A stretch of 64,000 bases of DNA from Cladopsammia gracilis (taxonomy: Eukaryota > Cnidaria > Anthozoa > Scleractinia > Dendrophylliidae), in contig JAJGOT010000348.1 of the NCBI GenBank assembly GCA_022457155.1, forward strand, positions 124,001 to 188,000, given 5' to 3'. Within the stretch, counting starts at the first letter, position 1; each line of letters opens with the position of its first letter. A program made the translations under genes and the position numbers. The notes beneath the pieces were generated by a model, which saw nothing but the letters and a program-made list of their open reading frames with translations, did no database searches and had not been told where the DNA came from. Positions 1 through 64,000 of the stretch are shown piece after piece.

Positions 1-868
1 ATGTAGCTGAAAAAAGATCGCTCAGTTAGGAGTTTCGTGTTTAATGTTAAAATATATATTTAATATAAAAGTTATAGCAGGATTTTTAAAAACTGTCATC
101 AATTACCTGGATAAAAACATCCTCAAAACATATTAAACTTCAGAGCAGGATTTTGTACGAAAGACAAGCGCAAGAAAAAACATCCCTTTAAAGCTACAAT
201 ACTCGCCACATTTGTTGGGACACATGTGGGTCTCTCTCCCTTCTCAGTTGGTTTGACATTTAGTGATCTCAGAGCCGCAAAATTCAACATTGGGAGGGAA
301 GGATGCCAACTGTAGGGCGAATATGTTTTAAGCGTGAGGTGTCCCAACTAAATGTGACGAGGAATGCAATGCCATGAACGTACGAAGCAGCTCTGTAAGA
401 TTTTTTTTTTCAGCGATTCATTGTTAATGTTCGTTGTGGATGTGTTTGGTTTTAAGTTTTACATAAGGTAGCGTATATTGATATGACAGTGATGCTTGCA
501 TTACAGTCTTATTTCAGAAGCTAAACAGAAACGCTACAATTGAAGGATTTATTCACTGATTCCTTGATTGTCTGACCTTCCCCGAAATATAATGATTGAT
601 GTACTCTTGAAATTCTCTCTGAATAGTTATTTGTAACATCACAAGTCCATGGCCTTAGTTCTCTGCACCGGATTTCGAAGGCAACTCCGTAGAAACTATT
701 GGGAGGGAAGGATGCCAACCTATTTGAGCGTGAGGTGTCCCAACTAAATGTGACGGGGATTGTAGGTTTTTCAATTATTCTTCATATTGACATGTGTAAC
801 GCCAAATACCATCTATATCCTTCCAAAGGGTTCCACAGATACACCTACACCCCTTAAATCAACTCGTT
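1..868. other. AT-rich gene-free stretch with a repeated 60-70 bp block
   Basis: I see no convincing gene here. A block beginning GGGAGGGAAGGATGCCAAC and ending near CAACTAAATGTGACG occurs at about 289-358 and again at about 698-754 in the same orientation. This looks like fragments of one dispersed repeat. Short open frames crossing it have no recognisable domain. Confidence 0.5.
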
Positions 869-874
869 TGCATA

Positions 875-1313
875 CAGTCAAAACTGTATTAAGCGGACAC
901 CCTTGGGGAATGCTGTAGTGTCCGCTCCGGCAAAACAGGTTCCCAAAATTCTCCTATCCATGGTAACGAGAATAGTCACTTAACTATTCGATAAGCTTTA
1001 AGCTGGCTCCTTCAATGGATCATGCTTTTTGTCTGACTTATTCATTCCCTTTCTGTGCTCTCCAAATAGGACCAACTGATCGAATGGACCTGAAAAATAT
1101 GATTTTACCTTCCTTGGCATGAGTCTATACTAATAAGTGTCCGTTCAATGCATGTTTTGAACAATAGAAACAACCATTTCAGTCAACTTTTAGGTGTCCG
1201 CGTCGGCTTATAGGATGTCCGTGTAACACAGGTATTCTTTACAGTAAATATGGAAACAACATTTTGGGACTTAAGCTGCTGTACGTTAAGTGGAGGTTTT
1301 CCGCTTAACACGG
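875..1313. mobile_element. pogo/Tigger-like non-autonomous element remnant
   Basis: The left end begins CAGTCAAAACTG and is followed by the phrase 'ttaagcggacac', which recurs in the other Tigger-like elements of this window. The same phrase type returns as 'ggtgtccgcgtcgg' near 1193 and as an inverted copy near 1283-1305 (ggaggttttccgcttaa). The right end is not sharp and no transposase frame remains. Assignment rests on terminal similarity to the cleaner copies at 6480, 15401, 23732 and 31748. Confidence 0.5.
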
Positions 1314-4300
1314 GTGAAACTGAAGTATCTTCGCTTTCCGATTTTTATATATTTCTCAGAATACAATGGAGTGGCGTTTCTCGCCGCCAGATTATTCAGT
1401 TTTTTCGCATTCAAACACTGTATTCGCAACAGGTTTAAAGGATATTGTCCCACCGAAATGACAACATTTCGCTTGGCTTATTTCCATGTTATATCGCTAT
1501 ATGCCACCAAATATACAAATTGATTGGATAAAAAGATTTTGTAGAGCAAAATAGAAGCAGTAGTTTTGATGTGTGCAAGGATTGAAGTGGATTACGGTTC
1601 ATCGCATTTGATTTTGTGTCAAGCGATTTCTTTGGTTTCAACACATTTGGCGATTTTCTTCGTATTCACGCAACACAATTAAATACAGCAAGCTTAAGGC
1701 AAACTCCTGTTCATAACGTTAACCATGGAAACACAATATCAGCGGGGACAGTGTCTCTATAATTTGCACTCTCCTCAAAACAACATGGCGGAGGTAACAT
1801 CGAAAACGTATATGACAGTCGGTCACTTTTTTATGTTCGCAGAAGAGTTGCTATGGTAACGGTATTTAGGTAAACAAAGAGACTGCTTATTCCCTCTAAT
1901 AGCTCGGGAAATAAATAATTTCATTTAATATACATTCGAAGATGGCACGGAAAATTAATGTCTACTATTTCAAAGACCATGCGCAGCACCAATATTACAA
2001 ATCACTGGAAATCAACCTTTTTCTCTGTTTTCGCGATTTTCGAGCCATAAAAATACACGAAAATAGAGGCTACATTTAAAGGTTTTAAGTCTTTATTTTC
2101 TTTCAGATGGAGAAAATGCGTGTCCGTCGATTTCGGAAAATTAACCGACTACGCGCGAAAACAGTGAGCCATGAAGGCGGTACCTTGATTATACGTTAAA
2201 ACCTAAAAATGAAACAACGTAAGGAAATTTTAGGCCTGTCCTTATAATTTTAAGCCTTAAATAATGTTATAATTTGAACTTGTGTAGTACATAATGTTAA
2301 AATGCTGGAACTGAATAAAAGCGACATAATAATGTTTACAGAAGCATTTTTCGTTTTCGCTGTTTGTGTAAATGAGATTATGAAATATTTCTCCGCGGAT
2401 TTCGTAATCTTCATTAAAGATTTTGTTCATTAAAGGTATGAATATAGGATAAGAGCGATTTCTATATTTTCTTTAATTGTGTCCTGTGTACGGGGAAATG
2501 AGCATAAAAGATTAACGTGTGCCTCCTCTTGAAAATATTAACACCTCGTAATCAATTCTTTCTGTTTTTTTTTAATTTTGATGGATTTTTGTTTCCTTAA
2601 GAAAGGAATAAATTAGAAACGTATTTGTTGTCGAATGGACTTGCGTAAACATGTCATCAACTGGATTAATGTACTCTTCAAGCGGGATATTCAATGCTTC
2701 CTCGCCATAAAAAGTGCTTACGAATGGTTTCGCTATTTTACCTCGATTTCTTCTTTTTATTTTATCCGCATAAATTAAGAGAGTTTGAAATGTTTTCTTT
2801 GAAATCAATTTTGTTGAAGAAAACGTTGCATTAATAAATATTCAATCAATGTCAGCGTAGTGTAATTTAAATGGAAAAATGCAACTAAAAAAACAAAAAG
2901 TGGCATAAACTGGTACATTAGTGAACACAGGTGGACAGCTATATCTTTTCATAACTGCAAAGGAGACGAAATATCAGAGGCAAGGAGCGCAAAATTTTGC
3001 TTCCTTTGAGCAAACGCTTGCTAACGACATAAATGAAATTCTGACCTTTTTTCCGTAAAAGCAAAAACAAAACCACTGGGTTACCAGATTACAAGCAGAG
3101 AAAACAAAAGGTCATAAAGCATGTTGATGTTCTAGCGACACACACATAGTTTTGACATTCTGGTTAACCAAGTATCACAAATATGAAGCTTCTTTACGTC
3201 TAAATAAGAAACTTAAAAAAACACACGTGTATTAAGTTACCTGTGTGTCACGAAATAACTTTGTGTTGGATTAAATAATTTCACCTCTGATGCAGTTGGC
3301 AGATTCGGTAATAATATTATACGTAATATAGTTATGGCATAGACACACGGAAAGTTAAGAAAATGACCAGTTTTCTGGTATGATTTCTAATGTTTGCTGT
3401 TTGCAATGCTTAACAAAATTTGGGTCAAAATGCCCCGTCTCGGATAAACTATGAATTGCCAATTGTGTAGGCTATGCCAGATAATTCTTTGCTCCGATTT
3501 TCAGCTGCCGTGACAACTACTACATTTGACATCAAAACTTCTTAACATACAATAAGTAACAAAGGTAGACCTTGCGAATGTTAAACAAAGGCTGAAAGCG
3601 AAAAATTAAGAAAGCAATGCCGTAACGTAATCGTATTTATGTTGTCGACTCACCTTTGTCGTAATAGTCGTTTATAGTACCAGAGCCCAACACGCGCTGT
3701 CGAGAAAAAAGAAAGAAAATAACTGAGTAAAAATTTCTTGTGGGCAAAATTAAAGTAAATATGTAACTTAATTTCACTAGCTTCGAACAGGACAAGATAA
3801 ATAATTTCAGTTCAACATAAAAATACCCAGCCATACCTGAATACATGCACAAACAATCCAAATAACTAGTAGGCGCATCGCGTAGCCTCTTCCGAACTTT
3901 GAATTATATCATTATAATAGTAATCAATATGAGCCCATCGACTTTTCCTTTACGAGTGGACTGTCTTCCAAGATAGTACAGCACAATACAACAACAGTTT
4001 TCAGAAGATAGCGATTCTTAACTTGTTTGTTATCAATGTGTTCTTAAGGTCTCGAGGTTAACCCGATGATTGGCTGATGAGTATTGCTTTGTTATTCTAA
4101 TGTGGCTGTGTCATCTATTAAAAAACTAGAAAATGAATATTTTTCCGAGTAAATGTTTAAATACGAAAAAAAAGAACTACGGTCAATTAAACGAAATTAC
4201 ATGGCAGTAAATTTAGCAGCAAAGGTGCAGACGGAATAAAGGATACAAGTACGATTCCTTTTAAAATTTGTGGTCACTTCGCAGCCATTTATGTTACCGT

Positions 4301-4620
4301 TACCCTGACAAGGATATATGTTCATGAAACAAAAAGCGTGAAGAGTTGAGACAAATATGACCGTGATGAAAGATGTCTCATCTAATCCGTTGGAGAGCGA
4401 GATTACTGTGCAAAATACGTTTTTTTATGATAAGGTTAAAAGCTAAAAAATGTACAAGGAAACAATAAAAATCATATAAACGATGAAAAAGCCCTTTGAT
4501 GGGCTCGAGCTCCTGTAACTATAGTTTTCTTATGGATTTTAAGAACATTTTAACGTTTAACTTTGTCATAGAGTTATATTCCAAACCTTGTCTCATAGAA
4601 AATCATGCGTTTTATTGCGT
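1314..4620. other. gene-free AT-rich stretch
   Basis: This 3.3 kb holds only short frames under 80 codons, none with a recognisable motif, repeat or flanking splice pattern that I can support. I see no element ends or RNA gene. Confidence 0.4.
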
Positions 4621-4631
4621 TTGCAAATAGA

Positions 4632-4990
4632 AAACTTTGTTGTAATATTGTGCCGATCAAGTTGCTTATTCTCATTTCATTCATTAATTTAAAGCGGCTG
4701 AAAGAATGAATGAACTTGACTCGATGCCTGACAAAGCACTGACAAATTCACGGGTTCAACTAAGGTCACGAAACGTTTTAATAAACGCTTTGAAATTTAT
4801 GGAATAACTATGAAAAGCGTTTGTAAAAAGAGAACTTTGTTGTAATATTGTGCCGATCAAGTTGCTTATTCTCATTATTCTCTCATGATTCGCCGCCACT
4901 GACAAAGCACTGACAAATTCGCGGGTTCAACGAAAGTAACGGAACGTTTTAAGGCTTTAAAATTCATCAGTCGAAATTTATCGACTGAAA
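4632..4990 (+). repeat. diverged tandem duplication, period about 170-200 bp
   Basis: The phrase 'actttgttgtaatattgtg' followed by 'ccgatcaagttgctta' occurs at about 4634 and again at about 4834. A second shared phrase, 'gcactgacaaattc' then 'cgggttcaac', occurs at about 4737 and 4907. The differing spacing shows an indel in one copy. Confidence 0.7.
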
Positions 4991-5358
4991 GAAGAAAATA
5001 TGTTCAATAATCCAAAAGTACTTTGAAGGAGAAATCCAGAAAATTGTGTCGGGAATCCGTTGTCACAAACGTGAATATGCGAGAAAAGTTTGCAAACTTA
5101 CAAATTTTATTTTGGATTCAAAGATTGCCTTCTTGTCAAAAATAATATTTACATTTCAAATGGAATTAAGGTTTGTTCGAGATACTCAGCTTCTAAAACT
5201 TTTTTAAACTTTATCTACTTACTTCATGAAGTGTACAATGAAGGCCGTAACTCTTCACATTTTCAGTGCTGAATGAAAATTGTTTTTAAGCATGCTGAAA
5301 GTTTGATTGGTTTGCAGATGAAACAGAATTGTTTATCATTTCATGCAAATAATTAGTT

Positions 5359-5836
5359 TTAAGGTGGCTCCATATTGTTCAGCCTTCTCGTCTTTTGCAT
5401 TCCATTACAGCTAGCCCGATGGTGTGGCTAAAAATCTTTTTCTTGAAACCAGTAAACCTTTCATCAGTCAACAAAGTGGTATCCAAATGACGTCATCATT
5501 CGTTGCCATGGCAACGCGAAAAGAGGTCAAAAATGCGCTATTTTGGACCATTTGAGGCTTATAAACTACACGGTGAAAGTTTTTGTTTTCGATATTTTTT
5601 TTCGATGTTTTTGAAGTTATTAGCCTCAAAAGGTTGAAAATGGGGTCTTTTTGGCCTCTTTTGACGTTGCCATGGTAACAAATTTTGATGTCGTAGACAC
5701 CTAAATTTGTTCATTGGTTAAGTGTTTACAAACCTGTACTAAACGTTTTCTCTTAACTTTACTGGTGTAGCTGTGATTAAATATCATAGATGTATCATGA
5801 TGGAAATGTTTAAACTTCTATTAGGAGCCACCTTAA
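5359..5836. mobile_element. MITE with TTAA target duplication (TIR GGTGGCTCC)
   Basis: The sequence reads TTAA-GGTGGCTCC at 5359-5371 and GGAGCCACC-TTAA at 5824-5836, giving perfect 9-bp inverted ends flanked by TTAA on both sides. TTAA duplications are typical of piggyBac and Kolobok superfamilies. There is no coding capacity. Confidence 0.8.
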
Positions 5837-5937
5837 CCTAAACCTCTGAACTTTTGTTAGTGTCATTTTCTACTTGCTGTTTTAAGAAGCAAAATCGATC
5901 TGGAACAAACGTAACATAGAAACGAAGTGCCCACAAA

Positions 5938-6382
5938 AACGAAACTCGATAAAACGTAAATGGAATCAGCGTGAAATAAATTTCCTAACAAAACAAAGCT
6001 ATATTTTTTTATTTCAACTGTGCAAATCCGACTCATTAAGAAGTTATCGTAGGATTTGTAAGCACATAAATAAACTTCAGTTGAATTTTAATAGAAACCT
6101 TCCTCAGTTTGAGAGCCATTGTTTGCTCTTTGGGATCTACTTTGAGCTTTTCATTAAACCTTCAGCAAAACAAAACTCGATAAAACGTAAATGGAATCAG
6201 TTTGAAATAAATTTCCTAACAAAACAAAGCTATACTTTTTTTATTTCAACTGTGCAAATCCGACTCATTAAGACTGAAGTTATCGTAGGATTTGTAAGCA
6301 CATAAATAAACTTCAGTTGAATTTTAATAGAAAATTTCCTCAGTTTGGGATCCACTTTGAGCTTTTCATTAAACCTTCAGCT
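5938..6382 (+). repeat. tandem duplication, period about 233 bp
   Basis: Two adjacent copies run from 'aaactcgataaaacgtaaat' at about 5942 and about 6175. They share the same internal order of phrases: 'tttcctaacaaaacaaagct', 'gtgcaaatccgactcatta', 'cacataaataaacttcag' and 'cattaaaccttcagc'. The second copy lacks a stretch around 'gagagccattgtttgctc'. An 88-codon-scale frame across the copies is a by-product. Confidence 0.85.
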
Positions 6383-6479
6383 CAGCAGTGACCGTCACAA
6401 AGTACATTTCGAGGTTGTTTTGATTCTCTTTTATCGCTGCATGTAAGACTTTTCAAGCCAACACGGTTAAATGAAGATA

Positions 6480-7808
6480 CAGTCGGACCTCTATTAAGCG
6501 GCCACCTATTAAGCGGCCACCCTCCATTAAGCGGCCACTTTCCAAAGTCCCGAATTATTTGTCAATAAAGTGCTGTATTCGATACCTCTATTCAACGGCC
6601 ACCTCTATTAAGCGGCCGCGGCCACCTTTTTGCTGTTGCAAGTTTAGTATTTATTGTATTTTTACCTCGATTAAGCGGCCAAATGGTGACAGATAATATG
6701 AAGGTGATAACTGATAACAATAAAAACTGCAATTTAATCTCCAGCTTGCCCAGTTTCACGGTTACCAGGACCTTGCCCTATCTATCGGAAAGGCAAATGA
6801 CTTGATCTTCTCGTTACAACTCCGAGCTCCACAACGGCAAACAGCAGCAGTGACAGATTATTTTAAATAAATCGTCCGTGAGATATTTTGAGCTAAAATT
6901 TGTAGAGACTGTTGGTGCAAAAAAGGCCTAAGAAACTTGATGTTTTGTTATATAGATTTGCATATTTTTCTGTACCTACTCAACACCAAAAAATACTGTA
7001 CTTATCGACTACATGCTCTCTGTGTTAGAGCTAGAATTTTGCACCGGACTTGAAATGCGCAAATACAGGGCACTTAATTTTTTGTTTCAATGATTTTTGC
7101 ATTTATCTTCACATATATGTTCACTTTTCAACAAGCCTTTTGCTATATAGAGGCAATAAAATTACGTTGACTGTCATTTCTATCCAGTTTATATTGTACC
7201 TCTATTAAACGGCCAACCTACCTTATTACATGAAATTTTCGCGACACGTTAATTTCGCGATTTTGAGGTTCGCATATTTCGCGACACCTTAATTTCGCGA
7301 TTTTGCGAAAATTTTGCATTTTGACTCACTTTAATTTCGCGTTTTTCCGAGTGAGACACACTTTATTTCTTTGTCAATATTAATGTTATTTAACATGTCC
7401 CTGAATTTGATCAAACAACTTAATCCACAATGTCCAAATAAACAGAAACGCAACTGATTATGTAAACAGTAACAAGAAAGATGTTCTCACAGTGTATACA
7501 AGGCACGGTTTGTAGTTCATGCTTGAAGGACCAGAACATTACCGCAGAATAGTTCAAAATGATTGTTATAAACGTGTGTAATGGTAATAAAGTCGTTTTT
7601 TTAATCATTGACATAATGTGCGTCATTTAATTTTCGCGTCATGTTATTTTCGCGACATTTAATTTTCGCGTCACTTAAATTTCGCGATTTTTTTAAAATC
7701 GCGAAATTCGCGAAATTAACGTGTCGCGAAAATTTCATGTAATAAGGTAGCTATTAAGCGGCCAGTTTTCAAAGTCCCTAGGGAGGCCGCTTAAAAGAGG
7801 TCCGACTG
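6480..7808. mobile_element. pogo/Tigger-like non-autonomous transposon
   Basis: The 1,329-bp element starts CAGTCGGACCTC (6480) and ends GAGGTCCGACTG (7808), with TA on both sides (6478-6479 and 7809-7810). That is the end sequence and target duplication expected of pogo/Tigger elements. Inside the left end the phrase 'attaagcggcca' is repeated several times. No transposase remains. A second MITE is nested at 7221-7747. Confidence 0.85.
7221..7747. mobile_element. TA-flanked MITE with CGCG palindrome clusters, nested in the Tigger-like element
   Basis: Inverted ends CCTTATTACATGAAATTTTC / GAAAATTTCATGTAATAAGG are nearly perfect for about 45 bp, and TA lies on both sides (7219-7220, 7748-7749). 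Both termini carry many copies of the short palindrome TTTCGCGAAA or close variants (for example 7250-7330 and 7630-7735). The centre shows nothing coding. Confidence 0.85.
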
Positions 7809-7810
7809 TA

Positions 7811-9386
7811 TATCCGTGTTGTTGATATCCGTTTTAAAATAAGCTTAGTGTTTATTTGTCAGATAAACCATTTTTGCTTGCGTGTTTTTGGTTTTAAAGA
7901 TTATTAAAGATTATTACTTATGTTTTAGGTTTGAGCAGCAACTTATCGCTTACAAGAAACAGTTCCAGTTCTGTTCTCATATTCCAACAGACCACAATAT
8001 GCAACAAAACACCAAACTCGAGTTGGTGAAATTCTTTGTCCTCAAGTGTGTAGTGATGCGATATCGGAAAATTGGACTTTGTTTACTTTACAGTTTCTCT
8101 TGCACGGTTTTCTGTTATTTTACTGGCTTAATAGTCAGTACGTTTTTAACCAATCAGAGCGCACGTAGTTGGCATGCCTCGCGCTTCGCTCGTTTCCAGT
8201 CGCTTACAGAATGCGTCTTGCTTCTTGGCCGACCTCTCGAAGGGCTTGGGGAAAGGCTGGGCTGTGTTTCTGCGCATGCTCCTCGCCCAATGTTTTGTGA
8301 GACTCACACGATGTATCCTATATACAGCCGCCTCTTTCCCTCAGGGGATGTTAGTATCGTCGTAAACAAAGATGGCGTTTTGATTTCGAAGAAGACAAAG
8401 TGGAACGGCGAAAAGCCCCATATGCAAGTCAAGACGCCACAGCGCTGGAGAGTTTTCAACGCTGGCGTGCCGTGCGTGATAATAACGTGAAGACTGAGTG
8501 ATACTGAGACCTGGCGGTATATCTCCTCGATTTGCAATAAATGAGCCTAACAAGGTGACAAGGTGAAAATTGGTACAAGGTAAATTGACCAAAAGCAGTG
8601 TTGTAAAATATAGTTCTTTAGCCATAGTAATCCTTTCTTTGTCTTGCAATGAATAGCTAATTATATTGCGTTGGTAATTTATAGTATTTTCTGTAAAAGA
8701 TTTGTCTCAGAGTCCCAGCGGCACAACCACCCAAAAATTTGCAGCGTACCCCCCCCCCCCCCCCCCCCCCCTGAATGTCAAGTCGCTTTTGGTAAAAGGT
8801 TAAGGGAGAGGGGGAGTGGATCGAACGGGGAGGAAGACTGGTTTCTACTGATTTTTGGTCACATGACTGCAGTGCGCAATTTTTGGCCTGAATTCACAAA
8901 ATCAACATGGCGGCCTGGATCGTATGTGCAATTAGGAATTGTAACGAAGCATTTTTTTCATTATCAGAATGAATGCACACCTTTTCAGCGTTCAACGTCA
9001 ATTGTTAAAACCCTGAATAATACTTAACTGCCTAAAAAGCTGAAATTGGAGAGCTCAAAGCCGGTGAAATCTTCCTTCAAGAAGGTATTTATATACCTTT
9101 TGTCAGTGTGTAATACACAAGATAATAGACAAAGATAATCTTTGTCACTGTTATGATCTTGCGTGCTTCCTTCTGGTCGTCACCACAAGTTTCCTGTTGA
9201 ATAGAACGGCCGTCTGTCATGACAACAACTTTGGGAGATTGAGTTCTCTCAGCGACAGCAGCAACTGAGCCAAGGATGTTTTAGCTTTTTCAAGCACTAC
9301 GGAACCAACACGGTAAAGTAAACTTCATTTCTTATAATTAACTTATTCCTCTGCAAGCTACATCTTTTATTGTACATTTATTATTG
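7811..9386. other. no supportable gene; poly-C tract at 8749-8771
   Basis: The stretch has a 202-codon open frame from 7882, but composition and lack of any motif argue against it. A run of 23 C residues sits at 8749-8771. A GC-richer patch near 8160-8480 contains CpG-rich sequence that could be promoter-like, but I see no TATA, exon or splice context to fix a gene. Confidence 0.4.
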
Positions 9387-9388
9387 TA

Positions 9389-9974
9389 CCTTCGCGCGTA
9401 CTTAATTTCGCGAAAATTCGGGAGCTGTATTTCGCGACTATTAAGCTTAATTTTCGCGATTCCAGGAAAAAAGTGACCAAAAGTGTTACGCTTATTCAAT
9501 TTCGCGATTTTGCCATTCCATTTCTTTACTCTCTCAAGCCCTAAAAGAATGTTCACAAAATAGCTATCTACATGTAGAATAAGAAGAACTTAAATTTTGA
9601 AGGGTACCAGCTTCTGGAAATTAACTCTAAATGCCAAATTAAATTTAACTACAAGGTGCCAATAAATGGAACATCTGATGACTGTACCAAAGAGGTTTTG
9701 GATGATCTACAGGCAGCTGAAGATAGGAAGAGTGCTACACGAAATTATTAAGAATTTTAAGGACAGAAGGGACAGTTTTAATTCAGGACAATTACCGACA
9801 AGTCTGTGACTCGCAACCTTTATTAATTATTATTTTAATATGCAATTTTTATATATATTTATGGTATTAAATTTCGCTATTTTAATTTTCGCGCTCACTT
9901 TTATTCACAAGTATTAATTTTCGCGACGCCAAAATCCCGAAATTTAGTATGCACGAAATTTAGTAAGAATAAGG
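9389..9974. mobile_element. diverged relative of the CGCG-rich TA MITE
   Basis: The ends are CCTTCGCGCG and (inverted) CCTTATTCTTACTAAATTTC, with TA outside (9387-9388, 9975-9976). 'Aatttcgcga' motifs cluster at both termini (9400-9510, 9868-9950), as in the nested MITE at 7221-7747. It is clearly older because the two ends match poorly. Confidence 0.65.
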
Positions 9975-9976
9975 TA

Positions 9977-11157
9977 CATCATGTCATATCAAAATTCAGA
10001 AGCATTAAAAAACAGATTTCAATTTGAAAATGTTTATGGAATTGTAGCGAGTTTAAAACCACATCTGGGCCAAATTTTGAAACTCCAGAGCATTTTGTGC
10101 AAGAGTTTTAGGTGATTGAGAATTAGACATTTTTAGTAAAACATGTTTGAGCGGCCATCTTGGTGTACGAAAGTGGTACACCAACATCATGGCGCCAAAC
10201 TTCAAAGTCATGATTGCACAAAAAGTCTCATCACAAAAGATTGGATTCACCATATTAAGTTACATTGTATTAGCTGATAAGCATCATTCTACATGTACAA
10301 TGCGAAAATAACTTTCAACCGCTTCAATTTTGTTTATTTTGACAGCTTATTTGAAATAGCATGACGAATTGCGTGACACATTTAAAACCTTTATCAATCG
10401 AAAGCAAAACATCTTTGAAACCTGAAACTTTTTGTGAAAGATTATAATACTGGTATTCACATACCATGTAAGAAACAGCTTTGTAGGATGTAAAGTTTAA
10501 ATTTTTGAATTTTTATGCCATCATGTGCAATTATAGCTCATCGAGTTCAAGCTTTCTTCGATGAAATTCAAGAGATCGATACAACTGAATTTAAGCACGT
10601 TTTAAAATCAATTCTCCAAAACTAACAATAACACTAATTAAAAGTCACTCAGATTGATATCAACATAAATTCTCATCAAAACTGTAATCTGTTTTACCTT
10701 TAAGTCCCTCGCTTTCTTGGAAATTCAAATCTCCGCTTCAGGTTCTGAAATCCGTAGAAAACAAACATCTCCCGCATTGATAAAAATGTAGTACATGAAG
10801 TTCCTCGAAGCAAGATTTTATCCCTGAAAGCTCGTCTTTTTCCACTAAAGCGGCTTCTGAGTATACCTTAATTAGTATCCCTGTCTTGAGTAGCAAACCG
10901 CGAAAAAATGCAGGAAAATAACGACTTTAATTCTCCGGTAGACACAACAAAACAACTAAAGTGTTTACCGAGCTCACGGCTGTGTGGCCGCGCGAAAAAC
11001 AAAGCCTTGCTTTCAAGATCGCGGATGTTGTTCCAACACGGCGGGCAGGCGGGCAAACACACACCCGCGAAACATTCCGCTAGCCATGACCATGAAAAAT
11101 CAGGGCATAGGTTCTATGAGTATGGAGCTGCGCAGCCAGGCCTTCGGCCTGGCAAGT
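9977..11157. other. gene-free stretch
   Basis: Short frames only. A perfect small palindrome 'ccaggccttcggcctgg' near 11135-11152 lies at the edge of a dispersed repeat. I see no gene. Confidence 0.35.
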
Positions 11158-11306
11158 GCTCCGCTATAATAACAATCAGCATAGAAAATTCTACAAAGAA
11201 CAAGTCCAATGTTTTTGTTGCTTCTCGCTTGATTTTCAATACTTATTGTTATTGCTGACGTTACTTTACTTAAATGTTATTGTTGTACTTATTGTTGACG
11301 TTATAT
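11158..11306 (-). repeat. fragment of dispersed AACAATAA-rich repeat
   Basis: This is the reverse complement of the block at about 15926-16075 inside the tandem unit, including 'cattggacttgttctt', 'gaaaattgcacgaag'-type phrases and the spaced AACAATAA repeats. It shows that the block also exists alone and was inserted into the hairpin MITE of the tandem unit. Confidence 0.6.
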
Positions 11307-11311
11307 AATCT

Positions 11312-11545
11312 ATATATATAATCGAAATTAAAGACGGTAGGGAAAGTTTGGTAGCAGAAAAAAAATTAAAGCCTTTGAAGTTTGTTGTAGTTGCTGTAAA
11401 AAAAGGTGCATGGCGGTCCCTTGGGAAAAGTGGTAAAAGTGCACTGAATTTGCATATGTCAAAACAGTAAACACACTGGCATGTAGAAAGTCACAAGTAT
11501 ACAGAGAATTCTCTGTTTTTTTTCTGCGCAAGCCAAGAATAGTTG
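11312..11545 (+). repeat. dispersed repeat shared with 25966-26170
   Basis: Starting at 'ataatcgaaattaaagacgg', about 230 bp matches the interior of the third GTGACC element (from 25966) with scattered differences. Shared phrases include 'gtagggaaagtttggtagca' and 'tttgcatatgtcaaaac'. Function unknown; probably a mobile fragment. Confidence 0.7.
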
Positions 11546-11579
11546 TCTAACTGACCAATTTCTTGTGTGACAAAAAGCT

Positions 11580-11760
11580 TTTGTCTCACACAGTTTTTAA
11601 GCTCACAAAACTGTGTAAGTGGCATTTGTATGACTGTGGACTGTTCAGTTTAACTGCTGATATGAGTTGAGATTGGTATGACTGTGACTGTGGCTATGAC
11701 TGTTGAGATTGGTATGACTGTGGACTGTTCAGTTTAATTGCTCAGTTTATACAGTTCATT
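11580..11760 (+). repeat. short imperfect tandem repeat of 'ggtatgactgtgga' type
   Basis: Phrases 'gattggtatgactgtg', 'gactgttcagttta' and variants recur two to three times within 180 bp. It is a local microduplication with no sign of coding. Confidence 0.55.
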
Positions 11761-11779
11761 TAGTCTCTGCTAAGCATGT

Positions 11780-11860
11780 GTTCCTCGGTGGTCGAGTGGT
11801 TGTCAGTGTTGGGAATTGGAGTCGGGAGGCACAAGTTGAAGTCCAGCTCAGCTCAGGAAC
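11780..11860 (+). ncRNA. tRNA-like sequence (SINE head or tRNA pseudogene)
   Basis: The 5' end GTTCCT can pair with the 3' end AGGAAC as an acceptor stem. An A-box-like 'TGGTCGAGTGGTT' and a B-box-like 'GTTGAAGTCC' are spaced as in tRNAs, and a T run follows at once, as expected for Pol III termination. The B box is altered from the GGTTCGANNCC consensus. I favour a SINE head or decayed tRNA over a working tRNA. Confidence 0.55.
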
Positions 11861-12144
11861 TTCTTTTTTTTTATTTTTTTCTTTCTTCTTCGGACTGGAC
11901 ATTACAATAACAACAACAACAAACAAAACTTTATTAGACATTATAAACTGAAAAACAGTTGCCCTGCAAATATAAAAGTGATGTACTTTTTTTTTTGTGT
12001 TCATCAAAAATCCTAACGTTAAATTTTAAAAAAATATTGAACCTTGTCAGTTTGAAAACATAAGCTTACCGCAATATTGTGTTATGCGTTTGCATTTCTT
12101 ATTCACAGGGTTGGCTCTTTAAGGAGCCCTTCATTCACTCTTGT

Positions 12145-12823
12145 TTTAACCTCTGTACAACGGCTACCTCTCCATAATGGCAACGGCTACTAAAGCTTGT
12201 CACAGCTGCCAAAATAACCTCTCCACCACAGCCACTTAAACAACGATTGACGAACAGTGTTTTGGCGTACATTAATAAAAGGTCAAGAAACCTGATCTGT
12301 ACTGCACGTTGTCTGGCTGTACAGTATCTTATCAATTGCGGCACATGTTTAGTGCACGGTTTTGACCCTCCTTAGTAAACCAAAGTTACAGTCGGCGAAA
12401 GAAGCATTAGCAGCTGCTGATGATGTACATGTAGCTTTGTTTACTGAGTTTCATGGGAACGAAGAACTTGTCCAAGCTGCAAGCAAAGTAATGGCTTTGC
12501 TTAGTAAAATGTGTGAAAGATCACTCAAGCAGACAACCCTTGACAGCCTCATTTCACAAAAGAGAAAATAAACTGTACAATAAAAGCAAACGATCATGTA
12601 CAAACTGATGTACTTATTGGACCTTACTCGCTTTGTTTTGTTAACATTTTTGTTCTGAACACTTGGTTTCTGTTTAATTGAATATTTTGCTTGTGTCATG
12701 TATTGATTTCATACAATGTATGCTATAAATAAGCATTTTTATTGAAATAAAATGTTTTACCTCCCCATAATGGCCACTTCCCTCTGTCCCCAAGGTGGCT
12801 GTTGTGAAGAGGTTTGACTGTCA
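12145..12823 (+). mobile_element. pogo/Tigger-like element with transposase tail
   Basis: The right end reads '...gaagaggtttgactg', the inverted Tigger-like terminus, and the left end has the matching inward repeats 'acctctgtacaacggctacc'. The phrase 'ccccataatggccac' near the right repeats the left 'ctccataatggcaac' inverted. A pogo-type C-terminal frame lies inside (12362-12571). The left CAGT end is missing or degraded. Confidence 0.65.
12362..12571 (+). pseudogene. C-terminal remnant of a pogo/Tigger-like transposase
   Basis: The 69-codon frame ends with the phrase KQTTLDSLISQKRK. Tigger/pogo-like and CENP-B-like transposases of invertebrates often close with a basic 'KQ..LDSFF'-like tail. 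The helical segment before it (DVHVALFTEFHGNEELVQAA) fits the region just downstream of the DDE core. The CENP-B DNA-binding and DDE catalytic domains are absent, so this is a fragment trapped in a shortened element. The reading starts at a non-ATG codon and has no promoter I can identify. Confidence 0.5.
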
Positions 12824-13795
12824 TTCTAAAGGCATTCTATTGTCTTGGCTTTTGTTTCAGTGTATGCATTATACAGCCGGGGTTGGAAATTTACAGTTCA
12901 GCATTCTCCATTTCAAGGGTGAGTGAATTTCAGGATGACACCAAAAAGTGTACAATATTTCTATACTTACCAAGAAGATTTGCCACTTGTGTGATAACAT
13001 ATTTTCTTGATTAAATGCTGGGCCCTGAGTTCCAAATAAACGCCTTCTGGCATTTATTTGAGGTACTGTGTTTATCTGAGGCCCAGTGTTTATTTGAATT
13101 TGGTATTGTGTAACTGATTGTTACCATGAAATGTATAGTTTTAGGTGGAATAAACTGCAGCAGCCATTCCACCTAATGATTATGTTCCATATGCTTTGTT
13201 TCAGTAGAAATATTTTATCAATGGTTACAGTGTACTCTACAGCTGCTTTAAACTGCTATTTTGTCAGTTTTAAATGGAAAAAAGAAACATTAACATACAA
13301 TGACAACAATAGTCACTGCATACAGTAGTCTCTATTTTGCTAGATTTTTTGTCAATGGGACTTTCAAGTAATCGAGATGTAAAATTTGTCATCTTTATCA
13401 TGCTGGGGATCGCTCTGGCATCGTTACTTTATCCAGAGTTAATAGATTATATGAAAAGGCAAATAAAAGTCTCAAGGTCAGGGATCATCAGTTGAATTTC
13501 TGGTTAAATTTATTGACTATTATAGTCTCTTTGAGACTTCTTGTTTTTTATTTTCATATATTAGGAATATTTTGATCAATTTAGCTTTTGAATTAAGAAT
13601 TTAGGAATAAAAAAATCTAAAATGTGATCATGAAAACTGATGAAAATAAATGCCAGCCCCAGAATATACGCGAGGCAGAGTTTTAAATAAATGCCCCTGG
13701 TGTTTAATCAGGAAAAAGTGGTAAATGTAGTTTTTGACGCCTACACGTTAATGGAACAATAAGTTCATCTTCAAGTTTAAAATACATGTAAGCCC
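12824..13795. other. gene-free stretch with repeated 'aataaa(c/t)gcc' phrases
   Basis: Phrases resembling 'aaataaacgcc' and 'aaataaatgcccc' occur in opposite halves (about 13036 and about 13685) and may be the ends of an old MITE. I cannot define its termini. No gene is visible. Confidence 0.35.
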
Positions 13796-13850
13796 CCCCC
13801 CCCTCTCTCTAATACCCCCCCCCCCCCCCCCCCCCCGCCCCCTCTAGAAG
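13796..13850 (+). repeat. poly-C/CT junction tract of unit 1
   Basis: The tract reads GTAAGC, a C run, CTCTCTCTAATA, then a long C run, just before CTCTAGAAGCTCCCT. Equivalent tracts open unit 2 (about 18610-18653) and unit 3 (about 30127-30163), so every duplication junction lies in this low-complexity sequence. Confidence 0.85.
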
Positions 13851-15400
13851 CTCCCTGGAATGTTTATGGTATGCCAGGTTTAATTTCTTTTTTTTTTCTC
13901 TTTAGACTTTTACTTGGCTAAACCCTTGTGTGATGGTGTGTAGAAGGAAAATACATGTACACTTAGACCATTAGCAGTCTGGAGTCTTGGAACAGACCCA
14001 GAACTTTGGGCATCAAGTAAGTGGTCCTGAATGGTTGATACACATAAGATTGACCATAAATAATAACAGTTTTCCTGGCAGATAGTTATTCAGTGAACAA
14101 TTTCATTTCTAAAGATAATTTCCGGTACTTATGGAAAATGTCATTTTTTTCTAGGAAATACATGTACTTGAGATTGTAAAAGAAATCATTGATGGCCCTG
14201 GCCTTGAAACACCTTCTTCCATGTGGTTTGCCACAAATAAAAAATGCAAAATACCAAGATCTCAAGGAGAGAAATGAAAAAAAGTGGAGAAGGCCAGAGG
14301 AATGAAATTTCAATCACAAACATTTACAGTGTACAGTAGTTCAAGGTATCAGATGAAAGTTATTGTCTATATTTAAATATTGTGTACAAGTAAGTTTCAT
14401 TGCATTTAACCTTTTTTACAACCAAATAATTTACCTCATAAGTCAGTTTAATGCTGTGGTACAGTACATACGTTCATGGGATACAAAGCACATGATGTAA
14501 TCTAGTTATTCTGAAGTTGACAGAGCGAGTTCAATACTCCTGGAATTTTGTAAGCTTTCGCTTGCTGAGTGTTTGCTTTAGGGACAGACTTGTAGATGTG
14601 TTTGCTTTAAAGAAAGACCCTATACACAAGTTTCTTTTTTCAGAAGTGGGTTGGGCCAAAAACCCCACCCTCCTGCACACTAATAAAAGGTTATAAAGTT
14701 AGCTGAGGTTATTTGTTCATAACAATTAGTTGCCAATAAAAAACAAGCTGAAAAGGTCTCTATGGTTTATGGTCTTTGTGATATCCGGAATAATCAAGGA
14801 CTCGGTAAGTGTTATCAGCCTCAGCCTTTGGCTTTGGCTGATAACACTACTGTACGTCTTACCTTGACCTTCATTATTCTGGATATCACAAAAACCTTAT
14901 GCAATGATTGTTTATAATAATTACTATTAGCTTATTATTAAGCAATTAATAAGGCCAACTTAAAAACATTTTTCATTTTTTATTCCTAAAGGGATCAATG
15001 AACAGGGAATAGTAAAAGTTGTATTTTTATAACAGTTGGTCATTCTATTTTACTTTTAGAAAATTAACTGTATGTGATGCAGTAAGTTGTTAGTAACATG
15101 TTAATTTCATTTCCAGAAATGGAAGCACAGTGGCTCACAGTGGCTTGATCAGGACACATGGGAAAATGGAGAAGAAAACAACTAACATTGTCAAAGTATG
15201 TTGATTTAACAATAATTTTATTATTACCAACCAAGGCTACATGTAGCTTTGTTATTAGAGTTATCATAGGGAGCCTAAAGGGCAACAACTCAGTTTTTCT
15301 TCTCACTGAAGATAGATGTAAGAGTTGCATATTAAATTATGTCCCCCTGGCACTGCCAAAGCACAGCCCTGCCAAACCCATCTTTCTGAATTTTGTAGTA

Positions 15401-15579
15401 CAGTCGAACCTCCGCTAATGGACACCTCCCCTAGGCGGACACCTCCCATAAGCGGACACTTAGTATGTGGTCTCAGCCACATACAAACACTACATTTTCA
15501 ACCTCCCATAAGCGGACACCTCTCTTAAGCGGACACTTTTCCTGGTCCCGATGGTGTCCATTTATGGGAGGTTCGACTG
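15401..15579. mobile_element. Tigger-like MITE (unit 1)
   Basis: A 179-bp element from CAGTCGAACCTCC to GGAGGTTCGACTG, with TA on each side. Internal phrases 'cataagcggacac' are direct repeats. Present at the same place in all three units, so it inserted before the duplications. Confidence 0.9.
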
Positions 15580-15724
15580 TACATTAATGACAGGACTTAC
15601 ACTAGTCTATCATAAACAAATATTATTGAAACTCCAAACATAATATCAGATCTTGTATGGTACATTCTAGGTCTGCAGGTGTACTAATTAATTGATAATG
15701 ACTGTTGTTAGACAGTTTGCTAAT

Positions 15725-16306
15725 TTAAAGTGCCACTGCGATCAAATTTTGATTTTCATTTTTTTACATTTTTGTCGTGTACTGTCAATTAGACTTTCTT
15801 ACTCATCTTGCCAAATTTCAATCCATTACGAACATCAGAAGTGGTTTTATATTAAAATTTATGTCCAAGAATTTACAGCTTCCATTAATCAACCTTGTTC
15901 CAAGGCTTGGTTGCGAATGGGATAAAGTGACGTCAACAATAAGTACAACAATAACAATAAGTAAAGTAACCTCAACAATAACAATAAGTATTGAAAATCA
16001 AGTGAGAAGCAACAAAAACATTGGACTTGTTCTTCGTGCAATTTTCTATGCTGATTGTTATTATAATTTCAACCTGTGAGGTACATATATGTTTGAGCCT
16101 TTGACGTCACTTTATCCCATTCGCAACCAAGCCTTGGAACAAGGTTGATTAATAGCGGCCATAAATTCTCGGACATAAATGTCAAAATAAAACGACTTCT
16201 GATGTTTGTAATGGATTGAGATTTGGCATGATGAGTAAGAAAGCCTAATTGTACACAAAGATGTAAAAAAATGAAAATCAAAAATTTGATTGCAGTGGCA
16301 CTTTAA
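15725..16306. mobile_element. TTAA hairpin MITE (unit 1)
   Basis: TTAA-AGTGCCACTGC at the left and GCAGTGGCACT-TTAA at the right. The arms of about 200 bp are inverted copies that pair through 'ccaaggcttggttgcg' and 'gacgtca'. The centre (about 15926-16075) is an AACAATAA-rich block also found alone at 11158-11306. Small frames on both strands mirror one another because of the inverted arms. Confidence 0.9.
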
Positions 16307-17570
16307 GCATACTGCATGTACATGTAAATCTTTTACATTTACTTTAATTTTTACCTCATTCTTTTTCTGGTGAAGTAGGGACATGTCTTCAGACACTGTA
16401 CCTCATACATTGTATTTTTATTATTCCAACAGCTTTTCGGGAATTTGAGCCGATCATCCAAACAACAATATTCTCCTTATACTCCAATGGCATTTCACCC
16501 AGCTGCCATGTAAGTCAAGATCATTTAGTACTTATACATATTTTTATATCAATATTACCCTTTGATCCCTGCATACATGTACAACATGGCATTATAATGC
16601 CCCTTAAAAATATTGTAAGTGTACATTTTGTTCATGAGATTACAGAAGCAACCAACCAACATACAAACAAAAAATCAATGGCATGTGCATGATCTACATG
16701 TATGTTATTTCAAGATGAAAAGATAACTTGTTGTGGAAGCCTAAACCCATGTGTACACTTACAGTGCTACATGTGTATGGTTTTTAAGTCGTCCCATTAA
16801 GGTTATCTATTTGTCATGTAGGAATTTCTGGTTTCCTTGTAGTAGCATTCATTATAAAACAACCAAAAGTGCAAATGTTGATTATATATGCATGTGAACT
16901 AAGTGTAAGGAATAATTCTTGGCCACATCGGGCTTCTTATTTTCTTGTTTGCTTTTATACAAATTTGTGTTTTTCATGTTTCATTAAAATATACAGAGGA
17001 GAACAAACTTTAACATACTTTTTACAATACATGTATATTAGTCAAATTGCTTTAAAAGTCTATTATCTTTTTTTTATTTATAGTATACAATGCGAGGCTT
17101 AATGGGAAATGATCATGCTAGGAATTGACAGATACGTTATTTTATGGAGAACTTCTAACCTTGAAGCACAGTTGAACTGTCCCAATATTAAAGCAGAAGG
17201 TCGTAATGATTAAGCAACTCTACCAGAAATTATGTAAATTTTATTACAGTCAAACATCCTTAATATATGAACACCAAAGGGACATACCCATGCATGTGTC
17301 TGCATTATAGAGGTGTCATATTAAAGAGGCAGAGATTCAATGAATTGTGGCATCTTTGGGAGCTGGTGAACTGTCTTTAATACATGTATGCATGTAGAGA
17401 GGTGTCAGTAAGGGGAGATGATCAAAGGAGGAAGCATCAAACCCTCCCAGTGAGAGCTGGCAACAATGTGTCTGAAATTTGAATGTCGAACCTGTAAAAG
17501 CTAGCGGAAAATGATGATTGGTTGGATTTAATTGGATAATAACGTCATCATTCTTCGCGCGTTGTGCGTG

Positions 17571-17975
17571 ATCAAGAAAACAAAATCACGGAGAGCGGAG
17601 GAGATTGTATTCATAAAGCGTGTGAGAATTTTTCAAAATATGTGAAGTTTCCTTCGGAATTGAAACCCGGGCAACGTCAAGCAGTTGAAGCACTACTTAA
17701 AGGCAGTGATGTCCTCACTGTTTTGCTGACGGGCTATGGCAAAAGCTTTATATTTCAACTGTTTGCTGCCGCGGCTGCAAATTGAAAGGAGGCAGCATCA
17801 AACAGTGTTGGTTGTCTGTCCGTTACAACGCATCATCGACGACCAGGTAGCAGAAGCCAGAAGTATTGGAATGTCTGCGGCTTCTGTTGCCAATGTATCT
17901 AATGAAGAATTAAGATCGGCGAAGTTTCAGCTTTTGTTTGGGTCAGCCGAGAAAATTATCGACCAGCATTTGTGA
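17571..17975 (+). pseudogene. RecQ-like helicase exon, frameshifted (copy 1)
   Basis: Two overlapping frames together give the start of a RecQ/DExH helicase domain. The first has a Q-motif-like 'LKPGQRQAVEALLKG' followed by the Walker A form 'LLTGYGKSFIFQ' (motif I). The second has motif Ia 'VLVVCPLQRIIDDQV' and a following 'FQLLFGSAEKII' segment. The two parts are in different frames (break near 17780) and no DEAH box or C-terminal helicase lobe follows before the unit ends. RecQ-like proteins unwind DNA 3' to 5' in the nucleus. This is a broken fragment, one of two in the tandem array, and is probably transposon-borne or a decayed gene. Confidence 0.65.
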
Positions 17976-18612
17976 CCTCTCGCGCTGAAAGTTAACGGGA
18001 AAAAATATTCAACCGTTCAAACAGCGGCTGTTAAATGTTTAAAAAAAAAATCTTCACCCTTTTGAACGGCCAATGTTAGTACCCATTTAGATGAAAGATT
18101 TCCAGCCATTTGAACAGCTATCGAAAGAGCTCTAATGTTTTGGCCGGTGCTATTTAGTTTATTTATTTTTGTTCACCACGCAATTTGCATATGTTCGAAA
18201 GTAATTTGAAACCTTTTTTAATAAAAAACATCTCACGATTCACAAAATTATAAACACTCATTCAAAAGAGAAACACCTTAATAATCCCTGTAGCGAAGTT
18301 TTAACAAAGCTTTACAATATCTACAATATTAAATCGTTTGGATCTTCTGCTTTCGGTTTTCTCCCTACACAGATCTATATTTGCCATACTTGCTGCGAGC
18401 AAGTTCCGTTTTTCTTCACGTGGACTGTTACATGTTTGTTGACATTAACGCTCGTTTCCGGTTTGCGCTGATTGGCCAAATTCTGACAGCTCGGACAGCG
18501 GGAAGCCACGGGAAGTATTGGGGGCGGCATTCAAATTTCTGAGACATCGTTGCAAGCTCTTGCCCTCCGCTCTCTCAAACCCCAAGCCCGAGAGCTTGCT
18601 CGCAGGCTAGTA
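17976..18612 (+). other. unit tail with CCGTTCAAAC-type motifs
   Basis: After the helicase fragment the unit has several motifs such as CCGTTCAAAC, TTTTGAACGG and CCATTTGAAC (about 18016-18120). They resemble the subterminal motifs of the GTGACC elements and may be a relic of one. No gene is visible. Confidence 0.4.
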
Positions 18613-18894
18613 AGCCCCCCCCCCTCTCTCTCTACTACCCCCCCCCCCCCCTCTAGAAGCTCCCTAGAATGTTTATGGTATGCCAGGTTTAATTTCTTTT
18701 TTTTTTCTCTTTAGACTTTTACTTGGCTAAACCCTTGTGTGATGGTGTGTAGAAGGAAAATACATGTACACTAAGACCATTAGCAGTCTGGAGTCTTGGA
18801 ACAGACTCAGAACTTTGGGCATCAAGTAAGTGGTCCTGAATGGTTGATACACATAAGATTGACCATAAATAATAACAGTTTTCCTGGCAGAATT

Positions 18895-21078
18895 GTGACC
18901 CTATTTTGGAAAAGGTGGTCAAAGGTGAATTGCCGTAATGGTGTTTAAACGCGTTTAAACGAAGGGTAATTAACGCATTTAAACACTTTATATACGCGTT
19001 TAAACACTATTTTAACGCATTTAAACACTTTTGCAACGCGTTTAAACGCTTGTTCAAAAATGTTCTGCGTTTATTTCGCCAATAACTTATCATCCACATT
19101 ATTATTCGTAATAAATTTGCTCATAAATTAGAGTCACGGTCTGGTGATGACAACCGAGCTCCCCCCACGGGAACGATGTTTTCCTCGTTTATGCTAGTGT
19201 TAGAAATTAAACTACCTGTGAAAGTGCTAAAACAAACTTAATTTGCATGATAAAGGTTGGTCTCGGTAATATTAGTCATAGACATAATTTTTATATTTCA
19301 AGCTAACCCTCGGTCATTCTCGTTTATAAGACAAGAATCTTCAAAGCAACATCCACCTCAAGGTCTTAAAATAAACGATTCCATAGCAAAACATACCAAT
19401 GGCGACTTTCCTTTTCATTTTGAATAAATACGAAAGAAAGATGTCTACATCAAACATTTTCTTTAACGGGTAGATTCCATCCTTCGCCACGTTCACCGCT
19501 CAGCTCAAGACACGAGAGATCACATCACATCAGCAATCAGGAATCAAATTTCTGCTTCAGCGACTGTGCATGGTTCTGATAAACACGCAATTTTATTACA
19601 GTACAATAATCCAGATTACAACAGCAGTGATTGAAACAAGTGAAGACAAAGTAGGAAATATGTTACAAAACGAAAAAACATTTAGTATAAATGTGGCTTT
19701 GTAGACTCGACTGCACGTACCGGACTATCATCCAAAGACAGCTTCCTAATGCGCGTTTTCACCGACTGTAGATCACCATGTGTTGTTGGATAAAACAGTG
19801 CTTTTAAAACTTAAGTTAAAATTGCAAGTGACAAAGAAAAAGAAGTATTTTTGAAGCTGTCGATCCAGTAAAAATAGAATGCTTGCCAAAATTATTGCCG
19901 CTCTTACAAGAACTGAATAATTATTTTTGTAACACGAGCGGTGGGAAAATGAAACATTGTGACAGCTAGCCAATTACGTTTTAGCAGATAACTCTGTTTG
20001 GTCCCGAGGGACCTGAGGTCACATTCCTGAGCACGTATGCACACAAGCTTCAGTCACGTTTATGAAAGAACCAAAGTTCTGCTCACAAAAAACACTAGAA
20101 ATCGTAACAGTAATGGTGAAAACATTTGTTTTAAGGAATGCAATTAGACTTGGAAAGTTATTTGCTAAGACATTTTTCAAATGGCACGCCATTTACTTTG
20201 ATGCCGCTTGCAAAGTCCCGACTGGTGCTTGATCTATTCAATTCAACAGCCGAAAATATTTGCACTCTTGTAATAATTTTATCTTCTTACTCAAAGGAAA
20301 TTTCACTTTTGTGAATTAAATCGTTTGAAACATCATTAAAATGAGATAAATTGACTGTAAGTGCTGTGGAGTGTGACAAGTTTTTCTCGAACTGGAGTTC
20401 ATACAATACAGCGATTTCTCCGGCGCGTGGTTTGTGTGGTTCATGTTTTATGCGCTCAATAATGTGAAAAGTGAGATGGCCCAAGATGAGACTTGCGCTA
20501 CAAATGCAGTCTGGCATGAGGTAGAGAGTTGGTAAGCTTCAATTTTTAACTTCAATTTATTTATTTCGAGCGCCCCAAGTATCATTTACAAATCTCTTAC
20601 AGCGATTATTTAGACAGTAGATCCCGGCAAGTTTTGTATTAGTAGATTTGTTTACCTGGAATCGACTTTACTTCACACTCAAGTGACTCAAGAGAGGTAT
20701 GTCGTTTACACATTAAATACTGATGAAAATATATAAATACATGGATCTTCCTTAGTCGCCTTTAATAATATTATAACTTGTTTTAGTATTTTTCAGCAGC
20801 TATCGAATAACGCTATTTTATTCGCCTTTATTTCAAAACCCGCTACTGGTCTGACATAATTTAAATAATTATTGCGTTTAAACGCTCGATTAGATGAAAC
20901 ATCCACCTTACCAAAAACGTGTTTAAACGTTTCTTTAACGCGTTTAAACGTTATTTAAACTCGTTTAAACATTTTCTTAACGCGTTTAAACGGTGTTTAA
21001 ACACTAATAAACGCGTTTTCGTTTAAAACGCGTTAAAACGCCTTTCACCTTTAACCACCTTTTCCAAAATAGGGTCAC
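18895..21078. mobile_element. GTGACC transposon 1 with CGTTTAAACG clusters
   Basis: The ends GTGACCCTATTTTGG / CCAAAATAGGGTCAC extend as an inverted repeat through 'aaaaggtggtcaaaggtgaa'. The target site is AGAT in copies 1 and 3; the right flank reads AGAT and the left flank AGAATT, so the duplication is imperfect. About 120 bp at the left and about 150 bp at the right are packed with GTTTAAAC-centred palindromes (CGTTTAAACG and variants). The 1.8 kb centre has no coding sequence I can recognise, so it is non-autonomous. Confidence 0.85.
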
Positions 21079-21426
21079 AGATAGTTATTCAGTGAACAAT
21101 TTCATTTCTAAAGATAATTTTCGGTACTTATGGAAAATGTCATTTTTTTCTAGGAAATACATGTACTTGAGATTGTAAAAGAAATCATTGATGGCCCTGG
21201 CCTTGAAACACCTTCTTCCATGTGGTTTGCCACAAATAAAAAATGCAAAATACCAAGATCTCAAGGAGAGAAATGAAAAAAAGTGGAGAAGGCCAGAGGA
21301 ATGAAATTTCAATCACAAACATTTACAGTGTACAGTAGTTCAAGGTATCAGATGAAAGTTATTGTCTATATTTAAATATTGTGTACTAGTAAGTTTCATT
21401 GCATTTAACCTTTTTTACAGCCAAAT

Positions 21427-22765
21427 GTGACCCTCCACGGCAAAACAGTGAATAAGGTGAACGCACGCACACGGCACGCTCGCACGTTAAAACAAAAGAA
21501 GCGTGCCTCAACACGATAGCTGCGCGTAAGTCACTTTCCTCATTAGCGTCAAACCCATTGTTTTCCGTTGCACGCCAAAGACAAAGGAGCGTGTTAAGAT
21601 CTTTGCATGCAATTTTGCACGTATTAACACGATGACCGTGTCAACTTCGATTGCATTCGGTTCAAGAAGTGAGATAGTTTTAGCCTGGTTTCCATAATGT
21701 GCCATGTCGTATCTGGCCCTAGTATTTCTTACTCCCGCAAAGTACTCAGCTGATAACAGTAATTTGGAAAAAGAGGGCAAAAGTGTTCGACTTAAAAAGT
21801 TCTTCTGAGGCTAAGAATATTGTACAGTGTATCTATCTGTCGTAAACACTGCGAAATTCAAATTTCAGGTCGAGTTCGAAGTTAGAATTCGAGTTTGTAT
21901 GCGGGATGCGTACCGCAAAGGAAACAGATCGTTTCGTTTGTTCAAAATAAAGCTATTTACAGGCGTTTTTTTTCTCGTAAACTAAAACTTTATTAAAATA
22001 ATGCTGTTATTATTTGGAATTTGTTAAAACGAATACTGTGATTATATTATTATTGCATTTAGCCATCGCATTTAGCGAATCATTTATTTATTTAGCCTGG
22101 TTACTAAGGTTAACCAAGACGGCCGCTTGTAGACATTACAAACTCAATTTTTTTGGCTTCTTTCGTTCGTCTTCGGTGTTCCTTCATTGCGAAAAGCTTC
22201 GAAATGCCCAACAAACATAGCCAGCACTTTTTAACACAGGTATTTTGACAATTTGAGGTTCAATTTTACAGTTTATGACCACAACGCTCACGTCCGTGCG
22301 TTACGTGCTAGATGCGTATTCAAGAACAACAACAAGTTTTATTTCAAGTATTCTTCAATCGGGGGCGTTCTTGCACCTCTGTTAGAGAAACAAGACTCAC
22401 TTTTTTAAGTTATTCATTTATCTGCCAAACCGTAAATGCAGTAATAATAAGAGCAAAACAACTATTCTCCGACCCGGTGATGTAGTCTGGTAAGTAACAT
22501 GAAAAATAAATCTTCCGTGTCACAACTAGCGTGTTAAGAAACAAAGAAATAACCGTGTCAATCTACCGTGTTAAAATACAAAGCTCTACCGTGTTGAACC
22601 GTGTTAGCAAAATGCAGACAAAGGCCACAAGCACGTTGCTTGAAATCAATTGTTTCAGTTTGCATATCGCACGATAAGCGTGTTGTGTCAGAAGCGTGCG
22701 AATGTGTCAGTACCGTGCCGTGTGCGTGCGTTCACCTTATTCACTGTTTTCCTGTGGAGGGTCAC
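21427..22765. mobile_element. GTGACC transposon 2 with CGTGTTAA clusters
   Basis: A 1,339-bp element with ends GTGACCCTCCACGG / CC(T)GTGGAGGGTCAC and a perfect 4-bp AAAT duplication (21423-21426 and 22766-22769). Copies 1 and 3 hold the single empty AAAT site. Subterminal motifs are CGTGTTAA, ACCGTGTT and their inverses (for example about 21600, 21625, 22532, 22567). No transposase is visible. Confidence 0.88.
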
Positions 22766-23731
22766 AAATAATTTACCTCATAAGTCAGTTTAATGCTGTG
22801 GTACAGTACATACGTTCATGGGATACAAAGCACATGATGTAATCTAGTTATTCTGAAGTTGACAGAGCGAGTTCAATACTCCTGGAATTTTGTAAGCTTT
22901 CGCTTGCTGAGTGTTTGCTTTAGGGACAGACTTGTAGATGTGTTTGCTTTAAAGAAAGACCCTGTACACAAGTTTCTTTTTTCAGAAGTGGGTTGGGCCA
23001 AAAACCCCACCCTCCTGCACACTAATAAAAGGTTATAAAGTTAGCTGAGGTTATTTGTTCATAACAATTAGTTGCCAATAACAAACAAGCTGAAAAGGTC
23101 TCTATGGTCTATGGTCTTTGTGATATCCGGAATAATCAAGGACTCGGTAAGTGTTATCAGCCTCAGCCTTTGGCTTCAGCTAATAACACTACTGTAAGTC
23201 ATACCTTGACCTTCATTATTCTGGATATCACAAAAACCTCATGCAATGATTGTTTATAATAATTATTATTAGCTTATTATTAAGCAAGGCCAACTTAAAA
23301 ACATTTTTCATTTTTTATTCCTAAAGGGATGAACAGGGAATAGTAAAAGTTGTATTTTTATAACAGTTGGTCATTCTATTTTATTTTTAGAAAATTAACT
23401 GTATGTGATGCAGTAAGTTGTTAGTAACATGTTAATTTCATTTCCAGAAATGGAAGCACAGTGGCTCACAGTGGCTTGATCAGGACACATGGGAAAATGG
23501 AGAAGAAAACAACTAACATTGTCAAAGTATGTTGATTTAACAATAATTTTATTATTACCAACCAAGGCTACATGTAGCTTTGTTATTAGAGTTATCATAG
23601 GGAGCCTAAAGGGCAACAACTCAGTTTTTCTTCTCACTGAAGATAGATGTAAGAGTTGCATATTAAATTATGTCCCCCTGGCACTGCCAAAGCACAGCCC
23701 TGCCAAACCCATCTTTCTGAATTTTGTAGTA

Positions 23732-23910
23732 CAGTCGAACCTCCGCTAATAGACACCTCCCGTAGGCGGACACCTCCCATAAGCGGACACTTAGTCGTGG
23801 TCCCAGCCACATACAAACACTACATTAACCTCCCATATTAAAGCGGACACCTCTCTTAAGCGGACACTTTTTCTGGTCCCGATGGTGTCCATTTATGGGA
23901 GGTTCGACTG
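23732..23910. mobile_element. Tigger-like MITE (unit 2)
   Basis: Second copy of the TA-flanked CAGTCGAACCTCC element, with the same internal order and small indels. Confidence 0.9.
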
Positions 23911-24055
23911 TACATTAATGACCGCACTTACGCTAGTCTATCATAAACAAATATTATTGAAACTCCAAACATAATATCAGATCTTGTGTGGTACATTCTA
24001 GGTCTGCAGGTGTACTAATTAATTGATAATGACTGTTGTTAGACAGTTTGCTAAT

Positions 24056-24636
24056 TTAAAGTGCCACTGCGATCAAATTTTGATTTTCATTTTTTTACAT
24101 TTTTTTGTGTACTGTCAATTAGACTTTCTTACTCATCTTGCCAAATTTCAATCCATTACGAACATCAGAAGTGGTTTTATATTAAAATTTATGTCCAAGA
24201 ATTTACAGCTTCCATTAATCAACCTTGTTCCAAGGCTTGGTTGCGAATGGGATAAAGTGACGTCAACAATAAGTACAACAATAACAATAAGTAAAGTAAC
24301 CTCAACAATAACAATAAGTATTGAAAATCAAGTGAGAAGCAACAAAAACATTGGACTTGTTCTTCGTGCAATTTTCTATGCTGATTGTTATTATAATTTC
24401 AACCTGTGAGGTACATATATGTTTGAGCCTTTGACGTCACTTTATCCCATTCGCAACCAAGCCTTGGAACAAGGTTGATTAATAGCGGCCATAAATTCTC
24501 GGACATAAATGTTAAAATAAAACGACTTCTGATGTTTGTAATGGATTGAGATTTGGCATGATGAGTAAGAAAGCCTAATTGTACACAAAGATGTAAAAAA
24601 ATGAAAGTCAAAAATTTGATTGCAGTGGCACTTTAA
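24056..24636. mobile_element. TTAA hairpin MITE (unit 2)
   Basis: Second copy of the AGTGCCACTGC hairpin element, collinear with 15725-16306. Confidence 0.9.
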
Positions 24637-24856
24637 ACATACTGCATGTACATGTAAATCTTTTACATTTACTTTAATTTTTACCTCATTCTTTTTCTGG
24701 TGAAGTAGGGACATGTCTTCAGACACTGTACCTCATACATTGTATTTTTATTATTCCAACAGCTTTTCGGGAATTTGAGCCTATCATCCAAACAACAATA
24801 TTCTTCTTATACTCCAATGGCATTTCACCCAGCTGCCATGTAAGTCAAGATCATTT

Positions 24857-27800
24857 GTGACCGTGAAAGGCAAAACGGACACTAACGGAAAACCGTTCGA
24901 ACGGCAAAAATGCACGGATGACGAACGGATAACGAACGGTTCTCAAAGCGTTCGAACGGTTTGATTAACCGTTCGAACGGACGAATAAATTATTCGAACG
25001 GTTTGGTTATCCGTTCGAACGGGTGAGTCAAAATGTCGAACGGATTGGCAAACCGTTCGAGCGGATGAATTAATTATTCGAACGCTTTGGTTAGCTGTTC
25101 GAAAGAGTAAGACAATAATGTCGAACGGATGAATCAATAAGTCGAATGGTTTGGTTGTCCATTCGAATGGGTTAATAAAATTAATTGCTTACAGAACGGT
25201 TTGCGAAGCCATTCACAACGGAATCGCTGAACGCAAAATAGCTGAACAGAAGTAAATTACTGTACCGCTTTTAATAGCGCTGAATTCAGGCTCATGGCAA
25301 AACACTACATGAACAAACTTTATACGACGTAAAAAAATAAACGAACGGAATTTATTTTCGAGAAATATGCTGTAGTTTCCCTCCTTATAATTTTTTTTAC
25401 GAACGGCAAGGATGGTCGATCACGCTGTTTTCTTTCAAAATGCTGACGATCGAAAAGCGTACGTGACCCGGGGCTTGACCTTTGACGATATGCAAATTCA
25501 CGGCGGTCTAACATCCCAGCAATACTCGTTGAAAGCGGAGCGAAGTTTCGTCCAATAATCCATAATTATAAACAGTCTACGAAGAGTCGCTTTCACTTAT
25601 ACGTTCATTATCGAACAGCAAAATAATTCTTTCGAACGGCTCGCAGTGAATGGCTGAACGACAGACTGGCGGTAATTCGTAGACTACGCCAGCAGTCCGC
25701 CAGAAGACAAAGTAATAGTACCAGTCACGCTCGTTTTACCATTTATTTGAATCGAGCAAGGTTTTGACTTCAAGGCCAGGAATGATAAACGTGATTTCTT
25801 TTATGAGACTGCGAAACATGAATTCTTTTTTGCTGCATGCTCGAGGAATGTAAACAAGCGGCCCGGAGTCCCAAGTGCAGTAGTCACGCAAAATTCATGT
25901 GTAAAATTATTTCTGCACTTCATGTTTACTTATTGTTAAAATAAATCTTGAATGGAACTAAAAATTATAATCGAAATTAAAGACGGTAGGGAAAGTTTGG
26001 TAGCAGAAAATAAAAATTAAACCCTTTGAAGTTTGTTGTAGTTGTCGGTAAAAAAAGTGCTTGGTCCCGTGGGAAAAGTGGTAATTAAAAGTGCACCGAA
26101 TTTGCATATGTCAAAACGGTAAACACGCTGGCACAAGCGAAAGTCGCAACTTCTACAAATTCTCTGTTTTCTTTCTTCATTTTCAAGTATTCCACCGCGC
26201 TAAAACATCACAAAGTTTGGAGTGTCTTCGGGCTGGGCATAAACATAAGCCGTGTTTGGTTTCGCGAGCGTTCCATCGATCCATCCGCGTGATCTCCATC
26301 TAAGTGAGAATTCACGGCGTTGTTTGATTAATTATAAACCTCCAATAATTTTTATGATTCATACTTTCTGCTTTAAAATCTACGCCACTGCTGTGAAAAC
26401 ATTTGTTTTTCTTCGTGTATTTTAGCCAAGATGTCACCACAGGCGGACCACCCGATGTTTGTGTGTGTTGCGTGACATCATTCAATGGCGGTTATAAAAG
26501 AAATATGGGTTTACATAAATAACTTGGCCGCGATTTGCTCTGAATACTAAGTTTATCCTATATGTTCAATAAAACTTTAGATGGAATGTTAAATGATTCT
26601 TGTGTGTTATTTTTTGCCCGTTCTGAGCCGTTTAAGGTGTCATTTCGCGAGATAATTTATCGAACCCCAAGAGTTGGAAGAGAAAGAGAGACAAGGCAGG
26701 CAACAAACCAGTTGGCGACCGCGACCTTGTCCACTTCAAGCGCGATCTGACGCTAAACCAGCACATTTCTCACCTCGAAAACGCCGGCATCCGATTGAGC
26801 ACAAATTTCTTCGTACTTGTGCCGAGCTTGAGCTTCATCCTTCCAGAATTTTTCGAGAAAAGCGATCCTGAAGTCCAAAAAACTGCTTTCTCAATATGAT
26901 CAGTGCCAGATTCATGACCAAAGGAATCTGAAGAATGCGAGTCCATTCGAATCTACCAATGGGCTTTTGAACCGCAGACGGAAGCGATGCGTTGCGTTGC
27001 GTTGATTGGTAGATTCGAATGGACTCGCATTCTTCAGATGCCTTTGGTCATGAATCTGGCACCGATCATATTGAGAAAGCAGTTTTTTGGACTTCAGGAT
27101 CGCTTTTCTCGAAAAATTCTGGAAGGATGAAGCTCAAGCTCGGCACAAGTACGAAGAAATTTGTGCTCAATCGGATGACGGCGTTTTCGAGGTGAGAAAT
27201 GTGCTGGTTTAGCGTCAGATCGCGCTTGAAGTAGACAAGGTCGCGGTCGCCGACTGGTTTGTTGCCTGCCTTGTCTCTCTTTCTCTTCTCTCTTGGGGTT
27301 CGATAAATTATCTCGCGAAATGACACCTTAAACGGCTCAGAACGGCCAAAAAATAACACACAAGACTCATTTAACATTTCATCTAAACTTTTATTGAACA
27401 TATAGGATAAATTTAGTATTCAGAGCAAATCGCGGCCAAGTTATTTATGTAAACCCATATTTCTTTTGTAACCGCCATTGAACGATATCACGCAACACAC
27501 ACGAACATCGGGTGGTCTGCCTGTGATGTCACTGAAATAACGGGAATGCGTCCGGCAAACTAAAAATTTCGCATACACAAATCAATCATGTTGACAACCG
27601 CTCGTCCGCTTGGCGGCTGATACAGAAGCCTGTTCACATGCTACAAGAATCATGAACTCATCCAATTTCATTCGCTGCCACGAACAGTTCGGATTGTCCG
27701 CTAGCTAGGAAAGTAGCAAGAACGGATCTCGAAACCGTTCAAACAGATGTGATAATTCCTCGAACGAACTTCTAGTTTGCGAACGGATGCAAAATGTCGC

Positions 27801-28037
27801 AATCAGTCGAACGGATGTTAATATTTTTCGAACGGATAGACAAACCGTTCGAACGATTTGTCGAACCGTTCGAACGGATAGGCAAACCGTTCGAACGGAT
27901 AGGTAAACCGTTCGAACGGGTTGTTGAACACTTCGAACGGATTTTTTGAAACGTTCGAACGGATAACGAACGGAAAACGAACGCTTTAGCTTTTGGAACG
28001 GATAACCATTAGTGTCCGTTTTGCCTTTCACAGTCAC
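24857..28037. mobile_element. GTGACC transposon 3 with CCGTTCGAACGG clusters
   Basis: A 3,181-bp element with ends GTGACCGTGAAAGGCAAAAC / GTTTTGCCTTTCACAGTCAC and a perfect ATTT duplication (24853-24856, 28038-28041). Copies 1 and 3 hold the single empty ATTT site. Each end carries roughly ten copies of CCGTTCGAACGG or its half CGTTCGAACG (24893-25130 and 27735-27985). The interior holds a dispersed repeat (25966-26170) and an inverted repeat (26431-27531). No transposase is evident. Confidence 0.88.
26431..27531. repeat. inverted repeat inside transposon 3 (arms about 530 bp)
   Basis: The left arm 26431-26960 and right arm 27005-27531 are inverted copies with a 44-nt spacer containing GCGTT repeats. 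Matching phrases include 'ccattcgaatctaccaat' at the centre and 'gaccacccgatgtt' at the outside. Small mirrored frames of about 60-110 codons in the arms are by-products. Confidence 0.85.
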
Positions 28038-29087
28038 ATTTAGTACTTATACATAATTATTTTTATATCAATATTACCCTTTGATCCCTGCATACATGTA
28101 CAACATGGCATTATAATGCCCCTTAAAAATATTATAAGTGTACATTTTGTTCATGAGATTACAGAAGCAACCAACCAACATACAAACAAAAAATCAATGG
28201 CATGTGCATGATCTACATGTATGTTATTTCAAGATGAAAAGATAACTTGTTGTGGAAGCCTAAACCCATGGTACACTTACAGTGCTACATGTGTATGGTT
28301 TTTAAGTCGTCCCATTAAGGTTATGTATTTTGTCATGTAGGAATTTCTGGTTTCCTTGTAGTAGCATTCATTATAAAACAACCAAAAGTGCAAATGTTGA
28401 TTATACATGCATGTGGACTAAGTGTAAGGAATAATTCTTGGCCACATCGGGCTTCTTATTTTCTTGTTTGCTTTTATACAAATTTGTGTTTTTCATGTTT
28501 CATTAAAATATACGGAGGAGAACAAACTTTAACATACTTTTTACAATACATGTATATTAGTCGAATTGCTTTAAAAGTCTATTATCTTTTTTTTATTTAT
28601 AGTATACAATGCGAGGCTTAATGGGAAATGATCATGCTAGGAATTGACAGATACGTTATTTTATGGAGAACTTCTAACCTTAAAGCACAGTTGAACTGTC
28701 CCAATATTAAAGCAGAAGGTCGTAATGATTAAGCAACTCTACCAGAAATTATGTAAATTTTATTACAGTCAAACATCCTTAATATATGAACACCAAAGGG
28801 ACATACCCATGCATGTGTCTGCATTATAGAGGTGTCATATTAAAGAGGCAGAGATTCAATGAATTGTGGCATCTTTGGGAGCTGGTGAACTGTCTTTAAT
28901 ACATGTATGCATGTAGAGAGGTGTCAGTAAGGGGAGATGATCAAAGGAGGAAGCATCAAACCCTCCCAGTGAGAGCTGGCAACGATGTCTCAGAAATTTG
29001 AATGTCGAACCTGTAAAAGCTAGCGGAAAATGATGATTGGTTGGATTTAATTGGATAATAACGTCATCATTCTTCGCGCGTCGTGCG

Positions 29088-29493
29088 TGATCAAGAAAAC
29101 AAAATCACAGAGAGCGAGGAGATTGTATTCATAAAGCATGTGAGAATTTTTCAAAATATGTGAAGTTTCCTTCGGAATTGAAACCCGGGCAACGTCAAGC
29201 AGTTGAAGCACTACGTAAAGGCAGTGATATCCTCACTGTTTTGCTGACGGGCTATGGCAAAAGCTTTATATTTCAACTGTTTGCTGCCGCGGTTGCAAAT
29301 TGAAAGGAGGCAGCATCAAACAGTGTTGGTTGTCTGTCCGTTACAACGCATCATCGACGACCAGGTAGCAGAAGCCAGAAGTATTGGAATGTCTGCGGCT
29401 TCTGTTGCCGATGTATCTAATGAAGAATTAAGATCGGCGAAGTTTCAGCTTTTGTTTGGGTCAGCCGAGAAAATTATCGACCAGCATTTGTGA
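29088..29493 (+). pseudogene. RecQ-like helicase exon, frameshifted (copy 2)
   Basis: Duplicate of 17571-17975 with the same Q-motif-like segment, 'LLTGYGKSFIFQ' Walker A and 'VLVVCPLQRIIDDQV' motif Ia in two frames. It carries extra small deletions near the 5' end, so it is no less broken than copy 1. It stops where unit 3 begins and cannot encode a full helicase. Confidence 0.65.
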
Positions 29494-31747
29494 CCTCTAG
29501 CGCTGAAAGTTAACGGGAAAAAATATTCAACCGTTCAAACAGCGGCTGTTAAACGTTTAAAAAAAAAATCTTCACCCTTTTGAACGGCGAATGTTAGTAC
29601 CCGTTTAGATGAAAGATTTCCAGCCATTTGAACAGCTATCGAAAGAGCTCTAGTGTTTTGGCCGGTGCTATTTAGTGTATTTATTTTTGTTCACCACGCA
29701 ATTTGCCTATGTTCGAAAGTAATTTGAAACCTTTTTTAATAAAAAACATCTCACGATTCACAAAATTATAAACACGCATTCAAAAGAGAAACACCTTAAG
29801 AATCCCCGTAGCGAAGTTTTAACAAAGCTTTACAATATCTACAATATTAAATCGTTTGGATCTTCTGCTTTCGGTTTTCTCCCTACACAGATCTATATTT
29901 GCCATACTTGCTGCGAGCAAGTTCCGTTTTTCTTCACGTGGACTGTTACATGTTTGTTGACATTAACGCTCGTTTCCGGTTTGCGCTGATTGGCCAAATT
30001 CTGACAGCTCGGACAGCAGGAAGCCACGGGAAGTATTGGGGGCGGTATTCAAATTTCTGAGACATCGTTGCAAGCTCTTGCCCTCCGCTCTCTCAAACCC
30101 CAAGCCCGAGAGCTTGCTCGCAGGCTAGTAAGCCCCCCCCTCTCTCTAGTACCCCCCCCCCCTCTAGAAGCTCCCTAGAATGTTAATGGTATGCCAGGTT
30201 TAATTTCTTTTTTTTTTCTCTTTAGACTTTTACTTGGCTAAATCCTTGTGTGATGGTGTGTAGAAGGAAAATACTTGTACATGTACACTAAGACCATTAG
30301 CAGTCTGGAGTCTTGGAACAGACTCAGAACTTTGGGCATCAAGTAAGTGGTCCTGAATGGTTGATACACATAAGATTGACCATAAATAATAACAGTTTTC
30401 CTGGCAGATAGTTATTCAGTGAACAATTTCATTTCTAAAAATAACTTTCGGTAGTTATGGAAAATGTCATTTTTTTCTAGGAAATACATGTACTTAAGAT
30501 TGTAAAAGAAATCATTGATGGCCCTGGCCTTGAAACACCTTCTTCCATGTGGTTTGCCACAAATAAAAAATGCAAAATACCAAGATCTCAAGGAGAGAAA
30601 TGAAAAAAAGTGGAGAAGGCCAGAGGAATGAAATTTCAATCACAAACATTTACAGTGTACAGTAGTTCAAGGTATCAGATGAAAGTTATTGTCTATATTT
30701 AAATATTGTGTACTAGTAAGTTTCATTGCATTTAACCTTTTTTACAGCCAAATAATTTACCTCATAAGTCAGTTTAATGCTGTGGTACAGTACATACGTT
30801 CATGGGATACAAAGCACATGATGTAATCTAGTTATTCTGAAGTTGACAGAGCGAGTTCAATACTCCTGGAATTTTGTAAGCTTTCGCTTGCTGGGTGTTT
30901 GCTTTAGGGACAGACTTGTAGATGTGTTTGCTTTAAAGAAAGACCCTATACACAAGTTTCTTTTTTCAGAAGTGGGTTGGGCCAAAAACCCCACCCTCCT
31001 GCACACTAATAAAAGGTTATAAAGTTAGCTGAGGTTATTTGTTCATAACAATTAGTTGCCAATAAAAAACAAGCTGAAAAGGTCTCTATGGTCTATGGTC
31101 TTTGTGATATCCGGAATAATCAAGGACTCGGTAAGTGTTATCAGCCTCAGCCTTTGGCTTCGGCTGATAACACTACTGTACGTCTTACCTTGACCTTCAT
31201 TATTCTGGATATTACAAAAACCTTATGCAATGATTGTTTATAATAATTATTATTAGCTAATTATTAAGCAAGGCCAACTTAAAAACATTAATATTTTTTC
31301 ATTTTTTATTCCTAAAGGGATGAACAGGGAATAGTAAAAGTTGTATTTTTATAACAGTTGGTCATTCTATTATTTTTATTTTTAGAAAATTAACTATATG
31401 CGATGCAGTAAGTTGTTAGTAACATGTTAATTTCATTTCCAGAAATGGAAGCACAGTGGCTCACAGTGGCTTGATCAGGACACATGGGAAAATGGAGAAG
31501 AAAACAACTAACATTGAAGAAAACAACTAACATTGTCAAAGTATGTTGATTTAACAATAATTTTCTTATTACCAACCAAGGCTACAATTGTTGCTTTGTT
31601 ATTAGAGTTATCAGAGGGAGCCTAAAGGGCAACAACTCAGTTTTTCTTCTCACTGAAGATAGATGTAAGAGTTGCATATTAAATTATGTCCCCCTGGCAC
31701 TGCCAAAGCACAGCCCTGCCAAACCCATCTTTCTGAATTTTGTAGTA

Positions 31748-31925
31748 CAGTCAAACCTCCGCTAATGGACACCTCCCGTAGGCGGACACCTCCCATAAGG
31801 GGACACTTAGTCATGGTCTCAGCCACATACAAACACTACATTTTCAACCTCCCATAAGCGGACACCTCTCTTAAGCAGACACTTTTTCTGGTCCCGATGG
31901 TGTCCATTTATGGGAGGTTCGACTG
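31748..31925. mobile_element. Tigger-like MITE (unit 3)
   Basis: Third copy of the TA-flanked CAGTC(G/A)AACCTCC element. Confidence 0.9.
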
Positions 31926-32070
31926 TACATTAATGACAGGACTTACGCTAGTCTATCATAAACAAATATTATTGAAACTCCAAACATAATATCAGATCTT
32001 GTGTGGTACATTCTAGGTCTGCAGGTGTACTAATTAATTGATAATGACTGTTGTTAGACAGTTTGCTAAT

Positions 32071-32650
32071 TTAAAGTGCCACTGCGTTCAAATTTTGATT
32101 TTCATTTTTTTACATTTTTTTGTGTACTGTCAATTAGACTTTCTTACTCATCTTGCCAAATTTCAATCCATTACGAACATCAGAAGTGGTTTTATATTAA
32201 AATTGATGTCCAAGCATTTACAGCTTCCATTAATCAACCTTGTTCCAAGGCTTGGTTGCGAATGGGATAAAGTGACGTCAACAATAAGTACAACAATAAC
32301 AATAAGTAAAGTAACCTCAACAATAACAATAAGTATTGAAAATCAAGTGAGAAGCAACAAAAACATTGGACTTGTTCTTCGTGCAATTTTCTATGCTGAT
32401 TGCTATTATAATTTCATCCTGTGAGGTACATATATGTTTGAGCCTTTGACGTCACTTTATCCCATTCGCAACCAAGCCTTGGAACAAGGTTGATTAATGG
32501 CGGCCATAAATTCTCGGACATAAATGTTAAAATAAACGACTTCTGATGTTTGTAATGGATTGAGATTTGGCATGATGAGTAAGAAAGCCTAATTGTACAC
32601 AAAGATGTAAAAAAATGAAAATCAAAAATTTGATTGCAGTGGCACTTTAA
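32071..32650. mobile_element. TTAA hairpin MITE (unit 3)
   Basis: Third copy of the AGTGCCACTGC hairpin element with point differences, including a lost base in the right arm that fuses small frames. Confidence 0.9.
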
Positions 32651-33423
32651 ACATACTGCATGTACATGTAAATCTTTTACATTTACTTTAATTTTTACCT
32701 CATTCTTTTTCTGGTGAAGTAGGGACATGTCTTCAGACACTGTACCTCATACATTGTATTTTTATTATTCCAACAGCTTTTCGGGAATTTGAGCCTATCA
32801 TCCAAACAACAATATTCTTCTTATACTCCAATGGCATTTCACCCAGCTGCCATGTAAGTCAAGATCATTTAGTACTTATACATATTTTTATATCAATATT
32901 ACCCTTTGATCCCTGCATACATGTACAACATGGCATTATAATGCCCCTTAAAAATATTGTAAGTGTACATTTTGTGCATGAGATTACAGAAGCAACCAAC
33001 CAACATACAAACAAAAAATCCACGGCATGTGCATGATCTACATGTATGTTATTTCAATCAAGATGAAAAGATAACTTGTTGTGGAAGCCTAAACCCATGG
33101 TACACTTACAGTGCTACATGTGTATGGTTTTTAAGTCGTCCCATTAAGGTTATCTATTTGTCATGTAGGAATTTCTGGTTTCCTTGTAGTAGCATTCTTT
33201 ATAAAACAACCAAAAGTGCAAATGTTGATTATACATGGTGTGGACTAAGTGTAAGGAATAATTCTTGGCCACATTGGGCTTCTTATTTTCTTGTTTGCTT
33301 TTATACAAATTTGTGTTTTTCATGTTTCATTAAAATATATAGAGGAGAACAAACTTTAACATACTTTTTACAATACATGTATATTAGTCAAATTGCTTTA
33401 AAAGTCTATTATCTTTTTTTTTA

Positions 33424-34145
33424 TTTATAGTATACAATGCGAGGCTTAATGGGAAATGATCATGCTAGGAATTGACAGATACGTTATTTTATGGAGAAAA
33501 TTAATTCTAACCTTGAAGCACAGTTGAACTGTCCCAATATTTTAGCAGAAGGTCATAATGATTAAGCAACTCTACCAGAATGCAAATTTATTACAGTGTT
33601 TTACTTTTTATGATACATGTACGGTATATTAGTCAAAATTAATTGCTTTAAAAGTGTATTCTACATAATTTTTTTTTATTTATAGTATACAATGCGAGGC
33701 TTAATGTGTAGGGAAATGATCATGCTAGGAATTGACAGATACGTTATTTTATGGAGAACTTCTAACCTTGAAGCACAGTTGAACTGTCCCAATATTAAAG
33801 CAGAAGGTCATAATGATTAAGCAACTCTACCAGAAATTATGTAAATTTTATTACAGTCAAACATCCTTAATATATGAACACCAAAGGGACATACCCATGC
33901 ATGTGTCTGCATTATAGAGGTGTCATATTAAAGAGGCAGAGATTCAATGAATTGTGGCATCTTTGGGAGCTGGTGAACTGTCTTTAATACATGTATGCAT
34001 GTAGAGAGGTGTTAGTAAGGGGAGATGATCAAAGATGTCATATTAAAGAGGCAGAGATTCAATGAATTGTGGCATCTTTGGGAGCTGGTGAACTGTCTTT
34101 AATACATGTATGCATGTAGAGAGGTGTTAGTAAGGGGAGATGATC
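33424..34145 (+). repeat. local tandem duplications at the end of unit 3
   Basis: A block beginning 'tagtatacaatgcgaggc' is present at about 33428 and about 33683, and a block beginning 'gtcatattaaagaggcagag' at about 33921 and about 34036. Copies 1 and 2 hold each block once. This end of the array has therefore rearranged further. Confidence 0.85.
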
Positions 34146-34405
34146 AAAGGAGGAAGCATCAAACCCTCTTCCTGCATGGGCCATGCTTGGCTCATGATGC
34201 TTGCTGATTTCTTTCTTTTGCTCATTCTCAACAATGTGCTCTCAAGTGGGAGTCTGTTCTCTGCAGTCTAAACTGTATTTTATCTTAAGTGAGAGGAATA
34301 CAAATATTTTCCTTGACTTACAGTGGCATTGGAAAGTTCTTTAATGTTTTTAGTTTTACATGTAAGTTTTCACACATTATGCAATGTATAAATTTAACAC
34401 ATGTG

Positions 34406-34672
34406 ACCTTCCATGGAAAAATGCACTCCAAGTGCTTTACTGTTTAATGGAAAGATTTGTTTAGTATCCGTTTAACATGCATTAAAACAGATCATAAAAA
34501 CTTAAATGCTTATCTCATCCATTCTCAAAAAGTGAGTATCCATTTAATGTTTTGGACAGTACAACCATTTAATGCTTTCAACGCTGAAACATTTAAACCA
34601 TTACCTTATAATCCATTTAAACATTTCACCAAAACATTTAAACAGTTTATCCGTTTACTGGTATCTTGCTAA
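34406..34672 (+). mobile_element. probable one-ended relative of the GTGACC elements
   Basis: The sequence starts GTGACCTTCCATGGAAAA and is followed by a cluster of CATTTAAAC / CCATTTAATG / CCGTTTA motifs (about 34460-34660), the same architecture as the three full GTGACC elements. I find no matching right end before 35.6 kb, so it is truncated or has a diverged partner. Confidence 0.5.
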
Positions 34673-34969
34673 GTAATACCTACGTTTACTCATTAATTTG
34701 CTTGTTCAGGACCGCATGGTTACTTGCAGGATTGATTCCATTTTCAGCCAAGAATGTGGGGAAAGTGCACCTTTGACTTGAATAAGCTTTTAACTTGGTT
34801 GTCTTCCACAGCATTTTCTTCAAGAATTCATATGTCAATTGAGTTAGTTCTACTGAACAACATGTTTATGCATAGTGCAAAATGGGCATCAGAAGTTGAA
34901 GAAAATGAGTAATATTTATCCAATTTATGGAATTCAGAAATTTAAGTCCCTGTTGCACTTTTAATTTAG

Positions 34970-35043
34970 GAAAAAGAAAGCAGAGCAAGAACAAGAATAA
35001 CAAAGAAGAAAAAAAAAACAAGAAACTGACCTACACAGCATCA
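34970..35043 (+). other. possible lysine-rich exon
   Basis: The segment lies between an acceptor (ttttaatttag) and a donor (gtgagt). One frame is open and reads a lysine-rich stretch ending KKLTYTAS. No family is recognisable from so short a piece. It could be an upstream exon of a gene interrupted by the palindrome that follows, but nothing proves a link. Confidence 0.25.
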
Positions 35044-35296
35044 GTGAGTATTATATAAAAACAAAATAATGATTTTCAAGTAAAATAGCATGATGGAGTG
35101 TGACATTCTAAAAAGAATTGACAAACTGAATGTAACTGCTCCACGATGAAAAGGAGCATTCTGATCGGTTCCCGGAGTGGTCCAAATTTTGCTATACAGA
35201 CTGTTATTGAGGAGGCTCAACTCAGTATTGTATGTGTCTGTATGGGTGTACATATGTAAAGCAAATAATTTGCATAATGTAACATAATTTATTTCA

Positions 35297-35422
35297 AAAA
35301 TGCCCTTACATTATTATTTTAAAACAGCCAGCTGTTAAAATAATAATTGTCCTTTACTTTGCAATCATTATGTTAACGGCTGGCTGTTTTAAAACTATAT
35401 TATGCAATGTAAGGGCATTTTA
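35297..35422. repeat. short hairpin MITE
   Basis: The phrase 'aaatgcccttaca' near the left and 'tgtaagggcattt' near the right are inverted, with nested inverted 'ttaaaacagccagc' / 'ggctggctgttttaa'. The sequence can fold over its full 126 bp. Confidence 0.75.
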
Positions 35423-35732
35423 AAAATGTTTAAGCCTTGCATATCATGCCGTAAAAATGATTTTTGATTTGCTTGAAAACCATTAATTTTTCTTAAAAGT
35501 TCATCTGCAGCTAGTGATACATGAGTACTATAACATTTGAAAGTTTCTGACTTAAGATTTTGAAAAGAATTACATTGTTTAAAACAAAGGGCAATAAGCT
35601 AGCATTGCTATAGTAACCACTGTCCCTTGGAAACCAGTGACACAAAACTTTGATCACATTTTATAAACTTGGTGAAGTATAAAAACAATCAAAGTGTGTC
35701 TTCTCTGTGAAAGCCGAGTCGAGCCTCCTTAA

Positions 35733-36346
35733 GGTGATTCCCTGGTTTTGCACTGCGCATCCCTACTGCACATAAACATTGCGACATCAGATTAAAAAAA
35801 AATGGCGGCTTTTGTGAGGAAAGCCGGCCTTTCCCACGATAGAAAAGGACTCTGTGAGCGCTAACGCAAAATCGAGCACGGTGACCCCCATTTTATACTG
35901 CATAAATTCAATCAGGACAGTGTTCCCAACGCAAATTTAAAAAGTGAGCAAAAATCTATGATCAGATTTTGCACAGTTTATAGAAATCCTACGAAGAAAG
36001 CCATTTTGGGCAGAGGACCGCACACCAAGCAACCGTCTGCTGTTCGAGTGTTCAGTAAATTTGAAGCTTTTTGGACACGTTTTCTATGATACAGACGATT
36101 ATACATATGTATAAAGTCAACTTATACGCGAAATATCAATATGCAGTGGAAATATTGAGCATATTAGCTTCACGCGGTTATTGCCTGAAAATGCCTTTAA
36201 ACACTGTATTCGTCAGCAGTATACCACTAAAACGAGCACGGTGACCCCTCATTTTTGTTGCAATTTTGGAACCTTCATGACTTGTTCAATATTTGTGCCA
36301 AGTTTCATTACAAATCTATGACAGATTCTTTTTCCAGGGAATTACC
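35733..36346. mobile_element. TTAA MITE in left arm only
   Basis: TTAA-GGTGATTCCCTGG at 35729 and CCAGGGAATTACC-TTAA at 36350. The right arm has a different element at this same position. Confidence 0.85.
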
Positions 36347-38929
36347 TTAAGGTGAACCACTCCTCAATTTATCTGAAATTTCATTTTTGAAAAAAAAAAT
36401 GTTTCAAAGAAGACTGTTTTGTGTAAAGAACAAACTTTGGGTATTAAATAACACTGTGAAAAAGGAGGTACTTAGTTTTGCAATAATTATTAAGATAATG
36501 ATGAGTGTCTTTTATTGTGGTTTCCGGTTATAAAAGTGTACAGTTGATCTGCCTGTCAAAAATTCAGTCTGCGATGGCTGCTAATTCATTCTTGCTCTTC
36601 CATCGTCCGATGATGGACGGCAGCACTTAAAAGCGCCTTTTAAAAGAAGCTTGAAGATTGCCGGCTAAAATAACAGTATGTGCAGATAATTCATCCCAAT
36701 TTTGAGCAGTGCCATAAATCAAACGCATTTTATGCCGAGCGTCAGCTTAGTTGGTATCAGGTATTAAAATTGGACAGCATCCTGTTATAAGTTAAAAAAT
36801 GGCTTTACTGAAGCAAATCATCAAGTGGCATGACAATTCCCCAATCCTCACTTTACAGATCCTGAAGCAACTTGCACTCTCACAACCAGACGATGTGGAC
36901 ATGTTTTTAAAGACTGCAGCTTCACATTTTCTCAAGTTGCAATCCATTTCCATTCTGGTCATTTGCACTTCAAGACACTTTGTTATAGTTTTAGTGTAAT
37001 AGTGGAGTAATATTGTTAACAGAACTTATCCATTATTTTTAGGTTTGTGTCAATACAAATATGTTTTTTTTTTTGGCTTGTCAAAGTGATACTTAAATAT
37101 GTGACATTGCCCCTTTAGGCACTACAGTCAAAATAGCCCCTTGTGTTTAGAGCTAGACTGACGAAAAACCTGTTTCTTACTATTTCAGAGCATGTTTCCA
37201 CCAACAGAGAATGGATTCATTGTGTGACTGATTACAGATGACCGGGTCACAGTGACAGTACATGTACAACTGGAAGCCACTTTTAAGGACCTGTTAGCAT
37301 TGTAATATTGCATTGTAATGTTATGTGACATTGAAAGTATGGTACAATAGAATTCCGAAAATAACGTCCCTTCTAAACCAATGTTAATTTTGAAACTTAC
37401 AGTGCAAAGTTTCTACACGTTTCCACAATATCACCAGCTAATTCTTTTTATCATTTTGCAAACTGCGGATACGTGTGAAGCAATAAAGTGAATATAATCT
37501 TTGTATTTTGTAACTATGCACTCCTGTGATAAACACGAAGCGACAAGATAACAGTCCATCGTACTCAACTTTGCAAGGAGGCATGCCTGTCAATTCAATT
37601 TGCGCTCTCTTGTTGGCTAACTTGTGAAAACGTTTGTTGGTTGCTCATGATAAGGCACATCACACTGTAAATGTCAATTTCCTACCTGCTAGACGTGACA
37701 ATATTGCCCAAAGTAACAGCCCGGCACCCTGAAGTAGCTGCTACTTGAAAGTTGCAGCCCCTTTTGGGTGTTAATTCCAAACGAGGGAAAGGGGGCGTTA
37801 ATTTCGGAATTCTACCGTTTAAAAATTAGGAAAACTATACTCTTAAATATTTTATTTTTGTGTCTACCCTTGGAACCAGGGAGATGCTATGCTGTAACCT
37901 GATTCCACTATACACGTCACATAAGATGAGTTTTGAGGTTGCTCGTAAGGTTTCTCTGATAGGTTCACATGCATCATACTACATGAAGTACATCGTGGAT
38001 GTTAAGCGTGAACTGTCAAATAAATGACGAAAGTGCTATATCACTAATTACTCAATTGACTGCTCGAACATGCCTCGTGAAATTTAGGAACAATTTTTTG
38101 TATGCTTGATGTCATGAATGAATATTAATTTTTCATGCAATTCTCTTAGTTAAAAGCTGTAAAAAAAGGTCCAAAGAATGCATCATGCCTGACAATTACC
38201 TAGAATAAACCAAACAAATAAACAGGCATAAGGAAAGACAAGTACAATAGAAATGAGAATTATTTAAATGAAGGTTTGTAAATCCTGATACAGAACAGCT
38301 ATAATAACACTGCATCACTGATACAGAACACTAATAGATGGTTTTCACTCACGTGACCTTCAGTCCTATGGGACTCAAATGACAAAGGCCATGGTGCCAT
38401 GTTGGTGCACATAACAAAAGAAGTTCATTAAAATTCTTTTGTAGGTGTGCTCCAACATGGCCACCATGACGTAACGTGCAAACCACCTATAGGAATGCTA
38501 AAAAGCTGAATCACTATTGTTCTTTTATAAATCATACAAAATATACGCAGCAAAGCTGTATGAATATTTATAATAGGTCGCCTGGGGCTCGCCATTGTAA
38601 ATGTTCATACAGTTCTGCCGCTCATATTTTATATATTACTTACAGTACTACATTGTATAATATAAGTACAATATGCTGATATGTTATCGGAAAACACAGT
38701 TGTGATATAACAACGAAACAGCTGTCCACGGTTGCAACCCTACCTTAACGGTTTCTGTCGTATTGGTGTCTCGCAAAGTCAACTTTTTTACGTAGTCAGA
38801 TCAGCCTTGCAGTTTATTGTATGTTTGTTAATTTTTTGGTTGATTATGTCTCTTGCAGATCCTACATGTACGTATACTGTTAGCAGCTTTATCATTTGCG
38901 GTCTTTTGCAGATTTTACTTTTATCTCAG

Positions 38930-39908
38930 AATAGGCCATTTTCACAATGACGTTATTTACTACAACTCCCAGAGTTCACTTTGTTTTTCCTTTCTTATTA
39001 AAATTTTGAATCCAGTTGAGGTTTAAGGTGGAATGGTACCCTAAAATACGATGTCTAGCTTCCAACGTTGGTTTTTTTAAAATGGCAAAATTGGAATCTT
39101 AAAACACTTGAGAATCCCATTTTGAAAAATTTCACTAAATTTGCAGCACTAAACAAAGTGAACTATAAGATAACTGAATGGTGGTATATAATTTTCCTGT
39201 AGCAATGGCCCTAGCAACTATTGTTTACATTAGTTAAATGCTCATAAAACCTGCTAAATGAATGCTCCGCGCTTATAATTGATCTAGAATCGATTGTTTT
39301 AACTTTAAGTCCGTTTTTCTCAAATGTTGGAATTTGACTAAACACGTTGCAGCTCAACACCTCTCTGAAAGAGTATTTTACCTGAAGCAATAAATTTTGC
39401 TACAGTCATTTGTGAATAGTATGCTCTATGCAATGAACTAACATCAGAATAATTTTCCAAATTCTAACAAAATTATCCAATATGTTAATAGGGTGTTGCA
39501 AGAAATGTTTTCGTCAGTTTGCACCCTTGTAAAATGAAAGACTGATGTAGATTGTCATGGTTTTAGTTCATTGCACAGATCTCTGTGTGCTAAACAAACT
39601 CTGAAATTTTCAGATCCAAATGTTGCATAAATGGAGAGTTATAGCTGCCAGCGTTTGGGTAATAAAACATGGAGTTTTGGGCGTGGCATGGTTGCCATGG
39701 AGACCATAAACCCCATAACACATGTCAAACAATTTCTCTTGATAAGTGTAATAACTTGGCATTTAAGAAATCTTGAACTTAATGCAAAATTTTCCATGTC
39801 TTTGGGTATGATACCACCTTAAATAGCAATAGGCATTGTTTGGAGAACAAGACACTGAAGGATTCTATTAGCTGTAGTAAAATGACGTCATCTTAAAATG
39901 GCCTATTG
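38930..39908. mobile_element. nested MITEs, left arm
   Basis: Outer inverted ends AATAGGCCATTTT...ATGACGT enclose a second element with TTAA-GGTGG(A/T)AT at 39023-39034 and ATACCACC-TTAA at 39811-39822. Both are mirrored in the right arm (about 40190-41167, inner 40275-41078), so they predate the inversion. Confidence 0.8.
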
Positions 39909-42900
39909 CAGCAAACGCTGGCTTACTCAGTCTTCACTGTAAATAATTTGCATTAAGTCAATTCTCTATTTTCGAATTGCCTATAATACACTTTGTTTGC
40001 CCCAAAATTTTGCATGAACTATTGTTTGTAAATGCTCTTGGGAGGACTGCATATTCCCAAGAGCATTTCAAATCCATAGTTTATGCAAAATTTGGGTGGC
40101 AACCAAAGTGTATTATGGGCAATTCGAAAATAGAGAATTGACTTAATGCAAATTATTTACAGTGAAGACTGTAAGCCAGCGTTTGCTGCAAAAGGCCATT
40201 TTAAGATGACGTCATTTTACTACAGCTAATAGAATCCTTCAGTGTCTTGTTCTCCAAACAATGCCTATTGCTATTTAAGGTGGTATCATACCCAAAGACA
40301 TGGTAAATTTTGCATTAAGTTCAAGATTTCTTAAATGCCAAGTTATTACACTTATCAAGAGAAATTGTTTGACATGTGTTATGGGGTTTATGGTCTCCAT
40401 GGCAACCATGCCACGCCCAAAACTCCATGTTTTATTACCCAAACGCTGGCAGCTATAACTCTCCATTTATACAACATTTGGATCTGAAAATTTCAGAGTT
40501 TGTTTAGCACACAGAGATCTGTGCAATGACCTAAAACCATGACAATCTACATCAGTCTTTCATTTTACAAGGGTGCAAACTGACGAAAACATTTCTTGCA
40601 ACACCCTATTAACATATTGGATAATTTTGTTAGAATTTGGAAAATTATTCTGATGTTAGTTCATTGCATAGAGCAATACTATTCACAAATGACTGCAGCA
40701 AAATTTATTACTTCAGGTAAAATACTCTTTCAGAGAGGTGTTGAGCTGCAACGTGTTTAGTCAAATTCCAACATTTGAGAAAAACGGACTTAAAGTTAAA
40801 ACAATCGATTCTAGATCAATTATAAGCGCGGAAGCATTCATTTAGCAGGTTTTATGAGCATTTAACTAATGTAAACAATAGTTGCTAGGGCCATTGCTAC
40901 AGGAAAATTATATACCACCATTCAGTTATCTTATAGTTCATTTGTTTAGTGCTGCAAATTTAGTGAAATTTTTTTCAAAATGGGATTCTCGAGTGTTTTA
41001 AGATTCCAATTTTGCCATTTTCAAAAAAACCAACGTTGGAAGCTAGACATCATATTTTAGGGTACCATTCCACCTTAAACCTCAACTGGATTCAAAATTT
41101 TAATAAGAAACGAAAAACAAAGTGAACTCTGGGAGTTGTAGTAAATAACGTCATTGTGAAAATGGCCTATTCTGAGATAAAAGTAAAATCTGCATAAGAC
41201 CGCAAATGATAAAGCTGCTAACAGTATACGTACATGTAGGAACTGCAAGAGACATAATCAACCAAAAAATTAACAAACACACAATAAACTGCAAGGCTGA
41301 TCTGACTACGTAAAAAAGTTGACTTTGCGAGACACCAATACGACAGAAACCGTTAAGGTAGGGTTGCAACCGTGGACAGCTGTTTCGTTGTTATATCAAA
41401 ACTGTGTTTTCCGATAACATATCAGCATATTGTACTTATATTATACAATGTAGTACTGTAAGTAATATATAAAATATGAGCGGCAGAACTGTATGAACAT
41501 TTACAATGGCGAGCCCCAGGCGACCTATTATAAATATTCATACAGCTTTGCTGCGTATATTTTGTATGATTTATAAAAGAACAATAGTGATTCAGCTTTT
41601 TAGCATTCCTATAGGTGGTTTGCACGTTACGTCATGGAGAGCACACCTACAAAAGAATGTTAACGAACTTTTTTTGTTATGTGCACCAACATGGCCACCA
41701 TGGCCTTTGTCATTTGAGTCCCATAGGCTGAAGGTCACGTGAGTGAAAACCATCTATTAGTGTTCTGTATCAGTGATGCAGTATTATTATAGCTGTTCTG
41801 TATCAGGATTTACAAACCTTCATTTAAATAATTCTCATTTCTATTGTACTTGTCTTTCCTTATGCCTGTTTATTTGTTTGGTTTATTCTAGGTAATTGTC
41901 AGGCATGATGCATTCTTTGGACCTTTTTTTACAGCTTTTAACTAAGAGAATTGCATGAAAAAATTAATATTCATTTGTGACATCAAGCATACAAAAAATT
42001 GTTCCTTAATTTCACGAGGCATGTTCGAGCAGTCAATTGAGTAATTCGTGATATAGCACTTTCGTCATTTATTCGACAGTTCACGCTTAACATCCACGAT
42101 TTACTTCATATAGTATGATGCATGTCAACCTATCAGAGAAACCTTACAAGCAACCTCAAAACTCATCTTATGTGATGTGTATAGTGGAATCGGGTTACAA
42201 CATAGCATCTCCCCGGTTCCAAGGGTAGACACAAAAATAAAATATTTAAGAGTATAGTTTTCCTAATTTTTAAACGGTAGAATTCCGAAATTAACGCCCC
42301 CTTTCCCTGGTTTGGAATTAACACCCAAAAGGGGGTGCAACTTTCAAGTAGCAGCTACTTCAGGGTGCCGGCCGGGCTGTTACTTTGGGCAATATTGTCA
42401 CGTCTAGCAGGTAGGAAATTGACATTTACAGTGCGATGTGCCTTATCATGAGCAACCAACAAACGTTTTCACAAGTTAGCCAACAAGAGAGCGCAAATTG
42501 AATTGACAGGCATGCCTCCTTGCAAAGTTGAGTACGATGGACTGTTATCTTGTCGCTTCGTGTTTATCACAGAAGTGCATAGTTACAAAATACAAAGATT
42601 ATATTCACTTTATTGCTTCACACGTATCCGCAGTTTGCAAAATGATAAAAGAATTAGCTGGTGATATTGTGGAAACGTGTAGAAACTTTGCTCTGTAAGT
42701 TTCAAAATTATCATTGGTTTAGAAGGGGCGTTATTTTCGGAATTCTATGGTACCATACTTTCAATGTCACATAACATTACAATGCAATATTACAACGCTG
42801 ACAGGTCCTTAAAAGTGGCTTCCAGTTGTACATGTACTGTCACTGTGACCCGGTCATCTGTAATCAGTTTCACAATGAATCCCTTCTCTGTTGGTGGAAA

Positions 42901-43276
42901 CATGCTCTGAAATAGTAAGAAACAGGTTTTTTGTCAGTCTAGCTCTAAACACAAGTGGCTATTTTGATTGTAGTGCCTTAAAGGGGCAATGTCACATATT
43001 TTAGTATCACTTTGACAAGCCAAAAAAAAAACATATTTGTATTGACACAAACCTAAAAATAATGCATAAGTTCTGTTAACAATATTACTCCACTATTGCA
43101 CTAAAACTATAATAAAGTGTCTTGAAGTGCAAATGACCAGAATTGAAATGGATTGCAACTTGAGAAAATGTGAAGCTGCAGTCTTTAAAAACATGTCCAT
43201 ATTGTCTGGTTGTGAGAGTGCAAGTTGCTTCAGGATCTGTAAAGTGAGGGTTGGGGAATTGTCATGTCACTTGACA

Positions 43277-43428
43277 GGCTTTTAGCCAGAAAATGGAAAG
43301 TGGGCGTCCTGAAGATGTTTCCCATCATAAAATTTTAAAGGATTAGGTGCAATTTTCATGAACTTTCTTCCAAAAGTGGGCGTCCACAGTATGCCTGGAC
43401 ACCCAGCTGGCTAAAAGCTTGTCACTTG
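43277..43428. mobile_element. small MITE in right arm only (about 9-bp duplication)
   Basis: Inverted ends GCTTTTAGCCAG / CTGGCTAAAAGC are flanked on both sides by GTCACTTGA. The left arm has the single unoccupied site near 36825. An 8-9 bp duplication suits hAT or MuDR-type elements. Confidence 0.75.
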
Positions 43429-43900
43429 ATGATTTGCTTCAGTAAAGCCATTTTTTAACTTATAACAGAATGCTGTCCAATTTTAATACCTGATACTAAT
43501 TAAGCTGACGCTCGGCATAAAATGCATTTGATTTATGGCACTGCTCTAAATTGGGATGAATTATCTGCACATACTGTTATTTTAGCCGGCAATTTTCGAG
43601 CTTCTTTTAAAAGGCGCTTTTAAGTGCTGCTGTCCATCGTCAGACAATGGCAAAGCAAGAAAGAAGCGGCCATCGCAGACTGAATTTTTGACAGGCCGAT
43701 CAACTGTACACTTTTATAACCGGAAACCACAATAAGACACTCATCATTATCTTAATAATTATTGCAAAACTAAGTACCTCCTTTTTCACAAAGTGTTATT
43801 TAATACCCAAGGTTTGTTCTTTACACAAAACAGTCTTCCTCGAAACATTTTTTTTTTCAAAAATGAAATTTCAGATAAATTGAGGAGTGGTTCACCTTAG

Positions 43901-44354
43901 AAGTGCCCTAGAAAGTTATTTTTCAGAATCAACTCTATGTACATTGAATAGTTGAATGGTAAAATATTTCTTGCTTTGAACGTCACGTTTGTGAGTTATA
44001 GAGATTTGAATTAACTTACAAAATGCTAATTAGATGACGTCAACCCGGGAATTTGCCATTATTTCTACGCCAATTTACAATGCACAGTTTACAGCTTGAG
44101 GATAATTAATTTGAGAAATACTAAAAATAAACTGTAGATAGTCAATTGATTCGTAAAAAATATTACTTGGAGGTGTAAACAAGTAGTTGTATAATAAATG
44201 ATTCCCGGGTTGAAGTCATCTAATTAGCATTTTGTAAATTTGAATCTCTATAACTCACTAACACGACATTCAAAACTAGAAATATTTTACCATTCAACTG
44301 TTCAATGTACATAGAGTTGATTCTGAAAATAACTTTCTAGGGGTGATAGGCACT
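43901..44354. mobile_element. hairpin MITE in right arm only
   Basis: AAGTGCCCTAGAAAGTTATT and its inverted partner CTAGGGGTGATAGGCACTT enclose a near-complete 454-bp hairpin, with TTAA at 44355-44358 and TTAG (a one-base change) at 43897-43900. It occupies the same target as the unrelated MITE at 35733-36346 in the other arm. Confidence 0.82.
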
Positions 44355-44489
44355 TTAAGGAGGCTCGACTCTGCTTTTGCAGAGAAGACACGCTTTGATT
44401 GTTTTTATACTTCACCAAGTTTATAAAATGTGATCAAAGTTTTATGTGTCACTGGTTTCCAAGGGACAGGGGTTACTATAGCAATGCTA

Positions 44490-44753
44490 CAACCAGTTGC
44501 AAAAAGACTTGAGACATTGCAGCTAATTTGGACGTCAAGAGTACTTATGAGGTCGCAGTGTTTCAGTCCCCTCCCTCTCCCTTCTCAAAGTTGGTCACAA
44601 TAGCAGATCATGCTGAAATTTTCGAGAAACAACACTGAAAATAGGGGAGGGAGGGGGGAGTGGTTTAACCTTTGAGATGTGTGATTTTACGGGATGTTTA
44701 CTAAGAAAGAGTGTTTTCCTGGTGAAGTGTCTCAACATTTTCGCAACTGGTTG
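44490..44753 (+). repeat. 264-bp terminal repeat, left copy
   Basis: It starts CAACCAGTTGCAAAAAGAC and ends CATTTTCGCAACTGGTTG, so each repeat has its own imperfect inverted ends of about 27 bp. It includes a C-rich/G-rich pair (cccctccctctccc and ggggagggaggggg). It could be a MITE of the same transposase family. Confidence 0.92.
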
Positions 44754-45420
44754 TCTGAGTGCTCTGACCATGTGTAGGGAGGCAGTTGTTTTATCGATCA
44801 GCTTAGTAATTAATGTAAAGATGTCTATGTACGAGGAGTTCGTAAAAAATAAGGTTTCATGATATTGGCTTGTTCGATATGAAAATGGCGAAGAAAAAAA
44901 TGCGATTTTGAGGTGTTTTAAGGATGACATAATCGGCGCGACTGACGTTCTTGTCGGGTACCAAGGTACAAAACATGCCCGCATTGACAAATGAACAAGC
45001 GGCATGAGGTTATTTTGATTTCATTTCTTTGTAAGGATGTCATTTAAAGGTATTCAGTGAAAAGAAAGGTGAAACAAGTTTATTTGCGTGCGCTGGTTGA
45101 GCAAACAGAGTGCTTAGATGAACCAGATAAGCCACTAATCACGTGTTAGAAAAGTACACAAAGGGACGGGGCGTTCTGATCGCCTGCCAATCAAAGGAGA
45201 GAGGGTGATGGACGGTAATCAGTTTAGGAAATCAAAGCTTATCGAACGTAGTTTCCAATATTCCGTAAGTTGTTGGAATGATTTGAACTTATTCATATTT
45301 GACACACTTGGCGTTATCCCACTAACGTGATTGCGAAGTTACAGTGTACAGACTACAATATCGATGTTCGCGCGGCTCGCGGTTTACGCGATTATTTGTT
45401 TGCTAATAAAGCCGTTTGCG

Positions 45421-46893
45421 ATGGATTTGCTGCAGGGATATGAAAGTAGTGATTCGGAAGCGACGGATATTTCTAAGAGCACCAACAATGACCTTACAGC
45501 TAGCGACAAGGGTGCTTCAACGAGTGTTCTAAATGTGAGAGCTGTTCGACAAGTGTATTTAATCACCTATAGTCAGGCGGATTTACAAAAGTTCCCTGAC
45601 AGAAATTCATTCGCGCAAGCTGTTCTCCGCTCGTTTGACAGTAGTAATACAAACGTCGAACACTGGGTTTGTTGCAAGGAAGTGCACGAATCCACGGGGG
45701 GATATCACTATCATATGGCGGTGAAGTTAGAGCGCTGTAAAAGGTGGCTGTCTTGTAAACGGTACCTTGAAGAAAACTACGGTATCTCCGTGCACTTCTC
45801 CGACGTACATCATAACTATTACAGTGCATGGAAATACACCACGAAAACGGATAAATTTGTGGTGGAAAGTGACGGTCATCCCGACTTGTCCGATTATAAA
45901 GGCCCTAAAACTGAAACGGCTTCACTTTGCCGGAGAAACTACATTGAAGATACTGATGACGATGAAGAGGAAGTCTCGGAGGAGTTCTATGAAATTCCTT
46001 GTGATGACGCGAGCGAGAGATGCCATGAACGTGATTCGAAAGGGAAAAAGAGGAAAAAGCGCTTGTCTTCATTTGAACTCTCAGAAATAATTGTAAGAAA
46101 GGAAATAAAAACTCGCACGCAACTGTTGGCTTATGCGAACAACCAAAAATGCGAGGGGAAAAACGACATTGCGGAGTTTATTGTCAACAGAGGGCCCCGC
46201 GTAGTATCAGAGGTTTTAACCACAGCGTGGGAAATGCGGAATGCGCAACAGAAGTTGGAAAGGTCACAGAAAACGCGTACTCAAATCTTAGAAGAAGCAG
46301 CAGAAGGGGAATGTATTGACGGTTGTAATGGACAGTGGCTTGCTTGTGCATGTGAGGTGTTACAACAAAACGGTATTCGAAAGGAAACTTTTACAAAGGC
46401 AATAAAAGAACTCCTGGAAAAAGGCCTTAGCAAATTTCGAAATGTTATGATCTGCGGCCCAGCAAACACGGGGAAGACATTTTTACTAAACCCACTCACA
46501 AGTGTGTACAGAACTTTTTGTAATCCCGCTTGCACGTCTTTTGCGTGGGTTGGAGTGGACGACGCAGAATGCATCTTCTTAAATGACTTTCGCTGGTCAG
46601 CTCAGATAATACAGTGGCATGATTTTCTTCTTTTGCTCGAAGGACAGATGGTGCATCTCCCGGCACCCAAAACTCATTATGCTAAGGACATTGCTTTAGA
46701 GAACGACACTCCTATTTTCTGTACAGGAAAACAGCCTTTTGTTTATATTAAAAACGGCGTGATCGATGAACGAGAAACGGAGATGATGTCTGTAAGATGG
46801 AAGATCTTTCATTTAAATGTACAGATACAAAAAGATGTTCAAAAGGAATTGCCAAAGTGCTGTAAATGCTTTGCTACCTTTGTATTACACTGA
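45421..46893 (+). CDS. Rep-like protein: HUH endonuclease plus SF3 helicase
   Basis: This 490-residue protein has the layout of replication initiators of circular ssDNA replicons. Motif I lies near residues 46-50 (VYLITYS). The HUH metal site is YHYH with H96 and H98, and the YxxK nicking motif is YTTK at 139-142. An acidic linker and a basic GKKRKKR stretch (about 208-214, possible nuclear signal) follow. The SF3 helicase has Walker A GPANTGKT at about 346-353, Walker B IFLNDF at about 385-390 and motif C near TPIFCTGK (430-437). Such proteins nick an origin, stay attached through the tyrosine, and unwind it. All core residues are present and the frame is intact. The frame extends upstream, with another ATG at 45364. 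I chose 45421 because the sequence after it (MDLLQGYESSDSE) has the usual acidic Rep-like start. Its neighbour is a convergent transposase in the same element. Confidence 0.85.
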   Translation: MDLLQGYESSDSEATDISKSTNNDLTASDKGASTSVLNVRAVRQVYLITYSQADLQKFPDRNSFAQAVLRSFDSSNTNVEHWVCCKEVHESTGGYHYHMAVKLERCKRWLSCKRYLEENYGISVHFSDVHHNYYSAWKYTTKTDKFVVESDGHPDLSDYKGPKTETASLCRRNYIEDTDDDEEEVSEEFYEIPCDDASERCHERDSKGKKRKKRLSSFELSEIIVRKEIKTRTQLLAYANNQKCEGKNDIAEFIVNRGPRVVSEVLTTAWEMRNAQQKLERSQKTRTQILEEAAEGECIDGCNGQWLACACEVLQQNGIRKETFTKAIKELLEKGLSKFRNVMICGPANTGKTFLLNPLTSVYRTFCNPACTSFAWVGVDDAECIFLNDFRWSAQIIQWHDFLLLLEGQMVHLPAPKTHYAKDIALENDTPIFCTGKQPFVYIKNGVIDERETEMMSVRWKIFHLNVQIQKDVQKELPKCCKCFATFVLH

Positions 46894-46958
46894 TTAAAAG
46901 GTCGTTTACATTAGCTTTTTTCCGGAGAGAAGTGACAAGAAACTGCGGAGCAAGCACT

Positions 46959-47065
46959 GACGATCTACACGGTCTACACGGTCTACCATAACAAGTGACT
47001 TTAAAAATACATATATCATATTTCTTATTGTTCGAATGGTAGACCGTGCTCATGGTAGACCGTCA
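46959..47065. promoter_or_regulatory. iteron-like inverted repeat, candidate Rep origin
   Basis: ACGGTCTAC occurs directly at 46969-46977 and 46978-46986 (plus a one-mismatch copy at 46960-46968) and inverted as GTAGACCGT at 47039-47047 and 47055-47063. ACGGTCTACCAT and ATGGTAGACCGT can form a stem with an AT-rich loop of about 44 nt. It lies between the 3' ends of rep and the transposase gene. I see no canonical CRESS nonanucleotide in the loop. It could instead be a shared transcription-end structure. Confidence 0.5.
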
Positions 47066-47110
47066 GAAAATGAAAGAAGACAAAGATAAGCGGTTAATTC
47101 TAGAATGAAT

Positions 47111-47116
47111 TTTATT
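47111..47116 (-). terminator. candidate poly(A) signal of the transposase gene
   Basis: On the minus strand this reads AATAAA, about 237 bp beyond the transposase stop codon. A plus-strand AATAAA at 47267-47272 could serve rep. The two 3' ends would then overlap across the iteron-like repeat. Confidence 0.4.
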
Positions 47117-47352
47117 TCAAACCATTTCTTATGAAATAGGATTGACTAGAAAGAACAATCGAGCAAAGGTTTGCTGCGTGTTGTGGTTGTCTTTGAAACG
47201 TCACGCACTGATTGCCAATACGTGACACTAAGCTTAAAAAGCGTGACATCATTTTTTACGTTACTAAATAAAGGAAATATTAAACTTTGTTACTCAGAAT
47301 CTATATGCCTCCCATGTTATACTTTAACCGAAAAAAACAAATATCATTTTCT

Positions 47353-48420
47353 TCAGTATTTGGTACGACCACCTCGATTCTCTAAAATTAAATCTAATCG
47401 GCCGTACATTGAGGCGACAGTGTTGTCAACTACTTCTCTTCGGACCGAGTATAATGTACTTTCTACTCGTTGTGCAAACTGTTCAAATGTCTCTGATGTA
47501 ATATTATGTCTTATGGCTTGCCTTCTCAACTCACGCTTTACTACATTAAAGACATTCTCGATAGGATTTAAATCTCCGCTCCGCTTAGGAATAGGAAATA
47601 ACTTGCCACCGACATCTTTCAAAGCTTTTCTGGCCTTTGCACAGTTCAAAATAGGACAATTATCTTGCACAAATAGCTTCGAGCCACGTTTTCCGCTCTT
47701 TCGGAACATTTTCGGAAAATTTCTTCGCACAAAATCTGCGATAAAATTACCATCCAGGTTATCATACGGTTCACAATAAATAACACCCTTTCCGTATGAT
47801 ATAGCTACAATCATTTTTACAACTCTCCCCCCTGAGCCCACATGAGAACCCTTCGCAGTATATGTAAGTCCTTCATTTCGCTTACGCCAAACTTTCCCGT
47901 GAGGAGCTCTTGCATCGTTCATAGGATTACGTTTATGATAAAAACTCACCCCATCGAGGTAGAAACAAATGTCAGTTTTAAAAAAATCTTTTGAATAACT
48001 CCTTTGAACAGTTCGCGCAAATTGACGTCTCTCTGTATAATCCTTTTCAGTTAGTATTCCTTTCCTTCTTGCTTCCATGAACCTATACCCCAGCCGCTTT
48101 AAAGTTCGATTCATCGTCCACAAAGAAACATGATGTAATCCTGATTCGCCTCGTAATTGCTGACATGAAAAGTTTCCTTCCTCTTTGCGAAGTCTTGCAA
48201 CATTTCGCACGATCATTCGTTCATCCCGCGCACTGATTAGGCGAGGCCTCCCTCGTAACTGTCTATCTTTCTTGCATTTCTTTCCATTTAAACAACGATA
48301 AATAGATGCGCGAGATATTCCACAGCGATCTACTATTTCCTTGACAGTCAAGTCAGTTTCTTGACGAAGAAATCTCACATATGCCTTACTTTCAGCGTCT
48401 ATTTTTCCTGTGTAAACCAT
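47353..48420 (-). CDS. Tc1/IS630-like DD34E transposase
   Basis: The 355-residue protein has an N-terminal helix-turn-helix (LTVKEIVDRCGISRASIYRC, about residues 24-43), a GRPR hook (57-60) and a second HTH-like segment. The DDE core follows: first Asp in FYLDGVSF (about 153), second Asp in FVQDNC, and Glu in LNPIENVF. There are 34 residues between the second Asp and the Glu, hence DD34E. Length and order match Tc1-like transposases, which cut and paste at TA. The ATG at 48420 sits in a good context (AACATGG). The reading frame is complete. It converges on rep within the 4.4 kb element, and the TA flanks agree with its predicted specificity. All three acidic residues are present, so it may be active. 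Confidence 0.9.
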   Translation of the reverse strand: MVYTGKIDAESKAYVRFLRQETDLTVKEIVDRCGISRASIYRCLNGKKCKKDRQLRGRPRLISARDERMIVRNVARLRKEEGNFSCQQLRGESGLHHVSLWTMNRTLKRLGYRFMEARRKGILTEKDYTERRQFARTVQRSYSKDFFKTDICFYLDGVSFYHKRNPMNDARAPHGKVWRKRNEGLTYTAKGSHVGSGGRVVKMIVAISYGKGVIYCEPYDNLDGNFIADFVRRNFPKMFRKSGKRGSKLFVQDNCPILNCAKARKALKDVGGKLFPIPKRSGDLNPIENVFNVVKRELRRQAIRHNITSETFEQFAQRVESTLYSVRREVVDNTVASMYGRLDLILENRGGRTKY

Positions 48421-48649
48421 GTTGTTTTATGCCACGATAGAAGAGCATGCGCTACGTTACGTCACAAACAAAAAGTACAAAACTCGACCGATTCGCACGA
48501 GCTTTTTAGCGTACAGAACGTGCAATTAGAATCCTCAAATGTGTCTCAATGTACTAAGCACACGTTCTTTTTTACAAATAACGTGAAACAATTTCCCGGT
48601 CTTCTCTGACAACCGCCAAATCGACTAACAACTTACCTTTGCATTGAGA

Positions 48650-48913
48650 CAACCAGTTGCAAAAAGACTTGAGACATTGCAGCTAATTTGGACGTCAAGA
48701 GTACTTATGAGGTCGCAGTGTTTCAGACCCCTCCCTCTCCCTTCTCAAAGTTGGTCACAATAGCAGATCATGCTGAAATTTTCGAGAAACAACATTGAAA
48801 ATAGGGGAGGGAGGGGGGAGTGGTTTAACCTTTGAGATGTGTGATTTTACGGGATGTTTACTAAGAAAGAGTGTTTTCCTGGTGAAGTGTCTCAACATTT
48901 TCGCAACTGGTTG
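48650..48913 (+). repeat. 264-bp terminal repeat, right copy
   Basis: Direct copy of 44490-44753 with only two differences noted (cagAcccc vs cagTcccc, and caacaTtg vs caacaCtg). It ends GCAACTGGTTG, then TA. Confidence 0.92.
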
Positions 48914-48952
48914 TAGCAGCGAACACGATAACAGTGGATTCAATCAAATAAG

Positions 48953-49980
48953 AGGCACGAGAATGTAATATTCAGTGGGATAATGTTGCAAGGATCGCTG
49001 TTAACGACTGGCTTTCTATCCTGGCCAAAGCTAAAGGGACTTGCAAGGAATTTATTTTAGTAAGTGCCTTTCCCACGGTCAAGGCATTGATGGGAAACAC
49101 GACAGTAAAAATTTTTGAAGGATATGAGGAACGCGTAAATTTGTATATGCTTGGGCTCGGTGGCCCTTCGACGGGGAAAACCCAAAGCCACCGGACATGC
49201 ATTATCGATCCATTAATCAACCATCTCGAAGGGAAAATCGGAGAAGGAAGATGCATCATCAAAAGGTATTTTCCGGTACTTCACGCGCTCCTCTGATAGG
49301 GTTGCCATTAGCGCCATTGACGAGTGCCTGGACTGGTTTAAAGAAGTTTTGGGAATAAAGGGGAGTTTGACTGCACCGGCAATGAAACGGTTGCTACAAT
49401 GCTACGACGGCTCACACTGGTTCCAAAGCAAAGGGAACTCCAATAAACGGATCGGAGTTTCATCGGCAGCCTTGGCCTTGTCCTGTTTTACGCAACCTGA
49501 TGCTTTTTTGAAGAACATCATGCCAAGAATGATTTCCAAAGATAACGGTTTGCTGGATAGATTCCTCATCTACATCCCTTCTACTGAAGCTGTTTCTATC
49601 CAAAGGTGTATGGAAAGCAGCAAAGCGTTGAACAGTTCGAATCTCTCTAACTTTGAGAGAATTTATGAGCAAATTTACGCAATCCACCAGAAGGCAGACC
49701 AAGTCAAAAAATACGAGCTCTCGGCCGAGGCCCTTGATATCTATGTAAAGCACATGGGAGAGAGTAACATTAATGCGAATGAAGGAGCGTCCAGTGGAAC
49801 CACAAAAGACGACAAAACATTGTGCGAATCGCCGCAGTGATTCATGTGCTGTTCGGTCTAATTACACAGGCGCTGGACCAGACGACTGAAGTGGTGCCAA
49901 AGATGATTACACGACACGTCATGAACACGGCAATTGCAGTCTCATCTTATTTTGAGAAACAAAGCGCAATACTTCGACAG
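48953..49980 (+). pseudogene. DUF3987-type ATPase exon, two frameshifts
   Basis: The exon encodes 'GLGGPSTGKTQ' (Walker A, near 49160-49190), then 'AIDECLDWFKEV', 'LLQCYDGSHW' and 'MISKDNGLLDRFLIY'. These follow the order of DUF3987 proteins, which are P-loop proteins often found beside primase modules. It needs two changes of frame: one in an A run near 49262 and one near 49805. After the second break the frame continues 'NIVRIAAVIHVLFG' to a clean donor (CAG|gtata) at 49980. Upstream the frame is open only to a stop at 48949, 36 bp from the composite transposon, so earlier exons are missing or lie beyond the palindrome. The breaks may be real decay or assembly indels. Confidence 0.7.
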
Positions 49981-50284
49981 GTATATATATATATATAATT
50001 AGTATATTAGTATAATTATACTAAAACAGTGGATAACATTTTTGGCACGCTCTGATTGGCTACTCAAACATGGGATAGCATTTGCTATTCACATCCAAGC
50101 AGCCCGCGTAATTAGGAGGCAAAATTGTTTCCCTGTTTTTTCACCGTAACAACAAAAACTAAGAACTTGTACAAATAAACGAAGAAGCTGTTCTTGCTAA
50201 CACAAAGGAGACAAAAATCGATTTAGCAGTATTTACAGGTGCCATTTTATTTTTTAACTCAAACTGATTCCTATTTGATTGAGT

Positions 50285-50355
50285 CCACGACAGTATTTGA
50301 ACCCATGACCTTTCGTAGACGGTCGGATGCTCTAACCACTATTCATTTACCTGGT
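50285..50355 (-). mobile_element. tRNA-derived SINE head, minus strand
   Basis: On the minus strand an A-box-like AGTGGTTAGAGCATCC and a B-box-like GGGTTCAAATAC are spaced as in a tRNA. The 3' body is not defined. Confidence 0.6.
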
Positions 50356-51587
50356 TCATATATGACACGCTTGTGACAAAATGAATACAGTTACTTAAAT
50401 TTCATACTTGCAAAACGGATAAAAAAACTAGAAATACAGTTGAACCTCGGTATTTCAAAACCTCAGGGGAAACGAAAAATAATTCAAAATAGCAGGGGTT
50501 CGAAATAACCAGGTCAGTGCTTTTAAAAATACAATAATTAACATGGCTGAACTAGCCCATGATGAAAAGGAGCATTCTGCTATACGGACTGCTAAGATGG
50601 ACCGCTCACGAACTCATTTCGCCGAATTCCTTTTATGAAACATTGAACAAAAGAAAACGGTTTTTTATTAATTAGAAACATTTTTCCTTTTGTCTGGCAG
50701 ACAATTTGGGTTAAAGTTTTCGCAAAGTTGCCTGAAAAATGCAAGAATATGCTTAACTTTGGCGCACGTGCGGTAGCCGAGAATGGTTACATTAATTAAT
50801 TAGTAAAGTTTTAAAAAACCCATTATTAATAATAAATACTTTATTAAACTAGCCTGTTTGGTTCGTACTGGAAAAATATTGGTCTCGAACTCGAATATTT
50901 TCCAGAACGGACCGCATGCTAGTTCAATAATCTATATAATGACTTGCACCTTATACAATTTTTATTTCTAGAAATTTGTAAGTGTACCAGTGGCGGATCA
51001 AGACCTGTTAATAAGGTGGAGACCTGAAAATTTAAAATCACGCGGGATTGGAATAGAAAATCTTTAGGAACAAATTCGATCATGCTATTTCCGTAATGTC
51101 ACGGCAGCATTGCATGTGACACTGCGTGACATGACAGAAACTTACGTTGCGGCAGCCTGGGACCGAGCGGTCCCGGATGACCACGCTAGTTGAATGTTTC
51201 AGAACGTTTTTTGCCGAGTTAGTCTTTGAGTCGAACATTCCTACGGCTAAAAGGTATTAAGGAACGGATTAAGGACTAAGGTTTATGTCAATAACGAAGC
51301 AAGGACACAGATGTAAGTTTTCAGAGTTACTGTTTTACTTTATTGCATTGTAATTTCGTATCGCACCGAGCTCGCTTTGTAATGCTAGGTTTTCTGCTTT
51401 TCTTTTAGTTTTCTTTCCCGCATCAGTTAAGCTTACATCGCACATCATCGCACTGTCACGTTCACATCGCATTATTGTGTCACCGAATCAAGGCATTGTT
51501 CACAAGGAATCGTTTGTAAGGACTCTAGGAATCAAGGGTAGCGATTGACAGCGTGTACATGAATTTCTGTGGATTAAACTAAAGTTG

Positions 51588-51888
51588 GTGGGCGGCACAG
51601 TGGTGTAGTGGTTAGTGCGTCGGACTTTCAACCTGAAGTTCAGTGGTTCGAAGCCTGGTCTCTGCCGTCGTGTTGTTTCCTTAGACAAGAAACTTTACTC
51701 CACACTGTCTCGCTCCACCCAGGTGTATAAATGGGTACCGGCGACAAAATGCTGGGGGTAACCCTGCGATGGACTAGCATCCCATCCAGGGGGGAGTAGC
51801 AATATTCCTAGTCACTTCATGCTATAGAAACCGGGTTTAAGCTCCGGCCGTTATGAGCCTTCTGGCTCAGGTGCGCGACTTTACTTTT
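51588..51888 (+). mobile_element. tRNA-derived SINE with 12-bp target duplication
   Basis: The head has A box TGGTGTAGTGGTTAGTGCG and B box GGTTCGAAGCC, followed by a tRNA-unrelated body of about 220 bp. It is flanked by the perfect duplication AAACTAAAGTTG at 51576-51587 and 51889-51900. A precise long duplication shows LINE-driven insertion and a fairly recent event. Confidence 0.88.
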
Positions 51889-52088
51889 AAACTAAAGTTG
51901 TGTTTACATTGTACGGCTCATCGATTTGTAAGGTCCTGAAGCAGTTTTGCCGCTTCACGTAACATAACCAAACTTGGGAAGCGAGATCTTTCTGGTGATG
52001 GGATCCATTTCTCAATATGAAGCAATTTGAACATGGATGCACGATTAGTTTTATTGTTATCATCATTCTAAACTGTTTCAATTTTTAG

Positions 52089-52505
52089 GCAGCATCACTG
52101 GGAGAGATCCAAAGCAAGAGCATGGTCACTGATGAAGATATTAAAGAATCGATCCTACGGCACAGTGGTTATGTAGTAACTCCCACAAGGATCTATCGGA
52201 AATTCAGTTCATGGATCAGGCCTGATGGTCCTGCCGTACAGGCGCAAATGAAGCAGTTGGAGGAACTGGGCCTTGGAAAAGTAAAAAAGATAGATAGAAC
52301 AGTTCTGTTCTACAAGGCCATACTGACATCGGTCGAAGCCGAACAACCTGCTGTGCTCTGCAGGATTACACCTGATGAGTACAAGGAAGCCTTTCTTCGC
52401 AAGGATACAGGTCTGATGGACCTGCAACAAATCACAGCGGAGGAAAACCATCCGGAACTTAAGGCGTACACTGCATACCAAGATGCGAATGCCGATAGTC
52501 GTTAA
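52089..52505 (+). pseudogene. 3' exon of the DUF3987 gene
   Basis: It follows the acceptor at 52088 in phase 0 and continues the preceding frame (AILRQ then AASLGEIQ). About 139 codons read a winged-helix-like segment: 'DEDIKESILRHSGYVVTP', 'IYRKFSSWI', 'AQMKQLEELGLGKVKKI' and 'RTVLFYKA'. It ends at TAA 52503-52505. This exon alone is intact; it is marked pseudogene only because the upstream exon carries two frameshifts. If those are assembly errors, the gene would be functional. A winged helix after the ATPase suggests nucleic-acid binding. Confidence 0.65.
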
Positions 52506-52687
52506 TTGTTATTTCTTAAGGTGGAGTGAGAGTTTTGAAAGCAAAAATTCAACAACATATGAAGATAGTTATATTTTACATCATATATCATCATCACGGT
52601 GTAGTATAGCAAAATTCGAAGACCGCCTTCTGATCGAATTTTTGTTTTCAAAACTCTCACCCCAGCGCTAAAAAATACATCACCTTT

Positions 52688-53720
52688 TAAAAGTTTCTAA
52701 ACAATTCGTATTTAGTGATTATTTCAGTTCATTTTTACATTAGCCTTGCAATTTTTAATAAAGGGAAAAACATACGTAGTTTTTGAAGATTTTAATATGA
52801 AAATAATCGTTCCTGTTTTGCTTCCACACAAAAAGAAAAAATGACTATTTTTGAACAGTGAATTGTCACTGTATTTCTCACTGTTTTGCTCTTCGAGAGC
52901 AAGTTACTGTTGGCGCAGTGATGCGAATACTGCATACCGAGATGTGATGTGTTAATTTTTATTTCTTAGTTTTCTGATGAACAATCCGTATTTAGTGATT
53001 ATTTCAATGCATGTTTACCTTAACCTTGCAATTTTTAATTAAGGGAAAAAAAATTCGTCGTTTTGGAACCCTAGAAAACGAAGATTTTAATATGAAAATA
53101 ATCGTTCCGGTTTTGCTTCCACGCGAAAAGAAAAAATGACTATTTTTGAACAGTGAATTGTCACTGTATTTCTGTATACTGCATACCGAGATGTAACTAG
53201 TTGTGTTAATTTTTATTTCTTAGTTTTCTGATGAACAATCCGTATTTAGTGATTATTTCAATGCATTTTTACCTTAAGAATTTGGTTTTATCGACTGAGG
53301 CGATTAAGTAAATTAGCCACCGTAAAAAGATTTGAGAAAGCTGACGTTTTGAGCGCTCCGATGAAGGGCTAGCGCTCGAAACGTCAGCTTTCTCAAATCT
53401 TTTTACGGTGGCTAATTTACCTTATCGACTCAGTCGATAAAACCAAATTCTTGTGCTTCACCCCCCACCGACGCAGCACCACAGTTTCTCTAGAAACGAA
53501 CCCATTCATTTTTACCCTTAACCTTGCAAGTTTGAATTAAGGTAAAAAACAATACATAGTTTTTGATCCCTAGAAAACGAAGATTTTAAGTTCCTGTTTT
53601 GTTTCCACGTGAAAAGAGATTTTAGTGAACCGTGAATTATCATTGATAGTGATTGCATTTCTCACTGTTTTGCTGCTAGAGAGCAAATAATTAACTGTTG
53701 GCGCAGTTAGACTGGTTACT
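52688..53720 (+). repeat. three diverged tandem copies of a ~260 bp block
   Basis: Each copy contains 'cgtatttagtgattattt' or a variant, 'aaccttgcaa', 'gaagattttaa' and 'gcttccac'. They begin near 52700, 52985 and 53240; the third is split by the hairpin MITE at 53278-53450. No coding frame is shared by the copies. Confidence 0.8.
53278..53450. mobile_element. hairpin MITE
   Basis: GAATTTGGTTTTATCGACTG and its inverse at the right end pair across the whole 173 bp, with the inner stem 'gaaagctgacgtt' / 'aacgtcagctttc' and a short loop at 'gatgaaggg'. Confidence 0.88.
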
Positions 53721-53914
53721 GAATGCAAGTTTATTTCGTAAAATAATGTTGTTGCATTATAACAATTGTTGGTGATTAATAAATGCATGAACAGTTTGAA
53801 GAGTTGATGTTTTTCTATATTGAATAAGGTGAACGGTTTTTCAACTGTATCTCGTTTGAATCTCTCGGGCTTCACCGCGAAGCACATTGCGCTCCAACAA
53901 AACCAACAAAACCA

Positions 53915-54058
53915 GCAGACCCAGAGACCCAAAGACCTAGGGACACAGGAACCCAGAAACCCATAGACCCAGAGATAACAGAAACCCAGGGACCCAGAGA
54001 CCCAAAGACCCAGAGACCCAGGAACCCAAAGACCTAGAGACCCAGGAACCCCGATACC
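53915..54058 (+). repeat. GACCCA-type minisatellite
   Basis: Degenerate repeats of AGACCCAGAGACCCAGGAACCCAA type cover about 145 bp. Long proline/glycine-rich frames on the minus strand arise only from the repeat. Confidence 0.9.
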
Positions 54059-54393
54059 CAATTCTAGGCACCAAAAGGAACTCTAAGAACAGTTCGGTTA
54101 TAGTTGCGTAAATTTCAGTTGTTGATATAGCACTTCCTTCAAGTAAAGGCAAATAATTATTGGCAGGTAAATGAATTACTTTAAATCCTTGCAAGTACAA
54201 GATCTTCTCTCCTTATTTTGATAGACATGTAATTGTGACAGATCAGGATTTTTTAATGCTGCCCTATATTATTAATTGTTGTTAATTGGAAAATGGACAC
54301 TGTCTTCTCATGTTTATGTACCTGCTGCCCTTTCTTAAGCTTCAAAGGACTGAGGGATGACTTAACCTGCATACTTGATGAAGACTTGTCTTC

Positions 54394-54729
54394 CCTGTCT
54401 CTGTGCATTACTCTGCAAGATGCAGGTTTTGAAAAGTGTCGGACTCTTGGCATATGAAATTGGTTCTCTCCAACAATGTAATGAGGAGTTGTCGAAATAT
54501 GGCCCCGAGAACTTTCATGCAGACAGGATTAAGGTGAAGCTGGGACCTGGACAACAAACAGCACCTGGAAGAAACAATATTTCTTTCTCCTCTTGTTCAG
54601 ATCAGTATATAACACCTACAAGAGCAAAGTCAGTGTCCCTATGCCAGGGTATTGCTGATGAAATCAAAGTAGTTACAGTAGCCATTATTGTCATAACAAC
54701 AATGTCAGAGATTAAAGCAACCATACATT
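54394..54729 (+). other. possible exon of unknown gene beside the LTR element
   Basis: An open stretch (about 54420-54645) encodes 'LLAYEIGSLQQCNEELSKYG' and then 'RIKVKLGPGQQTAPGRN'. It looks more protein-like than the surroundings and ends near CCAGG|gtattg. I recognise no family. It could be an exon of the gene whose other exons lie at 58875-60656, with the LTR element in the intron. Confidence 0.3.
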
Positions 54730-54913
54730 TGTTACATATTAGCATATTCATGTTGTAGATTAGTATGCGAAAGTGGAGTTGCATATTAGCATATTCATGT
54801 GTAAATTAATATGCGGAGTATTTGAGGCTTCTTTATTCATTAAAAGATTTTATTGTGTGCCTGGCTGCGGGGCAGCCAAATTGTGTTGCGCTCATTTGGT
54901 GTCCTGATAAAAT
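54730..54913 (+). repeat. 5' LTR of Ty3-like element
   Basis: Starts TGTTACATATTAGC and matches 58220-58402 for its full length except one G. It includes a duplicated 'gcatattagcatattcatgt'-type motif. The exact 3' border is uncertain because the sequences diverge after GATAAAAT. TTTGGCGACGAG just downstream is in the usual place for the primer-binding site. Confidence 0.8.
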
Positions 54914-54933
54914 ACTACATTTTGGCGACGAGT

Positions 54934-57318
54934 ATGGCTTCGTACATCGGAAGAGTGGGTGAATTTACGAAAGACAAGGAAACATTGGCGCTAACGTGGA
55001 GCGAATGGAAATGTTTTTCACGGCGAATGACATTGTTGAAACTCCAGGTTCGGAGCACGCGGTTGCGTAATCAACGCATTGCAGAGCGAAAGAAGGCAAT
55101 TTTTCTCACCGAAGTCGGTCCAGAAGTTTATTCTGTATTAAGCAATCTCTTATCGCCAGTTAAACCAAGTGATTCGTCCTTCCTAGATATTGTGCAGCGT
55201 CTCAAAGATCATTATGATCCTGCCGCCTTGGAAATAACCGAAAGTTTCCATTTTGGCATGCGGAATCAACAACTGGGTGAGCCAATCAACGACTACATTG
55301 TAGCTTTGAAGAAATTGTCCATTCATTGCAATTTTGGCGAATTCTTAAACCGTGCGTTGAGGGACAGATTTGTTTGTGGCCTGAACAGTGAAAAGATCCA
55401 AATCAAATTATTGAACATTCCAGGTTTAGCGTTTGAAAGTGCCTGCAAGAATGCCATTACCATGGAATTGGCAGATAAGAATTGTCGTAAGTTTAGTTCA
55501 AGAATGGTTGTAAGTTCAGGTACGGAAGCGGCAAGCTCGGTTAACAAAGTAAGTGCAAGCGACAACAGGAATGGTGCTGAGCAGCAAGGGGAAAAGTGTT
55601 TCCGGTGCAATGGCATCCACTCATTCCGGACCTGCAGATTTCAGGGTGCTAGGCGCTTCAAGTGCAAGCAGGTTGGACACATAGCTTCAGCATGTAGGAG
55701 AGGGGCTTCAGGTAAATCAGGCAGAGGAAGAGTCCAGAATTTGGCGGCTGGCAAAGATGAAATCCAGGCCTTAGACGATGAGCTGGGGATTTTCAGTCCA
55801 TATGCTACTAGCGGTGGTGGAGTGAACAAAGGCTACATTGTTAAATTGGAAGTAAATGGCACGAATGTTGATATGCAGGTTGACACAGCGGCGGACTTCT
55901 CCATTATGAGCAAAGATACGTACGTAAGGACATTTAAAAATATCCCATTACAGGACACTGAAGTAAAGTTGAAGACGTACACAGGGGAAACCTTAAGCAC
56001 ATGTGGTCAAATGCAATGCAAAGTCATTTACAAAGGGAAAGAGTGTACACTTCCAATGATCGTAGCTGAGTATGGTGGCAAGCCAACTTTGCTGGGAAGG
56101 AATTGGCTTGAGAAATTAAATCTTGATTGGAGCGAGATTTTTAGCTTGCACACACCGGGGAGTGAGAATCTGGATCGCCTTCTTAAAAATCACGCAACAC
56201 TTTTTAATGAAGGATATGATGGCATGAAGGGACTGGAGGCCCACGTTCGGATACGCGAGGGTTCTTCGCCGATTTACTTCAAGGCACGCCCGATACCCTA
56301 TGCTTTAAAAGAGGCTGTCGAGGCGGAGCTCAACAAACTGGAGGAAAATGGTGTTATTGTTAAAATTGAGCAGAGTGACTGGGCGAGCCCGATAGTTGTA
56401 GTGCCAAAGGCTAATGGATCTGTGCGAATATGCGGTGATTACAAGGTGACCATTAATCAAGTGGTTGATGACGAACAGTATCCTCTTCCGACGGCGCAAG
56501 ACCTGTATTCCACTCTTGCTGGATCCAAGGTATTTACCAAACGTGATCTTTCACATGCTTACGCACAAACAAGTGTCGATGAGGTCAGCCAGAAGTACTT
56601 AAGTATTAACACTCATAAAGGACTGTACGCCTACACGAAGTTGCCATATGGTGTAAAATCTGCGCCAAAGATTTTCAAAGCGACCATGGACAAGATTTTA
56701 CATGGGGTTGAGAAATGTGTGTGTAATCAAGATGATATCCTCATTGGCGGAGTTGACACTAAAGAGAATTTGGAAATTCTGGCGGAGGTATTAGAAAGAC
56801 TACACAAGTACAATGTGCGATTAAAGCTGAGCAAGTGTATTTTCCTGACGAAGCAAGTTGTGTATCTTGGCCTAAGTGTTGATGGTCATGGGTTGCACCT
56901 AGTTCAGGAGAAGATTGCAGCCATTAAAAATGCCCCAATTCCGACGAATGTGAGTGAATTGCGGTCCTTCTTTGGCATGGTACAGTACCATACACGTTTC
57001 CTGCCAGGGTTGGCCACCACTCTCTCACCTTTGCATCAGTTGTTAAAGAAAGATACCCAGTGGAAGTGGACCTGTGAAGCACAGAAAGCCTATGAAAAGT
57101 GCAAGACACGTCTTACCAGCGACGCCCTCCTTGTTCATTATGATTCCAAACGGGAACTTCAACTGGCGTGTGATGCTTCATCTTATGGACTTGGTGCAGT
57201 AATCAGTCATGTGATGGATGATGGGCATGAAAGGCCGATTGCATTTGCGTCAAGAACATTAAATCGAAAATCAAAAATCCAAATCGAAAAAGAAGCTTTT
57301 TCCTTGGTTTTTGGGTGA
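54934..57318 (+). CDS. Gag-protease-RT-RNase H polyprotein
   Basis: A single 794-codon frame from the first ATG after the primer-binding region. It has a capsid-like N-terminus, two zinc knuckles near residue 220 (CFRCNGIHSFRTC and CKQVGHIASAC) and an aspartic protease with DTAADFS near 316. RT follows with 'YPLPTAQDLYSTLAG' near 515 and the catalytic 'NQDDILIGG' near 600, and RNase H with LACDASSYGLGA near 743. Gag and Pol are fused in one frame. Translation would stop at 57316 because of a one-base frameshift within a G run; the rest of RNase H continues in the next frame. The element copies its RNA to cDNA in cytoplasmic particles. First ATG at 54934 chosen over upstream non-ATG extension inside the LTR. 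Confidence 0.88.
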   Translation: MASYIGRVGEFTKDKETLALTWSEWKCFSRRMTLLKLQVRSTRLRNQRIAERKKAIFLTEVGPEVYSVLSNLLSPVKPSDSSFLDIVQRLKDHYDPAALEITESFHFGMRNQQLGEPINDYIVALKKLSIHCNFGEFLNRALRDRFVCGLNSEKIQIKLLNIPGLAFESACKNAITMELADKNCRKFSSRMVVSSGTEAASSVNKVSASDNRNGAEQQGEKCFRCNGIHSFRTCRFQGARRFKCKQVGHIASACRRGASGKSGRGRVQNLAAGKDEIQALDDELGIFSPYATSGGGVNKGYIVKLEVNGTNVDMQVDTAADFSIMSKDTYVRTFKNIPLQDTEVKLKTYTGETLSTCGQMQCKVIYKGKECTLPMIVAEYGGKPTLLGRNWLEKLNLDWSEIFSLHTPGSENLDRLLKNHATLFNEGYDGMKGLEAHVRIREGSSPIYFKARPIPYALKEAVEAELNKLEENGVIVKIEQSDWASPIVVVPKANGSVRICGDYKVTINQVVDDEQYPLPTAQDLYSTLAGSKVFTKRDLSHAYAQTSVDEVSQKYLSINTHKGLYAYTKLPYGVKSAPKIFKATMDKILHGVEKCVCNQDDILIGGVDTKENLEILAEVLERLHKYNVRLKLSKCIFLTKQVVYLGLSVDGHGLHLVQEKIAAIKNAPIPTNVSELRSFFGMVQYHTRFLPGLATTLSPLHQLLKKDTQWKWTCEAQKAYEKCKTRLTSDALLVHYDSKRELQLACDASSYGLGAVISHVMDDGHERPIAFASRTLNRKSKIQIEKEAFSLVFG

Positions 57319-57623
57319 AGAGATTCCATCAATTCCTGTATGGCCGTAAATTCACCCTCGTGACCGACCACAAGCCCTTGCAAGCAATCTTGGGTCCCAG
57401 ATCTGCAGTTCCAACCTTAGCAGCAGCACATATGCAAACATGGGCACTGGTGCTATCGGCATATGATTATGACCTCGAGTATCGCAGGTCGGAGGAACAT
57501 TCCAACGCTGACGCTCTATCGAGATTGCCTCATCAGAACTCAAGTGTGGGCATGGAGGGTGAAATCTACACAATTGGAGCTGTTCGTGAAGATTTCCCAG
57601 TTTTGGCCGCGGACATTGCGTAG
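57315..57623 (+). pseudogene. C-terminal RNase H part, displaced by frameshift
   Basis: This frame continues the RNase H domain after the frame break: FTLVTDHKPLQAIL is the usual conserved segment and SNADALSRLP is the typical end of the domain in Ty3-like Pol. It stops at TAG near 57621. As it stands it is not translated with the rest of Pol. Confidence 0.8.
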
Positions 57624-57653
57624 GAGACACTAAAGGATCCATGTTTATGCAAG

Positions 57654-58058
57654 GTGTATGAGAATACTTTGAATGGATGGCCTGAGATGTGTGATGATGT
57701 GGAGCTGAAACCTTTTCATAATAGAAGGCATGAACTGTCCTGTGAGCAAGGATGCGTCCTCTGGGGAATTCGAGTGATTGTTCCTGTGAGGTTTAGAAGT
57801 CACTTGCTGAAGGAGTTGCACCGAGAACATCCATGTCTGAGCCTGATGTTTGCTTGCAAGTGGTTCCCGGAAGTAATTTTGAGTCACAGTCAAGCTGTAC
57901 CTCACAACTGATTCCTGAGAGTAATCAAACTGAACCGGTACCGTCTCTCGCGCCTGCACCCGAAACAGCAAACTTGCCTGTTCCTGGAGAAGCACAAACA
58001 GGGAACGCAACAGAAATAACATCATCGCCACTCCGAACTCTGAGATGCTTGGGTAGAT
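57654..58058 (+). pseudogene. integrase remnant lacking catalytic core
   Basis: The first part keeps the H2C2 zinc-binding domain of retroviral-type integrase, visible as 'VLWGIRVIVPVRFRSHLLKE' and HREHPC. The DDE core that should follow is missing. The frame passes at about 57850 into a proline-rich tail of the kind found at the end of Pol, 'PVPSLAPAPETANLPVPGEA'. So an internal deletion removed about 1 kb or more. The element could not integrate by itself. Confidence 0.75.
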
Positions 58059-58219
58059 AAGGAAGCCGGTCGTAAAGATGAATTTGTAAAAAAAAAGACT
58101 TGTATCGGACAAAAATAAGAACAGGGAACAATGTCATACTTTTCCTATTACTGTTTATTTATTTTCTAAGTTGTTTTTTTTTTGTTTGTATTTTGTTTAC
58201 TTCTTTGGCGGGAAAGTGG

Positions 58220-58402
58220 TGTTACATATTAGCATATTCATGTTGTAGATTAGTATGCGAAAGTGGAGTTGCATATTAGCATATTCATGTGTAAATTAAT
58301 ATGCGGAGTATTTGAGGCTTCTTTATTCATTAAAAGATTTTATTGTGTGCCTGGCTGCGGGCAGCCAAATTGTGTTGCGCTCATTTGGTGTCCTGATAAA
58401 AT
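58220..58402 (+). repeat. 3' LTR of Ty3-like element
   Basis: Matches the 5' LTR apart from one G in the GGGG run. After GATAAAAT it runs into AT-rich flank. Confidence 0.8.
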
Positions 58403-58874
58403 TTATTTTATTTTACAAATAACAGTGGGGTATAAAATTGTCACAGCTATAAACACTGATGGAATTAAAATCATTCACCATTCATAGAGCACCTTTTTTT
58501 GCTTAACAAAAACAACCCTGTCCATCAATTTACCAATCAACCCATAAACCTGAGACTGACCAGTAATATTGTTATAGGCACTGAACACATTTCTGATAAG
58601 GAAAATACTGTTTGAGGCATACAGGTACCCATACAAAGGCCCATAGGTGGTGAAATTTGAACATTCCTGGAGGAAATGATGTCAACCAATGAGATCTAGA
58701 GCATAAAAGACTTCCTCTCCCCAGCATTAGTTCAATAATGACTTGTCAACATTTTCAAATGCTTACAGTTCAGAGAATTAACACAAAACCATGCTTAACC
58801 TGCACTTGATTTCAACATGATTTGAAAGTGCCACATAGTACAGCTAAAAAGTCTTCTATTTTACTTGTTTCCAG
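58403..58874 (+). other. probable intronic sequence
   Basis: No motif or open frame of note. It ends with a good acceptor (ttacttgtttccag) at 58874. Confidence 0.4.
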
Positions 58875-60656
58875 GACGTATTGAACGTCAGATTTTGAGT
58901 GCCATTGAAGAAATTGTTGACAAATCCTTGCCTCTACCAAAGCTTGCAACTCGTTTTGAGGATGTTGAAGCTGCGAAACAGTGTATCATTAACAAGATCA
59001 CTTTCTGTGAGGCACACAAAACGGTAATCATTAGTTCCTTCTGGCAGAACTTAACTTTGTTTTCCAAAGGGATGTAATAAAAAAATCAGATATGTTTATA
59101 ATGTGGATGTATCATGACTACAGTAGTGACTACAGTAGACTACACCTTTCAAAACAGAAACTTGTAAGCCACGTACACTGTACAGTTGTACATGTATTAT
59201 GAAGTTTGAAATAAGAAACCCTGTTTTTTTGAAGATTTTATTTTTTCTCAAATCAAACATTGAATTTGGGGGCTTGGCTTATCTTTGAGTGCGGCTTGTA
59301 AATGAGTGTTCACATTACATGTCCTTTGTTTTGTTGTATTTGACAGTACTACGACGAGTTGTTGGAGAGTGGTATTTACATAAGAGACTGGTACAAGACT
59401 TGAAGAAATTCCATTGGCCAATTCAGGTAGATATAATTGTGAATCAATGTTGAAAATTAACTTGTGAGTGGCAGCAACATTTAAATCCATCTGAACTGAA
59501 CTGATACTGTTTTTACAGTATGCATCAGAATTAATTGACATCAAAAAGTAGAAGTATGTTGTCTATTAACTTTTGGTTTCTCTTATGTACATTGATGTTG
59601 CTAAAGAGATTGAAAAGCAAAAGACAAGACATGGGAAGGGAAATTGAAACTAAATTAAAAGAACTGTACCAACCCCCTCAACCTGCACCCAAAGTCAGAA
59701 AACGTGGAAAGGTTAAGCAGCTGCAGAAGGAGGAAAACAAGGAGCTTAGCTCCTATGCAGGATCCCTAACAAAGCAATTTCTAATCAAAGTGAGCCTCAA
59801 AATTTTCTTACATTTCTTTCTTCAAACTTGAATCCATATTTCCCCATGCTCCTTCTTCGCATTCATAATGGGCTGTCAATTAAAGGCATGTGATTGATTC
59901 AAACAGTTCTTTGTTTCAAGAAGCAATAATCAGTATCTTATATGTTGTTGTATTGGAACCTGCCTGACACAATGGAAAGGAAATATTCATGAAATTATAA
60001 GCTGTAAATTTGACAGTCTAGATTTTCTAGCAGAATTCTGGTGGGTGGAATAATTCAAAACAGTTCAGATTACACCATTTAATGAGCTCTTTACTTGTTT
60101 TACAGGTATGCACTCTGTGGGAAGAAATTGCAGAAGTAATGACGGACACAATTTCAGGAAAGTGAAGAACATCTCATTGATGTTTTTAATATAACGGTAT
60201 GTTCATTTGTAGTGTACCTCGCTATAAGCTCATTTCATCTCAGTTTAATGAATATACCCAGTGAAGCACTTTCAGTAGTAAAGAGTGGATTGAGTGTCTT
60301 GAGAATTTGAGTGCATGACTGGCAGTTGATTAAAATTCTCAATGTGCCATTATGTTATCACATTAAAATGAATAAGCATACTGGACAAAAATAAAAACAG
60401 AGATCCTACTAGTAATTATGATCAATTTTTAATAATTTTCAGTGCAAGGAATGGGGTTTTCTTCTTTTGGAGATGTTCGGCGCAAGTCTCGCAACAGGGG
60501 ATTATGGGCATCTCACCATAGAGCATGTGCCGATGCTTTTCCGAGCCCATCGTTCTTTACACCACTTATCCAATCAAGGATTCGAAGCTGCCCACAAACT
60601 GCAGAGACAATTGTATGCAAGAGCAACCTCACATAATTCCACTGGGAATACTTCAT
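58875..60656 (+). pseudogene. multi-exon gene of unrecognised family, probably damaged
   Basis: Five exon-like blocks have GT/AG borders: 58875-59023, 59347-59426, 59607-59789, 60106-60196 and 60443-60656. They read 'ILSAIEEIVDKSLPLPKL', 'VVGEWYLHKRLVQDLKKFHW', a basic 'KVRKRGKVKQLQKEE', 'LWEEIAEVMTDTIS' and 'GHLTIEHVPMLFRAHRSLHH'. The last block continues 'LSNQGFEAAHKLQRQL' to a donor. The fourth block needs a change of frame after DTIS, and the phases of the first two blocks do not join simply, so decay or missed sites are likely. The His-rich last exon could bind metal. I do not know the family. It may belong with the exon at 54394 upstream. Confidence 0.45.
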
Positions 60657-60823
60657 GTGAGTTCATTAAATTAACTTTTTCCCCACTTAGTACATGTATG
60701 TATACAGTTGAATACCAGGCACTTAGTGCAAGGTGACTAAAATATTCAATTAAGTGAAGAAAATTACATCTGTGATCAGATGCAAGTTAATTGAATGGAG
60801 ATTTCACTGTTTATCAACTGAAG

Positions 60824-61026
60824 TTAACTCTTTAACTCCCAAGAGAGCCAAACATCAAAATTCAAGAAAAATCCCAAATTTCATTTTGTAAAATATTTGA
60901 AAACAAATGGTACCATGCAGAAGAACTGCTGAAGTGGTTTAATTTGAATAGTCACACCATATAGGATTCCATTCACAGACTCAAAAATTAGAACTCCATA
61001 ATTGACTCTGGGGGTGAAAGGGTTAA
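60824..61026. mobile_element. TTAA MITE (CTCTTTAACTCCC ends)
   Basis: TTAA-CTCTTTAACTCCC at the left and GGGGGTGAAAGGG-TTAA at the right form inverted ends with a few mismatches; about 200 bp, noncoding. Confidence 0.72.
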
Positions 61027-62170
61027 ATTAATACACTTTACTTCCCTGTGATAAATAGTCCAGTAAACCTACGGATTTTTGTAGTCGAGGTTGGACAAAA
61101 ATGTTGGCAAAGCATTTCTGTCAAAAATATGTTTATTGGGGGTAGATTAGTGCACAAAAAAAACCCCACTCGATTCTGACCCCTGGAACCTACTTTTACA
61201 CGTGACCGTGGGAAATCCAAGATGGCCGCCAATCCAAGATGGCCGCCGTTTTAACAAATGCCTTTTCTGCGACACGGCAAAGGGCAATTGCAGAAATAAA
61301 ATATCAAATGTAACTCAAAGAAGTTTGCTTGATCATATGATGATACCGATGTTGCTATGTAAGGGTCAAGGTCGACAATAAGGTCAAGGTCAAGGTAAAA
61401 AATTAAAGTTTTTTTTTAAAAAAATAAGTTTTTATACAGATTTTATTGCTATTTTGCACAGATTTTATTGCTATTTTGCTTTACACATTTGATTTAAAGA
61501 GTTCCCATGGGTAAATTTGCTTATTTTTTCCCAAAATTTGAGGTTTCAGTCGGGAGGGGGACTGGGAAGCACTTTTCTATTTTTTCCGGTCAGCGGTATT
61601 CACCATTAAAATACGATGCCAACGCTTGAATCATTGGAAGTTTCTCGGGCTATGGTTATGGTTTAAGGTGAGTTTTCTTTAAAAAGGCTTTATAAATTAA
61701 CAGATAGGGAAGTGCTTTGCAATTCTGCGACATTTAAAGGTGATTTTGACAATAGTTTGGCGAATATTCTAGCATTTTTATACTGGTGTTTGAAACCGAA
61801 GATTCGGTATCCAGTCTGTCACTGCAAAAATAGCCTGGTTTAGCTTCAAGAACTAGGTTTGAATTCTGTTTCTTTTCAAGCCTGTAGTTCTATAAAAAGC
61901 CGTTTTCTGTTCTTTGATGAATATTGGAGGATTTCCTGATAAATAACAAACATTTTTTAAGGATCAGCAGAATCTTTTAGGACACTAAAGTGACAATCGA
62001 GGCTACTTCATTGTGGCTCTAGTTTGATTGAAAATGGCCGTTTTTGCTATGTTCTCTACAAAAAGTATAATAGTTATAAGTGTTATCTTTATTTAACTGG
62101 ATGTGAAGTGATTACCTATTGAGTGTATTCTAAAATGTCAATTAATTATTTCTGCTTTTAGAAATGTCCA
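61027..62170 (+). other. upstream region of the 62171 gene with a probable 5' intron
   Basis: No coding sequence. A donor (gtttaag|gtgagt) at 61667/61668 and an acceptor (tttctgcttttag) ending at 62160 suggest a noncoding first exon and a 493-bp intron just ahead of the start codon. Repeats 'aaggtcaaggtcaa' occur near 61380. Confidence 0.45.
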
Positions 62171-64000
62171 ATGACTTCTACTTCTTCAGACGAGCTCATT
62201 TGCTTGTTGTGCAAGGTGACCATATCTCAAAAAGAAGCTTTTGCTCGCGTGGGGAAAGCAGGTCTTGAAACTATAAACAAGTTTTCCCAACAGTTTAATG
62301 AGCTAAATCCTGAATCAGCATATCCTATTTTCGCATTTGATGAAAGTAAAAAACAGTATGTGCATGAAAGCTGCCGAAAGAACCACAATAATGCTCGTCG
62401 ATATGATCAGTTGAAACGAAAGTTAACGAATGTCCAGGAGCCCCCGCCTCCAAAACGTCGATCCAGTAGTTCCAGATTTTCTTTCAAGGCCGACTGTTTT
62501 ATCTGTGGTAGTTTTGTCGACCAGGAAAAGGCCAAGAAACTCCCAAACCACACCGAATATGAGTTCAACACTGTCATGTCTTTAACCATTCAAGAAACAA
62601 TACGAAAACATTGCAATGAGCGTCTGAAGGAGCAAGATGATGCATGGGCGGATGCAATTTTACGAAGAATGGCAGCCATTCATGACCTACCCGCAGAGGA
62701 AGCAATCTATCACCGGCGCTGTTATAAGTATTTCTGCTCGCCGCGAAGGTATAACTTAGAAGATCTAACCGCCAATAACGATGGGCCGATTCCAAAAAAG
62801 CGTGGGCAGCCAGCTGGCTCGTGCGATGAGGAAAAGCAGTTTGCATTTATGAGTGTTATTGACTATCTCAAAAGCAACGACGATGAAACCGTAACCTTAG
62901 ACGAACTTTATGATGTGATGCAGCGTTGCTCTGAAAGTGATGAGGTATATTCGAAGAAATCGCTACAGCGCCTCCTAGTAGAACACTATGGCGAAAAGGT
63001 ATCAATTACTTCATCTAAACAGCAACCTCTGGTTGTTACCCTTACTTCAAATGTGAAACAAATTTTACAAGAGGCCCATAAAAAACTTTCTCAAGACTGG
63101 TCTGACATCAATGAGCTGATTGCCATAGTAGGAGACTACATCAGAACTGAAATCAAGAACATCGAAAAGCATAATAATGTGTATCCCGAAGCTACCGATA
63201 TGGGCTCAGTACAGCACAACCTTTCAATCCTGCCCCCTTCACTGTGCTTTCTACTAAGCACAATTATTAAGGGCAAAAATGTCGACCTCAGACGTGCCTC
63301 GCTAGGTCAAGCCATGATGAGCGCGACCTGCCCTAAGCGCTTTCTAAATCCATTACAAGTGGGACTAGGTGTAACACTAGATAACAAATATGGACACCGC
63401 GATCTCATAGATTTATTATACACTCTAGGGTTTAGTTCGTCATATTCTGAGTGCAGCCTGTATAAGAGGAATGCAGCAGTTGTACAGGGTGTAGACAAAA
63501 GTGAGATGCCATCTGGGTCATTGCTTCACTTGATCGCTGATAACGTTGACCATAATGCATGCACGCTCGATGGAGAGAATGTTGTCCATATGATGGGACA
63601 AACGGGAGCTATAACTCCGGCAATACCCAACAGAAATAACATAGAACGAAAGAAAGTCAGCCTTGATACAATCCGGAAAATTGGTGAGCACCGAGTTGTG
63701 TTTCAGCAAGACCCTAAGGCGGTTCTCAAGAACATTAAGTATAGTACTATCCGAGAACAGGCACAAGACATAGACAATAGCAGAATTGACATTATGTGGC
63801 AGGTATCAATGCACGCATCTCGCCCTCGTCCTTTATGGTCCGGCTATATGGAAAAACTGCACAAAGGTTCGCCAAACCAAGGCAAAAGCACGCAGCTTTT
63901 TCTGCCCATGATCGATTTGACGCCCAGTAATCCAACATGTGTCCGGTCAACACTTGAATACTTGTGCGACATTGCCAACAAGCAAGGTGTAACTCCAATA
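62171..64000 (+). CDS. large zinc-binding protein of uncharacterised invertebrate family (5' part)
   Basis: A 610-codon frame is open from ATG 62171 to the window edge, with no stop. The N-terminus has two zinc-finger-like Cys/His clusters. The first is CLLCK (about residues 12-16) with VHESC. The second is CFICG (about 114-118) with YHRRCYKYFC near 190. Later come 'RRASLGQAMMSATCPKRF', 'LQVGLGVTLDNKYGHRDL', 'SYSECSLYKRNAAVVQG' and 'IADNVDHNACTLDGENVVH'. From memory, the 'ADNVDHN.RTLDG...HGMG' region recurs in many multicopy predicted proteins of cnidarians, molluscs and arthropods with no assigned function. Aspartates in DNVDH could be catalytic, as in nuclease or transposase folds, but this is speculation. 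A different ATG at 62164 is in another frame. An acceptor lies 10 bp upstream, so translation starts in exon 2. Confidence 0.75.
   Translation, partial: MTSTSSDELICLLCKVTISQKEAFARVGKAGLETINKFSQQFNELNPESAYPIFAFDESKKQYVHESCRKNHNNARRYDQLKRKLTNVQEPPPPKRRSSSSRFSFKADCFICGSFVDQEKAKKLPNHTEYEFNTVMSLTIQETIRKHCNERLKEQDDAWADAILRRMAAIHDLPAEEAIYHRRCYKYFCSPRRYNLEDLTANNDGPIPKKRGQPAGSCDEEKQFAFMSVIDYLKSNDDETVTLDELYDVMQRCSESDEVYSKKSLQRLLVEHYGEKVSITSSKQQPLVVTLTSNVKQILQEAHKKLSQDWSDINELIAIVGDYIRTEIKNIEKHNNVYPEATDMGSVQHNLSILPPSLCFLLSTIIKGKNVDLRRASLGQAMMSATCPKRFLNPLQVGLGVTLDNKYGHRDLIDLLYTLGFSSSYSECSLYKRNAAVVQGVDKSEMPSGSLLHLIADNVDHNACTLDGENVVHMMGQTGAITPAIPNRNNIERKKVSLDTIRKIGEHRVVFQQDPKAVLKNIKYSTIREQAQDIDNSRIDIMWQVSMHASRPRPLWSGYMEKLHKGSPNQGKSTQLFLPMIDLTPSNPTCVRSTLEYLCDIANKQGVTPI

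What the first reader, a model, noticed from the sequence alone, without database searches (positions are those of the whole stretch)
44490..48913. A TA-flanked transposon that pairs a HUH/SF3 Rep with a DD34E Tc1-type transposase
One 4,424-bp unit with TA on both outer sides encodes a complete rolling-circle-type initiator (HUH, YxxK, Walker A/B, motif C all present) and a complete cut-and-paste transposase. The two mechanisms normally belong to different elements. Together they suggest an element that integrates by DDE chemistry and amplifies as a circle through Rep, or a transposon that captured a Rep gene. I know Rep-like SF3 proteins occur in invertebrate genomes, but I do not recall a described family with this exact architecture; novelty needs a search.
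Basis: partly seen in the sequence, partly recalled or inferred. Interest (0 to 1): 0.92.

Follow-up and report, generated by a model that had tools for sequence, protein, structure and literature searches.

The report
Jumping gene with its own replicator
This is one of a large family of mobile DNA elements, many intact, that carry both a cut-and-paste transposase and a virus-like replication protein, sit in the host genome singly or as head-to-tail chains, and look like transposons that can also copy themselves as a replicon.

Summary
The unit 44490-48913 has intact Rep (490 aa, HUH + SF3 helicase) and DD34E Tc1-type transposase genes facing each other between two 264-bp direct terminal repeats (TRs), with TA outside and no TA inside. 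In its own 878-Mb genome this is no accident: 70 of 87 Rep loci have a convergent transposase gene within 3.5 kb, about 0.02 expected. Four families (three of them with Rep 52-67% identical to this one) share the layout. All 14 family-1 loci with both ends read have a 2-bp target duplication, 12 of them TA. 34 of 87 Rep loci lie in 9 head-to-tail arrays; the three arrays read end to end have n identical cores and n+1 TRs. Iteron-like repeats follow the Rep stop codon in all four families, with a hairpin that beats shuffles in two. Derivatives on eight contigs that lost the transposase and most of Rep kept this block. Best reading: a transposon-replicon hybrid. The transposase integrates it; Rep replicates it from the iterons. 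Circles were not shown, and two arrays point to expansion in place. A decayed truffle element with Rep and transposases is the nearest precedent found.

The parts
44488..44489 (.). left TA of the 2-bp target duplication
   Evidence: TA in 12 of 14 family-1 loci, TG or TC in the other two
44490..44753 (+). terminal direct repeat TR1 (264 bp) with its own terminal inverted repeats
44490..44516 (+). outer left inverted-repeat end CAACCAGTTGC plus subterminal TTGAGACA motif; likely transposase site (inferred)
45421..46893 (+). Rep gene, 490 aa: CRESS-like HUH endonuclease plus parvo/papilloma-like SF3 helicase
46957..47066 (.). iteron hairpin, candidate Rep origin: 46960-46968, 46969-46977, 46978-46986 direct; 47036-47047, 47052-47063 inverted
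   Evidence: (z -5.4); block kept in deletion derivatives
47353..48420 (-). DD34E Tc1/mariner-type transposase, 355 aa
48650..48913 (+). terminal direct repeat TR2, 262/264 identical to TR1
48914..48915 (.). right TA of the target duplication

Best explanation
A transposon-replicon hybrid. SHOWN: a conserved unit TR - Rep> - iterons - <transposase - TR, bounded by a 2-bp (mostly TA) duplication, present as solo TRs, single units and head-to-tail arrays of n cores and n+1 TRs, and as derivatives without the transposase gene and most of Rep that keep the ends and the iteron block. INFERRED: the transposase recognises the inverted repeats at the ends of the TRs and inserts the element at TA (family 1 prefers GC-TA-GC). 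Rep binds the iterons, nicks the origin and replicates a circle of one core plus one TR (4160 bp here), giving head-to-tail multimers. When the transposase cuts the left end of one TR and the right end of a later TR, the inserted unit is terminally redundant, which explains terminal repeats that are direct and inner flanks without a target duplication. Recombination between TRs can release the circle again, leave a solo TR, or lengthen an array in place. The derivatives are moved in trans.
Against: No circle or nick was observed. Unequal exchange between TRs can also give arrays and solo TRs. In the C1052 array the four cores and TRs 1-4 are identical but the fifth TR differs at 2 of 186 positions, which fits expansion in place of an older single unit better than insertion of a ready-made concatemer. 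On C1121 two Rep types alternate (scores 611, 594, 611, 594) and spacings vary (3466, 3445, 3501), as does C751 (3751-3761), so those arrays are not simple copies of one template. Family 3 has no significant hairpin, and family 2's arms (10 nt) only equal the shuffle maximum; the family-2 fold is no better than shuffles (65 of 200; 64 of 300). The usual CRESS nonanucleotide is absent from the window. 17 of 87 Rep loci and 42 of 112 transposase loci have no listed partner. No relative of Rep was found in viral, phage, plasmid or prokaryote collections at the sensitivity used, nor of the transposase in the viral and prokaryote ones.
Confidence: 0.6

Rival explanations
1. A Tc1-type transposon that captured a Rep gene but has no free replicon stage. 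Rep, if used, helps copy the element in the chromosome; arrays and solo TRs come from unequal recombination between TRs, as with LTR elements.
For: C1052: the terminal TR differs from the internal TRs while all cores are identical. C1121: two unit types alternate. Solo TRs with their own duplication exist. No circle was observed.
Against: Rep and iteron-like repeats are kept in four families; derivatives that lost the transposase and most of Rep retain the iteron block, which recombination alone would not require; C1467 and C1337 have all repeats and cores identical.
Confidence: 0.3
2. An endogenised virus of the CRESS/parvovirus kind that uses a Tc1-type transposase as its integrase.
For: Rep folds like AAV Rep and geminivirus Rep; a unit of 3.4-4.2 kb suits small replicons.
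Against: No capsid gene seen: besides Rep and the transposase the only frame of 150 aa or more in the element is antisense to the transposase; spliced genes are not excluded. No relative found in IMG/VR.
Confidence: 0.06
3. The arrays are assembly artefacts (repeat units multiplied), the rest being ordinary single transposons.
For: Units of C1467 and C1337 are identical, a setting in which assemblers err; reads could not be examined.
Against: Nine arrays in 8 contigs with different unit lengths; where both ends were read they are flanked by a shared dinucleotide (C1337 TG; C1467 TA; C1052 TA).
Confidence: 0.04
4. Chance nesting of two unrelated transposons.
For: Such nests are common in repeat-rich DNA; this window holds other mobile elements.
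Against: 70 of 87 linked in one orientation; five further full-length matches.
Confidence: 0.005

Closest known systems
Tc1/mariner superfamily (Sleeping Beauty, Mos1)
   Different: Carries a Rep gene and iterons, about 4.4 kb, ends are 264-bp direct repeats, forms head-to-tail arrays; family 1 prefers GC-TA-GC
Geminivirus-like transposon of the truffle Tuber melanosporum (Liu et al. 2011, PMC3198968; passages and section 8 read)
   Same: Rep-like gene and transposase genes in one repeated element
   Different: There the Rep and transposase frames are interrupted or truncated, ends are 37-bp inverted repeats and no obvious target duplication was seen; no direct terminal repeats, arrays or iterons are described in that section, and the kind of transposase is not stated there
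AAV Rep68 / parvovirus NS1 and CRESS-DNA virus Reps
   Same: HUH plus SF3 layout; helicase nearest AAV Rep and papilloma E1, endonuclease nearest geminivirus and vientovirus Reps
   Different: No capsid gene seen, no CRESS nonanucleotide in the window; joined to a transposase and integrated with a target duplication
DENSOV_HM of Hydra and the acorn-worm parvovirus-like repeat (both as described in PMC3198968)
   Same: Repeated elements in lower animals with NS1-like proteins; [quoted passage not shown]
   Different: No transposase is described for them in that section; their sequences could not be compared here
Helitrons
   Same: Eukaryotic transposons with an HUH Rep
   Different: Helitrons use a Rep with an SF1 helicase and make no target duplication (recalled); here a single-Tyr HUH with SF3 and a 2-bp duplication
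Teratorn (PMC10175614; search listing with start of abstract only)
   Same: Fusion of a cut-and-paste transposon with another replicon
   Different: 180 kb, piggyBac-like (listing); the herpesvirus partner is recalled; no sequence comparison was made

Membership tests
Tc1/mariner superfamily | DD34E/D catalytic triad in a DDE core | tested here: met
Tc1/mariner superfamily | TA target duplication | tested here: met
   12 of 14 family-1 loci TA, 1 TG, 1 TC; 3 of 3 family-2 loci TA
Tc1/mariner superfamily | compact element with one transposase gene between two terminal inverted repeats (recalled) | tested here: not met
   two genes, 4.4 kb, 264-bp direct repeats each with inverted ends
CRESS-DNA viruses | single-Tyr HUH endonuclease joined to SF3 helicase | tested here: met
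   invariant motifs, structures
CRESS-DNA viruses | TAGTATTAC-type nonanucleotide in a stem-loop (recalled) | tested here: not met
   pattern TNGTATTACC absent from the window; other nick sites and the other families not tested
CRESS-DNA viruses | capsid gene | tested here: not met
   no further frame of 150 aa in the element except one antisense to the transposase; spliced genes not excluded
CRESS-DNA viruses | circular genome | not testable with these tools
   no reads; head-to-tail arrays are consistent only
Parvoviridae | NS1-type Rep | tested here: inconclusive
   Parvo_NS1 below the gathering score in the window protein, matched at E<=0.01 in 13 of 46 members; helicase structure AAV-like
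Parvoviridae | VP capsid gene | tested here: not met
   none seen; spliced genes not excluded
Helitron | no target duplication (recalled) | tested here: not met
   2-bp duplication in 14 of 14 loci with both ends read
Helitron | Rep with SF1 Pif1-type helicase (recalled) | tested here: not met
   helicase is SF3-like by fold and its weak Pfam matches are to SF3 families
Truffle geminivirus-like transposon (Liu 2011) | Rep and transposase in one repeated element | tested here: met
Truffle geminivirus-like transposon (Liu 2011) | 37-bp terminal inverted repeats without target duplication | tested here: not met
   264-bp direct repeats, 2-bp duplication
Truffle geminivirus-like transposon (Liu 2011) | sequence homology of Rep or transposase | not tested
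   truffle sequence not at hand

The most novel reading that the evidence does not exclude
A new class of eukaryotic mobile element: an autonomous replicating transposon that alternates between a Rep-replicated circle and a DDE-integrated, terminally redundant form, widely amplified in what is probably a cnidarian genome and its relatives, with an LTR-like life style (terminal direct repeats, solo repeats, arrays) but no reverse transcription.
Probability: 0.5. Interest if true: 0.95.

Novelty: new variant of a known kind. Interest (0 to 1): 0.88.

Why it matters
Cut-and-paste transposons depend on host replication and repair to multiply, and most Rep replicons lack a DDE integration step. This family joins both in about 4 kb, with many intact copies, some arrays that look recent, and a recognisable origin-like block whose sequence changes with the family. 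It offers a concrete, testable link between ssDNA-virus-type replication and DNA transposition, a possible explanation for tandem arrays and solo repeats in a DNA element, and a source of Rep genes in animal genomes that would otherwise be called endogenous viruses.

Tried and rejected
Relatives were sought in IMG/VR with Rep and transposase and with a repeat-end pattern, in GTDB contigs with both proteins, and in phages and plasmids with Rep only: none found; these scans start from short exact patterns or plain tblastn. PHROGs: no family for Rep at E<=0.01; for the transposase four weak matches (two transcription regulators, one of unknown function, one DNA-binding protein). Rfam and tRNA scans of the window: nothing.

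Co-occurrence by shared longest-contig length in the public protein set was a stopgap before the genome search answered. One search compared 120 Rep with 117 transposase rows (three missed in typing); one search used all 120 transposase rows and 19 more Rep rows. 8 lengths are shared, 4 of them on contigs of 10 kb or more against 0.004 expected. Short-contig coincidences do occur by chance (mean 1.5, maximum 7 in 2000 trials). The pair at 3867 was dropped from the distance comparison because its two rows come from different sources. With it the Rep-transposase distance correlation is 0.21 (2604 of 20000 permutations reach it); without it 0.57 (151 of 20000). Contig sizes: 45 of 139 Rep rows are 3-5 kb long and 6 of 139 are 5-10 kb; for the transposase 34 and 10 of 120. 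The transposase's largest 500-bp bin is 1.5-2 kb, with a second rise at 4-4.5 kb, so this supports a unit size only weakly.

Search for an intact empty site: the joined-flank query did not complete. Locally, the mirror arm of a palindrome carries 139 bp of the left flank up to TAGC without the element, but the arm ends there, so it is not a true empty site. Joined flanks showed no long open frame across the site.

A single conserved hairpin for all families was rejected: only families 1 and 4 have one that beats the shuffles. Two family-1 copies were left out of the target-site count: C1066 has one end only (it reads CA) and C323 has neither end.

Literature: ten searches in the open-access library; no listed title or abstract describes Rep with a Tc1-type transposase. 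Several answers listed only the best 15-20 of up to 75 papers, so this is not proof of absence. Repbase and most subscription journals were not searched. Seen: PMC3198968 passages and section 8, PMC6668415 passages, PMC4061559 passages; all others only as listings.
Full report
1. The unit. Bases 44490-48913 hold two 264-bp direct repeats (44490-44753, 48650-48913) that differ at 2 positions. TA stands outside both (44488-44489, 48914-48915), TC and GA inside. Each repeat has its own inverted ends, CAACCAGTTGC, followed by a TTGAGACA motif on both arms. Between them lie Rep (45421-46893, +, 490 aa) and the transposase (48420-47353, -, 355 aa), facing each other. The Rep frame is open from 45331, but most aligned homologues start at the methionine that is at 45421 here. 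No second copy of the element was found in the rest of the window.

3. Copies in the window's genome. The genome (877.8 Mb, 1469 contigs) gave 71 matches to the unit: the window copy, C80, two overlapping units on C1337 and C1270 at 99-100%, C225 at 95%, several partial copies, 13 rows that are the 264-bp repeat alone, and a family about 69% identical on C1467, C561 and C501. Of the copies read, Rep and transposase are both intact at the window, C80, both C1337 units, C1467 (units 1 and 4 examined there; all four without stops), C561 and C501. C1270 has Rep intact and the transposase broken; C225 and C323 are broken. Between families 1 and 2 the proteins are 65% (Rep) and 61% (transposase) identical with silent changes saturated (170 silent and 167 non-silent changed codons in Rep, 125 and 139 in the transposase; dS not computable), which fits purifying selection on both genes.

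4. Insertion. For the 14 family-1 loci with both outer ends read (five full units or arrays, two deletion derivatives, seven solo repeats) the same dinucleotide stands on both sides in 14 of 14: TA in 12, TG at C1337, TC at C699. The TG and TC cases show a true duplication and not an inverted end. GC precedes it in 14 of 14 and follows it in 12 of 14, so the preferred target is GC-TA-GC. C1066 (one end, reading CA) and C323 (no ends) are not in this count. Three of three family-2 loci have outer TA, and the family-3 array has TTTACC-TA-GGTAAA. For family 4 only the right outer end was fetched; it reads TA. The inner sides of the terminal repeats are GA and TC at every family-1 copy read with an inner side and at C1467 and C501 of family 2 (not printed for C561), so these repeats did not insert independently. 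In family 3 the inner flanks are also TA and do not discriminate.

5. Linkage. From the Rep search (97 rows, 87 loci after merging split rows) and the transposase search (116 rows, 112 loci after merging), 70 of 87 Rep loci have a transposase on the opposite strand within 3.5 kb downstream, none on the same strand; about 0.02 pairs are expected if positions were uniform. 17 Rep loci and 42 transposase loci lack a listed partner; the lists are lower bounds by the tool's own statement.

6. Arrays. 34 of 87 Rep loci form 9 head-to-tail arrays on 8 contigs with spacings of 3445-4160 bp. Transposase matches show further regular arrays on C1342, C771, C991 and C1347. Three arrays were read end to end. 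C1467:72155-89032 has 4 cores and 5 repeats, 100% identical over 12,725 bp. The C1337 dimer has identical units and three identical repeats, with 32 differences from the window copy. In C1052 the four cores and four repeats are identical and the fifth repeat differs at 2 positions. Two chance mutations falling only in that 186-bp stretch of a 16.7-kb array are unlikely (about 1 in 10,000 by my arithmetic), so this array more probably grew in place from an older single unit. On C1121 two Rep types alternate, again more like growth in place. C260 has period 3737 and identical overlap over the 3104 bp fetched. Arrays of n cores and n+1 repeats are what a terminally redundant multimer would leave; unequal exchange can give the same.

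7. The origin-like block. In family 1, 46957-47066 holds three direct copies of ACGRTCTAC and two inverted copies of ATGGTAGACCGT, with perfect 13-nt arms and a 46-nt AT-rich loop; as single-stranded DNA it folds 5.4 standard deviations better than shuffles. The same place, just after the Rep stop, holds in family 2 AACGGTC repeats with two inverted GTAGACCGT; in family 3 ACGAGTCTCC twice and ACGAGTCACC, with an inverted copy about 235 nt on; in family 4 CCACGCTTTACCAT / ATGGTAAAGCGTGG with a 43-nt loop and one more inverted partial copy (z -7.1). Families 1 and 4 keep the pairing with different bases. Family 2's 10-nt arms only equal the longest found in shuffles and its fold is not better than shuffles (65 of 200; 64 of 300); family 3 has no significant hairpin. 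Eight contigs (C1148, C971, C141, C991, C1290, C334, C1099, C159) carry derivatives with the same joins within a few bases, about 1-957, 2211-2765 and 4003-4424 of the unit (gaps or missing ends at C334, C1099 and C159). They lack the whole transposase gene and most of Rep but keep the block with the iterons (2471-2574). Shared joins at different sites suggest one founding deletion that then moved in trans; the two that were read (C1148, C971) each have their own TA duplication in different flanking DNA.

8. Reading. The parts fit a transposon that is also a replicon. Shown: anatomy, linkage, target duplication, arrays, iterons, derivatives. Inferred: that Rep nicks at the iterons, that circles exist, and that multimers are made by rolling-circle replication before or after insertion. 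The in-place rival keeps about 0.3.

9. Known or new. The nearest description found is a truffle element with a broken geminivirus-like Rep and two broken transposase frames, 37-bp inverted repeats and no obvious target duplication (PMC3198968, section 8). Direct terminal repeats, arrays, iterons and intact genes are not described in that section, nor is the kind of transposase. In ten searches no listed title or abstract describes Rep plus a Tc1-type transposase; the listings were capped. I file it as a new variant of a known kind (hybrid transposon), with a fair chance that it deserves its own class.

Noticed in passing
35600-44489: A palindrome of about 8.9 kb (arms 93-100% alike in most aligned pieces) ends exactly at the TA where the element sits; its ends read GCATTGCTATAGTAACC and its outer sides are TA. 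It looks like a fold-back transposon, with the element inserted into its target duplication.
   Followed up: partly
13829-34168: Long stretches repeat three times with spacings of about 5-11.5 kb.
   Followed up: no
54730-58361: Gypsy-like retroelement frame 54844-57315 (RT, RNase H, protease) between identical 142-nt direct repeats 54730-54871 and 58220-58361.
   Followed up: partly
49217-49837: DUF3987 gene fragment next to the element, apparently broken.
   Followed up: no
L027, L028 (C1148, C971) and six further contigs of G000: Derivatives of about 1.9 kb with common deletion joins that keep the ends and the iterons.
   Followed up: partly
G000 C1342, C771, C991: Regular transposase arrays (spacing 4093-4154 bp) without a listed Rep match; probably more distant families.
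   Followed up: no
44568-44658: Inside each terminal repeat a C-rich and a G-rich run can pair; family 2 has a similar pair of runs with different bases. Role unknown.
   Followed up: partly
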